Assembly: GCF_004361735.1 (NCBI RefSeq)
Contig: NZ_SNVV01000032.1
Span: 1-46,850 of the forward strand
Direction: 5' to 3'
Origin: Azoarcus indigens
Lineage (GTDB): Bacteria; Pseudomonadota; Gammaproteobacteria; Burkholderiales; Rhodocyclaceae
Length of the DNA: 46,850 nucleotides
Position 1 is the first letter of the stretch; every line of letters starts with the position of its first letter. Shown here piece by piece: positions 1 to 46,850 of this stretch. The position numbers were made by a program, and so were the translations under genes. The notes beneath the pieces are model-generated. The model had not been told where the DNA came from. It did no database searches and was given only the letters and a program-made list of their open reading frames with translations.

Positions 1-95
1 CCGCGGCCCCCACCCCGATCACCGCGGAGAGTTGATTAACCCAGGGGGTCAATTCCAGATGTCGTCAGGGGGTTAAATCCTCGTGTCGCTTGACA
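1..95. mobile_element. Probable end of an IS21-family insertion sequence (partial)
   Basis: Two imperfect direct repeats, AGGGGGTCAATTCC at 43-56 and AGGGGGTTAAATCC at 67-80, are followed by a TGTC...GACA pair ending at 95. Closely spaced GGGGGT(C/T)AA-type repeats at the tip of an element are characteristic of IS21-family ends, which usually finish in CA. The truncated effector gene begins right after this block, as expected if the element inserted into it. The transposase genes would lie left of the window, so the family assignment rests on the end pattern alone. Confidence 0.45.
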
Positions 96-1144
96 GCCTG
101 CGCCAGAATGTGCCTGAACTTATCGGCAAGCCCCCGAGCTACGATTATTGCCTGCGCTACATCTATGAAAGTACTTGGGAAGGCTCGGGTATCCCCTTGA
201 CCGAGATCCTGGCCTCCAAAGAAAATTTCGAACCAGGACAAAAGGTCCGTATCAACGCACCGGCTTTACCCCTACCCTTCCGGGCGGACTTCACCGGCAC
301 TGGCGTACGTGATGCAAAGGCCGCCTCTTCCGGCATTGCGCCCGTCTATTCACCAGCCGACCCGATCGACGCCGCGATTGCCATCACCAATGGCGGCATC
401 GAGACGGCTGGGCAACGTCTGGTCACCCTGCCCGAAAGTGAAGGCCGCTTCTCTGGTGCCTACTACAACAATCCCGCTCGGGCGATGTCGCTGGCGCCGA
501 AGCTGGAGGCACATTTAACTGGTCTGAACGACCCCACGCGCAACCCCTATACCGCCCCCACCAACAGCGCCTGGGCTGCAGACTGGCATCGCATCAGCTC
601 AGTACTCCACAAGGGTGGGCGCAACTTCCTCGTAACCTATCAAGAAACGCCTAACCAAGCTCGTCAGCGCCTCATGGCGGCCAAGCCCGGGGAACTGAAG
701 CCTATCTCCTTTCACTCCGCCATTCCGGCCAGCGCCATACACAGCCGTAGAGCGCTGGCCTACGACCTGGCCATCGGGCAGGCATGCAGCATCGATGATG
801 AGACCTTCTATGCCTATCTGTGCCGCGTCGCCGATTGGCGTTTGGATTGGGAGACCACTAAGGACGAAGACTGGAGTGGTTCTCAAACCACTCCGACCGA
901 TGTCCCGGACGATGCCGTACTGGAACGCTATCAAGCTGAGTCGGCTGAAAACCGGAAGTTGATCGATGCCACCAGCCTCTATCGCAGCAACACCGTGCCC
1001 CCTGCCAGCCAGCCCACCCAGGGCGGGGGCTTCCTGCCCCGGATGACCCTAGAGGCCGACTATCCCAGCCTGGTCGTCTGGCAGACCCTGGACGACCGAG
1101 AAAACGGCCGACCGCCCCAGGCCGGCCCGCGGAGGCGCAAGTGA
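83..1144 (+). pseudogene. Tle3-type T6SS lipase effector, C-terminal fragment (DUF3274-like)
   Basis: The 353-residue frame resembles the C-terminal part of Tle3-family type VI phospholipase effectors, with the conserved stretches VPELIGKPPSYDYCLRY near the start and FYAYLCRVADWRLDW near residue 250. Full-length family members are considerably longer and carry a GxSxG lipase elbow in the missing N-terminal half; none is present here. An in-frame stop (74-76) sits just upstream, and the GTG at 83 falls inside the IS-like end, so this is best read as a beheaded gene and not a native start. Its stop overlaps the GTG of the next gene by 4 bp, the usual tight coupling in tle3-tla3 loci. Family assignment is by recalled motif similarity; loss of the catalytic half is directly visible. 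Confidence 0.6.
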
Positions 1145-2748
1145 AGCGGCTCTCTTGCCTTATCGCGGTGCTCCTGTGCGGGCCGGCAACGGCCACCGCC
1201 CAAGCCCCTGCACCCCTATCCTCGACACCGCTGGCGGCAGTGGCATGCTCTTTGCCCTCAGCCCCCTCCCAAGGAGCCACCATGACGCAGCCCCCACCTT
1301 CCTCCCCACGCCTGCAAACCCTGGACATCGTCGGGCTCGGGCTGAGTCTGGATGTTTACCGGCAAGGGCAGGCCTGGGCACGGTTGCGCAAACAGGACAC
1401 CGATCAACCCGATGCTTTGCGGCTAGGCACCGCTCTCCCCCTGGACCCGCGTGATTACCCCACCGATGGGACGCGGATGGACATGGCCTGGCGACAGCGA
1501 AAATTTAATGCTCTAGAGTTGGCCCTGCAGGGCTTTCCAGAGCGCTGGCCCCTGCCGACCGTAACCGTGGTCCGGGATTACGACCCGCGGATGGACCGTC
1601 CCCGGGTGCCACCGGAGGATATGGAAAAGTCCTTGGTCAAGATGGTCAGTCGAGGTCTCGGAGAAGCGGGCTTGCACTGGCATCGAATTCGCCAACTGGA
1701 ACACGGCGTCATCTGCAAGACCGACCCGGAGGCACTGGTAGAAACCCTCTTCCAGTTGTTCGAGCAGCATCCGGATCTACCCGCCTTGATGGTCTACGCT
1801 CTCGACAGTTTCAATATGCGTGCAGCGCTGTCCAGCAAAAATGTCAGCCTCGACTCCATCAGCCCCCCTGGAGCACGTCTGCCCGATACGCCTACCGACG
1901 CAGTCGTGGCCCTTGTCGTGGCCCGCCCCGAGCGTCTGTCCTGGCTGCGTGAATTCGCCCGCTACACAAAAGCCGAGCCAGGCTCCATCGACCCCGCCTT
2001 CAAAGGCTGGGCACGTACTCCACCCCGCCGCTTCCAGCCCACCCCTTTCTTCCCGGAACCCGTCACTCAGCGTGGCCTTGCCCAATGGGACAGGCTCAAG
2101 GTGCTCGCCCGGCTGCACCGGCCCGTGACTGTATCGCTTGCGCAGGGCAAGGCAGCACTGAAGGGCAGCACCCGCGACAAAGCGCTTGCCATGGGCTGGG
2201 ACCAGGCAGCAGCTGGGCTGCCTTCTGCGCCAGCGCGGGTATTTTTCGACACCGGCAGACTCTCCGGCGGCACAGCCCAGCTGGCCCCTGCCCTACATCT
2301 CGCGCAACAGCCCATCGACATCCTTGATGCCCAGCAAAGCTACGACCTCAGCCTGCGAGTCGGCGATATCGGCGCGGCCTCTCCCTTCGTCGGCATCGCC
2401 TTGGCCACCATGGCCAGTTACCTGAACGCGGACAGCAGCCTGGTGGTGCCGCTACGCCAGGCCAACAACGCAAGCTTCATCGGCGTTAGCTCACCAAACC
2501 CCGGCAAAACACCAGCCGATGACCCCTTTGGCGTTTCCCTGCGGCCACAACACTCCACGGTAAGCGATGAGCCTTCGCCGGAACTCCAATCCCGACTGGC
2601 GAGATTGGAAAAGGAGTACCAGACTCTGGGCAAGCCCGATTCACCGTTTCATCGTGCCCCAGACCTCATCGCCGCGGAACGGCACATCCTGGATAGCTTC
2701 ATTTCCAGTGCGCCAGGCATCGCCTCGGATGAAGATAATTTCAAGTAA
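1141..2748 (+). CDS. Tla3-like T6SS lipase adaptor (DUF2875 family)
   Basis: A 535-residue protein begins at a GTG overlapping the stop of the Tle3 fragment. Its first ~20 residues look like a signal peptide (KRLSCLIAVLLCGPATATAQA), followed by a Pro/Ser-rich linker and a long soluble domain. The LQTLDIVGLGLSLDVYRQG region near residue 60 and the C-terminal half match what I recall of DUF2875 proteins, which include the adaptor Tla3 that helps load the phospholipase Tle3 on its VgrG carrier. A Tle3-type gene immediately upstream supports this. With the partner effector truncated and no vgrG in the window, it is probably an orphan. The reading frame is intact. An internal ATG at 1282 is an alternative start, giving a protein without the signal peptide. 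Confidence 0.65.
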   Translation: MKRLSCLIAVLLCGPATATAQAPAPLSSTPLAAVACSLPSAPSQGATMTQPPPSSPRLQTLDIVGLGLSLDVYRQGQAWARLRKQDTDQPDALRLGTALPLDPRDYPTDGTRMDMAWRQRKFNALELALQGFPERWPLPTVTVVRDYDPRMDRPRVPPEDMEKSLVKMVSRGLGEAGLHWHRIRQLEHGVICKTDPEALVETLFQLFEQHPDLPALMVYALDSFNMRAALSSKNVSLDSISPPGARLPDTPTDAVVALVVARPERLSWLREFARYTKAEPGSIDPAFKGWARTPPRRFQPTPFFPEPVTQRGLAQWDRLKVLARLHRPVTVSLAQGKAALKGSTRDKALAMGWDQAAAGLPSAPARVFFDTGRLSGGTAQLAPALHLAQQPIDILDAQQSYDLSLRVGDIGAASPFVGIALATMASYLNADSSLVVPLRQANNASFIGVSSPNPGKTPADDPFGVSLRPQHSTVSDEPSPELQSRLARLEKEYQTLGKPDSPFHRAPDLIAAERHILDSFISSAPGIASDEDNFK

Positions 2749-3080
2749 GTGAGACGCCCGCCACGGAAGCAGGGCGCTTAGCCGGCAGCGGCGAGCCTGC
2801 ACCGCGTGCGGGCCTCTGGCTGCAGGCAGGCCACCCGGAAATCCGCTGCCGGATGGTGGAAGGGCAGCCTTTGCCTGCATTGGATGGGCAAACCATCACC
2901 TGGACGTGGTCCGAACAGCCTCCGCCAGGCATGCGGGCCGTCACCGGACAGCCCTGCCCCTATCCAGGCCTCTGGCACTGCGAGGACACCCCGGCAGGCC
3001 CTCACACTTTCCAGCACGGCATGCCTCTGCCGCCCGTGCAGGGACGAGAGGTCACCTGGTTCCTGGTGAAAGCGCCGTGA
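2739..3080 (+). pseudogene. Small T6SS-associated protein with duplicated motif, start missing
   Basis: A frame open from 2739 to the stop at 3078-3080 codes for about 113 residues. It holds two similar blocks: one with GLWLQAGHPE then EGQPLPALDGQTITWTW, and a second with GLWHCEDTP then HGMPLPPVQGREVTWFL. This G-L-W ... G-x-P-L-P ... T-W pattern recurs in small proteins next to T6SS effector genes, where an immunity or accessory role is often assumed. No ATG, GTG or TTG precedes the first block; the first ATG (2853) would delete most of it. Either a frameshift near 2740-2760 removed the start or the frame is a relic. It follows tla3 directly, where an immunity gene could sit. Function is not established. 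Confidence 0.4.
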
Positions 3081-3397
3081 TGTTCCCCCCAGGGGGCTCA
3101 CGGAGATGGAAACACCCATGCGCATCAAGCGTTCTGACGCTCCTGAAGCAATACCTTGCAGCCTGCGGACTGACCCTCCAGTTGTGGAAGACCCTCCCGC
3201 CCGCCGCCAGCTACCGGGCGGGAGCGGCCTCGGCTTGCTGCGGGCTTGCGTGCCGCTTGGGGTTGGGAAAAAAGCAGGCTCAGCGGATCAGCCCGGGAGT
3301 GGCGTGTGGGAGGAAGGCATTCCGCCAGCGAGGCCAGCGGCCTGGAGCAGCGGGGCACGGTTTCAGGCCGCTGGCTGCGCCCTTGCCTGACCTGGCT
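3081..3397. other. Gene-free junction between T6SS remnant and fec region
   Basis: These 317 bases separate the plus-strand T6SS debris from the minus-strand fecR. A short frame starting at 3106 after GGAG (METPMRIKRSD...) has unremarkable composition beyond its first residues and may be a truncated gene start. A receptor gene would be expected on the minus strand here, as in the other fec modules, but no receptor-like peptide is visible in any frame. It therefore looks like a rearrangement breakpoint. Confidence 0.5.
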
Positions 3398-4381
3398 TCA
3401 GCCGCCTGCCGCCGGCAGCGCCTCCACGCTGACCCAGTAGCGGCTGCGGTAGCGCAGCGCCACCGGCAGGCTGTCCGCCAGGGTGGCGAGGGCGCGGTCG
3501 GTATCGGTGGTCTGGAACACGCCGGAGACGCGCAGGCCGGCGACTTCCGGGTCGCAGCGCAGGAGGCCGGGGCGGAAGCGGGCGAGTTCGGCGATGAAGT
3601 CGCCCAACGGCTGGCCGTCGGCGACCAGGTGGCCGCGCACCCAGGCGTCGGCGCCGGCGGGGGCGGGCGTGGGCGGGGAGACGGCGCTGGCGCTGAAGCG
3701 GGCCTGCTGGCCGGCTTCCAGCCGCAGCGGCGTGCCACCGTCGGCGGGCTGTATCTCAACCGCATGCTCCAGCACGGTGACGCGGCTGTGGCCGGCGCCG
3801 TCGTGGCGCACGCTGAAGCGGGTGCCGAGCGCGCGGATGCGGCCTTCGGCGGTGTGGACGAAGAAGGGGCGCGGCGGCCGGGCGCTGTCCGGCGCGGTCT
3901 GCACCAGCAGTTCGCCGGCATGCAGCACGATCCGCCGCTGGGCGGCATCGAACAGCACGTCGGCCGCGCTGGCGCTGGAGAGGAAGAGCTGACCGCCGTC
4001 GGCGAGCGGGATGCTGCGGGTTTCGCCGGTGGCGGTGCGGTAGTCGGCGCTCAGCTCGCCGCCCCAGCGGCGCCAGGCCAGCGCGCCGCTGGCGGGCAGG
4101 GTGAGGGCGAGCACGAGGCTCTTGACGAGGGCGCGGCGGCTGCGCTGCCGTGGGCGGCCCAGCGTGGCGTGGCCCAACTCCGCCGGCAGGCTGCCGAAGC
4201 GCTGCGCCAGGGATTCCGCCGCCTGCCAGGCGCGCTCATGGCGCGGGTCCTGCTCGCGCCAGCGCTGCAGGGCGCGGCGGCCGGCGTCGTCCAGCTCGCC
4301 GGCGTGCAGCTTCACCAGCCAGTGCGCGGCCTGGTTCACCACGCCGGTGTCGGCCGGGCTCAGAGCAGCGCGGCCAGGCAT
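3398..4381 (-). CDS. FecR-family anti-sigma / signal transducer (module A)
   Basis: This 327-residue FecR-type inner-membrane protein relays the signal from a TonB receptor to its ECF sigma factor. It has an N-terminal DUF4880-like cytoplasmic helix region (residues ~15-60, with VVNQAAHWLVKLHAGE and DPRHERAWQ), one membrane segment near 90-110, and a periplasmic FecR domain marked by YRTATGETRSIPLADGGQL and LGTRFSVRHDG. The C-terminus carries the conserved YRSRYWVSVE. It overlaps the sigma gene by 22 bp, more than the 4-bp overlaps of the sister modules; the ATG at 4381 is the first one available. No receptor gene follows on its left, unlike modules B, D and E, so its partner may be lost or encoded elsewhere. 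Confidence 0.88.
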   Translation of the reverse strand: MPGRAALSPADTGVVNQAAHWLVKLHAGELDDAGRRALQRWREQDPRHERAWQAAESLAQRFGSLPAELGHATLGRPRQRSRRALVKSLVLALTLPASGALAWRRWGGELSADYRTATGETRSIPLADGGQLFLSSASAADVLFDAAQRRIVLHAGELLVQTAPDSARPPRPFFVHTAEGRIRALGTRFSVRHDGAGHSRVTVLEHAVEIQPADGGTPLRLEAGQQARFSASAVSPPTPAPAGADAWVRGHLVADGQPLGDFIAELARFRPGLLRCDPEVAGLRVSGVFQTTDTDRALATLADSLPVALRYRSRYWVSVEALPAAGG

Positions 4382-4860
4382 TGGGCGAATCCGGCATGCA
4401 TGTGGCGCTTCACCGTGCGCAGGGACAGGCTGAGCTGCTCGCCGATGGCGGCGTAGGTCAGGCCGTCGAGCTGGGACAGCAGGAAGACGCGGCGGGTGGT
4501 CTCCGGCAGGGCATCCAGCAGGCCGTCGATGTGCAGCAGGGTTTCGAAGATGGCCAGCCGTTCCTCCGGCGAGGGTGCCAGCGGCTCCGGCATGGCGGCC
4601 AGCGCGTCCAGGTAGGCCTGTTCCAGCTCGCGGCGGCGGAAGTGGTCCACCATCAGGCCGTGGGCCACGGTGCGCAGGTAGGCGCGCGGGGTGCGGAAGG
4701 CTTCCTGGCGGCGGGCGGTGATTAGGCGCAGGAAGGTGTCCTGGGCGAGGTCGGCGGCCTGGTGGGAGCAGCCGAGCTTGCGGCGCAGCCAGCTTTGCAG
4801 CCAGCCGTGGTGATCACGGTAGAGGGTGCCGATGGCGTCGGCGGATGCGGCGGAGCTCAC
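4360..4860 (-). CDS. ECF sigma factor, FecI-like (module A)
   Basis: A 166-residue extracytoplasmic-function sigma factor of the iron-starvation group. Region 2 holds LYRDHHGWLQSWLRRKLG followed by AADLAQDTFLRL, and region 4 has the helix-turn-helix LDGLTYAAIGEQLSLSLRTVKRHM. Such sigma factors direct transcription of a cognate TonB receptor once FecR is signalled. A Fur-box-like palindrome 65 bp upstream implies repression by iron-loaded Fur. The product is closely related to the other four sigma factors in this window. With no receptor in its own module, its target promoter is uncertain; the neighbouring receptor genes are candidates. Confidence 0.9.
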   Translation of the reverse strand: MSSAASADAIGTLYRDHHGWLQSWLRRKLGCSHQAADLAQDTFLRLITARRQEAFRTPRAYLRTVAHGLMVDHFRRRELEQAYLDALAAMPEPLAPSPEERLAIFETLLHIDGLLDALPETTRRVFLLSQLDGLTYAAIGEQLSLSLRTVKRHMHAGFAQCLAALL

Positions 4861-4924
4861 GGTAGGCGTTCCTGTGACTGCCAGGGCTGGCTGACCGCGG
4901 GGCGGTGTGGCTGGCCGCTAATTG

Positions 4925-4945
4925 TTAAGAACAATTCTCATTTTC
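4925..4945 (-). promoter_or_regulatory. Fur-box-like operator before module A sigma gene
   Basis: On the minus strand the site reads GAAAATGAGAATTGTTCTTA, a good match to the GATAATGATAATCATTATC-type Fur consensus, 65 bp before the sigma start. Equivalent sites precede the other four sigma genes at similar distances. Confidence 0.7.
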
Positions 4946-4973
4946 TATCCTGAAATGCGGTGCGTCAATGCGG

Positions 4974-5005
4974 GGCATGCGGCAGCCCGCGGGCCGCCGC
5001 ATGCC
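4974..5005 (-). terminator. Stem-loop downstream of receptor B
   Basis: GGCATGCGGC (4974-4983) pairs perfectly with GCCGCATGCC (4996-5005), 11 bp past the receptor B stop on the minus strand. No clear T-run follows, so it may be a weak terminator or an mRNA-stabilising hairpin. Confidence 0.5.
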
Positions 5006-5015
5006 GGGAAGGGCA

Positions 5016-7475
5016 TCAGAAGGTGTAGCGCGCGGTGAGGCGGACGCGGCGCGGGTCGCCGAAGATGTCGTAAGGGTAGTACGCGCCCACGGCGATGCTG
5101 CGGTAGTACTTGCGGTCGAACAGGTTGTCCACATTGAGTTGGAGGTCGAGCTGGCGGCTGGCCTGGTAGCCGGCGATGAGGCCGACGACGGCATAGGCCT
5201 TCTGCTCGGAATGCCAGCCGCTGCTGTCGGAGCGGATGCGGCTTTGCTGGTGCAGGTTGCCGCCCACACGCCAGCGCTGCAGTTCGCCCGGCAGGCGGTA
5301 CAGCGTGGTGAGCTTGAACTGCTGCACCGGTACCTGGGTGTTGAAGGTCCGGCCCTCGTTGCTGGCGTCGGCGTCGCGCAGGTAGCGGGCGCGGGCGTAG
5401 CTGTAGCCGGCGCCGATCTGCCAGTTGGGGGTGAGCGCGCCTTGCAGCTCCAGGTCCACGCCTTCGCTGCGCACCAGGCCGGAGGCTTCGGAGCAGGCGG
5501 TAGCGGGATAGCTGGGGCAGCTGCTCTGATCGTCCAGCACGCGGGCGCGATTGGTCTGGTTGATCTGGAAAAGGGCGGCGCTGGCGTTGAGCGCGCCGCC
5601 GAAGTATTCGCCCTTGATGCCCAGTTCGTAGTTCTCGCCGACGACGGGTTCCAGGACCTTGCCGTCGATGCCGCGCGCGCTTTGCGGCTTGAAGATGTCG
5701 GTGTAGCTGACATACACCGAGTGCTGCGCGTCGAGGTCGTAGATCAGGCCGGCGTACTGGGTGAGGTTGCGGGTGATGCGGTAGCCGTCGTCGCCGCGGC
5801 GGTTGTCGTAGTCATACCAGTCCTCGCGGGCGCCGACGATGAGCTTGAGCGGATCGGCCAGGCTGAAGCGGGCGCTGAGGTAGACGCTCTTCTGGGTGGT
5901 GATGTCGTGGGCGCCTTCGCCGCTGGCGTCATAGGCCGGCTTGGGGAAGCTGCGCGGGTTCCAGGTGTAGGGATCGACGGTGCCGGGCAGGTAAGCGCCG
6001 TAGTAGTCGTAGGTGTTGTAGTCCAGCCGGCGGCGGCTTAGGCCGGCGACCAGTTCGTGGCGGCGGCCGAGGAAGTGGAAGGGGCCGCTGGCGTAGAGGT
6101 CCAGCGCGCTCTCCTCCTGGTCCATCTTCTGCGCCCACAGGAAGCGCCTGCCGGCCCACACCGAGGTGGCCAGCACGTCGACCTTGGTGAGGGCGTAGCT
6201 CGCGCCCAGGCGCAGCACCCATTCATTGTCGAAGTGGTGTTCCAGCGTGGCGAAGGTGCCGTTGCTGCGCGATTTGTTGTATTCCCAGTCGGCGCCGATG
6301 AAGGTGGAGCGGGAGACGTCCAGGTGGCTGCCGTCGCTGTTGGCGGGCAGGCCGCCCCACATGAAGTTGGAGTAGTCGTACTGGCTGAAGGCGCCCAGCG
6401 TCAGCGTGGTGGCGGCGCCGAGGTCGGCCTCGGCCACCGCGTAGAAGTTGTCGTGGTTTTCCTGCTGGGCGTCGCGGAAGCTGCGGGCGTCCTGCTTGCT
6501 GGCGACGAAGCGGCCGCGCAGGGTGCCGCTTTCGTTCAGCGCGCCGCCGACATCGGCGCTGACGCCGTATTCGTCCCAGCTGCCGACGGTGGCGGACACC
6601 GAGGCCTGGAAGTCGCGGGTGGGGCGCTTGCGCACCAGGTTGAGCGCGGCGGAGGGGTTGCCGGCGCCCTGCGCCAGGCCGGCGGCGCCGCGCACCACTT
6701 CCACCCGGTCGTACATGGAGAGGTTGGCCTGGGCGCTGGGGATGTAGCCCATCACCGCGCTGGGGAAGCCGTCGTGCATCACCGTATCCACCTCGAAGCC
6801 GCGGGCGTTGTAGCTGGGGCGGGCGACGCCGCCGGCATTGCTGAGGAAGAGGCCGGGCGTGGCCTGCACCGCGTCGTTGATGCTGGTCATCGCCTGGTCG
6901 TCCATGCGCTGGCGGGTGATGACGGTGACCGACTGCGGCGTTTCCCGCAGCGATAGCGGCAGCTTGGTGGCGGTGCGCATGCTGGCGGTGGTGTAGGACT
7001 CGCTGTGCTCGGTGGTGCCGTCCGCTTCCGCCTGCGAGGTGACGGTGACCGGCGCCAGCACGCGGGTTTCGCCGCTGGCCGGGGCGGCGCGCAGCAGGTA
7101 GGCGCCGCTGTTGCCCGGCACCGCCTCCAGGCCGGTGCCGGCGAGCAGGCGGGCAAGGCCCTCGGCCACGCTGTAGCTGCCTTCCAGCCCGTTGCTGCGG
7201 CGGTCGGCTATCAGCGCCGGCGGCATGGCGATGCTGATGCCGGCGCTGCCGGCGAAGCTGGCCAGCGCCTCGTCCACCGGGCCGGCGGCGATGCGGTAGT
7301 GGCGCTTGGTGTCCTGGGCCCGGGTGACGTCGATGGACGCGGGCGTGTTCTGGGCGAGCGCCGGGCCGGCGGCCAGGCTCAGGCCGACGAGGGCGAGGCG
7401 GAGCTGGCGGGCGAGGCGGGTGGGGCGCAGGCGCAGGGAGGCGGGAAGGCGGGTGCCGGCGGGGCGGGACGACAT
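5016..7475 (-). CDS. TonB-dependent siderophore receptor with signalling (STN) domain (module B)
   Basis: This 819-residue outer-membrane receptor probably imports a ferric siderophore and signals its presence to FecR B. In order it has a signal peptide ending near GPALAQ, an STN/secretin-type domain (RIAAGPVDEALASFAGSAG, residues ~50-110) typical of FecA/FpvA-class transducers, a plug (RETPQSVTVITRQRMDD; YDRVEVVRGAAGL; NPSAALNLVRKRP) and a 22-strand-type barrel ending in NLFDRKYYRS and a final ARYTF with the usual terminal Phe. The ATG at 7475 is preferred because AAGGA precedes it at good spacing; the frame stays open far upstream without receptor-like sequence, and an ATG 18 bp earlier is poorer. 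It is closely related to receptor D. The sigma and fecR genes lie upstream on the same strand, after a 227-bp gap. Confidence 0.93.
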   Translation of the reverse strand: MSSRPAGTRLPASLRLRPTRLARQLRLALVGLSLAAGPALAQNTPASIDVTRAQDTKRHYRIAAGPVDEALASFAGSAGISIAMPPALIADRRSNGLEGSYSVAEGLARLLAGTGLEAVPGNSGAYLLRAAPASGETRVLAPVTVTSQAEADGTTEHSESYTTASMRTATKLPLSLRETPQSVTVITRQRMDDQAMTSINDAVQATPGLFLSNAGGVARPSYNARGFEVDTVMHDGFPSAVMGYIPSAQANLSMYDRVEVVRGAAGLAQGAGNPSAALNLVRKRPTRDFQASVSATVGSWDEYGVSADVGGALNESGTLRGRFVASKQDARSFRDAQQENHDNFYAVAEADLGAATTLTLGAFSQYDYSNFMWGGLPANSDGSHLDVSRSTFIGADWEYNKSRSNGTFATLEHHFDNEWVLRLGASYALTKVDVLATSVWAGRRFLWAQKMDQEESALDLYASGPFHFLGRRHELVAGLSRRRLDYNTYDYYGAYLPGTVDPYTWNPRSFPKPAYDASGEGAHDITTQKSVYLSARFSLADPLKLIVGAREDWYDYDNRRGDDGYRITRNLTQYAGLIYDLDAQHSVYVSYTDIFKPQSARGIDGKVLEPVVGENYELGIKGEYFGGALNASAALFQINQTNRARVLDDQSSCPSYPATACSEASGLVRSEGVDLELQGALTPNWQIGAGYSYARARYLRDADASNEGRTFNTQVPVQQFKLTTLYRLPGELQRWRVGGNLHQQSRIRSDSSGWHSEQKAYAVVGLIAGYQASRQLDLQLNVDNLFDRKYYRSIAVGAYYPYDIFGDPRRVRLTARYTF

Positions 7476-7529
7476 CGTGGTTTTCCTTCGCATGTAAGGG
7501 GTGTGTGAGGAGGTGTCATCGCCTTCACA

Positions 7530-7572
7530 CGCGAAAGCGGAAAAAGGGACAGGGCCGGCGAAAAAACTTTCT
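7530..7572 (-). promoter_or_regulatory. Candidate ECF-sigma promoter of receptor B
   Basis: On the minus strand an AGAAAGTTTTTT block is followed about 30 bp later by TTCCGCTTTCG, some 55 bp before the receptor start. Blocks of similar form and spacing lie before receptors D and E, in otherwise dissimilar fecR-receptor gaps. This supports a separate receptor promoter read by the ECF sigma, but it is inferred by eye. Confidence 0.35.
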
Positions 7573-7702
7573 GCGGCACGGGCTGTGGCGGGCTGCGCGG
7601 TGCCTCTGGCGCAGATCGCCGGGGGCGGGGAGATGGATGGGGAGGGTTCAGGCGGGAGCGGGGAGCGCGGCCCGCACGCAGCGCATGGCGAGGCTGGCGC
7701 CC

Positions 7703-8665
7703 TTATGCCGGCTCGACCGTCACCCAGTAGCGGCTGCGGTAGCGCAGCGTTACCGGCAGGCTCTCGGGCAGGCTGGCCAGCACCTGTTCGATGTCGCCCA
7801 GCTGGAAGGCGCCGGAGAGCATCAGCCCGGCCACCGCCGGGTCGCAACGCAGCACGCCGGGGCGGTAGCGGTCCAGTTCGGCGAGGAAGTCGGCCAGCCG
7901 CATGTTGCGCACGAAGAGGATGCCGCGCGACCAGTCGTCCGCATGGGCGTCGGCTGCTTCGGTACTGCCGGCGAGGTAGCGGTCGAAGCGGGCCTGCTGG
8001 CCGGCCTGCAGCACCAGCGTTTGTTCCGGCGCGCCGGCCGGACGGATTTCCACCGCGCCCTGCAGCACCGCCACCTGGCTGTCTTCCGCCTGGCGGCGGA
8101 CGAGGAAGCGGGTGCCCAGCGCTCGCGCCGAGCCATCGACGGTGGTGACGAAGAAGGGGCGATGGGTGTTGCCGTCCGGCGCGGTCTCCACCAGCAGCTC
8201 GCCGGCATGCAGGCGGATCAGGCGGTGCTGGCCGTCGTACTCCACATCCAGCGCGGTGGCGGTGTTCAGGTGCAGGCGGGTGCCGTCGGCCAGCGTCAGC
8301 CGGCGCTGTTCGCCGGTGGCGGTGCGGTGCTCGGCCAGCCATTCCCGCGCCGGCGCGCTGCGCCAGGCCAGCCAGCCGGCGGGGGCGGCGGTGAGCAGCA
8401 GCACCAGCGCCTTCACCGCGGCGCGGCGGGCGCTGCGGCGGTCGCGGTTGAGGCTGGGCAGCGCCAGTTCCGGCGGCAGGCTGGCGAAGTGGCGGCCGAT
8501 TTGCTGGGCGCGCTGCCAGGCCAGTTCATGGCGGGGATCGCTCTCCCGCCAGGTCTGGCAGGCGCGCTGTTCGGCTTCGGAAGCTTCGCCGGAGCCGAGC
8601 AGGAAGAACCACTCGGCCGCGGCCAGCGCGGTCTGTTCGTCCAGCAGCGGGGCGGCGGTGCTCAT
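7703..8665 (-). CDS. FecR-family anti-sigma / signal transducer (module B)
   Basis: A 320-residue FecR protein. The N-terminal DUF4880-like part has AAAEWFFLLGSGE and DPRHELAWQRAQQIG. One membrane segment (VLLLTAAPAGWLAW) lies near residues 90-105, followed by the FecR domain (RTATGEQRRLTLADGTRLHLNT; ALGTRFLVRR) and a C-terminal segment that contacts the receptor, ending YRSRYWVTVEPA. The ATG at 8665 overlaps the sigma stop (ATGA), the arrangement seen in modules C and D; the frame remains open further upstream but only as a shadow of the sigma gene. It should hold its sigma factor inactive, or act as its co-activator, until receptor B is occupied. Confidence 0.9.
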   Translation of the reverse strand: MSTAAPLLDEQTALAAAEWFFLLGSGEASEAEQRACQTWRESDPRHELAWQRAQQIGRHFASLPPELALPSLNRDRRSARRAAVKALVLLLTAAPAGWLAWRSAPAREWLAEHRTATGEQRRLTLADGTRLHLNTATALDVEYDGQHRLIRLHAGELLVETAPDGNTHRPFFVTTVDGSARALGTRFLVRRQAEDSQVAVLQGAVEIRPAGAPEQTLVLQAGQQARFDRYLAGSTEAADAHADDWSRGILFVRNMRLADFLAELDRYRPGVLRCDPAVAGLMLSGAFQLGDIEQVLASLPESLPVTLRYRSRYWVTVEPA

Positions 8666-9192
8666 AGCCCGTCCGCCAGCAGGATGCAGCGCGCCATGGC
8701 CTGCACCATGTAGCGCTTCACCGTGCGTTCGCAGATGGCGAGGCGGCGGGCGATCTCGGCGTAGCCCAGGCCTTCCAGCTGGGCCATCAGGAAGGCGGCG
8801 CGCACCTTGGCGTCCAGCCCGTCCAGCACCGCATCCAGCTGCTGCAGGGTTTCGAGGAGGATGGCCTGGCGCTCGGCCGAGGGCGCCTGCGCTTCCGGCA
8901 GCAGCGCCAGCGCTTCCAGGTAGGCGGTCTCCAGCGCGCGGCGGCGGTGCAGGTTCACCATCAGGCGCCTGGCGATCACGGTGAGGTAGGCGCGCGGTTC
9001 GCGCAGCTGCCAGCCGCCCTGCCGTTCGGCCAGATGTTCCGGCGCGCACAGCAGGCGGATGAAAGTGTCCTGCGCCAGGTCGGCGGCATCCCCTGGATTG
9101 CCCAGCGTGCGCTGCAGCCAGCCACGCAGCCAGCCGTGGTGGTGGAGGTAGAGCTGGGCGAGCGGGTCGGAGGCGGCGGCGTTCACGGACAA
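8662..9192 (-). CDS. ECF sigma factor, FecI-like (module B)
   Basis: A 176-residue iron-starvation ECF sigma factor. Region 2 carries LYLHHHGWLRGWLQRTLG and DAADLAQDTFIRLL; region 4 has LEGLGYAEIARRLAICERTVKRYM. Relative to its paralogs it has a few extra residues after region 2.1 (ERQGGWQLREPRAYL) and lacks the KLGC cysteine seen in modules A, D and E. A Fur-like box lies 72 bp upstream. It is translationally coupled to fecR by an ATGA overlap. Confidence 0.9.
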   Translation of the reverse strand: MSVNAAASDPLAQLYLHHHGWLRGWLQRTLGNPGDAADLAQDTFIRLLCAPEHLAERQGGWQLREPRAYLTVIARRLMVNLHRRRALETAYLEALALLPEAQAPSAERQAILLETLQQLDAVLDGLDAKVRAAFLMAQLEGLGYAEIARRLAICERTVKRYMVQAMARCILLADGL

Positions 9193-9263
9193 TCCTGGCG
9201 TTTGTGGCGCTGGCTGGCTCCGGAACGGGCTGGCTGGCTACGGGAAGGATGGGTGGTTCTTAG

Positions 9264-9282
9264 TGAGATTGGTTCTCATTAT
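9264..9282 (-). promoter_or_regulatory. Fur-box-like operator before module B sigma gene
   Basis: The plus strand reads TGAGATTGGTTCTCATTAT, an imperfect palindrome matching the Fur consensus, 72 bp before the sigma start codon. Confidence 0.7.
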
Positions 9283-9302
9283 TGTAATTCCGGCGACTAG
9301 CG

Positions 9303-10414
9303 TCAATCTTGCGCAGGCGGGAACCCTCGGGATGGAGCGCGCCCTTGAGGCTGGCACGCCGCAGAAGGAGGAAACGAGGATCGTCGCCGGGGCGTCGCGG
9401 GCCCCGGCTGTGCGGCCCGGCGGGGACGCCGCCCCTTGGGGGCCGCGTCAGGTTCAGAGGTCCAGTAGTCCTTGTCGAAGAGGTTGTCGATGTTCGCCCT
9501 GAGGATCAGCGTCTGCCCGCGGACGGTGGTCTTGTAGCGCGCGCCCATGCCGTACAGCGTGTAGGCCGGAATCGTCCGGCTGTTGTCGTTGGCGATGTAC
9601 TGGCGGCCGGTGGGGTTGGCACGGCCGGTCAGGGTGAGCTTGGCCACGAAGGGCAGGTCCCATTCGAAGCCCTGCACTGCGCTCAGCCGCGGGACGCCGG
9701 CGGCGGTCTTGCCGTCGTACTGGCCGTTCTGGGTCTTCAACATCTCGCTGTCGATGTAGGTGAGGCCGCCCGGCAGGCGCAGTTCGGGCTGGGCTTTGCC
9801 GAACAGGCTCAGTTCGAGCCCGCGATTACGCTGGCGGCCATCCATGCTGTAGTAGTTGGAGGCGTCGGTGAGGCCACTCGGGTGCTCGATCTCGAAGATC
9901 CCGGTGGTCAGCTCGAAACGGCCGAAGTCCAGCTTGGCGCCGAGTTCGACCTGTTTGGTTTTCGACGGCGCAAACACTTCTCCCGCATTGGCCGCGCTGC
10001 CGGGTGCGGTGGGGCCGGCCTCGAGCGATTCGATGTAGTTGCCATAGAGCGACAGCGTGGCGATGGCCAGCGACTGGTTGGTCGATTCGGCCGTCTTGGG
10101 CGGGTTTTTCGCGATGGGAACGTAGCTCGGGCGGGCGGTGCGCACCGGGGCGTACAGATTGGAGGTGACGGAATAGCCGGCAATGTTGGCGTTGAGCCGG
10201 CCGCTCTCGGTGGAACTCGTCGTCGCCTCGACGACCCTGTGCCCTGGTTGGGGTTCATCAGCCGGGTGGAGGCGTTGTTGACGACGACGTCGGCCACGGT
10301 GCGGGCCTGCTGGTTCTCGATCAGTTCGGCGGTGTAGCTGGTCATCGCGAACGGAGTGTCGAAGACATCCTGGTTGGCCAGCATGCCCACCCGGCCGCCG
10401 CGGGCGATCTGGCC
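9303..10414 (-). pseudogene. Decayed TonB-dependent siderophore receptor (module C)
   Basis: Only pieces of a receptor of the FcuA/ferrichrome-receptor type remain. A plug fragment (DTPFAMTSYTAELIENQQA) is joined at its 5' side directly to fecR sequence, so signal peptide and STN domain are gone. The plug breaks off after NPNQG near 10238 with a frame change. Barrel sequence resumes in the other frame (TSNLYAPVRTARPSYVPIAK). An apparent in-frame deletion lies near 10055, where SLAIA runs straight into TLSLYGNYIESLEAG. The barrel then reads well to NLFDKDYW, and the C-terminus goes out of frame near 9450; a recognisable PRFLLLRRASLK end lies in another frame. At least three deletions or frameshifts make a functional product impossible. 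It differs in subfamily from receptors B, D and E. Confidence 0.85.
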
Positions 10415-11037
10415 GCCGGCTTCGACCTCGACCGCACCTTCGAACACGGTGATCCGGCTGCTGTCTTCCCCGCTGCCGCGGCGCACCGAGAAGCGGGTGC
10501 CGAGGGTGCGGGCGAAGCCGTCGGCGGTGGCGACGATCAGCGGGCGCGCTTGCGGATCCGGCGCGCTCGTGGCGAGGATCTCGCCGGTGAGCAGGCGGAT
10601 CAGGCGCATTTGCGCGTCGAAGCGTACGACTACCTCGGTCGCGGTGTTGAGTAGCAGGCGGCTGCCATCGGCCAGCGTCAGCGGGCGCTGCTCGCCGGTG
10701 GCGCTCTGCCAGCGATTGCCATCCACTGAAACCTGCCGCCAGGCCAGCCAGCCGGCCGGCAGCGCAGGTATCCAGGCCAGCCGCAGCAGTTGCCGGCGGC
10801 GGGGGCTGGGTGTTCGAGGGCGCTGCGGGCGGGCCCGGCCAGCAGGTGCCGCAGTTCGCCCAGCAGGGCTTCGGCGCGCTGCCAGGCCAGGCCGTGGGCG
10901 GGGCTGCGGGCGCGCCAGGCTTCCGCCGCCTGCCACTCCGCCGGGCCGGCGGTGCCGGCGTGCAGGTGCGTCAACCAGTCGGCCGCCTCCTTGAGGATGG
11001 CCGGGTCTATGGTGGCGGAGCGCTTGCGGAACATCAT
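10415..11037 (-). pseudogene. Decayed FecR (module C), frameshifted and fused to receptor debris
   Basis: The first ~75 codons from the ATG at 11037 read as a FecR N-terminus (AILKEAADWLTHLHAG; SPAHGLAWQRAEALLG). The family sequence then continues in a different frame from about 10805, with RRRQLLRLAWIPALPAGWLAW (membrane segment), ATGEQRPLTLADGSRLLLNT and LGTRFSVRRGSGEDSS. After VFEGAVEVEAGG it runs into the plug domain of a receptor, so the C-terminal third of FecR is deleted. The ATGA overlap with the sigma gene is preserved. One frameshift plus one deletion explain the state. Confidence 0.85.
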
Positions 11038-11528
11038 TCCACGCTCAGGCAGGCGAGGAAGGCCTTGCTCATGTGGCGTTTGACGGTGGGCAGCGACACG
11101 CCGAGCCCGGTGGCGATGCCGGCGTAGGTGAGGCCGTCCCGCTGGAAGCGCAGGAAGATGCGCCGGGTGAGCGCCGGCAAGCCGTGAAGACAGCGGTCGA
11201 TGCGCAGCAGGGTGTCGACGATCAGCAACCGGCTTTCCGGCGAGGGGTATTCCGGCTCCGGCAGCAGGGCGAGGGCGTCGAGGTAGGCACGCTCCAGTTC
11301 CTGCCGGCGCCAGTGGTCAGCCATCAGGTTGCGGGCAATGCGCGTCAGGTAGGCGCGGGGCTCCTGGAAGGCGGGCATGTCCTCGCGGCTGAGCAGGCGC
11401 AGGAAGGTGCCGTGCGCCACGTCGGCGGCGTAGTGGGTGCGGCCCAGCTTGCGGCGCAGCCAGGCGTGCAGCCAGCGGTGGTGATCGGCGTAGAGCTCGG
11501 CGACGGGATGGGCTGGAGGGGCGGACAC
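11034..11528 (-). CDS. ECF sigma factor, FecI-like (module C, orphaned)
   Basis: A 164-residue ECF sigma factor with an intact frame. Region 2 has LYADHHRWLHAWLRRKLG and AADVAHGTFLRLL, where Gly replaces the Asp of the usual (H/Q)DTF. Region 4 is RDGLTYAGIATGLGVSLPTVKRHM. A Fur-like box lies 54 bp upstream. Both genes it should work with, fecR and receptor C, are broken, so it is either free of its anti-sigma or a gene on the way to decay. If active it could drive receptor promoters of the neighbouring modules. Confidence 0.88.
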   Translation of the reverse strand: MSAPPAHPVAELYADHHRWLHAWLRRKLGRTHYAADVAHGTFLRLLSREDMPAFQEPRAYLTRIARNLMADHWRRQELERAYLDALALLPEPEYPSPESRLLIVDTLLRIDRCLHGLPALTRRIFLRFQRDGLTYAGIATGLGVSLPTVKRHMSKAFLACLSVE

Positions 11529-11581
11529 GGGGGGGCTCGGTAAGGTTGAACCCTTGGCTGGCTATCCCGCTGTGCTGGCTT

Positions 11582-11602
11582 GATATCGAGAATAGTTCTT
11601 TT
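11582..11602 (-). promoter_or_regulatory. Fur-box-like operator before module C sigma gene
   Basis: GATATCGAGAATAGTTCTTT on the plus strand matches the Fur palindrome moderately well and lies 54 bp before the sigma start. Confidence 0.55.
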
Positions 11603-11696
11603 CTGTGATGCAGGCCGTGTCGTCAATTGCGGGAGGGGCGGGTCTGGCTGCTCTTCCCCGCAATCACGCGGCCCATACCTTGCTGGCCGCGGAAAT

Positions 11697-11726
11697 GAAA
11701 AGGTCCGGCGGGCTGCGCCGGACCTT
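11697..11726 (-). terminator. Rho-independent terminator after the DUF423 gene
   Basis: AAGGTCCGGCG and CGCCGGACCTT form a perfect stem around a GGCTG loop (11700-11726). On the minus strand the stem is followed by TTTTCATTT. It lies about 25 bp past the stop of the DUF423 gene. Confidence 0.8.
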
Positions 11727-11751
11727 CCTGTGTGCCGGGGAGCCGGCGGTT

Positions 11752-12150
11752 TCAGCGCGACGGCTTCTGCAGCCAGCCGGCCACCCCCAGCGCCAGCCAG
11801 CCGAGGATGAGGCAGCTGCCGCCCACCGGCACCACGTACACCAGCGGGCCGCTGTCGATGCCGGTAGCCAGGCGCAGGTAGATGCCGCCGGAGAAGCCGG
11901 CGATGCCGGCGACGAAGAGGGCGCCGGCGAGGTGCAGCAGGGCGTTGCCGCCCTGCCGCGCCCACAGCGCGACGCCCAGCAGCGCCAGGGTGTGCAGCAT
12001 GTGGTGCAGGGTGGCGGCGCGGGCGCGTTCCAGGGCGACGGCGAGCTGGTCGGCGGGAACGAGGTGGGGCAGGCCGTGGGAACTCCAGGCGGCGACGGCG
12101 ACGCCGATGGCGCCGAGCAGGCCGGCGAGCAGGGACCAGTAGCGGAACAT
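11752..12150 (-). CDS. DUF423 family small membrane protein (YgdD-like)
   Basis: A 132-residue protein with four predicted membrane helices. It shows the family features: an N-terminal helix with GAIGVAVAAWSSHGL, then a block (RARAATLHHMLHTLALL) resembling the family's conserved quasi-HxxHxxAL signature, and a C-terminal PVGGSCLILGWLAL. Members are inner-membrane proteins of unknown function, widespread in proteobacteria. It follows receptor D by 112 bp on the same strand and ends at a clear terminator, so it may be the last gene of the module D transcript, though a functional link to iron uptake is not implied. Confidence 0.85.
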   Translation of the reverse strand: MFRYWSLLAGLLGAIGVAVAAWSSHGLPHLVPADQLAVALERARAATLHHMLHTLALLGVALWARQGGNALLHLAGALFVAGIAGFSGGIYLRLATGIDSGPLVYVVPVGGSCLILGWLALGVAGWLQKPSR

Positions 12151-12262
12151 GGTTGAAGGCGCGCGGAAGGAGAAGGCGCGAGTCTGCCATGAAGCGGCGG
12201 CCGGGCGCTGCCGCGCTGGCCGCCGGGGCGGCGTGCCGGAAGGGGTGGGGCTCAGGCCGGCA

Positions 12263-14752
12263 TCAGAAGAAGCTGTACCGTGCCGTCAGCATGAAGCTGC
12301 GCGGGTCGCCGTAGGTGTCGGTGGAACCCCAGCGGGTGTCGTAGCCCACTGCCTTGTAGTACTTGCGGTCGAACAGGTTGTTCACGTTGAGCTGCAGGTC
12401 CAGCTGTTTGTCCACCCGGTAGCCCACCACCAGGTCGGCCAGCGTGTAGCCCTTCTGCTCGACGCGGAAGGCGGTGCCGTCGGGCAGGGTGCCGTCGTTG
12501 TAGATGCGGCTCTGCCGGTACAGGCTGCCGCCCACGCGCCAGGCCTGCAGCGCGCCGCCGAGGCGGTAGAGGGTGGAGAGCTTGAACACGCTGTGGGGGC
12601 TGTCGGTGGTGAAGTTCTTGCCCTCGTTGCTCTCGTCGGCGTCGCGCACGTATTTGGCGCTGACGTAGGTGTAGCCGGCGGCGATCTGCCAGTTGGGCGA
12701 GAGGGCGCCCTGGAGCTCCAGTTCCACGCCCTTGCTGCGTACCAGGCCGGCGGCTTCGTAGCAGGAGGTGCCGGGGTAGGTGGGGCAGGGGCCCTGGTCG
12801 GTGAGCAGCTTGGCGCGGTTGGTTTGCTCGATCTGGAACACCGCGGCGCTGGCATTGAGGCTGCCGCCGAAATACTCGCCCTTGATGCCCAGTTCGTAGT
12901 TCTCGCCCTGGATGGGTTCGAGGATCTTGCCGTCTATGTCCTTGTTGGTTTGCGGCTGGAAGATGTCGGTGTAGCTGGCGTACAGCGAGTGCTGGTGGTC
13001 GAGGTCGTAGACGATGCCGCCGTAGCGGGTGAGGTTGCGGGTGACGCTGTAATCGCCGCTGCCGTTGCGATTGTCGTAGTCGTACCAGTCCAGCCGGGCG
13101 CCGAGGATGAGTTTGAGCGGGTCGGCGAGGTTGAGCCGGGTGGTGAGGTAGAGGCCGTCCTGGGTGGTGACGTTGCGCGAGGTGGTGGTGGGCACGAAGT
13201 CGGGTTCGGCGACGCTGCCGTTGTCCCAGTTCCACAGGTCGATGCCGGCGCTGATGATGCCGCCGCCGCTGTAGTTCTGGGTGCGCATGTCCACCTGCCG
13301 GCGGCTGGTGCCGAAGGCGAGCTCGTGCTCGCGGCCGAAGAGCTGGAAGGGGCCGCTGGCGAATGCGTCGTAGGTGGCCTGGTCCTCGTCGTAGTCGCCG
13401 CGCCAGGCGCTGTGGCCGAGCACGTCGGTGGCGGCATTGCGGTAGATGTAGGTGCCGAGGAAGACCGCGTCCTGCCACGACTGGCTGGCCGCCAGGCGCA
13501 GCGTCCAGCCATTGTCCAGGCGATGCACCAGGTCGCCGAACAGGGTGCTCAGGTACTGGTTCTTGCGCTCCCAGTCGTTGCTCGGGTTGGTCGAGCGCGG
13601 CAGGTTCATGTGGCGGCCGTCGGCCGTCAGCGGCAGGCCGCCCCAGAAGTGGTTGGTGTAGTCGTCCTGGTAGGAGGCGCCGAGGGTGAGGGTGGTGCGT
13701 TCACCGAGGTCGGCCTCCAGCACGCCGTAGAACAGGCCGTGGCGGTACTTCTCGTCGTCGCGGAAGGTGCTCGCCTCCTGGAAGCTGCCGACCACCCGGC
13801 CGCGCAGGGTGCCGGCGGCGTTGAGCGGGCCGGAGGCGTCCACCTCGCCCTGGTAGTTGTCCCAGCTGCCGGCGCGGGCGGTGAAGCTGAGGCGGGTGTC
13901 GGCGGTGGGGCGCTTGCGCACCACGTTGACCGCCGCCGAGGGGTTGCCGCTGCCGGTGATCAGGCCGGTGGCGCCACGCACCACCTCCACCCGGTCGTAC
14001 ATCGCCATGTTGGGCACGGTGCCCACCACCCAGCCCTGGTAGCGCGAGGGCAGGCCGTCGTACATCACGTTGTCGATGTCGAAGCCGCGTGCGCTGAAGG
14101 AGGTGCGCCCCGGGCCGTCGGCGTTGCTGACGTTGAGGCCGGGGGTGTTGCGCAGCACGTCGCTGAGGGTGAGCGCGGCGGCGTCGTCCATGCGCTGGCG
14201 GGTGACCACGGTGACCGATTGCGGCGTCTCGCGCATGGAGAGCGCCAGCTTGGTGGCGGTGGCCATCTGCGGCGTGGTGTAGGAGGCGCTGTCCTCGGTG
14301 ACCGCCGGGTTGGTGGCGGTAGCGGCCACGGTGACCGTCGCCAGCGTGGTTTCGCCGGCGGCGCGCGGCGGCAGCTTGCGCAGGGTGTATTCGTTGCCGC
14401 CGCGGCGGATGGCCTCCAGCCCGGTGCCCGCGAGGGCGGAGGCGAGCGCGGCATCCACGGTATGGATGCCCTGCACGCCCGGGCTGTGCAGGTTGGCGGT
14501 AAGGCCGGCATCCACCGACAGCTGGATGCCGGCCTGGGCGGCCAGGCTCACCAGCGCACCGGCCAGCGGCCCGGCGGGCACGGCATAGCTGCGGCTGGTT
14601 TCGACGGCGGCGGATTGCGCCAGGCTGCCGCCGGCGCCGATCAGCAGCGGCAGGCCGAGCAGGGCAGCGCAGACGGCGCGGGCGATGAGCCTGGGCTTCA
14701 AGGTGGAGACGCGGTGGTGTCTGGGCGCGGACGGGGCGGTCGCAGCGTGCAT
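12263..14752 (-). CDS. TonB-dependent siderophore receptor with signalling (STN) domain (module D)
   Basis: An 829-residue outer-membrane receptor of the FpvA/FoxA-like class. It has a signal peptide (hydrophobic stretch ending near GGSLAQ), an STN domain (YAVPAGPLAGALVSLAAQAG), a plug (RETPQSVTVVTRQRMDD; YDRVEVVRGATGL; NPSAAVNVVRKRP) and a barrel ending NLFDRKYYKA and ARYSFF. It is very similar to receptor B over the C-terminal half, including a paired-cysteine loop (GPCPTYPGTSC here, SSCPSYPATAC in B), which suggests a duplication that later diverged at the N-terminus. The start at 14752 has GAAGG nearby; a GTG 45 bp downstream is a possible alternative. It is predicted to signal through FecR D. 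Confidence 0.93.
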   Translation of the reverse strand: MHAATAPSAPRHHRVSTLKPRLIARAVCAALLGLPLLIGAGGSLAQSAAVETSRSYAVPAGPLAGALVSLAAQAGIQLSVDAGLTANLHSPGVQGIHTVDAALASALAGTGLEAIRRGGNEYTLRKLPPRAAGETTLATVTVAATATNPAVTEDSASYTTPQMATATKLALSMRETPQSVTVVTRQRMDDAAALTLSDVLRNTPGLNVSNADGPGRTSFSARGFDIDNVMYDGLPSRYQGWVVGTVPNMAMYDRVEVVRGATGLITGSGNPSAAVNVVRKRPTADTRLSFTARAGSWDNYQGEVDASGPLNAAGTLRGRVVGSFQEASTFRDDEKYRHGLFYGVLEADLGERTTLTLGASYQDDYTNHFWGGLPLTADGRHMNLPRSTNPSNDWERKNQYLSTLFGDLVHRLDNGWTLRLAASQSWQDAVFLGTYIYRNAATDVLGHSAWRGDYDEDQATYDAFASGPFQLFGREHELAFGTSRRQVDMRTQNYSGGGIISAGIDLWNWDNGSVAEPDFVPTTTSRNVTTQDGLYLTTRLNLADPLKLILGARLDWYDYDNRNGSGDYSVTRNLTRYGGIVYDLDHQHSLYASYTDIFQPQTNKDIDGKILEPIQGENYELGIKGEYFGGSLNASAAVFQIEQTNRAKLLTDQGPCPTYPGTSCYEAAGLVRSKGVELELQGALSPNWQIAAGYTYVSAKYVRDADESNEGKNFTTDSPHSVFKLSTLYRLGGALQAWRVGGSLYRQSRIYNDGTLPDGTAFRVEQKGYTLADLVVGYRVDKQLDLQLNVNNLFDRKYYKAVGYDTRWGSTDTYGDPRSFMLTARYSFF

Positions 14753-14823
14753 GGCGGGCCTTCGGGTCGGTCGATTGGTTGAGGAGGTGGGCGGATGAAG
14801 CCGCTTTCATCCGGTAAGCCAAT

Positions 14824-14865
14824 CGAGACCAGGGAAAAGGGAACCTGCGGGGTGGAAAAATCTGG
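14824..14865 (-). promoter_or_regulatory. Candidate ECF-sigma promoter of receptor D
   Basis: The minus strand carries AGATTTTTCC and, about 28 bp later, CCCTGGTCTCG, 72 bp before the receptor start. Form and spacing resemble the blocks before receptors B and E. An inverted repeat (GGATGAA...TTCATCC) lies between this block and the gene. Confidence 0.35.
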
Positions 14866-14948
14866 TGGAGGCTGCGGCTTGCTGGCGCTGATCCAGTTCG
14901 ACAATGGCGGTGGACCGGGCGGCTCCGTCCCGCCCGCCCCGCGGTTTT

Positions 14949-15953
14949 TCAGCTCGGCACCACCCTGACCCACCACGACAGCGGCGCCTGGATGCGTACC
15001 GGCAGCGTGGCGGCCAGGGCGGCGAGGGTGCGGTCGGTGTCGGCGACTTCATAGACGCCCACCAGCCGCAGGTCGGCCACCTCCGGCGCGCAGTCCAGGT
15101 AGCCGCGGCGGTAGTTGGCGAGTTCGGCGATGAAGTCGCCCAGCCGCATGTTCTCCGCCAGCAGCAGGCCGTTGGACCAGGCCTGGCGGGCGGTGCTGGC
15201 CGGCGTCGCCGGGCCGCTGCCGGCAGCGTGGAGCGTGCGCTGCTCGCCGCTCTGCAGCACGGTGGCGGGGCCGCCGCCGGCGGGGGACATTTCCACCGCG
15301 CCCTGGAATACCGAGACCTGCGCAGCCTCGCCCACCATGCGCACGCTGAAGCGGGTGCCCAGCGCACGCAGGCGGCCGGCGGCGGTATCCACGACGAAGG
15401 GGCGGTCCACCCGGTCCGGCGGCGTCTTCGCGGTCTGCACCAGGATCTCGCCGCGATGCAGGCGCAGCGCCCGCAGCGTGGGCGTGTAGCGCACGTCCAG
15501 CGCGCTGGCGGTGTTGAGCCACACCTGGCCGCCGTCGGCCAGCTCGATCTGGCGGACCTCGCCGGTGGCGGTGCGGTAGTCGGCGTTCCACTCCTGCCAC
15601 GGCGCGCTGCGGCTGGCGCTCCAGCCGGCGATGCCGGCGCCGCACAGCAAGCCCAGCATCTTCAGGGCGCTGCGGCGGCGCGCCTGGCGTTCGGCGGCGC
15701 GGTCCAGCGTGCGGCGGGCGGCCGGCTTGTCGCGGATGGGCAGGCGTTCGAAGGCGCCGCTGATGGCTTCCACCCGCGCCCAGGCGGCCTGGTGGCGGCT
15801 GTCGGCATCGCGCCAGTGCTGCCAGTCGCGCCAGTCGGCGTCGGCGACGCCGGGCGAGCGCAGTACCGCGAACCATTCGGCGGCCTGCTGCAGCACCTGC
15901 AGCTCGATCTGTTTGTCCGCGCCGCTGGCGGGAGGGCGGGCGGTGGCGCTCAT
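14949..15953 (-). CDS. FecR-family anti-sigma / signal transducer (module D)
   Basis: A 334-residue FecR protein. The DUF4880-like N-terminal part contains LQQAAEWFAVLRSPG and DSRHQAAWARVEAISG. A membrane segment lies near residues 105-120 (MLGLLCGAGIAGWSA). The FecR domain has YRTATGEVRQIELADGGQVWLNT and ALGTRFSVRMVG, and the C-terminus ends WWVRVVPS. The ATG at 15953 overlaps the sigma stop (ATGA). It lies 196 bp upstream of receptor D on the same strand. Confidence 0.9.
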   Translation of the reverse strand: MSATARPPASGADKQIELQVLQQAAEWFAVLRSPGVADADWRDWQHWRDADSRHQAAWARVEAISGAFERLPIRDKPAARRTLDRAAERQARRRSALKMLGLLCGAGIAGWSASRSAPWQEWNADYRTATGEVRQIELADGGQVWLNTASALDVRYTPTLRALRLHRGEILVQTAKTPPDRVDRPFVVDTAAGRLRALGTRFSVRMVGEAAQVSVFQGAVEMSPAGGGPATVLQSGEQRTLHAAGSGPATPASTARQAWSNGLLLAENMRLGDFIAELANYRRGYLDCAPEVADLRLVGVYEVADTDRTLAALAATLPVRIQAPLSWWVRVVPS

Positions 15954-16453
15954 GGCCGGGCGATCTCCGCCTGCAGGCAGTGCAGCATGGCCTGCGCCAT
16001 GTACTTCTTCACCATGCGTTCGGAGACTTCCAGCTGCGCGGCGATCTCGCGGTAGCCGAGGCCGTCCAGCTGGGCGAGCAGGAAGGCGCGGCGGGCCTTG
16101 GGGTTGAGGCGGTGGAGCAGGGCATCCAGTTCGCACAGGGCTTCCAGCAGCAGCGCGCGTTCCTCCTCGGAGGGCGCCAGCGCTTCCGGCTGCAGGGCCA
16201 GGGTTTCCAGGTAGGCGCGCTCCACTTCCTGGCGCCGCCAGTGGTTGACGACCAGGCCGTTGGCGATGGTGACCAGGTAGGCGCGCGGCTCGCGCAAGGT
16301 CGGCCGTTCCAGCCGGGTGAGCACCTTGAGGAAGGTGTCGTGGGCGAAGTCCGCCGCCTGGTGCTTGCAACCCAGCTTGCGCCGCAGCCAGCCTTGCAGC
16401 CAGCCGTGGTGCTCACGGTAGAGATCGGCGACGGCGTTGGCGGGCTGGTCCAC
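15950..16453 (-). CDS. ECF sigma factor, FecI-like (module D)
   Basis: A 167-residue iron-starvation ECF sigma factor. Region 2 has LYREHHGWLQGWLRRKLG and AADFAHDTFLKVL; region 4 has LDGLGYREIAAQLEVSERMVKKYM. It is nearly identical to the sigma factors of modules A and E over region 2.1. A near-perfect Fur palindrome lies 67 bp upstream. Confidence 0.9.
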   Translation of the reverse strand: MDQPANAVADLYREHHGWLQGWLRRKLGCKHQAADFAHDTFLKVLTRLERPTLREPRAYLVTIANGLVVNHWRRQEVERAYLETLALQPEALAPSEEERALLLEALCELDALLHRLNPKARRAFLLAQLDGLGYREIAAQLEVSERMVKKYMAQAMLHCLQAEIARP

Positions 16454-16519
16454 GAGCGGCTCCGGGCAGAAGGGAAGCGGGCGACTCTGGCTGGGCCGGA
16501 GGGGTGGGCTGGCTGAGTC

Positions 16520-16540
16520 AAATAGGAATTGTTCTTATTT
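16520..16540 (-). promoter_or_regulatory. Fur-box-like operator before module D sigma gene
   Basis: AAATAGGAATTGTTCTTATT on the plus strand is the most symmetrical of the five sites: AAATA(G/A)GAA on both arms. It lies 67 bp before the sigma start. Confidence 0.75.
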
Positions 16541-16663
16541 TCACGGCAGGGGTTTTTCCCGTCAATGGGTAGCTTGGGGGGAAGGCCTGCTTGCAGCAGG
16601 CCGGGGGCCGGCGCAGTGTATGCGTCCCACCGGGATACCCCGGTTGTCAGCAGGGAGGCCGCG

Positions 16664-16879
16664 ATGAAATCCACCACCTTTCCGCCGCTCCATGTGGAGC
16701 CCTCGCTACGTAGCGCCATGGAAGGCGTGCTGGAGGAAGGAGAGAGCCTCTCCAACTTCGCCGGCAAGGCCTTGCGGGCACAGGTGGAGTTGCGCCGGCG
16801 CCTTGCCTTCCCGGTGAGCGCGATGCCGGCCGCGGAACGGGATGCGGTGGTGGCGCTGCGGGAGCCGGCGCAGTCTTGA
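16664..16879 (+). CDS. Small YlcI/YnfO-like (antitoxin-type) protein
   Basis: A 71-residue protein starting at an ATG after GGGAGG. Its N-terminus (TTFPPLHVEPSLRSAMEGVL) and the following EGESLSNFAGKALRAQVELR match the short ribbon-helix-helix-like proteins annotated as YlcI/YnfO, often found in prophages or as antitoxin-like genes. Family members commonly continue with a segment containing an RGLASRDEA-type motif; here the C-terminus diverges and is short. No toxin gene follows. It is a lone plus-strand gene among minus-strand fec genes, 210 bp from and divergent to the sigma gene of module D. Confidence 0.6.
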   Translation: MKSTTFPPLHVEPSLRSAMEGVLEEGESLSNFAGKALRAQVELRRRLAFPVSAMPAAERDAVVALREPAQS

Positions 16880-16946
16880 GCCGCGCCGGCCGCGGTGGAA
16901 CTCGGAGGGTGTAGCCCGGCCCCGGACTGCCGTTGCGCGGGGCGCC

Positions 16947-17027
16947 TCAGTCGCCGCTGCAGACGGCGGTGTGCAGCGCGCCCGGGTACTTCTTTTTGCC
17001 GAACAGCTTGAGCATGTTCTCCGGCAT
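16947..17027 (-). pseudogene. Unidentified C-terminal gene remnant
   Basis: A minus-strand frame ending at 16947 reads MPENMLKLFGKKKYPGALHT and then a short Cys-containing tail. Composition and codon use look protein-like, but upstream of 17027 the frame continues only briefly with poor sequence and no ribosome-binding site. I do not recognise the family. It probably marks the 3' end of a lost gene between modules D and E. Confidence 0.3.
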
Positions 17028-17093
17028 CACCGTGAGGAATACGCTCGCTGGATGTCGTATCCCGCGGCGCTGGTATTCAGCCGGCCGTGGCGG

Positions 17094-17122
17094 GCGGCCC
17101 GCGCTGGTCTGGCGCGGGCCGC
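17094..17122 (-). terminator. Stem-loop downstream of receptor E
   Basis: GCGGCCCGCGC and GCGCGGGCCGC form a perfect 11-bp stem with a 7-base loop, about 20 bp past the receptor E stop on the minus strand. There is no T-run, so termination efficiency is uncertain. Confidence 0.55.
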
Positions 17123-17141
17123 AGTCCGGAGGAATGGCCGC

Positions 17142-19697
17142 TCAGTGCTGGTAGCGCAGCGTCAGCATGGCGTTGAAGGGAGTGCCGTACCAGTTGCCGT
17201 CGGAGACAGTGCCGATGCGTTCGTAATACACCCGGTCGAACAGGTTGTTGAGGTTCAGCGCCAGCGTCCACTTCGGGTCCAGGCGGTACTGGACCATGGC
17301 GTTCACCACCGCGTAGCCGCCCTGCTTGAAATCGTAGGGCTGGGTGTTGCCGTTGAGGGTGATGGTGTCGCTGACCGAGGTGTCGCTCTGGATGTGGGCG
17401 CTGCCGCCCACCTTCCAGCGCCACAGCTCGCCCGGCAGGGTGTAGGCGGTGGACAGCTTCAGCAGGTGGCGAGGGGTGATGCTGCTGTAGTTGGTGCTGG
17501 CTTTCTCGTCGCGCGAGATGTTGTAGGTGTAGCCCACCGCAGCCTGCCAGCCGGGCATCAGTTCGCCGCCGATCTCCACGTCCACGCCGCGGCTGGTGAC
17601 CTTGCCTTGCGGCAGGTAGCAGCAGTTGCCGGCCCAGGCGTCGTAGTTGGAGGGGTAGCGGCTGTCCTGCAGGGCGGTGCCGCTGCGTTCGACCTTGAAC
17701 ACGCTGAAGGTCGCGTTGAGGCGGCCGCCGTAGAGTTCGCCCTTGACCCCGGCTTCGTAGCTCTTGCCTTCGATCGGGTCCAGTGAGCGGCTGCCGGGCG
17801 GAGGGCCGTAGAGCATCAGCGATTGCGGCTTGTAGATGCTGGCGTAGCTCAGGTAGGCGGACCAGTTGTCGGTGAAGTCGTAGATCACGCCACCGTAAGG
17901 GGTGATCTTGGTCTTCAGGCTGAAGGGCAGGTCGGAGCTGACGACCCACGGCGCCGCCGCATTGGCCTTGGAGGAGATGCGCTGGTCGAACTCGTAGCGG
18001 CTGGCGCGGGCGCCGGCGATCAGGTGCAGGCGGTCGGTGGGATGCAGGCGCAGCACCGCGTAGCCGCCTACCTGCTCCTGGCCCCAGGGGCCAAAGCGGG
18101 TGTGGCTGCGCTGGGAGACGTCGCGGTCTGGATTCCATTCGCCGCCGCCGTCCAGCACCTCCGCCGGATCGCTCCAGTGGCCCGGGAAGGTGGCGGACAC
18201 CCAGCGGCTCTTCACCCGTTGCCAGTCGGCCCCGACCAGCAGTTCGTGGCTGCGGCCGAAGAGGTCGAAGCTGCCGCTGAGGTTGATGTCGGCCAGGTCC
18301 TGGCGGTTCTCGTATTCGTAGTGGCCGCCGGCCCAGACGCCCTGGTGGGTGACGGGATCCACCGGGCCGCCGACGAAGGCGGTGTCGGCTTCGGTCTCGG
18401 TTTCGCTGTGGGTAAGGTTGAACTTGAGCGCCCAGCCGCTGGAGAAGGTGTGGGCGAGCTGGGCGAAGAGCTCGGTTTCATCGCTGTCCTTGTAGGCCCA
18501 GGACTGGGTCAGGCTGTCGCTGCGCTTGTAGCGGGGCGAGCTGCCGTCGGCGTACAGCGGCAGGCCGGAACCGCCGCCGGTTTCGTTGCGGCGCGTGTAG
18601 CTGCCGCCCAGGGTGAGCAGGGTGCGTTCGCCGAGGTCGGCCTCGAGAACGCCGTAGAGGGCGGGCTTCTCGGTGTTGCGGTGGTCGAGGTGGTCGTCGC
18701 GGTTCTCGTACAGCACCACCGCGCGGCCGCGGAGGCTTGCGGCCTCGTTGAGCGGGCCGCTGAGGTCGGCCATGGCGCGGTAGTTGTCCCAGCTGCCGGC
18801 GGAGAGTTCGACGATGGCCTGGCGCTCGGCCAGCGGTTTCTTGCGCGCCAGGTTGATGATGCCGCCGGGGTCGCCCATGCCGCCGAGCAGGCCGGAGGCG
18901 CCGCGCATGACTTCCACCCGGTCGTAGAAGGCCATGTCCTGCAGTGGGCCGTAGGTGTAGGCGCCCAGCGCCAGCGGCGCGCCACCGTCCACCTGCATGG
19001 AGGTGATCTGGAAGCCGCGGGAATAGAAGTTGTAGGTGTTGTCGTTCACGCGGTTGGCGGTGATGCCGGGCATCAGCTTGAGCGCATCGTTGATGTCCAC
19101 CAGCTTCTGGTCGTTGATCTGCTCGCGGGTGATGACGGAGACCGATTGCGGAATCTCGCGGAAAGCCATGTCTGTCTTGGACGCGATGCTGGTGACGCGG
19201 CTGGTGTAGGAGCCGCTGTCCTCGGTGGTGCCGTCGCCGGCACGGCGGGCTTTCACCCGTACTTCGGCCAGCGTGGTCGCCGGCCTGGCCGCGTTCGCTG
19301 CAGCTGGCGCACGGCGCAGGCTGTAGCCGCCGGCTTGGGCGACCGCTTCCAGGCCGGTGCCGGCGAGCAGCGTGGCGAGGCCGTCGGCGACGGTGTAGCC
19401 GCCCTGCAGGCCGGGGCTGGAGAGGCCGGCAACCAGCGCAGCGTCATAGGAGAGGTTGATGCCGGCGCTGCGGGCGTAGCGGTCCAGCGCGGCAGCCAGC
19501 GGGCCGGCGGCGATGGCGAAGTCCAGCGTGCGGGCGCTGCGTACTTCGACACCTTGCGCCAGGGTGGCGGCCGGCAGGGCGCCCAGGCCCAGGCACAGGG
19601 TGGCGCCGGCCAGGGCGCTGGCGAGTGCGCTGCGGCGGGGGAGTTTGCCGCAGTGGCGGGAAGGGCCAGGGCGGCTGGCCGGGCGGGAGATGTGCAT
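17142..19697 (-). CDS. TonB-dependent siderophore receptor with signalling (STN) domain (module E)
   Basis: An 851-residue receptor of the FpvA/FhuE-like class. It has an N-terminal signal region ending near AATLAQG, an STN domain (FAIAAGPLAAALDRYARSAG), a plug (REIPQSVSVITREQIND; YDRVEVMRGASGLLGGMGDPGG) and a barrel with NLFDRVYYERIG near the end. The GMGDPGGIINL plug motif is typical of pyoverdine/coprogen-type receptors. GAGGA precedes the ATG at 19697. Unusually the last residue is His (LRYQH) and not Phe/Trp, the residue usually needed for efficient BamA-mediated insertion. It is more distant from B and D than these are from each other. Loop cysteines occur as a CC pair (GNCCYLP). Confidence 0.93.
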   Translation of the reverse strand: MHISRPASRPGPSRHCGKLPRRSALASALAGATLCLGLGALPAATLAQGVEVRSARTLDFAIAAGPLAAALDRYARSAGINLSYDAALVAGLSSPGLQGGYTVADGLATLLAGTGLEAVAQAGGYSLRRAPAAANAARPATTLAEVRVKARRAGDGTTEDSGSYTSRVTSIASKTDMAFREIPQSVSVITREQINDQKLVDINDALKLMPGITANRVNDNTYNFYSRGFQITSMQVDGGAPLALGAYTYGPLQDMAFYDRVEVMRGASGLLGGMGDPGGIINLARKKPLAERQAIVELSAGSWDNYRAMADLSGPLNEAASLRGRAVVLYENRDDHLDHRNTEKPALYGVLEADLGERTLLTLGGSYTRRNETGGGSGLPLYADGSSPRYKRSDSLTQSWAYKDSDETELFAQLAHTFSSGWALKFNLTHSETETEADTAFVGGPVDPVTHQGVWAGGHYEYENRQDLADINLSGSFDLFGRSHELLVGADWQRVKSRWVSATFPGHWSDPAEVLDGGGEWNPDRDVSQRSHTRFGPWGQEQVGGYAVLRLHPTDRLHLIAGARASRYEFDQRISSKANAAAPWVVSSDLPFSLKTKITPYGGVIYDFTDNWSAYLSYASIYKPQSLMLYGPPPGSRSLDPIEGKSYEAGVKGELYGGRLNATFSVFKVERSGTALQDSRYPSNYDAWAGNCCYLPQGKVTSRGVDVEIGGELMPGWQAAVGYTYNISRDEKASTNYSSITPRHLLKLSTAYTLPGELWRWKVGGSAHIQSDTSVSDTITLNGNTQPYDFKQGGYAVVNAMVQYRLDPKWTLALNLNNLFDRVYYERIGTVSDGNWYGTPFNAMLTLRYQH

Positions 19698-19758
19698 GGC
19701 GTCCTCGAATCTGGGTCAGGAATGAGGCTCGCGGAGAGCCTTCTCCGGTCAAGCCGGA

Positions 19759-19800
19759 CGAGATGCGGAATCCCCTCATCAGGGCGGCAACTTTTTTGTC
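19759..19800 (-). promoter_or_regulatory. Candidate ECF-sigma promoter of receptor E
   Basis: The minus strand reads ACAAAAAAGTTGCCG and, about 25 bp later, ATTCCGCATCTCG, 62 bp before the receptor start. The TTCCGC plus (T/A)CTCG end and the A/T-run spacing recur at receptor B and in part at receptor D. Confidence 0.4.
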
Positions 19801-19904
19801 GCGGGTGAGGCGGTGGATAGGCGGGCGAGTGCTGGAGGCGGTGCTGGCAGTGGCTTTGGCTGCTGCTGCCGGCCGCCTGCGCCGGCCCGCGGGGCGGGCG
19901 CCGT

Positions 19905-20924
19905 TCAGGGCTGGCCGAGCGGCTCCACCCGGACCCAGAAGCGGCTGCGGTACTTGAGCTGCAGCGGCTGGGTGCGGGTGAGGAAGGCGAGGGTGGCGTC
20001 GGTGTCGTTCAGCTGGTAGATGCCGGACAGGCGCAGGTCGGCGACCCGCGGATCGCAGACCAGGAAGCCGGGGCGGTAGCGGCCCAGTTCGGCGAGCAGG
20101 TCGGCCAGGCGGATGTCGTGGCCGGCGATCACGCCGTCGGCCCAGGCGCCGGCCTCCATGCCATTCGCCACTGCCGGCAGGCTGGCGCCACGCAGGAACC
20201 AGCGGCTCTCGCCCGGCCGCAGCAGCGCGGCGGACGCCGCTTCCGGCTGTACCGATACCGCGCCTTCCTGCACGCTGACCCATCCACGCTCCGCCTCCAG
20301 GCGGACGACGAAGCGGGTGCCCAGCGCTTCCAGCGTGCCGTGAGGCGTGCGCACCAGGAAGGGCCGCTTGGCGCCGCGGGGGGTCAGCGCTTGAGTGTCC
20401 GCGCCGGTGGCGATACGGATTTCGCCGCGATGCAACTGGATCAGGCGGCTGTCGTCGGTCAGCGCGGTGCTCACCGCGGTGTCGGTGTTGAGGTCCAGCA
20501 CCGTGCCGTCGGCCAGTTCCAGCCGGCGGCGCTCGCCGAGGCCGGTGCTGGCGTCGGCCACCAGCCGCTGCCAGGGCGTGTGCTGGCGCACCATCCAGGC
20601 GGTGAACAGGCCGGCGCCGCCGAGGGAGAGCAGCTTCAGCGAGCTGCGCCGGTGGCTGCGCGTGCGGCTGTCGGCGGCGTTCAGGGTGTCCAGCGCGAGC
20701 TGCTGCGGCAGGCCGCTGAAATCCTTGCGCAGGCTGCGCAGCCGTTGCCATGCCAGCGCATGGCGCTGGTCGGCGGCCAGCCAGTGTTCCAGCCCGGCCT
20801 GCTGCGCCGGCGTCGGCGTGCCGTAGTCCAGCTTCACCGCCCAGGCGATGGCGGCGTCCACCACCTCGTCCGGCAGCGCTTCGGCGGTGGTGGCCTCCGC
20901 CCTTCCGGCCTTGGGCGGATTCAC
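19905..20924 (-). CDS. FecR-family anti-sigma / signal transducer (module E)
   Basis: A 339-residue FecR protein starting at a GTG that overlaps the sigma stop (GTGA), consistent with the coupling in the sister modules; the frame is open further upstream only as a shadow of the sigma gene. The N-terminal part has VDAAIAWAVKLDYG and DQRHALAWQRLRSLR. One membrane segment lies near residues 105-120 (LLSLGGAGLFTAWMV). The FecR domain has GLGERRRLELADGTVLDLNT and LEALGTRFVVRLE. The C-terminus ends YRSRFWVRVEPLGQP. It should couple receptor E to its sigma factor. Confidence 0.88.
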   Translation of the reverse strand: MNPPKAGRAEATTAEALPDEVVDAAIAWAVKLDYGTPTPAQQAGLEHWLAADQRHALAWQRLRSLRKDFSGLPQQLALDTLNAADSRTRSHRRSSLKLLSLGGAGLFTAWMVRQHTPWQRLVADASTGLGERRRLELADGTVLDLNTDTAVSTALTDDSRLIQLHRGEIRIATGADTQALTPRGAKRPFLVRTPHGTLEALGTRFVVRLEAERGWVSVQEGAVSVQPEAASAALLRPGESRWFLRGASLPAVANGMEAGAWADGVIAGHDIRLADLLAELGRYRPGFLVCDPRVADLRLSGIYQLNDTDATLAFLTRTQPLQLKYRSRFWVRVEPLGQP

Positions 20925-21427
20925 GCCGGGAAATGCAGCGCGTAGCAGTGGCGCAGCGCCTGGGCGACGTAGCGCTCGGCGGTGGCGAGGGAAACGCCCA
21001 GGCGCTCGGCGATGCGCGGGCAACTCAGGCCTTCCAGCTGCGCCCACAGGAAAGCTTGCCGCACCGCCGGCTTGAGGCCGTCCAGCATGCGGTCTATGGC
21101 GTGCAGGGTTTCCAGCAGGATGGCGCGTTCTTCCAGCGAAGGCAGTTGCGGCTCCGGCAGCGTGGCCAGGGTGTCCAGCCAGGCCTGCTCCAGCTCGCGC
21201 CGCCGCCAGTGGTCGATCAGCAGGCCGCGGGCGATGGTGCCGAGGTAGGCGCGCGGCTGTTCCAGCGCGTTCGCCGGCCGCCGTGCCAGTACCCGCAGGA
21301 AGGTGTCGTGGGCAAGGTCGGCGGCCTTGTCGGAGCAACCCAGCTTGCGCCTCAGCCAGCCATGCAGCCAGCCGTGATGGCTGCGGTAGAGCTCGGCGAC
21401 CGGGTCGGGCTGGACGGTAAGGCTCAA
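20921..21427 (-). CDS. ECF sigma factor, FecI-like (module E), TTG start
   Basis: A 168-residue ECF sigma factor. Region 2 has LYRSHHGWLHGWLRRKLG and AADLAHDTFLRVL; region 4 has LEGLSCPRIAERLGVSLATAERYV. The TTG at 21427 is chosen because GGAG sits 6 bases upstream and because the Fur-like box then falls 62 bp upstream, in line with the other modules (54-72 bp). The in-frame ATG at 21507 would place the Fur box inside the coding sequence. The extra N-terminal residues of the longer version have no counterpart in the paralogs. Confidence 0.85.
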   Translation of the reverse strand: MSLTVQPDPVAELYRSHHGWLHGWLRRKLGCSDKAADLAHDTFLRVLARRPANALEQPRAYLGTIARGLLIDHWRRRELEQAWLDTLATLPEPQLPSLEERAILLETLHAIDRMLDGLKPAVRQAFLWAQLEGLSCPRIAERLGVSLATAERYVAQALRHCYALHFPA

Positions 21428-21488
21428 GATTTGCTCCGGGGACAGGCTTGAAGGCCGGGCGGCGGAGGGCGCGGCCAACGAGAATATA

Positions 21489-21509
21489 TTGCGAATCGTT
21501 CTCATTATT
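21489..21509 (-). promoter_or_regulatory. Fur-box-like operator before module E sigma gene
   Basis: TTGCGAATCGTTCTCATTAT on the plus strand matches the Fur consensus (GCGAAT-CGTTCTCATT) and lies 62 bp before the chosen sigma start, between the divergent sigma and egtB genes. Confidence 0.7.
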
Positions 21510-21640
21510 TTATGTGGCGGCGGGGGCGTCAAGGCGCGGCGCGCGCCCGTCACCGCCTCGGGGCGGGACGCGGCCGGCGCCGATTGACGGCGGCACCGGT
21601 TGTTTGTTCTGCTAAGCCATCTGCTCGGCGAGGACCTGTC

Positions 21641-22933
21641 ATGAAGCGGCTGACTCAACAGACCCTGGGTGAAGAAGAGGAACTGTCGCGCGAGGAGTGG
21701 GCGGAGCGCTACCGCCGGGTGCGCGCGGCCAGCGGGGTGATCTGCGCGCCGCTGGCGGCGGAGGATTACGTGATCCAGGCGGCGGTGGAGGCCAGCCCGG
21801 CGAAGTGGCACCTGGCCCACGTCAGCTGGTTCTTCGAGACCTTCATCCTGTGCGAGTACATGCCGGGCTACGCGGTCTTCAACCCGGCCTTCCGCAGCCT
21901 GTTCAATTCCTACTACGAGCAGGTGGGCGAGCCTTTCTCCCGCGGTGCCCGCGGCACCCTGTCGCGGCCCACGGTGGAGGAGGTGTACCGCTACCGCGGC
22001 CATGTGGATGAATACCTGCTGGCACTGCTGGAGGAGCGCGCCGAGCTGCCGTGGCCGGAGATCCTGCAGCGGCTGGAAATCGGCCTCAACCACGAGCAGC
22101 AGCACCAGGAACTGCTGCTCACCGACATCAAGCGCAACTTCTACGCCAACCCGCTGCGGCCGGTGTACCGGGACGATCTGCCGCTGCCGCCGGTGCGCCG
22201 CCGGCCGGCCACCCAGTGGCAGGAGTTCGAGGGCGGCGTACGGCGCATCGGCCATGTCGGCGAGGGCTTCGCCTACGACAACGAGAGTCCGCGCCACAAC
22301 GTCTACCTGCAGCCCTTCCGCCTTGCCTCGCGGCCGGTGACCAATGGTGAATTCCTCGCCTTCATCGAGTCCGGCGGCTACCGCAATCCGGCGCTGTGGC
22401 TGTCCGATGGCTGGGCCCACCTCCAGCGCGAGGGCTGGAACGCGCCGCTGTACTGGGAGCGGCAGGACGGCGAGTGGTGGCTCTTCACGCTGGGCGGCAT
22501 GGCGCCGCTGAATCCGGACGAGCCGGTGTGCCATGTAAGCCACTACGAGGCCGCCGCCTACGCCGCCTGGGCCGGCTGCCGGCTGCCGACCGAGGCGGAA
22601 TGGGAGGTGGCGGCGGAGGACTGCACCCAGGAGGGCAACCTGCGCGAGACCGGCTACCTGCAGCCCATCGTCGCGCCGGCCGGCGAAGGCCTGCTGCAGC
22701 TCTACGGCGACGTCTGGGAGCACACCGGCTCCGCCTACCTGCCTTACCCCGGCTACCGCGCCGCCGAGGGCGCGCTGGGCGAGTACAACGGCAAGTTCAT
22801 GTGCAACCAGATGGTGCTGCGCGGCGGCTCCTGCGTGACACCGGCGGACCACATCCGCCCCAGCTACCGCAACTTCTTCTACCCGCAGGATCGCTGGCAG
22901 TTCCAGGGCTTCCGGCTGGCGGACGATCTCTGA
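21641..22933 (+). CDS. egtB: Ergothioneine biosynthesis sulfoxide synthase EgtB
   Basis: A 430-residue protein of normal EgtB length. An N-terminal DinB-like domain supplies the iron ligands: His57 in KWHLAHVSWFF and the HxxxHxE motif (NHEQQHQE, His151 and His155). It is followed by an FGE-sulfatase (formylglycine-enzyme-like) domain with LPTEAEWEVAAED, GDVWEHTGSAYLPYPGY and LRGGSCVTPADHIRPSYRNF. EgtB joins trimethylhistidine (hercynine) to a thiol through an oxygen-dependent C-S bond, making the sulfoxide precursor of ergothioneine. The usual partner egtD (histidine methyltransferase) is not adjacent: the next gene is a phospholipase. The WEWT motif common in FGE-type domains reads WEHT here. 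The start at 21641 gives a family-typical N-terminus. Confidence 0.88.
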   Translation: MKRLTQQTLGEEEELSREEWAERYRRVRAASGVICAPLAAEDYVIQAAVEASPAKWHLAHVSWFFETFILCEYMPGYAVFNPAFRSLFNSYYEQVGEPFSRGARGTLSRPTVEEVYRYRGHVDEYLLALLEERAELPWPEILQRLEIGLNHEQQHQELLLTDIKRNFYANPLRPVYRDDLPLPPVRRRPATQWQEFEGGVRRIGHVGEGFAYDNESPRHNVYLQPFRLASRPVTNGEFLAFIESGGYRNPALWLSDGWAHLQREGWNAPLYWERQDGEWWLFTLGGMAPLNPDEPVCHVSHYEAAAYAAWAGCRLPTEAEWEVAAEDCTQEGNLRETGYLQPIVAPAGEGLLQLYGDVWEHTGSAYLPYPGYRAAEGALGEYNGKFMCNQMVLRGGSCVTPADHIRPSYRNFFYPQDRWQFQGFRLADDL

Positions 22934-23008
22934 GCGGCCAGCCGCCGCGTGACCTGCCGCGGTGAAAGCCGCATGCTTGCGCCCAGTGCCCCGCCCAGGA
23001 GTCCGACC

Positions 23009-24058
23009 ATGCTGTTCCGCCCCCGTCCGTCCCATCTGGTGAGCCTCGCCCTGCAGGGCGGCGGCGCGCACGGCGCCTTCACCTGGGGCGTGCTGGACGC
23101 GCTGCTGGAAGACGGCCGGCTGCAGTTCGACGGCATCAGCGGCACCAGCGCCGGCGCCATGAACGCGGTGGTGATGGCCCACGGCCTGCTGCAGGGCGGG
23201 CGCGACGGCGCGCGCGAGGCGCTGGCGCGCTTCTGGCGGGCGGTGGGTAGCGCCACCTCCTTCCGCATGCCGGTGGAACTGCCCTTCGAACTCCCTTTCG
23301 AGTCCCTCCCCACGCCGCCGGAAAACTCCGCCCTGGGCATGCGCATGATGCTGCAGTGGGCGCGCCACTTCTCGCCGGCGCAGATGAACCCCTTCGACGT
23401 CGACCCGCTGCGCGACATCGTCGCCGGGCAGGTGGATTTCGAGCGCCTGCGCGCCGCCAGCCCGGTGAAGCTCTTCATCGCCGCCACCCACGCCAACACC
23501 GGCAAGCTGCGGCTGTTCCAGGCGCCGGAGCTGAGCGTGCATGCGCTGCTCGCCTCCGCCTGCCTGCCGATGCTGCACAAGGCGGTGGAGATTGACGGCG
23601 AGCCCTACTGGGACGGCGCCTATTCCGCCAATCCGGCGGTGTTCCCGCTGTTCTACGACTGCGAGGCGCGCGACATCCTGCTGGTGCTGTTGAGCCCGCT
23701 GGTGCATGGCGAAACGCCGCGCAGTGCCGAGGAAATCCGCGCCCGCTCGCTGGACCTCGCCTTCAATTCCACCTTCCTGCGCGAGATGCGCATGTTCGCC
23801 CATGCCACCGAATTCGTCGGCCGCTCGCTGCTGCCCACCGGCCGCTTCGAGCGCCGGCTGCAGCAGACGCGCTTTCACCTCGTCGAAGCGGAGGAATTGC
23901 TCAGCAGCCTGAGCGCCGAAAGCCGCCTCACCGCCAAGCTCTCCTTCCTCGAAATGCTGCGCGACCAGGGGCGGGAGCGGGCCAAGGCCTGGCTGGCGGC
24001 GCACTTCTCGCTGATCGGCAGGCGCTCCTCGGTGGATCTGGCGCGGATGTTCTACTGA
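23009..24058 (+). CDS. Patatin-like phospholipase family protein
   Basis: A 349-residue serine acyl hydrolase of the patatin/RssA class. The oxyanion-hole loop GGGAHG is at residues 17-22, the nucleophile elbow GTSAG at 45-49 (Ser47), and the catalytic Asp in WDGAYSANPA near residue 200. No signal peptide or membrane segment is seen, so it is probably cytoplasmic or peripherally membrane-bound. AGGAG precedes the ATG at 23009 at good spacing. It follows egtB by 75 bp on the same strand and may share its transcript. It ends 1 bp before the convergent LysR gene. The lipid substrate cannot be inferred. Confidence 0.9.
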   Translation: MLFRPRPSHLVSLALQGGGAHGAFTWGVLDALLEDGRLQFDGISGTSAGAMNAVVMAHGLLQGGRDGAREALARFWRAVGSATSFRMPVELPFELPFESLPTPPENSALGMRMMLQWARHFSPAQMNPFDVDPLRDIVAGQVDFERLRAASPVKLFIAATHANTGKLRLFQAPELSVHALLASACLPMLHKAVEIDGEPYWDGAYSANPAVFPLFYDCEARDILLVLLSPLVHGETPRSAEEIRARSLDLAFNSTFLREMRMFAHATEFVGRSLLPTGRFERRLQQTRFHLVEAEELLSSLSAESRLTAKLSFLEMLRDQGRERAKAWLAAHFSLIGRRSSVDLARMFY

Positions 24059-24059
24059 G

Positions 24060-24950
24060 CTACTGGATGCTGGCGCCTTCGCCCAGCAGCGCCTCGAAGG
24101 CCAGCGCCGCGGTGCTCACCGGCCGCTGCGGCAGGCGCAGGCGATAGAGCTGCCGGCGGATGGGCGCCCGCTGCGCGGCCCCGTTCTCCAGCGCCAGCCG
24201 CCGCACCCGACCCAGCGCCAGCTGGTCCCGCGCGCAGATGCGCGGCACCAGGCCGACGCCGGCGCCGGCTGCCACCGCCTGCACCACCGCCTCGTTGCTG
24301 CCCACCTCCAGCAGCGCCGGCGAATCCAGGCCGATCTCCGCCAGCAGGCGCTCGGTGGCCGCCCGGCTGCCGGAGCCCGGCTCGCGCACGATCCAGCGCC
24401 TGGCGGCCAGCGGCGGCGCGGCCTCGCCCGGCGCCTCGCGCGGGCCGACCACGATCATCTCCTCCTGCCGCCACGGCCGGCATTCCACCGGCGCCTCGCC
24501 CGGCTCGCCCTCCACCAGCGCCACGTCCACCGCGCAGTCCAGCAGCAGTTCCACCACCTGCTGCGTATTGGCGGCGCGCACCTGCAGCGATACCCCGGGG
24601 TGGCGATCGCCGAAGGCGACCAGGTAGGGTGGCAGCCAGTAGCTGGCGATGGTGGTGCTGGCGCCTATCACCAGCCGGCCGCGCGCCAGCCCGGCATAGG
24701 CGCGCACCGCCTCGTCCGCCTCCCGCTCCAGCGCGAAGATGCTGCGGCCATAGCCGTACAGCGCCTGGCCGGCCTCGCTGGGGCGGAAGCCGCGGCCCTG
24801 GCGGTCCAGCAGCACGTTGTCGAGCTGGGATTCCAACTCCCGCACCGCCTTGGAGGCCGCCGGCTGGCTGATGCCCAAGGCCTCCGCCGCCCGCGAAAAA
24901 CTGCCGGCCTCGACCACCGCGACGTAGATGCGCAACAGGTGCAGATTCAT
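24060..24950 (-). CDS. LysR-family regulator, YeiE/CysB-like, divergent from yeiH
   Basis: A 296-residue LysR-type transcription factor. The N-terminal winged helix carries VVEAGSFSRAAEALGISQPA and ASKAVRELESQL; the C-terminal domain is a periplasmic-binding-protein-like effector sensor with IGASTTIASYWLPPYL and VREPGSGSRAATERLL. It is divergent from a YeiH-type transporter gene with 97 bp between starts, the classical LysR arrangement (compare yeiE-yeiH), so it probably controls that gene and itself. A near-palindrome overlaps its start codon. The effector may be sulfite or another sulfur species, by analogy with YeiE. Confidence 0.85.
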   Translation of the reverse strand: MNLHLLRIYVAVVEAGSFSRAAEALGISQPAASKAVRELESQLDNVLLDRQGRGFRPSEAGQALYGYGRSIFALEREADEAVRAYAGLARGRLVIGASTTIASYWLPPYLVAFGDRHPGVSLQVRAANTQQVVELLLDCAVDVALVEGEPGEAPVECRPWRQEEMIVVGPREAPGEAAPPLAARRWIVREPGSGSRAATERLLAEIGLDSPALLEVGSNEAVVQAVAAGAGVGLVPRICARDQLALGRVRRLALENGAAQRAPIRRQLYRLRLPQRPVSTAALAFEALLGEGASIQ

Positions 24951-24970
24951 TCATAACCTCAGGTAATGAA
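24950..24970. promoter_or_regulatory. Putative LysR operator between lysR and yeiH
   Basis: TTCATAACC and GGTAATGAA flank TCA to form an 8-of-9 palindrome abutting the LysR start codon. Position and symmetry suit autoregulation and control of the divergent yeiH gene. Confidence 0.5.
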
Positions 24971-25047
24971 GCTGTAACTTCCATGAACTGTACGAATGAT
25001 AGGGCGCGCTCTAAGCTTTTTCTCAATTTCGTATATCGATAGAAGAA

Positions 25048-26094
25048 ATGGAGATAAGCGCGCCAGGGCCGGGTGTCGGTCTGCGATTCGGCCTCGCCGG
25101 CTGCCTGCTGATCACGCTGGCGGCCGCCGCCCTGGCGGCGGTGCCGGCCTTCGCCCGCCATGGCCTGGGCTGGCTGCCGCTGGCGGTGGCCTTGGGCATG
25201 GTCGCCGGCAACCTGTGGCCGCGGCTGCCCGCCGGCGGCGCCGCCGGCATCGCACTGGCGCGCGGCCCGCTGATGCGCGCCGGCATTGCCCTCTACGGCC
25301 TGCGCATCGGCGCGGACGATCTGGCGCTGGTGGGCTGGAGCGGGGTGGCGATGGCGGCGCTGATGGTGGCTTCCACGCTGGGGCTGGCCCAGGTGCTGGG
25401 CCGCCGCCTCGGCCTGGACCGGGACAGCGCGCTGCTGGTCGGCTGCGGCAGTGCCATCTGCGGCGCCGCGGCGGTGGCCGCGGCCGATGGCGTGCTCGGC
25501 GCCCGGGCGCGGGCGGTGTCGGCGGCGGTGGCGGCGGTGGTGGTGTTCGGCACGCTGGGCATGTACCTGCTGCCGCTGCTGCATCCGCTGCTGGCCGGCC
25601 TGCTCGGCCTGGGCGATGCCGCCTTCGGCCTGTGGCTGGGGCTGACTGTGCATGAACTGGGCCATGTGGTGGCCGCCGCCGCGGCGGTCGGGCCGGGCGC
25701 CGAGGCCAGTGCGCTGATCGAGAAGATGATGCGGGTGATGCTGCTAGCGCCGGCCATGGTGTGGCTGGCGCTGCGCTGCGGCCGGCCGCAGGCGGAGCAG
25801 GCCACGGCTGCGGCGAAGGCCGCGCGCCGGCCGGGGTTGCCGCTGTTCCTGTGGGCCTTCATCGCCGCCATCGTGCTGGCGGTGAGCGGCGCACTGCCGC
25901 AGGCGGTGATGAACTGGGGCGGTGTGCTCGCCCAGCTGCTGCTGGCGGTGGGGCTGGCTGGCCTGGGTGCGGCGACGCGGCTGGCCGACATCCGCCAGGC
26001 CGGCGGCCGGGTATGGCTGCTGGCGGCGCTGCTGTGGGCGTGGTTGCTGGCGGCGGGGCTGTTCATGGTGGTGATCGCCGGGTGGCTGGCATGA
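25048..26094 (+). CDS. yeiH: YeiH family (UPF0324 / PSE) putative sulfate-sulfite exporter
   Basis: A 348-residue, strongly hydrophobic protein with about ten membrane helices, of normal YeiH length. Family motifs visible are the LPLAVALGMVAGNLWP region, RAGIALYGLRI, LLVGCGSAICGAAAVAAADG, LTVHELGHVVAAAAAVG near residue 200, and the C-terminal GLGAATRLADIRQAGG. The family is annotated as putative sulfate exporters with little experimental proof. It is divergent from a LysR regulator and followed on the same strand by a TauE-type permease and the Apr-like operon, suggesting a shared sulfur theme. The ATG at 25048 has a weak AGAAG Shine-Dalgarno. Confidence 0.88.
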   Translation: MEISAPGPGVGLRFGLAGCLLITLAAAALAAVPAFARHGLGWLPLAVALGMVAGNLWPRLPAGGAAGIALARGPLMRAGIALYGLRIGADDLALVGWSGVAMAALMVASTLGLAQVLGRRLGLDRDSALLVGCGSAICGAAAVAAADGVLGARARAVSAAVAAVVVFGTLGMYLLPLLHPLLAGLLGLGDAAFGLWLGLTVHELGHVVAAAAAVGPGAEASALIEKMMRVMLLAPAMVWLALRCGRPQAEQATAAAKAARRPGLPLFLWAFIAAIVLAVSGALPQAVMNWGGVLAQLLLAVGLAGLGAATRLADIRQAGGRVWLLAALLWAWLLAAGLFMVVIAGWLA

Positions 26095-26214
26095 GCGCGG
26101 ACGCTTTCAAGGGATGGGAATCGGGCCGGGACGGACTGGCTGAAGCCGGCCTTGCCCTGGCATTCCAGCGGGGCGCCGAGGTGTGCGGGCTACGGGCTTT
26201 TTTCCTCGCTCCAG

Positions 26215-26228
26215 CCTGTTATAACAGG
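26215..26228. promoter_or_regulatory. Perfect 14-bp palindrome upstream of TSUP gene
   Basis: CCTGTTATAACAGG is a perfect inverted repeat 88 bp before the permease start, in a 221-bp gap with no other gene. TTATAACA-cored palindromes suit dimeric GntR-type regulators; one is encoded two genes downstream, and a related CATAACAAG half-site lies before that gene (27246-27254). Binding is inferred. Confidence 0.45.
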
Positions 26229-26315
26229 TTAGGATGTCTATGGCCTCAGCCGCTGTTCGGCGCTGGCCGTCCGGCATGTCGCCGCCCTTCTTCCCCGTTC
26301 GACCAGGAGCCCCGC

Positions 26316-27155
26316 TTGGAGCAGATCAGCACCGTTTTTGCCGCACACGACGCCGCCACCTGGGCGCTGGTCGCCTTCGCCATCGCCGCCGGCGGCGCGC
26401 TGCGCGGGCTCACCGGTTTCGGTTCGGCGCTGCTGATGGCGCCGCTGCTGTCCCTGGTGCTGCCGGCGCGGGAAACGCTGTGCCTGGTCACCCTGCTGAA
26501 CGCGCTGCCCATGGGCCGCGCCGCCACCGCCGCCGCCAGCCGGCTGGTAGACCGGGAGGTGATGCTGCCAATGACGCTGGCCGCCTTCGCCGGCGTGCCC
26601 TGCGGCATCGCGCTGGTGCATGTGCTGCCGGCGCGGCTCTTCGGCATGGTGATAGGCGGCGCGGTGATGCTCAGCGCCTGCGCGCTGATGGCTGGCCGCA
26701 GCCTGCCCGGCGGGCGTTCGCGGCCGCTGTCGCTGGGCGTGGGGGCGCTGAGCGGCGTGCTCACAGGGCTGGGCGGCGTCGGCGGGCCGCCGGCCATTCT
26801 TTATCTGCTGGGCGTGGAGGCGGACAACCACCGCGCCCGCGCCAACTTCATCGTCTTTTTCGCCTGGCTGTATCCGGTGGCGCTGGCGGCCATCCTGGCG
26901 CTGGGCATGCTGAGCTGGGCGGAGGCGCTGGCCTGGCTGGCGCTGGCGCCGCTGTTCCTGCTCGGCGGCGTGGCCGGCGGGCGTCTGTACGCGCTGATCG
27001 GCCGCGTCCACTTCCGTCCTTTCGTGCTGGCGCTGCTGCTGCTGGCCGGGGCGGTGGCGGCCTGGCCTAAGGCGGCGGAGGCCGCACCGAAGTGGGCGGG
27101 TTACGCACTCCTGCAGTGCGGGATTTCATGCGTAGCATTGCATGAAATTTCATGA
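26316..27155 (+). CDS. Sulfite exporter TauE/SafE family (TSUP) permease
   Basis: A 279-residue inner-membrane permease with about eight helices. Two repeated family motifs are visible: GGALRGLTGFGSALLMAPLL near the N-terminus and LSGVLTGLGGVGGPPAILYL in the second half. TSUP proteins move sulfite, sulfonates or related organic anions. The TTG start at 26316 is preferred because AGGAG lies 8 bases upstream and the first helix follows shortly; longer versions of the frame run back through yeiH and are not credible. The last ~25 residues (from WAGYALLQCG) look like read-through past a conventional end. It lies between yeiH and the GntR gene, close to the ABC/AprA-like operon. Confidence 0.87.
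   Translation: MEQISTVFAAHDAATWALVAFAIAAGGALRGLTGFGSALLMAPLLSLVLPARETLCLVTLLNALPMGRAATAAASRLVDREVMLPMTLAAFAGVPCGIALVHVLPARLFGMVIGGAVMLSACALMAGRSLPGGRSRPLSLGVGALSGVLTGLGGVGGPPAILYLLGVEADNHRARANFIVFFAWLYPVALAAILALGMLSWAEALAWLALAPLFLLGGVAGGRLYALIGRVHFRPFVLALLLLAGAVAAWPKAAEAAPKWAGYALLQCGISCVALHEIS
27123..27154. promoter_or_regulatory. Palindromic TTTCATG/CATGAAA operator cluster
   Basis: CATGAAATTTCATG (27141-27154) is a perfect palindrome, and another ATTTCATG half-site lies at 27123-27130. The cluster overlaps the end of the TSUP gene and lies 124 bp before the GntR start. The surrounding 27140-27190 is AT-rich against the GC-rich background, as expected for a promoter/operator. Confidence 0.5.
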
Positions 27156-27277
27156 AAAATCCTTTTAATTCAATGTAATCATGCCGTTGAAGAGAGGTAT
27201 TGCAATGCGATGGAATTGGCACCGTGTTTGCTTAACAGAACTCGTCATAACAAGTTGTGCCAGGCGCGAGGTTTTCC

Positions 27278-28051
27278 ATGTCCAGCCGTAAGCAGATCGC
27301 AGTGGTTTCCAAGACTTCGGGCGACGCGATAGACGCGGTTTCGCCGGTGCCGCTGCACACCCAGATACGCGAGGTGCTGCGCCGCCGCATCCTGGATGGC
27401 AGCTATGCGCCGCACTCGCAGATGCCCTCCGAGAGCCAGATGATGGAAGCCTTCGGCGTCAGCCGCATCACCATCCGCCAGGCGCTGGGCGACCTGCAGA
27501 AGGAGGGGCTGATCTTCAAGGTGATGGGCAAGGGCAGCTTCGTCGCCAAGCCCAAGGCCTTCCAGAGCCTGTCGCGGCTGCAGGGCTTCGGCGAGGCGAT
27601 GGCGCCCTCCGGCTACGAAACCTATTCGATGCTGCTGTCCGCCCGCCAGGTGGAGGCCAGCCAGGTGGTGGCGGCGCGCTTCGGTATCCGGCCGGGCGAC
27701 GCGGTGTTCGAGATCCAGCGCCTGCGCTACCTCAACCGCGAGCCCATCTCGGTGGACGTCAGCTACTTTCCGCCCGCCATCGGCGAACGGCTGGTGCAGG
27801 AAGACCTCGCCACCCGCGACATCTTCGTCATCCTCGAGAACGACTTCGGCCACGACCTCACCCATGCCGACCTGCAGATCGAGGCCATTTCCGCCGACGA
27901 ATCGCTGGCGCGCCACCTCGGCACCGACGAGGGCGCGCCGCTGCTGCGCATGGAGCGCATGACTTACGCCGGCGAGCAGCCGCTGGACTTCGAGTTCCTT
28001 TACTACCGAGGCGACGCCTTCCAGTACCGCCTGCGCATAGAGCGCAGCTGA
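27278..28051 (+). CDS. GntR/HutC-family regulator with UTRA domain
   Basis: A 257-residue transcription factor. The winged helix is at residues ~25-95 (PLHTQIREVLRRRILDG; MPSESQMMEAFGVSRITIRQ; GKGSFVAKP), followed by the UTRA effector domain with LSRLQGFGEAM, FEIQRLRYLNREPISVDVSYF and a C-terminal FEFLYYRGDAFQYRLRIER. The start at 27278 follows GAGG; a GTG seven codons earlier is less likely. It lies 50 bp before the AprA-like gene and is the obvious candidate regulator of that operon, sensing a small ligand through UTRA. Confidence 0.9.
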   Translation: MSSRKQIAVVSKTSGDAIDAVSPVPLHTQIREVLRRRILDGSYAPHSQMPSESQMMEAFGVSRITIRQALGDLQKEGLIFKVMGKGSFVAKPKAFQSLSRLQGFGEAMAPSGYETYSMLLSARQVEASQVVAARFGIRPGDAVFEIQRLRYLNREPISVDVSYFPPAIGERLVQEDLATRDIFVILENDFGHDLTHADLQIEAISADESLARHLGTDEGAPLLRMERMTYAGEQPLDFEFLYYRGDAFQYRLRIERS

Positions 28052-28101
28052 GTACCGGCAGGACCTTGCCCGGGCGCACTGCCCCAACCCCAGGAGAGAC
28101 C

Positions 28102-29832
28102 ATGAAGCGCATAGACCTGCAGTACGACCTCGTCGTCATCGGCGGGGGTACCGGCGGACCGATGGCCGCGGTGAAAGCGAAGGAAAGGAATCCTCAACTC
28201 AAGGTGCTGCTGGTCGACAAGGCCAACGTGAAGCGCAGCGGTGCCATCTCGATGGGCATGGACGGCCTCAACAACGCCGTCATCCCCGGCCATGCCACGC
28301 CGGAGCAGTACGTGAAGGAGATCACCGTCGCCAACGACGGCATCGTCGACCAGGAGGCGGTGATGGCCTACGCCGCCGGCAGCTTCGACATGATCCAGGA
28401 GCTGGACCGCTGGGGCGTCAAGTTCGAGAAGGACGAAACCGGCGACTACGCGGTGCGCAAGGTGCACCATCTCGGCAGCTACGTGCTGCCGATGCCCGAA
28501 GGCCACCACATGAAGAAGATCCTCTACCGCCAGCTGAAGCGCGGCCGGGTGGAGGTGACCAACCGGGTGGTGGTCACCCGCGTGCTCACCGGCGCCGACG
28601 GCGCGGTGAACGCGGTGCTGGGCTTCGACTGCCGCACCGCGGACTTCTACGTCATCCGCTGCAAGGCGGCGGTCATCAGCACCGGCGCTGCCGGCCGCAT
28701 CGGCCTGCCGGCCTCCGGCTACCTGATGGGCACCTACGAGAACCCGACCAACTGCGGCGACGGCCACGCCATGGCCTATCACGCCGGCGCCGACCTGGCC
28801 AACCTCGAGTGCTTCCAGATCAACCCGCTGATCAAGGACTACAACGGCCCGGCCTGTGCCTACGTCACCGGCCCCTTCGGCGGCTTCACCGCCAACTCCA
28901 AGGGCGAGCGCTTCATCGAGTGCGACTACTGGAGCGGCCAGATGATGCTGGAATTCCACCGCGAGCTGCAGAGCGGCAACGGCCCGGTGTTCCTCAAGCT
29001 GGACCACCTGGCGGAGGAAACCATAGGCGAGATCGAGCACATCCTGCACACCAACGAGCGCCCCAGCCGAGGCCGCTTCCACGAGAAGCGCGGCAACGAC
29101 TACCGCAGCGAGATGGTGGAGATGCACATCTCCGAGATCGGCTTCTGCAGCGGCCACAGCGCCTCCGGCATCCACATCAACGCCCGCGGCGAAACTTCGG
29201 TGAAGGGCCTCTACGCCGCTGGCGACTGCGCCAGCGTGCCGCACAACTACATGCTGGGCGCCTTCGTCTATGGCCGCCTGTGCGGCGAGAACGCCGCCGA
29301 GTACTGCGACGGCCGCAACCCGCTGGCGGTGGACGAGGACGCGGTGGAAGCCGAGCGCGCCCGCATCGCCGCGCCGCTGGGCCGGGGCGACGGCCTCACC
29401 CCCTTCCAGATCGAGTACAAGACGCGCCGGCTGGTGAACGACTACCTGCAGCCGCCCAAGATCACCCGCAAGTACGAGATCGCCCTGCGCCGCTTCGACG
29501 AGATCCGCGAGGACGCGCTGCAGATGACCGCCGCCAACCCGCACGAGCTGATGCGGGCGATAGAAGCCCACTCCATCCTCGACTGCGCCGAGATGGCCGC
29601 CCGCGCCTCGCTGTTCCGCACCGAGAGCCGCTGGGGCCTGTACCACCACTACGTCGACTTCCCCGAGCGCAATGATGCCGACTGGTTCTGCCACTCGCTG
29701 CTGAGTAAGGGCGCCGACGGCGCCATGAGCCTGCGCAAGAAGGCGGTGGAGCCCTACATCGTCGCCATCGACGAACAGGAGCGCACCGCCTACCAGCGCC
29801 TGCGCGTCGCCCCCAGCGCCGCTGCCGCCTGA
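28102..29832 (+). CDS. AprA-like FAD flavoprotein (fumarate reductase/APS reductase alpha superfamily)
   Basis: A 576-residue flavoprotein. The FAD-binding GGGTGG is at residues 14-19 with the acidic end of the Rossmann strand at VLLVDKA, followed by KRSGAISMGMDGLNN, which parallels the AprA active-site region more than SdhA/FrdA. A second FAD contact is at GLYAAGDCASVPHN. The C-terminal helical domain (SRWGLYHHYVDFPERNDADW) is also AprA-like. True AprA is somewhat longer and paired with an AprB of about 150 residues; here the ferredoxin partner is only 77 residues. No signal peptide, so cytoplasmic. It heads an eight-gene operon with two ferredoxins, a HEAT protein and an ABC importer. A redox step on an imported sulfur compound is plausible; sulfate reduction is not implied. 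Confidence 0.85.
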   Translation: MKRIDLQYDLVVIGGGTGGPMAAVKAKERNPQLKVLLVDKANVKRSGAISMGMDGLNNAVIPGHATPEQYVKEITVANDGIVDQEAVMAYAAGSFDMIQELDRWGVKFEKDETGDYAVRKVHHLGSYVLPMPEGHHMKKILYRQLKRGRVEVTNRVVVTRVLTGADGAVNAVLGFDCRTADFYVIRCKAAVISTGAAGRIGLPASGYLMGTYENPTNCGDGHAMAYHAGADLANLECFQINPLIKDYNGPACAYVTGPFGGFTANSKGERFIECDYWSGQMMLEFHRELQSGNGPVFLKLDHLAEETIGEIEHILHTNERPSRGRFHEKRGNDYRSEMVEMHISEIGFCSGHSASGIHINARGETSVKGLYAAGDCASVPHNYMLGAFVYGRLCGENAAEYCDGRNPLAVDEDAVEAERARIAAPLGRGDGLTPFQIEYKTRRLVNDYLQPPKITRKYEIALRRFDEIREDALQMTAANPHELMRAIEAHSILDCAEMAARASLFRTESRWGLYHHYVDFPERNDADWFCHSLLSKGADGAMSLRKKAVEPYIVAIDEQERTAYQRLRVAPSAAAA

Positions 29833-29871
29833 GCCCAGGCACCCCCGAACCCGACGCGAGAGGAAACGACC

Positions 29872-30105
29872 ATGACCATCGCCATCACCCCCACCCAGGC
29901 CCCCGTCGCCGTCGACGAGGACAAGTGCATCGCCGAGAAGGGCTGTACCGTCTGCGTGGATGTCTGCCCGCTGGACGTGCTCGCCATTGACCTGGTGAAG
30001 AAAAAAGCCTTCATGCAGTTCGACGAGTGCTGGTACTGCCTGCCCTGCGAAACCGACTGCCCCACCGGCGCGGTGCAGGTCAGCATCCCCTACCTGCTGC
30101 GCTGA
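29872..30105 (+). CDS. AprB-like 2x[4Fe-4S] ferredoxin
   Basis: A 77-residue ferredoxin with two cluster motifs: C-x5-C-x2-C-x3-CP ([15 protein letters not shown]) and C-x2-C-x2-C-x3-CP ([12 protein letters not shown]). The first motif, with its EKGC insertion, resembles AprB, the electron-transfer subunit of APS reductase, but the long C-terminal tail of AprB is missing. It lies 39 bp after the flavoprotein gene, behind a GAGAGGAAA Shine-Dalgarno, and is probably its electron-transfer subunit. Confidence 0.87.
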
Positions 30106-30116
30106 GGAGGGCCGCC

Positions 30117-31058
30117 ATGCAGATGCTCTCCCTTGCCGAACGCCTGGAAAGCGCCGACGCCGAAGTGCGCCGCCTGGCCGTCATCGATCTGCCCTACGGC
30201 GACGAGGACGACATCGTGCCGCTGCTGCTGCCGCGCCTGCTCGACAGCGACGCCGCGGTACGGACCGAAGCGGTGCGCGCCCTCGAAGGCTACGAGGACA
30301 CCCCGGTGGTGGCCGCGCTGGCCACCATGCTGCTGGACGGCGACGCCGGCGTGCGCGAAGCCGCCGGCCAGGTGCTGGCCGAACTCAAGCAGCCCGCCTC
30401 CGCCGCGCCGCTGCTGCCGCTGCTGGAAGGGCAGGCCGCCGAAGTGCGCATGCTGGCCTTCCGCGCGGTGCGTGCGCTGCGGGTGGAGGCCGCCTTCGCC
30501 CCCGCCATGGCGGCGCTGCGCGACGCCGACCCCGGCGTGCGCCGCGAGGCCGTCGGCGTGCTCGGCTACCTGAAGAAAACCGAGGCCATCGGCGAGCTGG
30601 CCGAAGTCGCCGCCCACGACCCGGACGCCGAAGTGCGCCGCATCGCCATCGGCGCGCTGGGCTACGCCAGCGGTGTCAGCGTGCTGCCGGCCCTCACCCG
30701 CGCGCTGGGCGATACCGCCTGGATGGTGCGCGAGGAAGCGGCGCAGACGGTGGGCAAGCTGCGCCTGGGCCCGGCCATTCCCGACCTGGTGAAGGCCATG
30801 GCCGACGACTACTGGCAGGTGCGGGTGAAGGCGGCGCGCAGCCTCGGCCTGCTCAAGGCCGCCGCCGGCCTGCCGGCACTGGTGGAGGCGCTGTCCCACC
30901 CGATGGGCAACCTGCGCAAGGAAGCCGCCATCGCCCTCGGCGAGGTTGGCGACGCCCGCGCCATCCCGGCGCTGGAAAAGGCCCTGCAGGACCCCGACCC
31001 GGACGTGCGCAAGCTCGCCCGCCTCGCCCTCACCGCCATCGGCCTCGCCCAGGCCTGA
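30117..31058 (+). CDS. HEAT-repeat protein
   Basis: A 313-residue all-helical repeat protein. About ten repeats of ~30 residues are marked by a recurring D-x-x-VR-x-x-A signature: [63 protein letters not shown] and PDVRKLA. HEAT arrays of this kind act as protein-interaction scaffolds or, in the CpcE/PBS-lyase type, as chaperones for cofactor attachment. Lying between two ferredoxin genes and 11 bp after the first, it may help assemble or bridge the flavoprotein and iron-sulfur subunits. The ATG at 30117 follows GAGGAGGG; longer upstream versions overlap the ferredoxin in another frame. Confidence 0.88.
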
Positions 31059-31069
31059 AGGAGCCCGCC

Positions 31070-31414
31070 ATGACCTACGTCGTCACCGAAGCCTGCGTGC
31101 GCTGCAAATACACCGACTGCGTCGCCGTCTGCCCGGTGGAGTGCTTCCACGAGGGGCCCAACTTCCTCGTCATCAACCCGGAAGGCTGCATCGACTGCGG
31201 CGTCTGCGTGCCGGAATGCCCGGTGGGCGCCATCTACGCCGAAGACGAGCTGCCCGCCGGGCAGGAAGCCTTCATCGCCCTCAACGCCGAGCTGGCCGCG
31301 GTCTGGCCGCCCATCGCCGAGGCCCGCGAACCGCTGGCGGACGCCGAGCGGTGGGCGGAGGTGGCGGACAAGCGCGCCTTCCTCGACACCGCCGGCGCCG
31401 CACCTCCGGCCTGA
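31070..31414 (+). CDS. FdxA-like [3Fe-4S][4Fe-4S] ferredoxin
   Basis: A 114-residue ferredoxin of the seven-iron type: [18 protein letters not shown] at the N-terminus and [17 protein letters not shown] after it. The motif order, the [13 protein letters not shown] linker and the C-terminal helix with [10 protein letters not shown] match FdxA-type ferredoxins, which carry low-potential electrons. It follows the HEAT gene by 11 bp after a GGAG site. The operon therefore encodes two different ferredoxins, which suggests an electron chain into or out of the AprA-like enzyme. Confidence 0.9.
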
Positions 31415-31573
31415 GACCCTTCAGAACCCGCCCTTCAACCCGCCGGCCCCCCGCCGGACCAGCCGCCCCGGAGGAACATCCGCCACATCCGCTGCGCCCC
31501 GCGAAAGCGGGAAAACAGAGAGAGATACGCAGGAACTCGAACGCACCGCCAACCCCACTGGAAGGACGCCCCA

Positions 31574-33034
31574 ATGAACGCACGTTCCAGAAGCACGCAT
31601 CGAGATCGGCATCACAACAATCACAACATTGCCCGCCACACCCTGGCCACGCTGGCGCTCGCCGCCTGCTGTGCGCTACCGCTGGGCGCCGCCGCCGAAG
31701 TCGTCACCGTCGGCATCGGCACCCAGAACACCACCACCAACACGGTGACCGGCGGCATCGTCATCAAGGAACTGGGCCTGCTCGAAAAGAACTTGCCGAA
31801 GACCGGCAAGTACAAGGACATCACCTTCAAGGTCGAGTGGCAGAACTTCACCTCCGGCCCGCCGGTCACCAACGGCATGGTCGCCAACACCCTGCAGATC
31901 GGCATGATGGGCGACTACCCGCTGCTGGTGAACGGCGCCACTTTCCAGGCCATGCCGGAAACCAAGAGCCGGCTCATCGCGCTGATCGCCTACAACGCTG
32001 AGGGCGCCGGCAACGGCCTGGTGGTGCACAAGGATTCGCCCTACTACGAGCTGGCCGACCTCAAGGGCAAGAAGGTCTCCGTGCCCTTCGGTTCCGCCGC
32101 CCACGGCATGCTGCTGAAGGCGATGGAAGACCGCGGCTGGAAGAGCGATTACTTCGAGCTCTCCAGCCAGAGCCCGGAGGTGGGCACCTCCAGCCTGCAG
32201 GAGATGCGCATAGACGGCCATGCCGACTTCGTGCCCTTCGCCGAGCTGCTGCCCTACCGCGGCTTCGCCCGCAAGATCTTCGACGGCGTCGAAACCAAGG
32301 TGCCCACCTTCCACGGCGTGGTGGTGCGGGAAGACTTCGCCAAGAAGTACCCGGAGTTCGTCGTCGCCTACCTGAAGGCGCTGATGGAGGCCAATGACTG
32401 GGTGCGCAAGAACCCGGTGGAAGCGGCGGCCAAGATCGAGCAATGGACCCGCGTCGAGAAGGAAGTGGCCTACATGTTCCTCGGCCCCAGCGGTGTTCAT
32501 ACGCTGGACCCGACGATCAAGCCCAAGTGGATAGAGACGGTGAAATACGACCACGGCGTGCTGCAGCGCATGGGCCGGGTGAAGGACTTCGACGCCGACG
32601 CCTGGGCGGACGAGAGCTACATCCGCACTGCCTACAAGGAGCTGGGGCTGGACTACGACAAGCAGAAGGCCAGCCTCGCCAACTACGAGATCAGCGGCAC
32701 CGACCCGCTGTGCGGCGGCGCCATCACCAACCCGCGCGAGGCCGGCGAGGTGTGGCTGGACGGCGGCGGCATCACCGCCTACAAGTCCGCCGCCTGCACC
32801 CTGGCGGCGGCCGGCAAGGCGGTGGCCGAGGGCAAGAAGATAGGCGTGGCCTTCGTCTTCGACCACAGCAGCAAGATCAAGCTGTTCGCCGACAAGGCCT
32901 ACTACGCGCTGGGCGGCAAGAGCGGCAAGGAGATCGTGCCCTTCCTGCTGAAGAAGGATGCCGAGGCCTATGTCGCGGCCAACGGCGGCAAGGTCGGCGG
33001 CTACGGCGATGCCGTGGCGCTGGCGGGGAGGTGA
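31574..33034 (+). CDS. ABC substrate-binding protein (NrtA/SsuA/TauA-like) with C-terminal NosL-like extension
   Basis: A 486-residue protein with a signal region at residues ~20-41 (TLALAACCALPLGAAAE). Residues ~42-370 form an SsuA/TauA/NrtA-type solute-binding fold (VTVGIGTQNTTTN; NTLQIGMMGDYPLLVNG; LADLKGKKVSVPFGSAAHG). Such proteins are normally about 320-340 residues. The remaining ~115 residues have DPLCGGAI (Cys380), SAACTLAA (Cys408), KIKLFADKAYYALGGKSGKE and PFLLKKDAEAYVAANGGKVG. These resemble the NosL family, with its CGM-type motif and FxxxxDAExFxxxHGG-type end, so the protein looks like a binder fused to a possible metal-binding domain. GGAAGGA precedes the ATG. The permease and ATPase follow immediately. 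The substrate is unknown; sulfonate, nitrate or a similar oxyanion is likely by family. Confidence 0.88.
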   Translation: MNARSRSTHRDRHHNNHNIARHTLATLALAACCALPLGAAAEVVTVGIGTQNTTTNTVTGGIVIKELGLLEKNLPKTGKYKDITFKVEWQNFTSGPPVTNGMVANTLQIGMMGDYPLLVNGATFQAMPETKSRLIALIAYNAEGAGNGLVVHKDSPYYELADLKGKKVSVPFGSAAHGMLLKAMEDRGWKSDYFELSSQSPEVGTSSLQEMRIDGHADFVPFAELLPYRGFARKIFDGVETKVPTFHGVVVREDFAKKYPEFVVAYLKALMEANDWVRKNPVEAAAKIEQWTRVEKEVAYMFLGPSGVHTLDPTIKPKWIETVKYDHGVLQRMGRVKDFDADAWADESYIRTAYKELGLDYDKQKASLANYEISGTDPLCGGAITNPREAGEVWLDGGGITAYKSAACTLAAAGKAVAEGKKIGVAFVFDHSSKIKLFADKAYYALGGKSGKEIVPFLLKKDAEAYVAANGGKVGGYGDAVALAGR

Positions 33035-33036
33035 GC

Positions 33037-34164
33037 ATGGCGGGCGCGATTTCCCTGCGGGTATTGCGCGGCGAGGGCCGCGCGGCCGAGTCCCTGGCCG
33101 AGGACAGACGCGATGGCGAGGCGGCGCTGGCTGCAGTCGCCTCGCCGCTGCCGGCGGCGGTCGCGCCGGCCGCCGGGCCGGCGGGCCACGGATCGGCCAC
33201 TGCCGCCCAGGCGCAGCCGGCAGACGCGGCGGTGGCTTCCACGGCGGCCTTCGCCGCGGCGGGCACCGCCGCTGCCGAGCTGCTCTCCACCACGCTGCAG
33301 GCGGCGCCGGCACGGGCCGCCGGTGGCCACGCGGCCGCCGCCGTGCCGCCCGCCCCGGGCCGGCTGGCGGGCGCGCTGCGCCGCCAGCTGCCCGGCCTGC
33401 TGCTGGGCCTGGTCTCCATCGGCCTGCTGATCGGCTTCTGGTACCTCGCCACCGCCTATCGCTGGAATTTCTACATCCGCTTCACCAACGTGCCGACGCC
33501 GGGCGAGGTCTTCTCCGGGCTGCTGGCGCTGGCGGGCGACGGCAAGTTCCTCACCAACATCGGCATCAGCCTGCAGCGCATCCTGCTCGGCTTCGCCTTC
33601 GCCACCGTGCTGGGCGTGGTCTTCGGCCTGCTGTGCGGGCGCTACCTGATGCTGCGCCGGCTGCTGTTCCCGGCGCTGGAGGTGCTGCGGCCGATACCCG
33701 CCATCGCCTGGGTGCCCATCTCCATCATGCTGTGGCCCAGCACCGAGTCCAGCATCGTCTTCATCACCTTCCTCGGCGCCTTCTTCCCCATCCTGCTCAA
33801 CACCCTGCACGGCGTCGCCGCGGTGGATGCGGTGCTGCTGCGGGCGGCGCGCTGCCTGGGCGCCGGCGAGGCCTCGCTGCTCGCCCGGGTGATCCTGCCG
33901 GCGGCGCTGCCGCACATCTTCACCGGGCTGGCGGTGGGCATGGGCGTGGCCTGGGTGTCGCTGATCGCGGCGGAGATGATCTCCGGCCAGTTCGGCGTCG
34001 GCTACTTCACCTGGGAGGCCTATTCGCTGATCGAGTATCCGCACATCGTCATCGGCATGCTGGTGATCGGCGTGCTCGGCCTCGCCTGCAGCGGTGCCAT
34101 CCGCCTGCTGTCGCGCATCGCCATGCCCTGGCAGAGCCTGGGCGGCAAGGAGGGCGCGCCATGA
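33037..34164 (+). CDS. ABC permease (SsuC/TauC-like) with long Ala/Pro-rich N-terminus
   Basis: A 375-residue inner-membrane permease. The transmembrane part starts near residue 115 (LLLGLVSIGLLIGFWYLA) and contains ISLQRILLGFAFATVLGVVFG, PIPAIAWVPISIMLW and the cytoplasmic loop RAARCLGAGEASLLARVILPAALPH-type EAA motif. Family members are about 260 residues. The first ~110 residues here are almost only Ala, Pro, Gly and a few charged residues, with no membrane helix. The ATG at 33037 lies 2 bp after the binding-protein stop and no better start exists between it and the first helix, so the extension seems genuine. Its stop overlaps the ATPase start (ATGA). Confidence 0.88.
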   Translation: MAGAISLRVLRGEGRAAESLAEDRRDGEAALAAVASPLPAAVAPAAGPAGHGSATAAQAQPADAAVASTAAFAAAGTAAAELLSTTLQAAPARAAGGHAAAAVPPAPGRLAGALRRQLPGLLLGLVSIGLLIGFWYLATAYRWNFYIRFTNVPTPGEVFSGLLALAGDGKFLTNIGISLQRILLGFAFATVLGVVFGLLCGRYLMLRRLLFPALEVLRPIPAIAWVPISIMLWPSTESSIVFITFLGAFFPILLNTLHGVAAVDAVLLRAARCLGAGEASLLARVILPAALPHIFTGLAVGMGVAWVSLIAAEMISGQFGVGYFTWEAYSLIEYPHIVIGMLVIGVLGLACSGAIRLLSRIAMPWQSLGGKEGAP

Positions 34165-35057
34165 GCACGCTGGCAGCCAGCCTTCCCCCCGGCGTGGCGG
34201 ATACCGCGCCCGGCCGCGGCCATATCGAGATCGACGACGTCACCGTGCGCTTCACTCAGAACGGCGCCGCGCTGGACGCGGTGCGCGGCATTTCCATCGA
34301 CGTGAAGCCGGGCGAGTTCGTGTCGGTGGTCGGCCCCTCCGGCTGCGGCAAATCCACCCTGCTCAACATCGTCGCCGGCTTCCTCAAGCCCAGCGCCGGC
34401 CGCGCCACGGTGGACGGCGCGCCGATACGCGGCCCCGGCGCCGACCGCGGCGTGGTGTTCCAGCAGTACTCGCTGTTCCCCTGGCTGAAGGTGCGGGAGA
34501 ACGTGGAGTTCGGCCTGCGCATGCAGGGCATGGCGCCGGCCGCGCGCTGCGCCCGGGCGCGCACCCTGCTCGGCCTCGCCGGCCTGCTCGCCTTCGAGAA
34601 CCACTACCCGGAGCAGCTCTCCGGCGGCATGAAGCAGCGGGTGGGCATCGTGCGCGCGCTCGCCACCGGCCCGCAGGTGCTGCTGATGGACGAACCCTTC
34701 GGCGCGCTGGACGCGCAGACGCGGGTGGTGATGCAGGAAATCCTCACCAATATGTGGCAGCAGCTGAAGCTGTCGGTGCTGTTCATTACCCACGACATCG
34801 AGGAGTCCATCTTCCTGTCCGACAAGGTCTATGTGATGACCGCCCGCCCCGGCCGGGTGAAGGCGGAGATCCCGATCCCGCTGCCGCGTCCGCGCACGGC
34901 GGAGATGAGCAACTCGCCGGAGTTCATCGCCATCCTGCAGCGGCTGCGCGCCTTGATCCGCGAGGAAAGCCTGGCGGCCATGGGCGGCGAACTGCGCGAC
35001 GGCGGCCTGGGCGGCGACTGGCACCTGGGCAAGGGTGGCGTGGGAGAGGCTTTATGA
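34161..35057 (+). CDS. ABC transporter ATPase (SsuB/TauB/NrtD-like)
   Basis: A 298-residue ATP-binding subunit. Walker A GPSGCGKST is at residues 58-66, the Q-loop at VVFQQYSLFPWLKV, signature LSGGMKQR, Walker B VLLMDEPFGALD and H-loop FITHDIEESIFLSD. The wording closely follows the nitrate/sulfonate/taurine subfamily. Translation is coupled to the permease by ATGA and to the next gene by another ATGA, so the transporter is made as a unit. The C-terminus runs about 40 residues past the last core element (IREESLAAMGGEL). Confidence 0.92.
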   Translation: MSTLAASLPPGVADTAPGRGHIEIDDVTVRFTQNGAALDAVRGISIDVKPGEFVSVVGPSGCGKSTLLNIVAGFLKPSAGRATVDGAPIRGPGADRGVVFQQYSLFPWLKVRENVEFGLRMQGMAPAARCARARTLLGLAGLLAFENHYPEQLSGGMKQRVGIVRALATGPQVLLMDEPFGALDAQTRVVMQEILTNMWQQLKLSVLFITHDIEESIFLSDKVYVMTARPGRVKAEIPIPLPRPRTAEMSNSPEFIAILQRLRALIREESLAAMGGELRDGGLGGDWHLGKGGVGEAL

Positions 35058-35410
35058 GCGCTGTGCCCACATTTGCGCTGGCTGCCTCAGCCGACCCGCG
35101 CGCGGCGCTGCCCCGGGCCGTCACCGACCGGCGTCTGTCCGGCGAACTGGTGATCGAGTGGGAAGACGGCGCGCGCAGCCTGCTGCCCCACGGTCTGCTG
35201 CGCCAGCATTGCCGCTGCGCGGCCTGCGAGCAGGCGCGCCGCAGCGGCCTGCCGCCGCCTGCGCCGGCTGCGTTGAGCGAGATCCGGGCGCTGGCGATAC
35301 AGGGGCTGAACCTGGTCTTCGCCGATGGGCACGAGCGGGGGATCTACCCCTGGGCTTATCTGCGAGCGCTGGGGGATGAGATGGCGGCCGGCGCTGGCGC
35401 GGGAGGCTAG
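35054..35410 (+). CDS. DUF971 family protein
   Basis: A 118-residue protein with the DUF971 (gamma-butyrobetaine-hydroxylase N-terminal-like) fold: LVIEWEDGARSLLPHGLLRQHCRCAAC, a Cys-rich segment (C-R-C-A-A-C), then LSEIRALAIQGLNLVFADGH and GIYPWAYLRAL. The family occurs near iron-sulfur assembly genes and as a domain fused to Mrp-type proteins, and the conserved cysteines suggest metal binding. ATGA overlap with the ATPase gene makes it the last gene of this operon, consistent with a role in maturing the iron-sulfur enzymes. The exact role is unknown. Confidence 0.85.
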   Translation: MSAVPTFALAASADPRAALPRAVTDRRLSGELVIEWEDGARSLLPHGLLRQHCRCAACEQARRSGLPPPAPAALSEIRALAIQGLNLVFADGHERGIYPWAYLRALGDEMAAGAGAGG

Positions 35411-35424
35411 CCGGGCCTTGCCGT

Positions 35425-35670
35425 TCAGCCCAGGCTCAGCCCCAGCGCGCGGCCGAGTGCGCTGATGCCCGCATACAGCCCGAGCAAGGCCAGCAAACCG
35501 AACACCATGCTCATCACCCGTTGCTCCGGTGGCGTGCGCCAGCGCTGGCCCGTCTCTTCCGCTTCCCGCCGCCAGGCGCGGCTGCGGCGCAGGTGGCGCA
35601 GCAGGCTGAGCAGCATGTAGGCGGCGAAGCCGAAGCCCAGGGCGGCCATGGTGAGGGTGAAGTCAGGCAT
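35425..35670 (-). CDS. Small two-helix membrane protein, unknown function
   Basis: An 81-residue protein with an N-terminal helix (FTLTMAALGFGFAAYMLLSLL), a highly charged central segment (RRSRAWRREAEETGQRW) and a C-terminal helix (MVFGLLALLGLYAGISALG). Both termini are predicted on the same side. It is convergent with the DUF971 gene (14 bp apart) and 22 bp downstream of an alpha/beta hydrolase gene on the same strand, so the two may be co-transcribed. I do not recognise the family. Confidence 0.6.
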   Translation of the reverse strand: MPDFTLTMAALGFGFAAYMLLSLLRHLRRSRAWRREAEETGQRWRTPPEQRVMSMVFGLLALLGLYAGISALGRALGLSLG

Positions 35671-35692
35671 GGTCGGGGGGATTGTGCGGGCC

Positions 35693-36415
35693 TTAGCCGG
35701 GGAGGCTGTCCAGCCAGCGGGTCAGCGCCTGCAGCAGGGCGGCGGGCTGTTCCAGCGGGATCATGTGGCCGCTGTCGGCGATGACCTCCAGCCGGGCGCC
35801 GGGAATGGCCGCCTGCAGTTCGCGGGCTTCGTCCAGGCTGCGCAGGCGGTCCTGGTCGGCGGCGACCACCAGCGTGGGGCAGCGGAAGGCGGCCAGGGCG
35901 GGCAGATCGCTGTCGCGCACCAGGTGGGACTGGCGGAAGAAGACTTCGCCGCCGAGGCGCGCGCCCATCTGGCGGATGGCGTCTATCAGCCCGGCGTCGT
36001 TCTCCCGCGCCACATGCACCGAGGCGCGGATGGAGGAGGGGCTGAGGCCGCGGAACACGCCGGCCTGGGCCGTCTTCACCGCCGCCGTCTTGCGCTGGGC
36101 CTGCAGCGGCGAGTCCGCGCGGCCGGAGGTGGCGATCAGCACCAGCGCGGCGATGCGCTCCGGGGCCTGGCGCACGATCTCGCGCGCCACGTAGCCGCCC
36201 ATGGAGAAGCCGACCAGCACGCAGCGCTCCGGCAGGCTGGCGATGACGTGCCGGGCCATGGCGGCGATGCTGTCGCCCTCGCGCAGGCTGCCGTGAATGA
36301 CTGGCGCGCGGGCGGCGAGCGCCGGCTCGATCTCGCGCCACAGGGTTTCGTCGGCCATGAAGCCGGGCAGCAGCACGAAGGGGGCTTGCGCGGCGGGGAG
36401 CGGGGTTGAGCTCAT
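35693..36415 (-). CDS. Alpha/beta hydrolase
   Basis: A 240-residue serine hydrolase of the alpha/beta fold. The oxyanion region is LLPGFMADETLW, the nucleophile elbow GFSMGG (Ser71), the acid VVAADQDRL and the catalytic His SGHMIPLEQP. This set resembles BioH/MhpC/PcaD-type esterases; the substrate is not evident. No signal peptide. The ATG at 36415 is the first in frame; no strong Shine-Dalgarno was seen. Confidence 0.85.
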   Translation of the reverse strand: MSSTPLPAAQAPFVLLPGFMADETLWREIEPALAARAPVIHGSLREGDSIAAMARHVIASLPERCVLVGFSMGGYVAREIVRQAPERIAALVLIATSGRADSPLQAQRKTAAVKTAQAGVFRGLSPSSIRASVHVARENDAGLIDAIRQMGARLGGEVFFRQSHLVRDSDLPALAAFRCPTLVVAADQDRLRSLDEARELQAAIPGARLEVIADSGHMIPLEQPAALLQALTRWLDSLPG

Positions 36416-36679
36416 GTCGGAGGCTTTGCTGTTTGTTCTGGTTCAGGGGCCAGGGCTGGCGATGCCGGTGTCCGGCTGGCCGGCTCTCCCGGGCTGCTCG
36501 ATGAAGCCCGGCCCGGCAGCGTCGAGACTATCCCTTTGCCCGCGGGCTGGCGACCGCGCTTTCCGGCTCAGGCTGATCTGCGTTTGCCAAGGCAGCGCCG
36601 CTGTCCGGTTGGTGTTCCGGAAGCGTAAGCGGCAAGGTGCGCACGGCTTCGTCGCCGATGGCAGTGCCAGCCCGCCGAT

Positions 36680-37942
36680 TCAACCGTAACGCCGCGCCGC
36701 TTCCACCGCCAGGCCGGCGCCTATGCTGCCGTAGAGGTCGCCTTCCACGCTGCGTGCCTGCGGCAGTTCGGCGGCGATGCGGGCGCGCAGCTGGGCGACG
36801 CCGCTGGCGCCGCCGGTGAAGTAGAGGGTGTCCACCCGGTCGCGGGCGACGCCGGCCTGGGCCAGTAGGCCGGCCACCGTTTCGGCCACCCGGTCCACCA
36901 GCGAGGTGGTGGCGGCGGTGAAGGCGGCGCTGTCGATGGCGTGGGTGAAGCCGGCCTGCAGGCGGCCCAGCTCCAGCGTGGCGCTGGGCGCGGCGGAGAG
37001 GTCGATCTTGGCCTGTTCCACCTGCAGCGCCAGCCAGTGGCCTTCGCGGTTGTTGATCAAGCGGGAGAGGCGGTCCAGCTCTTCGCGCGCCTCGGCATCG
37101 CGGTAGATGTTCTGCAGGTCTGCCCAGGTCTGGCGGGTGTAGGCGCTGTTGATGGTGTGCCAGGTGGCGAGCTGGAAGTAGATGCTGGAGGGGATGGCGG
37201 CGCCGTTCTTCATGCGGCCGCGGTAGCCCAGCAGCGGCATCACGCAGTCCAGGCTGAGGGCGCGGTCGAAGTCGGTGCCGCCGATGTGCACGCCGGCGTT
37301 GCCCAGCAGGTCGTCGCCGCGGTCGGCGCGGCGGGCGCGCTCCGGCGATAGGCGCACCAGCGAGAAGTCGGCGGTGCCGCCGCCGATGTCGGCGATCAGC
37401 ACCAACTCTTCGCGCGTCAGCGAGGCTTCGTAGTGCAGCGCAGCGCCTATGGGCTCGAACTGGAAGCTGACTTCGCGGAAGCCGACGCGGCGGGCGATGT
37501 CTTCCAACGTGTCCTGCGCCTTGCGGTCGGCGGCGGCGTCCTCGTCCACGAAGTGCACCGGGCGGCCGAACACCGCCTGGTCGAAGCCGCGGCCGGCGGC
37601 GGTTTCAGCGCGGCGCTTGAGTTCGCCGATGAAGCTGGCGAGCAGTTCGCGGAAGGAGAGGGCGCGGCCCAGCACCTCGGTGTGGCCGTCGATGAGACTG
37701 CTGCCGAGCAGGCTCTTCAGTGCCCGCATCAGCCGGCCTTCGTAGCCTTCCAGGTACTCGGCCAGGGCGTCGCGGCCGTAGTGGGTGCTGTCCTCGTCGG
37801 CGTTGAAGAACACCGCCGAGGGCAGGGTGGGCTTGCCGTCTTCCAGCGGCAGCAGCGTGGGCAGGCCGGGGCGTAGCCAGCCGGCGGTGGAATTGGAGGT
37901 GCCGAAGTCGATGCCGCAGGCGCGGGCGGGTGCGGAAGTCAT
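36680..37942 (-). CDS. Hsp70-family protein (YegD-like)
   Basis: A 420-residue actin-fold ATPase. Phosphate 1 is GIDFGTSNSTAGW at the N-terminus, phosphate 2 LIADIGGGTADFSLV near residue 200, the adenosine motif YFTGGASGVAQL, and GSIGAGLAVEA near the end. It covers the nucleotide-binding domain but lacks the DnaK substrate-binding and lid domains, as in YegD-type proteins. The start at 37942 places the ATPase motif close to the N-terminus; the frame extends further upstream but the sequence there is low-complexity. Its clients are unknown, and no DnaJ or GrpE is nearby. The 264 bases between it and the hydrolase hold no credible gene. Confidence 0.87.
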   Translation of the reverse strand: MTSAPARACGIDFGTSNSTAGWLRPGLPTLLPLEDGKPTLPSAVFFNADEDSTHYGRDALAEYLEGYEGRLMRALKSLLGSSLIDGHTEVLGRALSFRELLASFIGELKRRAETAAGRGFDQAVFGRPVHFVDEDAAADRKAQDTLEDIARRVGFREVSFQFEPIGAALHYEASLTREELVLIADIGGGTADFSLVRLSPERARRADRGDDLLGNAGVHIGGTDFDRALSLDCVMPLLGYRGRMKNGAAIPSSIYFQLATWHTINSAYTRQTWADLQNIYRDAEAREELDRLSRLINNREGHWLALQVEQAKIDLSAAPSATLELGRLQAGFTHAIDSAAFTAATTSLVDRVAETVAGLLAQAGVARDRVDTLYFTGGASGVAQLRARIAAELPQARSVEGDLYGSIGAGLAVEAARRYG

Positions 37943-38295
37943 GCGAAGGCCCGGGGCGTAAAGGGCAGGGATGCTACCGCCGCCTCCGGCCGCCCGCCAG
38001 CCCCGGCACCCCTCGGATATACGCGGCGGCTGCCCTTTTCGGGCGCTGGCGGCCGGGGCGGAGGCCGCCTGACGGGCAAGGGGGAGGGCGGCGTTCCGGG
38101 AAGTGGGCAAGCCTGCAGCTCACGCCGGCGGGGGCGCCGGGGCCCGGCTTGTTACATCTTTCCTCTGTATTAGGTCTTATATATGTCAAGCGAGTTGTAT
38201 GGATTGCAACACAGCACCGGGAAGCCAGCAGACAGGCGGATTGGTGCACCGCAAATAAGGTTGTTTGGTGGCATTTCTGATAATTCCAAGACAAT

Positions 38296-38419
38296 ATTGG
38301 TCTGACCAATAAAAAGAAAATTTAGCACCTATCTGCCTGCACCAATTGACGTTTCCATGAAAACCCCGTTTTAATCCGCACCGTTTGGTTATACCGATTC
38401 GGTAAGTGGTAATACCAAT
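38296..38419 (+). promoter_or_regulatory. Three LldR-type operators upstream of lldP
   Basis: ATTGGTCTGACCAAT (38296-38310) is a perfect inverted repeat. TTGGTTATACCGA (38385-38397) and TGGTAATACCA (38407-38417) fit the same TGGTnnnACCA pattern, the operator type of FadR/LldR-group GntR regulators. The lldR gene lies downstream in the operon. Two sites about 20 bp apart near the gene and one about 90 bp further up suggest looping or promoter occlusion. The rest of the 551-bp gap (37943-38493) shows no gene; this part is notably AT-rich. Confidence 0.8.
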
Positions 38420-38493
38420 CAAACAATAAATCAGGTGGACGACGTCCACACCCGGCGGCGTACCCGCCGAGGATGAACGGGAGTGAGAAAACA

Positions 38494-40155
38494 ATGCAGG
38501 CCTGGGAACAACTATATGACCCGGCTGGCAACCTCTGGTTGTCCAGCCTGATCGCGCTGCTGCCGATCGCCTTCTTCTTCGTCGCCCTCGCGGTGCTGCG
38601 GATGAAGGGCTGGATGGCCGGCACCATCACCGTGATCATCGCGCTGCTGGTGGCGCTGTTCTTCTACCGGATGCCGCTGGAGCGGGCGCTGGCTTCCGGT
38701 GTGTACGGCTTCTTCTACGGGCTGTGGCCGATCGCCTGGATCATCATCGGCGCGGTCTTCCTCTACAAGGTGTCGGTGAAGACCGGCCAGTTCGACATCA
38801 TCCGCGCCTCCATCCTGTCGGTGACCGAAGACCAGCGCCTGCAGATGCTGATGGTGGGCTTCTCCTTCGGTGCCTTCCTGGAAGGCGCGGCGGGCTTCGG
38901 CGCGCCGGTGGCCATCACCGCCGCGCTGCTGGTCGGTCTGGGCTTCAAGCCGCTGTACGCCGCCGGCCTGTGCCTGATCGTGAATACCGCGCCGGTGGCC
39001 TTCGGCGCCATGGGCATCCCCATCATCGTCGCCGGCCAGGTGACCGGGCTGGATGCCTTCCATATCGGCCAGATGGCGGGCCGCCAGCTGCCCTTCCTGA
39101 CCATCATCGTGCTGTTCTGGATCATGGCCATCATGGATGGCTGGCGCGGCGTGAAGGAAACCTGGCCGGCGGTGATCGTGGCCGGCGGCTCCTTCGCCAT
39201 CGTCCAGTACCTCACCTCCAACTTCATCGGCCCCGAACTGCCGGACATCACCTCCTCGCTGGCCTCGCTGGTGTGCCTGACGCTGTTCCTGAAGCGCTGG
39301 CAGCCGAAGCGCATCTTCCGTTTCGAGGATGCCGACGCCCACCTGGATGCCAAGGTGCAGCAGGAAGCCCACAGCCATTACAGCGCCGGCCGGATCATCA
39401 AGGCCTGGTCGCCCTTCCTGATCCTGACCGCCATGGTCACCATCTGGAGCGTGAAGCCGTTCAAGGCCCTGTTCGCCAAGGGCGGCGTGCTGGAGAGCTG
39501 GATCATCAAGTTCCCGGTGCCCTCGCTGGACGCGCTGGTGCAGAAGATGCCGCCCATCGTCGCCAAGCCGACGCTGTACGAGGCGGTGTACAAGTTCGAC
39601 TGGTTCTCCGCCACCGGCACCGCCATCCTGTTCGCCGCGCTGATCTCCATCGTGCTGCTGCGCATGCGTCCGGCGGAAGCGGTGAAGACCTTCGGCGAAA
39701 CGGTGTACGGGCTGCGCATGCCCATCTACTCCATCGGCATGGTGCTGGCCTTCGCCTTCATCGCCAACTACTCCGGCCTCTCCGCCACGCTGGCGCTGGC
39801 GCTGGCACACACCGGACACGCCTTCACCTTCTTCTCGCCCTTCCTCGGCTGGCTGGGCGTGTTCCTGACCGGTTCGGATACCTCGGCCAACGCCCTGTTC
39901 GCTGCGCTGCAGGCCAACACCGCACACCAGATCGGCGTTTCCGACATCCTGCTGGTGGCGGCCAACACCACCGGCGGCGTCACCGGCAAGATGATCTCGC
40001 CGCAGTCCATTGCCATCGCTTGCGCGGCGGTCGGCCTGGCCGGGAAGGAGTCGGACCTGTTCCGCTTCACCGTGCGCCACAGCCTGGTGTTCTGCACCCT
40101 GGTGGGCATCATCACCACGCTGCAGGCCTACGTCTTCCCCTGGATGATTCCCTGA
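38494..40155 (+). CDS. lldP: L-lactate permease
   Basis: A 553-residue secondary transporter with about 12-14 helices, taking up L-lactate with protons. It starts [25 protein letters not shown], matching the LctP/LldP N-terminus (MxxWxQxY). The family core [23 protein letters not shown] is present, as is [15 protein letters not shown] near the C-terminus. The ATG at 38494 is chosen from this homology; an in-frame ATG at 38473 would add seven residues and cannot be excluded. It is the first gene of lldP-lldR-lldD, the same order as in E. coli, and LldR-type operators lie in front. Confidence 0.93.
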
Positions 40156-40238
40156 GGCCATGGGCCAGCGTTGCGCTTCCATGCTGTTTCGGGCACGAGG
40201 AGCAGCCGCTCGCGCGGCGGCTGCCGGAAAATAGCGGG

Positions 40239-41021
40239 ATGAAAACGACCCGCACTTCCGAACGTCTGTCCGACCGGGTTGCCGCAGAACTGCGGCAACT
40301 CATCTCCCAGCGTGGCCTACAGGCCGGCGACCGCCTGCCCGCCGAGCGTGCGCTGGCGTTGGAGCTGGGCGTCTCGCGCACCGCGCTGCGCGAGGCCATC
40401 GCCCAGCTGAGCGCGCAGGGCCTGCTCGCCGCCCGGGTGGGCGGCGGCACCTTCGTGCAGGAGGCGCGCACGCCCACCCAGCGGGTGGTCGGGCCGCTGG
40501 AGCCCTTCCTGCCGCTGTTCCAAGGCGATCCGGAGTACCGCTTCGACGTGCTGGAAACGCGCTACGCGCTGGAAGGCGCCACCGCCTGGCACGCCGCCCT
40601 GCGCGCCACCGACGAGGACCGCGCGCGCATCCGCGAGGCCTTCGACACCATGATGGCCGCCCACGGCAAGAACGACCCGGCCGGCGAGGCGGTGGCCGAC
40701 GCCGCCTTTCACCTCTCCATCGCCGAGGCCTCGCACAACCTGGTGCTGCTGCAGGTGATGCGCGGCCTGTTCGACCTGCTGCAGACCAACATCTCCCAGA
40801 GCCGGGAGAAGCTCTACGTGTCGCCGCGCACCTTCAACCCGCTGTCCGCGCAGCACCGGGAAATGATGGACGCCATCCTGGCCGGCGACCCGGAACGCGC
40901 CAGCGCCGCGGCGCACGCCCACCTTGTTTTCGTGCACGACTCCCTGCGCACACTGGACGAGGACGAAGCCCGCCGGGCCCGTGCCTCCCGCCTTCCACCT
41001 GCCGAACGCGAGCGAACATGA
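40239..41021 (+). CDS. lldR: GntR/FadR-family lactate regulator LldR
   Basis: A 260-residue repressor/activator. The winged helix is at residues ~8-75 ([46 protein letters not shown]) and the all-helical FCD domain follows, with metal/ligand residues in [14 protein letters not shown] and [15 protein letters not shown]-type LldR senses L-lactate. Its stop overlaps the lldD start by 4 bp (ATGA). TGGTnnnACCA sites upstream of lldP are the expected targets. Confidence 0.9.
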
Positions 41022-42178
41022 TCATTTCCGCTTCCACCGACTACCGCGCCGCCGCCGAAAGCCGGCTGCCGCCCTTCCTGTTCCACTACATCGATGGCGG
41101 CGCCTACGCCGAGCACACGCTGCGGCGCAACGTCTCCGACCTGGCGGACATCGCCCTGCGCCAGCGCATCCTGCGCAACATGTCCGAGCTCAGCCTGGAA
41201 ACCGAGCTGTTCGGCGAGAAGCTGGCGATGCCGGTGGCGCTGGCACCGGTCGGCCTCACCGGCATGTACGCCCGCCGTGGCGAAGTGCAGGCGGCGCGGG
41301 CGGCGGCGAAGAAGGGCGTGCCCTTCACCCTGTCCACCGTGTCGGTCTGCCCCATCGAGGAAGTGGTGCCGGCCATCGACCGGCCGATGTGGTTCCAGCT
41401 CTACGTGCTGAAGGACCGCGGCTTCATGAAGAACGCCCTGGAGCGGGCCAAGGCCGCCGGCGTCACCACCCTGGTGTTCACGGTGGACATGCCCACCCCC
41501 GGCGCCCGCTACCGCGATGCCCACTCCGGCATGAGCGGCCCCAACGCGCCCCTGCGCCGCATGCTGCAGGCGGTGACCCACCCCGCCTGGGCCTGGGACG
41601 TCGGCCTGCTGGGCAAGCCGCACGACCTCGGCAACATCTCCGCCTACCGCGGCCACCCCACCGGCCTGGCCGACTACATCGGCTGGCTGGCGGCCAACTT
41701 CGATCCCTCCATCTCGTGGAAGGACCTGGAGTGGATACGCGAATTCTGGGAAGGGCCGATGGTGATCAAGGGCATCCTCGACCCGGAAGATGCCCGCGAC
41801 GCGGTGCGTTTCGGTGCCGACGGCATCGTCGTCTCCAACCACGGCGGCCGCCAGCTCGACGGCGTGCTCTCCAGCGCCCGCGCGATGCCGGCCATCGCCG
41901 ACGCGGTGAAGGGCGAGCTCAAGATCCTCGCCGACTCCGGCATCCGCAACGGCCTGGACGTGGTGCGCATGATCGCCCTCGGCGCCGACGCGGTGATGCT
42001 GGGCCGCGCCTTCGTCTACGCCCTGGCCGCCGCTGGCGAGGCCGGCGTGGAGAACCTGCTGACCCTGTTCGAGAAGGAAATGAAGGTGGCGATGACGCTG
42101 ACCGGCGCCAAGACGATTGCCGAGATCACGCGGGAGTCGCTGGCCGGGGTGACGCGGGAGTCGGCTGTCTCGGTCTGA
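41018..42178 (+). CDS. lldD: FMN-dependent L-lactate dehydrogenase
   Basis: A 386-residue alpha-hydroxyacid dehydrogenase of the LldD type, which oxidises L-lactate to pyruvate at the membrane and passes electrons to quinone. The N-terminus ([27 protein letters not shown]), [30 protein letters not shown] and the active-site [10 protein letters not shown] are all standard. The catalytic His is residue 275, the same number as in E. coli LldD. Length is normal. It is translationally coupled to lldR and is followed by a strong hairpin. Confidence 0.95.
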
Positions 42179-42220
42179 GGTGGTTTGCATCGGTGGCGGG
42201 GCTGACAGGCCGCGCCAGGT

Positions 42221-42249
42221 CAGCGGGCCGCAGATGCTGCGGCCCGCTG
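42221..42249 (+). terminator. Terminator hairpin after lldD
   Basis: CAGCGGGCCGCA and TGCGGCCCGCTG form a perfect 12-bp stem with a 5-base loop, 42 bp past the lldD stop, followed by CGTTT. Confidence 0.7.
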
Positions 42250-42296
42250 CGTTTCCGGCGGCGCAGATGAAGCTCTCGTGCCGCAAGCCCCTGCTT

Positions 42297-42482
42297 TTCT
42301 CCCTCTTCCCTCGTGGGGGAAGGCCGGGGAGAGGGGGCGACCCGCCAGGGGCGGCACCGCCAGTCCCCCTAGATTTCCCCCAGACGCCGCTCGGCGCCCC
42401 GGCCTAGCGACCTCCATGCCGCAGGGCGCTCCGGCGGGCGAGGCCGCGCTTCGCTTTTTCCGCCTCTGCCCGCGAGGGGGAG
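42297..42482. repeat. Dispersed intergenic repeat, copy 1
   Basis: This non-coding block shares ordered segments with 46418-46591: CCCTCGTGGG, then GAGAGGGGGCG followed by AGGGGCGGCA, then (about 65 bp later) CAGGGCGCTCCGGCGGGCGA, and a tail TTCGCTTTTTCCGCCTCTGC. The spacing between segments is nearly the same in both copies. A further tail-like piece is at 43605-43630. It resembles a GC-rich mobile intergenic repeat of the REP/MITE kind; no terminal repeats or target duplications were recognised. Confidence 0.7.
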
Positions 42483-42510
42483 CAAGCCGGCGCCTGCTCC
42501 GCCCAGCGCT

Positions 42511-43479
42511 TCAAACGCTCACCGCCTTAGGCTCGTCCGCCCCAGCCTTCCCCCTTTCCCGCCCTTCCTCGTTCGCTACCAGGAAATGGTCGATGAACAC
42601 CCTCAGCCGCGGCGGCATCTGGGTGCTGCGGGGAAAGTAGAGATAGGCGCGGCTCAGCGAGGGCGCGTAGCTCTCCAGCACCGTCACCAGCCGGCCGCTG
42701 CGGATGTCCTCGGCGGCCATCGATTCGATCACCTGCGCCAGCACCAGCCCGCGCCGCGCCAGGTCCAGCTCCGCGTCCAGGTCGTTCACCACGAAGCGGC
42801 CGTTCACCTCCAGTTCCACCGGCCGGCCCTCGCGCTGGTAGAACCAGCGCGCCACCCGGCCGCTGGTGATGTAGCGGAAGCGGCTGCAGTCGTGGGCGGC
42901 GAGGTCTTCCAGCGTCTGCGGCGGCGGGCGGCGGGCAAAGTAGGCGGGCGCGGCCACGGTCGCCAGCCGCTCCGGCGTGCTGATGGGCACCGCCACCATG
43001 TCCGCCTCGATGTTGCCGCCCAGGCGCACGCCGGCGTCGAAGCCCTCGGCGACGATGTCGGTGAGGCCGTCGTCCAGCGCGAACTCCAGGCCCACTGCCG
43101 GATAGCGCTCGGCGAAGCTGGCGACGTGTGGCGCGAACAGCCGGACATAGGCCAGCCGCGACAGGGTGATGCGCACCGTGCCGCTGGGCTGGTCGCGCAC
43201 CTCGTCCAGGGTTTCTATCGCCCCGCCCAGTTCGGCCAGGCCGCGGCGCACGCCGTCCAGCACCCGCGCGCCCTCCTCGGTGAGGCCGACGCGGCGGGTG
43301 GTGCGCGCCAGCAGCCGCACGCCCAGGCGCTGCTCCAGCGTGCGCATGGACTGGGACAGCGCGGAGGCCGAGAGGCCCATCTCCGCCGCCGCGCGGCTGA
43401 AGCTGGCGTGACGGGCGACGCACTCGAAGGCGGCGAGGGCGGGCAGCAGGGCGGGCTCGATTCTTAAGGCTGGCTTCAT
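42511..43479 (-). CDS. LysR-family regulator, divergent from IorAB-like genes
   Basis: A 322-residue LysR-type regulator. The winged helix includes FECVARHASFSRAAAEMGLSA and SALSQSMRTLEQRLGVRLLA, and the effector domain follows with PSGTVRITLSRLAY and FDAGVRLGGNIEADMVAVPI. This is the subgroup with a long N-terminal lead (MKPALRIEPALLPALAAF). It is divergent from the molybdenum hydroxylase genes (169 bp between starts) and probably controls them. The C-terminus is charged (EEGRERGKAGADEP). Confidence 0.88.
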   Translation of the reverse strand: MKPALRIEPALLPALAAFECVARHASFSRAAAEMGLSASALSQSMRTLEQRLGVRLLARTTRRVGLTEEGARVLDGVRRGLAELGGAIETLDEVRDQPSGTVRITLSRLAYVRLFAPHVASFAERYPAVGLEFALDDGLTDIVAEGFDAGVRLGGNIEADMVAVPISTPERLATVAAPAYFARRPPPQTLEDLAAHDCSRFRYITSGRVARWFYQREGRPVELEVNGRFVVNDLDAELDLARRGLVLAQVIESMAAEDIRSGRLVTVLESYAPSLSRAYLYFPRSTQMPPRLRVFIDHFLVANEEGRERGKAGADEPKAVSV

Positions 43480-43574
43480 GGCTCTTCCATCATTGGCACG
43501 TCGATCTTAAAAGACAAAGCGTCTAGGCTGCAGCACGGCATGCAAGAACAAGACGGCGCCCGTTTGCCGCGGGC

Positions 43575-43608
43575 GCCCCATTCGCCCCATTCGCCCCATT
43601 CGCCGCGT
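43575..43608. repeat. Tandem 9-bp repeat in the divergent intergenic region
   Basis: The unit CATTCGCCC occurs three times in succession (the third with a final G), followed by a degenerate CGTTCGC, between the LysR gene and the 2Fe-2S subunit gene. It overlaps the presumed promoter/leader of the hydroxylase genes. Confidence 0.75.
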
Positions 43609-43648
43609 TCGCTTTTCCCCCTCTGCCCCCTTCCCAAGGAGACGCCCG

Positions 43649-44107
43649 ATGACCCGTTTCACGCTCAACGGCAAGCAGGTCAGCTCCGAGCTGCCGGACG
43701 ATACGCCCCTGCTGTGGGCCCTGCGCGACGACCTCAAGCTCACCGGCACCAAGTTCGGCTGCGGCATGGGCCTGTGCGGCGCCTGTACGGTGCATATGAA
43801 CGGCGCGCCCATCCGTTCCTGCTCCACCCCGCTGTCGGCCGCCGCCGGCGCCCGCATCACCACCATCGAGGGCGTGGGCACGGAACGCGCCGGCAAGGCG
43901 GTGCAGGCGGCCTGGCAGAAGCTGGACGTGGTGCAGTGCGGCTACTGCCAGTCCGGCCAGATCATGTCCGCCACCGCGCTGCTGGCCAGCAACCCCAAGC
44001 CCTCCGATGCCGACATCGACGCCGCCATGAGCGGCAACATCTGTCGATGCGCGACCTACGTGCGCATCCGCGCCGCCATCCACGAAGCCGCCAAGGCCCT
44101 GGCGTAA
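43649..44107 (+). CDS. 2Fe-2S subunit of a molybdenum hydroxylase (IorA-like)
   Basis: A 152-residue small subunit of the xanthine-oxidase family. The plant-type [2Fe-2S] motif is [12 protein letters not shown] (Cys-x4-Cys-x2-Cys) with the fourth Cys in RSCSTPL, and the second cluster uses [10 protein letters not shown] and [12 protein letters not shown]. These are diagnostic of IorA/CoxS-type electron-transfer subunits, which carry electrons from the molybdenum centre. AAGGAGA precedes the ATG. The catalytic subunit gene follows after 13 bp. Confidence 0.93.
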
Positions 44108-44120
44108 GGAGCGCACCATC

Positions 44121-46331
44121 ATGAATTCCCGCATCCATAACGTTTCCCGCCGCGACTTCCTCAAGAGCGGCGCCGGCCTCACGCTGGCGCTGGTGCTGCC
44201 GGCGGCGCAGGCCGCGCAGCCCGGCGTGGCCGGCCCCGGCATCGCCGGCAGCGGCCCGCAGGCAGCCGGCGGCTTCTCGCCCAACGCCTTCGTCCGCATC
44301 GGCGGCGACGGCACCGTCACCGTGCTCTCCAAGCACCTGGAAATGGGGCAGGGCACCTACACCGGCCTCGCCACCCTGGTCGCCGAAGAGCTCGACGCCG
44401 ACTGGAAGAAGGTGGTGGTCGAAGGCGCGCCGGCGGACGCCGGCCGCTACAACAACCTGTTCTGGGGCCCGGCGCAGGGCACCGGCGGCAGCACCGCCAT
44501 CGCCAACTCCTTCGAGCAGCTGCGCCAGGCCGGCGCCGCTGCCCGCGCCATGCTGGTGCAGGCCGCCGCCGAGCGCTGGAAGGTGCCGGCGGCCGAGATC
44601 CAGGTGGCCAACGGCGTCGTCAGCCACCCCGGGAGCGGGCGCAAGGCCGGCTTCGGCGAACTGGCGGAGGCCGCCGGCCGGCTGCCGGTGCCGGAAAAGG
44701 TCGCGCTGAAGGACCCCAAGGACTTCAAGCTCATCGGCCGCAGCGCGCCGCGCAAGGACAGCGTGGCCAAGACCACCGGCCAGGCGCAATTCACCCAGGA
44801 CGTGATGCTGCCCGGCATGCTGGTGGCGGTGGTGGCCCATCCGCCGCGCTTTGGCAGCACGGTGCGCAGCGTGGATGACAAGGCGGCGCGCGCCGTACCC
44901 GGCGTGGCGGACGTGGTGCGCATTCCCAGCGGCGTCGCGGTGCTGGCCGACAGCTACTGGACGGCCAAGAAGGGGCGCGATGCGCTGCAGGTGGAGTGGG
45001 ACGACTCCCAGGCCTGGCGCGGCAGCAGCGAGCAGCTCTTTGCCGACTACCGCAGGCTCGCCACCACCCCCGGCGCGGTCGCCCGCCGCGATGGCGATGC
45101 CCCCGGCGAACTCGGCAAGGCCGCCAAGGTGCTGGAGGCGGAGTACGACTTCCCCTACCTCGCCCATGCCGCCATGGAGCCGCTCAACTGCGTGATGCGG
45201 CTCAGCGCCGAGGGCTGCGAGGTGTGGAACGGCGAGCAGTTCCAGACCGTGGACCAGGCCAACCTCGCCCAGCTGTTCGGCCTCAAGCCGGAGCAGGTCA
45301 CGCTGCACATGCTGTATGCCGGCGGCAGCTTCGGGCGGCGCGCCAACCCGCTGTCCGACTACCTGCTGGAGACCGCCCACATCGTCAAGGCCATCGACGG
45401 CCGCGCGCCGGTGAAGCTGGTGTGGTCGCGGGAAGACGACATGCGCGGCGGCTTCTACCGCCCGCTCTACCTGCATCGCCTGCGCGCCGCGCTGGACGGC
45501 CAGGGCAAGCCGCTGGCCTGGGAGCAGCGCATCGTCGGCCAGTCCATCATCAAGGGCTCGCCCTTCGAGCCGATGATGATCAAGGACGGCGTGGACGCCA
45601 CCTCGGTGGAGGGCGCCGCCAACCTGCCCTACGCCATTCCCAACCTGCTGGTGGACCTGCACACCCCCGGCGCCGAGCTGAAGGTGCCGGTGCAGTGGTG
45701 GCGCTCGGTCGGCTCCACCCACACCGGCTTCGCCACCGAAGTCTTCATGGACGAGCTGGCGGTGGCGGCCAAGGCCGACCCGGTGGCCTACCGCATGGAC
45801 CTGCTCGCCGCCCACCCGCGCCACGTCGGCGTGCTCAAGCTGGCGGCGGACAAGGCCGGCTGGGCCAAGCCGCTGCCGGCGGCCAAGGACGGCAAGCGCG
45901 GTCGCGGCGTGGCGGTGCATGAATCCTTCAACAGCTACGTCGCCCAGGTGGTGGAGGTGACGGTGGCGGCCGACGGCAGCTTCAAGGTGGATCGGGTGGT
46001 GTGCGCGGTCGACTGCGGCATCGCGGTGAATCCGGACGTGATCCGCGCGCAGATGGAAGGTTGCATCGGCTTCGGCCTGGCCGCCGCCCTCACCGGCGCC
46101 ATCACGCTGAAGGATGGCCAGGTGCAGCAATCCAACTTCCACGACTACCCGGTGCTGCGCATCAACGAGATGCCCAAGGTGGAGGTGCACATCCTGCCCT
46201 CGGCGGAGAAGCCCACCGGCGTCGGCGAGCCGGGCGTGCCGCCGCTGGCGCCGGCGCTGGTGAATGCGCTGTATGCGGCGACCGGCAAGCGCATCCGGGC
46301 CCTGCCCATCGGGGAGCAGTTGAAGGCTTGA
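44121..46331 (+). CDS. Molybdopterin-binding catalytic subunit (IorB-like), Tat-exported
   Basis: A 736-residue large subunit. The N-terminus has a twin-arginine signal ([20 protein letters not shown]), so the folded enzyme is exported to the periplasm, as is usual for IorB-type two-subunit hydroxylases without a FAD subunit. Molybdenum-cofactor contacts include [44 protein letters not shown] and the C-terminal [18 protein letters not shown] with the catalytic Glu. The family hydroxylates N-heterocycles or aldehydes; the substrate is not deducible. An XdhC-like gene for cofactor sulfuration follows at the window edge. Confidence 0.93.
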
Positions 46332-46417
46332 GGAGGAAGGGGCGGGGAGAGTGGGGCGTGCGTCGCGCCACGCGGCGGTTGCCTGCCATCGCAGTGCGTC
46401 CCGAAGGCGCGCGCCTC

Positions 46418-46591
46418 TGCCCTCTCCCCTCGTGGGAGAGGGGAGAGGGGGCGCCCCGCAGGGGCGGCAGTGTCAGTCCCAGCGCCGCTCCCCCCTCTCC
46501 CCCAACCCCCGCACCGCGCCCCAGCGCTGTGGATGCCACAGGGCGCTCCGGCGGGCGAAGCTGGGCTTCGCTTTTCCCGCCTGTGCCCCTC
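46418..46591. repeat. Dispersed intergenic repeat, copy 2
   Basis: Second copy of the repeat at 42297-42482, in the 424-bp gap after the hydroxylase operon. Its first segment forms a hairpin (CTCTCCCCTC...GAGGGGAGAG type), and CAGGGCGCTCCGGCGGGCGA is at 46539-46558. The remainder of the gap shows no gene. Confidence 0.7.
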
Positions 46592-46755
46592 ATCCCCACC
46601 AACGCATCACCGCCATCCCCAGGGAATGCTTCCTGCTAGCGTCCCAAGCAATCGACCGGACCCGACTCCGAGTCCGCCGGCAACAACCGATCCGGCCGCC
46701 GCCCCATGAAAGAGGCGACAGGCCGGACAGAAGTACCCCACGGAGAAAACACGAC

Positions 46756-46850
46756 ATGGATAGCCTGGACCTGGAAGTGCTGCAGCGCGCCCGGCGCTGG
46801 CTGAGCGAAGGCCGGCGGGTGCTGCTGGCCACGGTGGTGCGCACCTGGGG
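46756..46850 (+). CDS. XdhC/CoxI-family maturation protein (5' end only)
   Basis: The first 31 codons (MDSLDLEVLQRARRWLSEG... to ATVVRTWG) match the N-terminus of XdhC-family proteins, which bind and sulfurate the molybdenum cofactor and hand it to xanthine-oxidase-type enzymes. It lies downstream of the IorAB-like genes on the same strand, where such a factor is expected. The gene is cut by the window edge. The start at 46756 has only a weak Shine-Dalgarno (CGGAG, 10 bases upstream). Confidence 0.75.
   Translation, partial: MDSLDLEVLQRARRWLSEGRRVLLATVVRTW

Follow-up and report, generated by a model that had tools for sequence, protein, structure and literature searches.

An AprA-like flavoenzyme operon of Azoarcus indigens with its own TauA-type importer: a possible ferredoxin-driven route to sulfite

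APS and PAPS reductases both yield sulfite, as stated in the available part of PMC10322725, and in Salmonella YeiH confers resistance to sulfite (PMC12880088, available part). A literature search found neither a case of biological reductive desulfonation nor a description or test of the gene set considered here, which lies in a contig of Azoarcus indigens; the window is the whole stretch of DNA analysed, 46,850 nucleotides. Positions 28102-35410 hold eight same-strand open reading frames, each complete from start to stop codon, and the gaps between them are, in order, 39, 11, 11, 159, 2, -4 and -4 bp (Table 1). These coordinates bear out the preliminary description of an eight-gene operon with one 159-bp gap and ATGA overlaps, preceded by a GntR/UTRA regulator, whose gene ends 50 bp upstream of the flavoprotein gene.

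Table 1. Genes of the operon and of the region directly upstream, with supporting models
Feature	Position	Strand	Support
LysR regulator, YeiE-like, divergent from yeiH (accessory)	24060..24950	-	PF03466 and PF00126
YeiH-family putative sulfite/sulfate exporter (accessory)	25048..26094	+	PF03601, 238.7 bits (cut-off 24.5)
TauE/SafE-family putative sulfite exporter (accessory)	26316..27155 (start uncertain, ORF 25761-27155)	+	PF01925, 80.5 bits (cut-off 32.6)
GntR/UTRA transcriptional regulator	27278..28051 (alternative GTG start possible at 27257)	+	PF00392 and PF07702
AprA-like FAD enzyme subunit (PRK08275 family)	28102..29832	+	NF006131, 1060.8 bits (cut-off 587)
77-aa AprB-like 2x[4Fe-4S] ferredoxin subunit	29872..30105	+	TIGR02060 aprB match
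HEAT-repeat protein, probable structural subunit	30117..31058	+	PF13646
FdxA-type ferredoxin, probable electron donor	31070..31414	+	NF045490, 160 bits (cut-off 135)
TauA/SsuA-type solute-binding protein with NosL-like C-terminal domain	31574..33034	+	PF09084 (NMT1 family)
ABC permease	33037..34164	+	PF00528; SaoP, NtrB, TauC and SsuC models all under cut-off
ABC ATPase	34161..35057	+	PF00005; SaoA 263 and taurine ATPase 253 bits, both under cut-off
DUF971/GBBH-like_N, probable Fe-S maturation or transfer factor	35054..35410	+	PF06155, 65.9 bits (cut-off 22.8)

The clustering of these genes is more than chance. With custom profiles and thresholds applied to 27 genomes, the small ferredoxin and the HEAT protein were found within 10.5 kb of the flavoprotein gene in all 27, and DUF971 in 26; the co-occurrence check proposed earlier thus came out in favour of a gene set that is kept together. 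A GntR/UTRA gene is near the flavoprotein gene in 16 of the 27 genomes and in 79 of 80 loci. Members of the enzyme family occur in proteobacteria, cyanobacteria and actinobacteria, and in one scan at least 594 stretches of GTDB genome contigs encoded relatives of the flavoprotein. In the actinobacterium Tsukamurella (locus L123) HEAT protein and flavoprotein are a single fused protein (PRK13800, 1568 bits). DUF971 was not found in three cyanobacterial loci (two of them searched with Pfam), which carry an Mrp/NBP35 ATPase in its place.

The NCBI title of the PRK08275 family, 'fumarate reductase/succinate dehydrogenase', is also the name carried by annotated plasmid records of the flavoprotein's relatives. 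The A. indigens protein scored under the cut-offs of the sdhA/frdA model TIGR01812 (166.5 bits, cut-off 567.3), the aprA model TIGR02061 (161.2, cut-off 641.75) and the APS-reductase-alpha model NF005331 (281.9, cut-off 557). Among solved structures searched by sequence the alpha subunit of MtPAPSR was the best match (1.3e-55; 1.3e-81 with a profile), followed by A. fulgidus AprA (AfAprA) and, after it, FrdA/SdhA; D. gigas AprA was placed under FrdA/SdhA in one such search and under SdhA in another. Mean identity was 28.7% to MtPAPSR, 26.3% to AprA, 26.4% to another FAD protein of the same genome and 23.7% to the SdhA-like protein of that genome, and judged from these comparisons the kinship to AprA and MtPAPSR is distant. 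In a quick tree with long branches and a root chosen by hand, the 25 PRK08275 rows were split off by a branch with SH-aLRT 93, and AprA and MtPAPSR by another with 100. Since the root was our own choice the tree is no proof that AprA is the sister of PRK08275, and we have withdrawn it as a demonstration of this; it does place the flavoprotein in a group of its own, outside the AprA rows and the SdhA/NadB-like rows. The small ferredoxin matched TIGR02060 with 36.8 bits (E 3e-9, profile positions 2-64 of 132; cut-off 135.65 missed), and it can be aligned to D. gigas AprB (3gyx_B), CWxC motif included. The label 'AprA/B-like' given to the two enzyme subunits in the preliminary description therefore holds moderately, with identity parting AprA from SdhA-like proteins by a few percent only.

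The residues compared were Arg265 and Trp234 of the AprA sulfite site, AprA Asn74 and the active-site His, and, for SdhA, His242 and the catalytic arginine motif. N57 (the position of AprA Asn74), K245 and D246 occur in every one of the 38 PRK08275, AprA and MtPAPSR rows and in none of the SdhA- and NadB-like ones; H352, at the position of the AprA active-site His, is invariant in the same 38 rows, but is common to the SdhA/NadB-like rows as well. Arg265 is replaced by leucine (L243) and Trp234 by tyrosine (Y212) in 25 of 25 PRK08275 rows, whereas all 13 AprA/PAPSR rows have R and W, thus ligand binding must differ from that of APS reductase. The loop past residue 115 is also unlike AprA. SdhA His242 aligns with Asn241 of the flavoprotein, and the arginine motif NRLxxNS of SdhA is absent. 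Three invariant cysteines, Cys237, Cys252 and Cys349, sit in stretches aligned to pocket regions of AprA. With a mean pLDDT of 64.7, and values under 50 at 196-218 and 236-353, the flavoprotein's AlphaFold model is weak at the pocket and was therefore left out of the active-site claims; a fold search with it gave MtPAPSR alpha as closest, the TM-scores of FrdA/SdhA being nearly equal to that of AprA.

TauA and SsuA are the nearest relatives of the binding protein in sequence and fold (top fold match TauA 6ssy, TMt 0.79, TMq 0.50), and the SsuA_fam and taurine models were both missed (TIGR01728, 119.1 bits, cut-off 163.5; TIGR01729, 74.4, cut-off 304.25). Of 21 sampled genomes that encode the enzyme, 20 also have this protein, against none of 377 that lack the enzyme; by this distribution of sequences the importer is dedicated to the flavoenzyme system. 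Some Burkholderiaceae retain the enzyme without a dedicated importer: 12 of 13 tested genomes whose loci lack the binding protein had no full copy elsewhere. In cyanobacteria, two LysR regulators carry a fused copy of the binding domain. ATPase, permease and binding protein scored 263.4, 149.9 and 25.0 bits with SaoA, SaoP and SaoX (cut-offs 360, 295 and 300), and the SAO organometal system was rejected because every Sao cut-off was missed. The family names proposed earlier have Pfam or NCBIfam support, except for the NosL tail, whose match to PF05573 in the window's protein (21.5 bits) does not reach the cut-off of 24.0; of 13 binding proteins in an alignment, eight, including that of the window, matched NosL at E <=0.01. 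A copper link through this tail was dropped, as cysteines 380 and 408 occur in just 3 of the 13 (window, L012 and L124) and the Pfam match is under cut-off.

Directly upstream of the operon are YeiH, TauE and YeiE-like LysR genes, which were absent from the preliminary description. The YeiH-family protein is just short of the cut-off of TIGR00698 (210.9 bits, cut-off 232.6); the LysR protein missed both the YeiE model (160.3, cut-off 480) and its best match, 'selenium metabolism-associated LysR' (194.1, cut-off 250). The YeiH family (PF03601) was found within 10 kb of the flavoprotein gene in 11 of 27 genomes and 5 of 15 genera (0.13 expected), and none of 50 SsuD-family genes in the same 27 genomes had YeiH inside 12 kb. 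TauE is near in 4 genomes (0.75 expected), all four in the genus or family of the window, a weak enrichment; two of the three cyanobacterial loci have YeiH and TauE. The upstream sulfite transporters probably belong to the operon's gene set.

Ten of the 27 genomes encode ferredoxin-NADP reductase (FPR) no farther than 10 kb from the flavoprotein gene, against an expectation of 0.20. Of the 80 loci, 13 carry FdxA, and 10 of these also have FPR; two of the remaining three encode a protein related to a GltB-like NADPH oxidoreductase. In A. indigens FPR is on a different contig from the operon. Many neighbourhoods are less complete, FdxA being missing from 67 of 80 loci and 17 of 27 genomes, FPR from 70 and 17, and YeiH from 73 and 16. 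The recurrence nearby of an NADPH-ferredoxin reductase and a sulfite-resistance-type transporter sharpens the earlier proposal of combined uptake and redox chemistry for a small anion that probably contains sulfur. That proposal stands, the flavoprotein lying in neither an AprA nor an SdhA clade and the gene set being conserved, while the nature of the substrate is something we infer.

The reading we prefer, at somewhat short of even chances, is that the operon combines a dedicated importer with a soluble, ferredoxin-fed flavoenzyme which frees sulfite from a small sulfonate-type anion. The anion would enter through the TauA-like ABC transporter. Electrons would pass from NADPH through ferredoxin-NADP reductase (encoded elsewhere in this genome, operon-adjacent in some relatives) to FdxA, from there to the AprB-like 77-aa ferredoxin, and finally to FAD in the AprA-like subunit. 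By analogy with the proposal for APS and PAPS reductases, the N5 of the reduced flavin may attack the sulfonyl sulfur, and breakdown of the flavin-sulfur adduct would give sulfite, the toxic product presumably being cleared by YeiH and TauE. The HEAT protein may be a structural part of the enzyme complex, and DUF971 (Mrp in cyanobacteria) may load the Fe-S clusters. A substrate with a good leaving group on sulfur would be expected; S-sulfonates, N-sulfonates and sulfonates beside a carbonyl are of this type, and the mechanism would be harder to apply to a plain alkanesulfonate. It counts against this explanation that SsuD for ordinary sulfonates is also encoded in this genome, that the kinship to AprA and MtPAPSR is distant and Arg265 and Trp234 are replaced, that most loci lack FdxA, FPR or YeiH nearby, that TauE is only weakly enriched, that some Burkholderiaceae have the enzyme without the binding protein, and that the literature search yielded no case of biological reductive desulfonation. 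The wider idea, that an AprA-type flavin with the sulfite-site Arg replaced has been re-tooled for NADPH/ferredoxin-driven, O2-free organosulfonate cleavage as a widespread alternative to SsuD/TauD, we offer more guardedly, as possible yet rather doubtful.

The enzyme might run in the reverse direction, oxidising sulfite or an imported sulfur oxyanion and passing electrons via the ferredoxins and FPR to NADP+, in a cytosolic detoxifying or energy-saving role, with YeiH exporting sulfate. AprAB enzymes can work as sulfite oxidisers, sulfite transporters and a YeiE-like regulator are next door, and the title of TIGR00698 is putative sulfate exporter; but no enzyme at the locus would then be left to desulfonate what the dedicated TauA-type importer brings in (SsuD-family within 12 kb, 0 of 50) and Arg265 is gone from all 25 PRK08275 rows, and we consider this direction unlikely. 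Equally improbable in our judgement is the reduction or oxidation of a sulfur-free solute (an unsaturated, nitro, phosphonate or other anion), YeiH and TauE exporting some other small anion. Binding proteins of the same fold take, by their structure titles, thiamin precursors, nitrate, bicarbonate and 2-aminoethylphosphonate, and the 16 genomes lacking YeiH nearby would fit; the closeness of the binding protein to TauA and SsuA, the higher scores of AprA/PAPSR models and structures than of FrdA/SdhA (for the A. fulgidus and methanogen enzymes), the missing SdhA residues and the strong YeiH association speak against it. A form of APS or PAPS reductase acting on activated sulfate, beside a sulfate or sulfate-ester importer, is very unlikely: MtPAPSR shows that an AprA-type enzyme can be used in assimilation (PMC10322725, available part), but the aprA score is low, both sulfite-site residues are exchanged, the loop differs, the importer is TauA-type and a sulfate-activating gene is absent among the operon families. 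Least credible is that the operon encodes a plain succinate dehydrogenase or fumarate reductase. The NCBIfam title, the shared H352 and the close TM-scores of the weak model could be cited for it; against it stand the sdhA/frdA score, the missing His242 and arginine motif, the position in the tree, the absence of an SdhC/D-type gene among the operon families and a probable SdhA (L003, identified only by eye) that the genome encodes at another place.

Several leads were abandoned. An early guess, a thiocyanate-dehydrogenase cluster, got no support from the literature search. The Paraburkholderia phymatum nodule operon Bphy_7232-37 ('alkane sulfonate ABC transporter' in the available part of PMC8305402) is not equated with this system, since no P. 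phymatum was among 54 plasmid matches at 1e-40. Term searches in the main texts of papers on the Rhodococcus IGTS8 and Gordonia sulfur systems turned up no such flavoprotein. The acesulfame sulfatase cluster has a TauA-type importer, an amidase and TauE, and 'ferredoxin' and 'fumarate reductase' are mentioned 0 times in the available part of PMC10413263. FNR-type oxygen control was rejected, the three Crp/Fnr proteins by alphaproteobacterial loci (L124, L126 and L127) lacking the N-terminal cysteine cluster.

If the preferred reading is true, O2-free, ferredoxin-driven sulfite release from imported sulfur compounds would be built on an enzyme family of sulfate reduction, with a bearing on sulfur supply in soils and low-oxygen niches, and the misleading title 'fumarate reductase/succinate dehydrogenase' would be corrected for the at least 594 encoding stretches. 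As the importer is dedicated, ligand binding can directly address the substrate question.

It is instructive to set the operon beside the known systems. On the sequence evidence it is best read as neither an APS reductase, a succinate dehydrogenase nor ordinary Ssu/Tau desulfonation, and the earlier view that it serves neither sulfate respiration nor ordinary desulfonation is in line with the place of the flavoprotein outside the AprA and SdhA/NadB-like rows. With the Ssu/Tau systems (SsuABCDE, TauABCD) it has a TauA/SsuA-type importer in common, but a ferredoxin-flavin enzyme replaces the O2-dependent oxygenase, and SsuD-family genes were found within 12 kb in 0 of 50 cases in the 27 genomes. 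Its ATPase and permease match SaoA and SaoP of the NCBIfam SAO transporters best, and its binding protein SaoX weakly; the three unmet cut-offs set it apart. As in the YeiE-YeiH sulfite resistance of Salmonella (PMC12880088, available part), the window pairs a YeiH-family gene with a YeiE-like LysR gene, though the LysR protein is under the YeiE cut-off, YeiH is slightly under that of TIGR00698, and a flavoenzyme operon adjoins. Dissimilatory AprAB shares the domain plan, the AprB-like ferredoxin and the conserved Asn74; the operon enzyme differs in lying outside the AprA rows and under the aprA and aprB cut-offs, and in its substrate pocket, and the AprAB companions sat, aprM and qmo are not among the operon families. 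The nearest solved structure is MtPAPSR of Methanothermococcus thermolithotrophicus (8a8o), which retains the Arg and Trp where PRK08275 has Leu and Tyr, and for which the available part of PMC10322725 mentions no importer, HEAT subunit, FdxA or DUF971 partner such as the operon has. MtPAPSR likewise consists of an FAD-containing alpha subunit and a small two-cluster ferredoxin beta subunit, and it forms sulfite, the product proposed for the flavoenzyme of the operon.

The most economical account of the gene set is one in which a sulfonate-type anion would be imported, electrons would pass from NADPH through ferredoxin to an AprA-like flavoenzyme, this enzyme would free sulfite from the imported anion, and the sulfite would leave the cell through YeiH/TauE. 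The weight of this reading comes from the neighbourhood and co-occurrence results. The eight genes at 28102-35410 are arranged as reported in the preliminary description, with intergenic distances of 39, 11, 11, 159, 2, -4 and -4 bp; the gene 50 bp upstream is of the GntR/UTRA type. The protein families named there are backed by Pfam and NCBIfam, except that the DUF971 protein has Pfam support and no NCBIfam match. The second ferredoxin is FdxA by its model (160 bits, cut-off 135). The flavoprotein belongs to NF006131/PRK08275 (1060.8 bits, cut-off 587), a family already listed by NCBI under the misleading title 'fumarate reductase/succinate dehydrogenase flavoprotein subunit'; it scores far under the cut-offs of the sdhA/frdA (166.5 of 567.3 bits) and aprA (161.2 of 641.75 bits) models, and its 281.9 bits against a second APS-reductase-alpha model fall under the cut-off of 557.

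The genes are kept together across genomes; the preliminary description had named a lack of such conservation as a refuting outcome. The flavoprotein was above cut-off in 21 genomes of an even draw of 398 Pseudomonadota and in none of 14 control genomes. The 21 carriers and six added relatives made up a set of 27, in which regions of up to 19.5 kb of the other 26 were compared with the window. Within 10.5 kb of the flavoprotein we found the ferredoxin and HEAT genes in all 27, DUF971 in 26, the permease and the ATPase in 24 each, and the binding protein in 23, always at 470 bits or more. In the four others the contig ends (G400), a copy lies 9.3 kb upstream and mostly beyond the compared stretch (G413), a copy lies 2.9 Mb from the flavoprotein (G028), or there is no copy at 1e-50 (G324). 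A scan of GTDB genome contigs yielded at least 594 stretches encoding flavoprotein relatives. Among the best 80 of these loci, some of them cut by contig ends, our own profiles and thresholds placed the AprB-like ferredoxin near the flavoprotein in 80, GntR in 79, HEAT in 78, DUF971 in 67 and a binding protein in 64 (59 at 300 bits or more, five being generic paralogues under 100 bits). Since gene order differs between lineages, the adjacency reflects more than recent common descent. DUF971 was not found in three cyanobacterial loci (two checked by Pfam), which carry an Mrp/NBP35-type Fe-S ATPase; this fits a maturation role.

Directly upstream of the operon region lie LysR, YeiH-family and TauE-family genes, which the preliminary description did not mention (see the table). 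According to PMC12880088, YeiH under YeiE control is the main in vitro sulfite-resistance determinant of Salmonella. In Cupriavidus, TauE exports sulfite in C2-sulfonate metabolism (Weinitschke 2007, as cited in PMC8472584 and PMC10413263). The 27 genomes contain 30 matches to PF03601 (YeiH), and 11 of these genomes (5 of 15 genera) have one no further than 10 kb from the flavoprotein, where 0.13 would be expected with kinship ignored. Of 50 SsuD-family matches in these genomes, not one had YeiH within 12 kb or lay within 12 kb of the flavoprotein. TauE, searched with our own profile, was near the flavoprotein in 4 of 27 genomes, against 0.75 expected from the counts in Pfam, and all four belong to the genus or family of the window; alone, this association is weaker than that of YeiH. 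Both genes adjoin two of the three cyanobacterial clusters, and TauE is present in four of 13 chosen plasmid loci. YeiH was not nearby in 73 of the best 80 of at least 594 loci, nor at the alphaproteobacterial plasmid loci L090 and L124-L127. Because YeiH, FPR (ferredoxin-NADP reductase) and FdxA are missing at most loci, the sulfite argument is carried by betaproteobacterial loci of the window-like and FdxA types, by cyanobacteria, and by two further genera represented by six genomes (G159, G111, G365, G384, G200, G012).

Features of the window, of other genomes (G, with contig C) and of compared loci (L)
Feature	Location	Strand	Family or remark
Sigma-70-type factor (region 2 and 4); patatin-like phospholipase	window 20921-24058	minus; plus	
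LysR gene	window 24060-24950		divergent
YeiH-family gene	window 25048-26094		PF03601
TauE-family gene (ORF)	window 25761-27155		PF01925
Hsp70-family protein	window 36680-38110	minus	
L-lactate permease, then FMN-dependent dehydrogenase downstream	window 38473-42178		apparently unrelated to operon
Molybdopterin-binding oxidoreductase subunit	window 44121-46331		
FAD protein L002	G000:C1:200823-202373		
YeiH copy near flavoprotein	G423:C15:77113-78021		single in-frame stop counted by search
Binding-protein copy near flavoprotein	G012:C1:11989-13326		single in-frame stop counted by search
GltB-like NADPH oxidoreductase	L091:10574-14035		PRK06567-related by NCBIfam
LysR + binding-domain fusion, 666 aa	L120:8661-10661	-	C-terminal half a TauA-like domain copy
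LysR + binding-domain fusion, 678 aa	L121:7388-9424	-	C-terminal half a TauA-like domain copy
HAD, HAD, methyltransferase, GNAT and VOC genes	L122:11692-14873		split the cluster of a Nostoc plasmid

In 10 of the 27 genomes an FPR gene is found no further than 10 kb from the flavoprotein (0.20 expected). Among the best 80 of at least 594 loci, FPR is absent near the flavoprotein in 70 and FdxA in 67; of the 13 loci with FdxA, ten have FPR downstream, L061 and L075 carry a protein related to the GltB-like NADPH oxidoreductase encoded on plasmid pTcM1 (L091), and L083 reaches the contig end. A GltB-like NADPH oxidoreductase stands in the place of FPR at FdxA-type loci L061, L075, L091 and L134; the contigs of L075 and L134 are equal in length and probably identical. 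The flavoprotein gene of pTcM1 is complete, unlike those of the Acidithiobacillus caldus plasmids NC_015854.1 and NZ_CP026330.1, where the match spans only 24% of the flavoprotein. The window's genus and family (G000, G399, G400, G405) have FdxA and no adjoining FPR; the FPR of A. indigens is on contig C1. In Tsukamurella the flavoprotein and HEAT parts are fused in one 893-aa protein (PRK13800, 1568 bits, cut-off 1196), its gene next to ferredoxin and importer genes. Crp/Fnr-family regulators beside the alphaproteobacterial clusters L124 (Methylobacterium radiotolerans JCM 2831), L126 and L127 are without the FNR-type N-terminal cysteine cluster. Pseudomonas koreensis DSM 16610 (L081) is another environmental carrier of the flavoprotein locus. 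A less probable alternative is that the flavoenzyme works in the reverse direction, in which case it would oxidise sulfite and pass the electrons to ferredoxin.

The importer belongs to the flavoenzyme. With a binding-protein profile run on the same 398 genomes at a threshold of 1e-50, 20 genomes were positive, all among the 21 flavoprotein carriers, and none of the 377 flavoprotein-free genomes (Fisher P ~1e-32, kinship ignored); the start positions of the two genes are no more than about 5 kb apart in 19 of these 20 genomes. A dedicated binding protein is present in 10 of the 13 plasmid loci, hand-chosen across taxa. Sixteen of the best 80 loci have no binding protein; 13 of them, all Burkholderiaceae, were checked genome-wide (L013, L056 and L085 were left out), and 12 of these 13 genomes have no full copy. 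There the enzyme must be served by other importers or act on an internal substrate. In both sequence and fold the binding domain resembles TauA and SsuA most (model mean pLDDT 80.4). In two cyanobacterial plasmids the LysR protein beside the cluster has a C-terminal copy of this TauA-like domain (L120 sequence read), and is possibly a solute sensor; as LysR carries the importer's binding domain, the solute that is taken up probably acts as inducer too. An amidase-family gene is near the cluster in L122 (Nostoc), L125 (Methylocystis) and L143 (G289), with GNAT genes also in L122 and L125, which may point to a substrate of the amide or amine type. The L122 VOC gene has a distant FosA8-like match in PLSDB (43% identity). 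A substrate containing no sulfur is a less probable alternative. If sulfite is released from a sulfonate-type anion, chemical grounds favour substrates whose sulfur bears a good leaving group. The A. indigens genome encodes SsuD (above cut-off) elsewhere, and searches of it for the TauD family (1e-10) and for AprA (1e-30) gave no match, therefore the operon probably adds to ordinary sulfonate use and does not repeat it.

Ranked by sequence profile against solved structures, the flavoprotein is nearest to the alpha subunit of the Methanothermococcus thermolithotrophicus PAPS reductase, MtPAPSR (1.3e-81), and then to A. fulgidus AprA (2.9e-59), with E. coli SdhA (7e-38) and D. gigas AprA (4e-35) further down. 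A fold search with a low-confidence model also gave MtPAPSR (8a8o) on top, followed at nearly equal TM-scores by FrdA/SdhA chains. The mean identity of PRK08275 is 28.7% to MtPAPSR, 26.3% to AprA, 23.7% to SdhA-like and 23.0% to NadB-like protein; L002, another FAD protein of A. indigens, is as close as AprA (26.4%). In a tree of 43 sequences, 25 PRK08275 members lie on their own side of one branch (SH-aLRT 93), 12 AprA group with MtPAPSR (100), and five FAD proteins of the A. indigens genome form a group (97). The flavoprotein is inside neither the AprA nor the SdhA/NadB-like sequences, in line with the preliminary description; the root was set by our choice, so the sister of PRK08275 is not readable from this tree.

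Over 38 aligned PRK08275, AprA and MtPAPSR sequences 41 positions are invariant, and 13 of these, including N57 (the position of AprA Asn74), K245 and D246, are absent from SdhA-like and NadB-like sequences alike. H352 is invariant in the same 38, yet common to the SdhA/NadB-like sequences. At AprA Arg265 and Trp234, R and W are found in 13 of 13 AprA/PAPSR sequences, and L243 and Y212 in 25 of 25 of PRK08275, where Cys237, Cys252, Cys349 and Cys495 are also invariant. SdhA His242 aligns with Asn241, and the SdhA arginine motif is absent. Functional roles are presumed for these residues of AprA and SdhA (Asn74, Arg265, Trp234, His242, arginine motif). The 77-aa ferredoxin is under the aprB cut-off (36.8 of 135.65 bits) and can be aligned to D. 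gigas AprB, CWxC motif included.

In the open-access literature searched, which includes few subscription papers, we found no account of the eight-gene set, and the function proposed for it is new relative to the literature found. For MtPAPSR, PMC10322725 proposes Trp42 as an electron carrier, and for MtPAPSR/AprA a mechanism in which flavin N5 attacks sulfur as a nucleophile. Judged from the alignments, the flavoprotein and the 77-aa ferredoxin have an AprAB-like architecture with a changed pocket. Although they fell outside AprA in the membership tests, the two proteins of the operon are, as a pair, alike in architecture to enzymes of the AprAB/PAPS-reductase kind.
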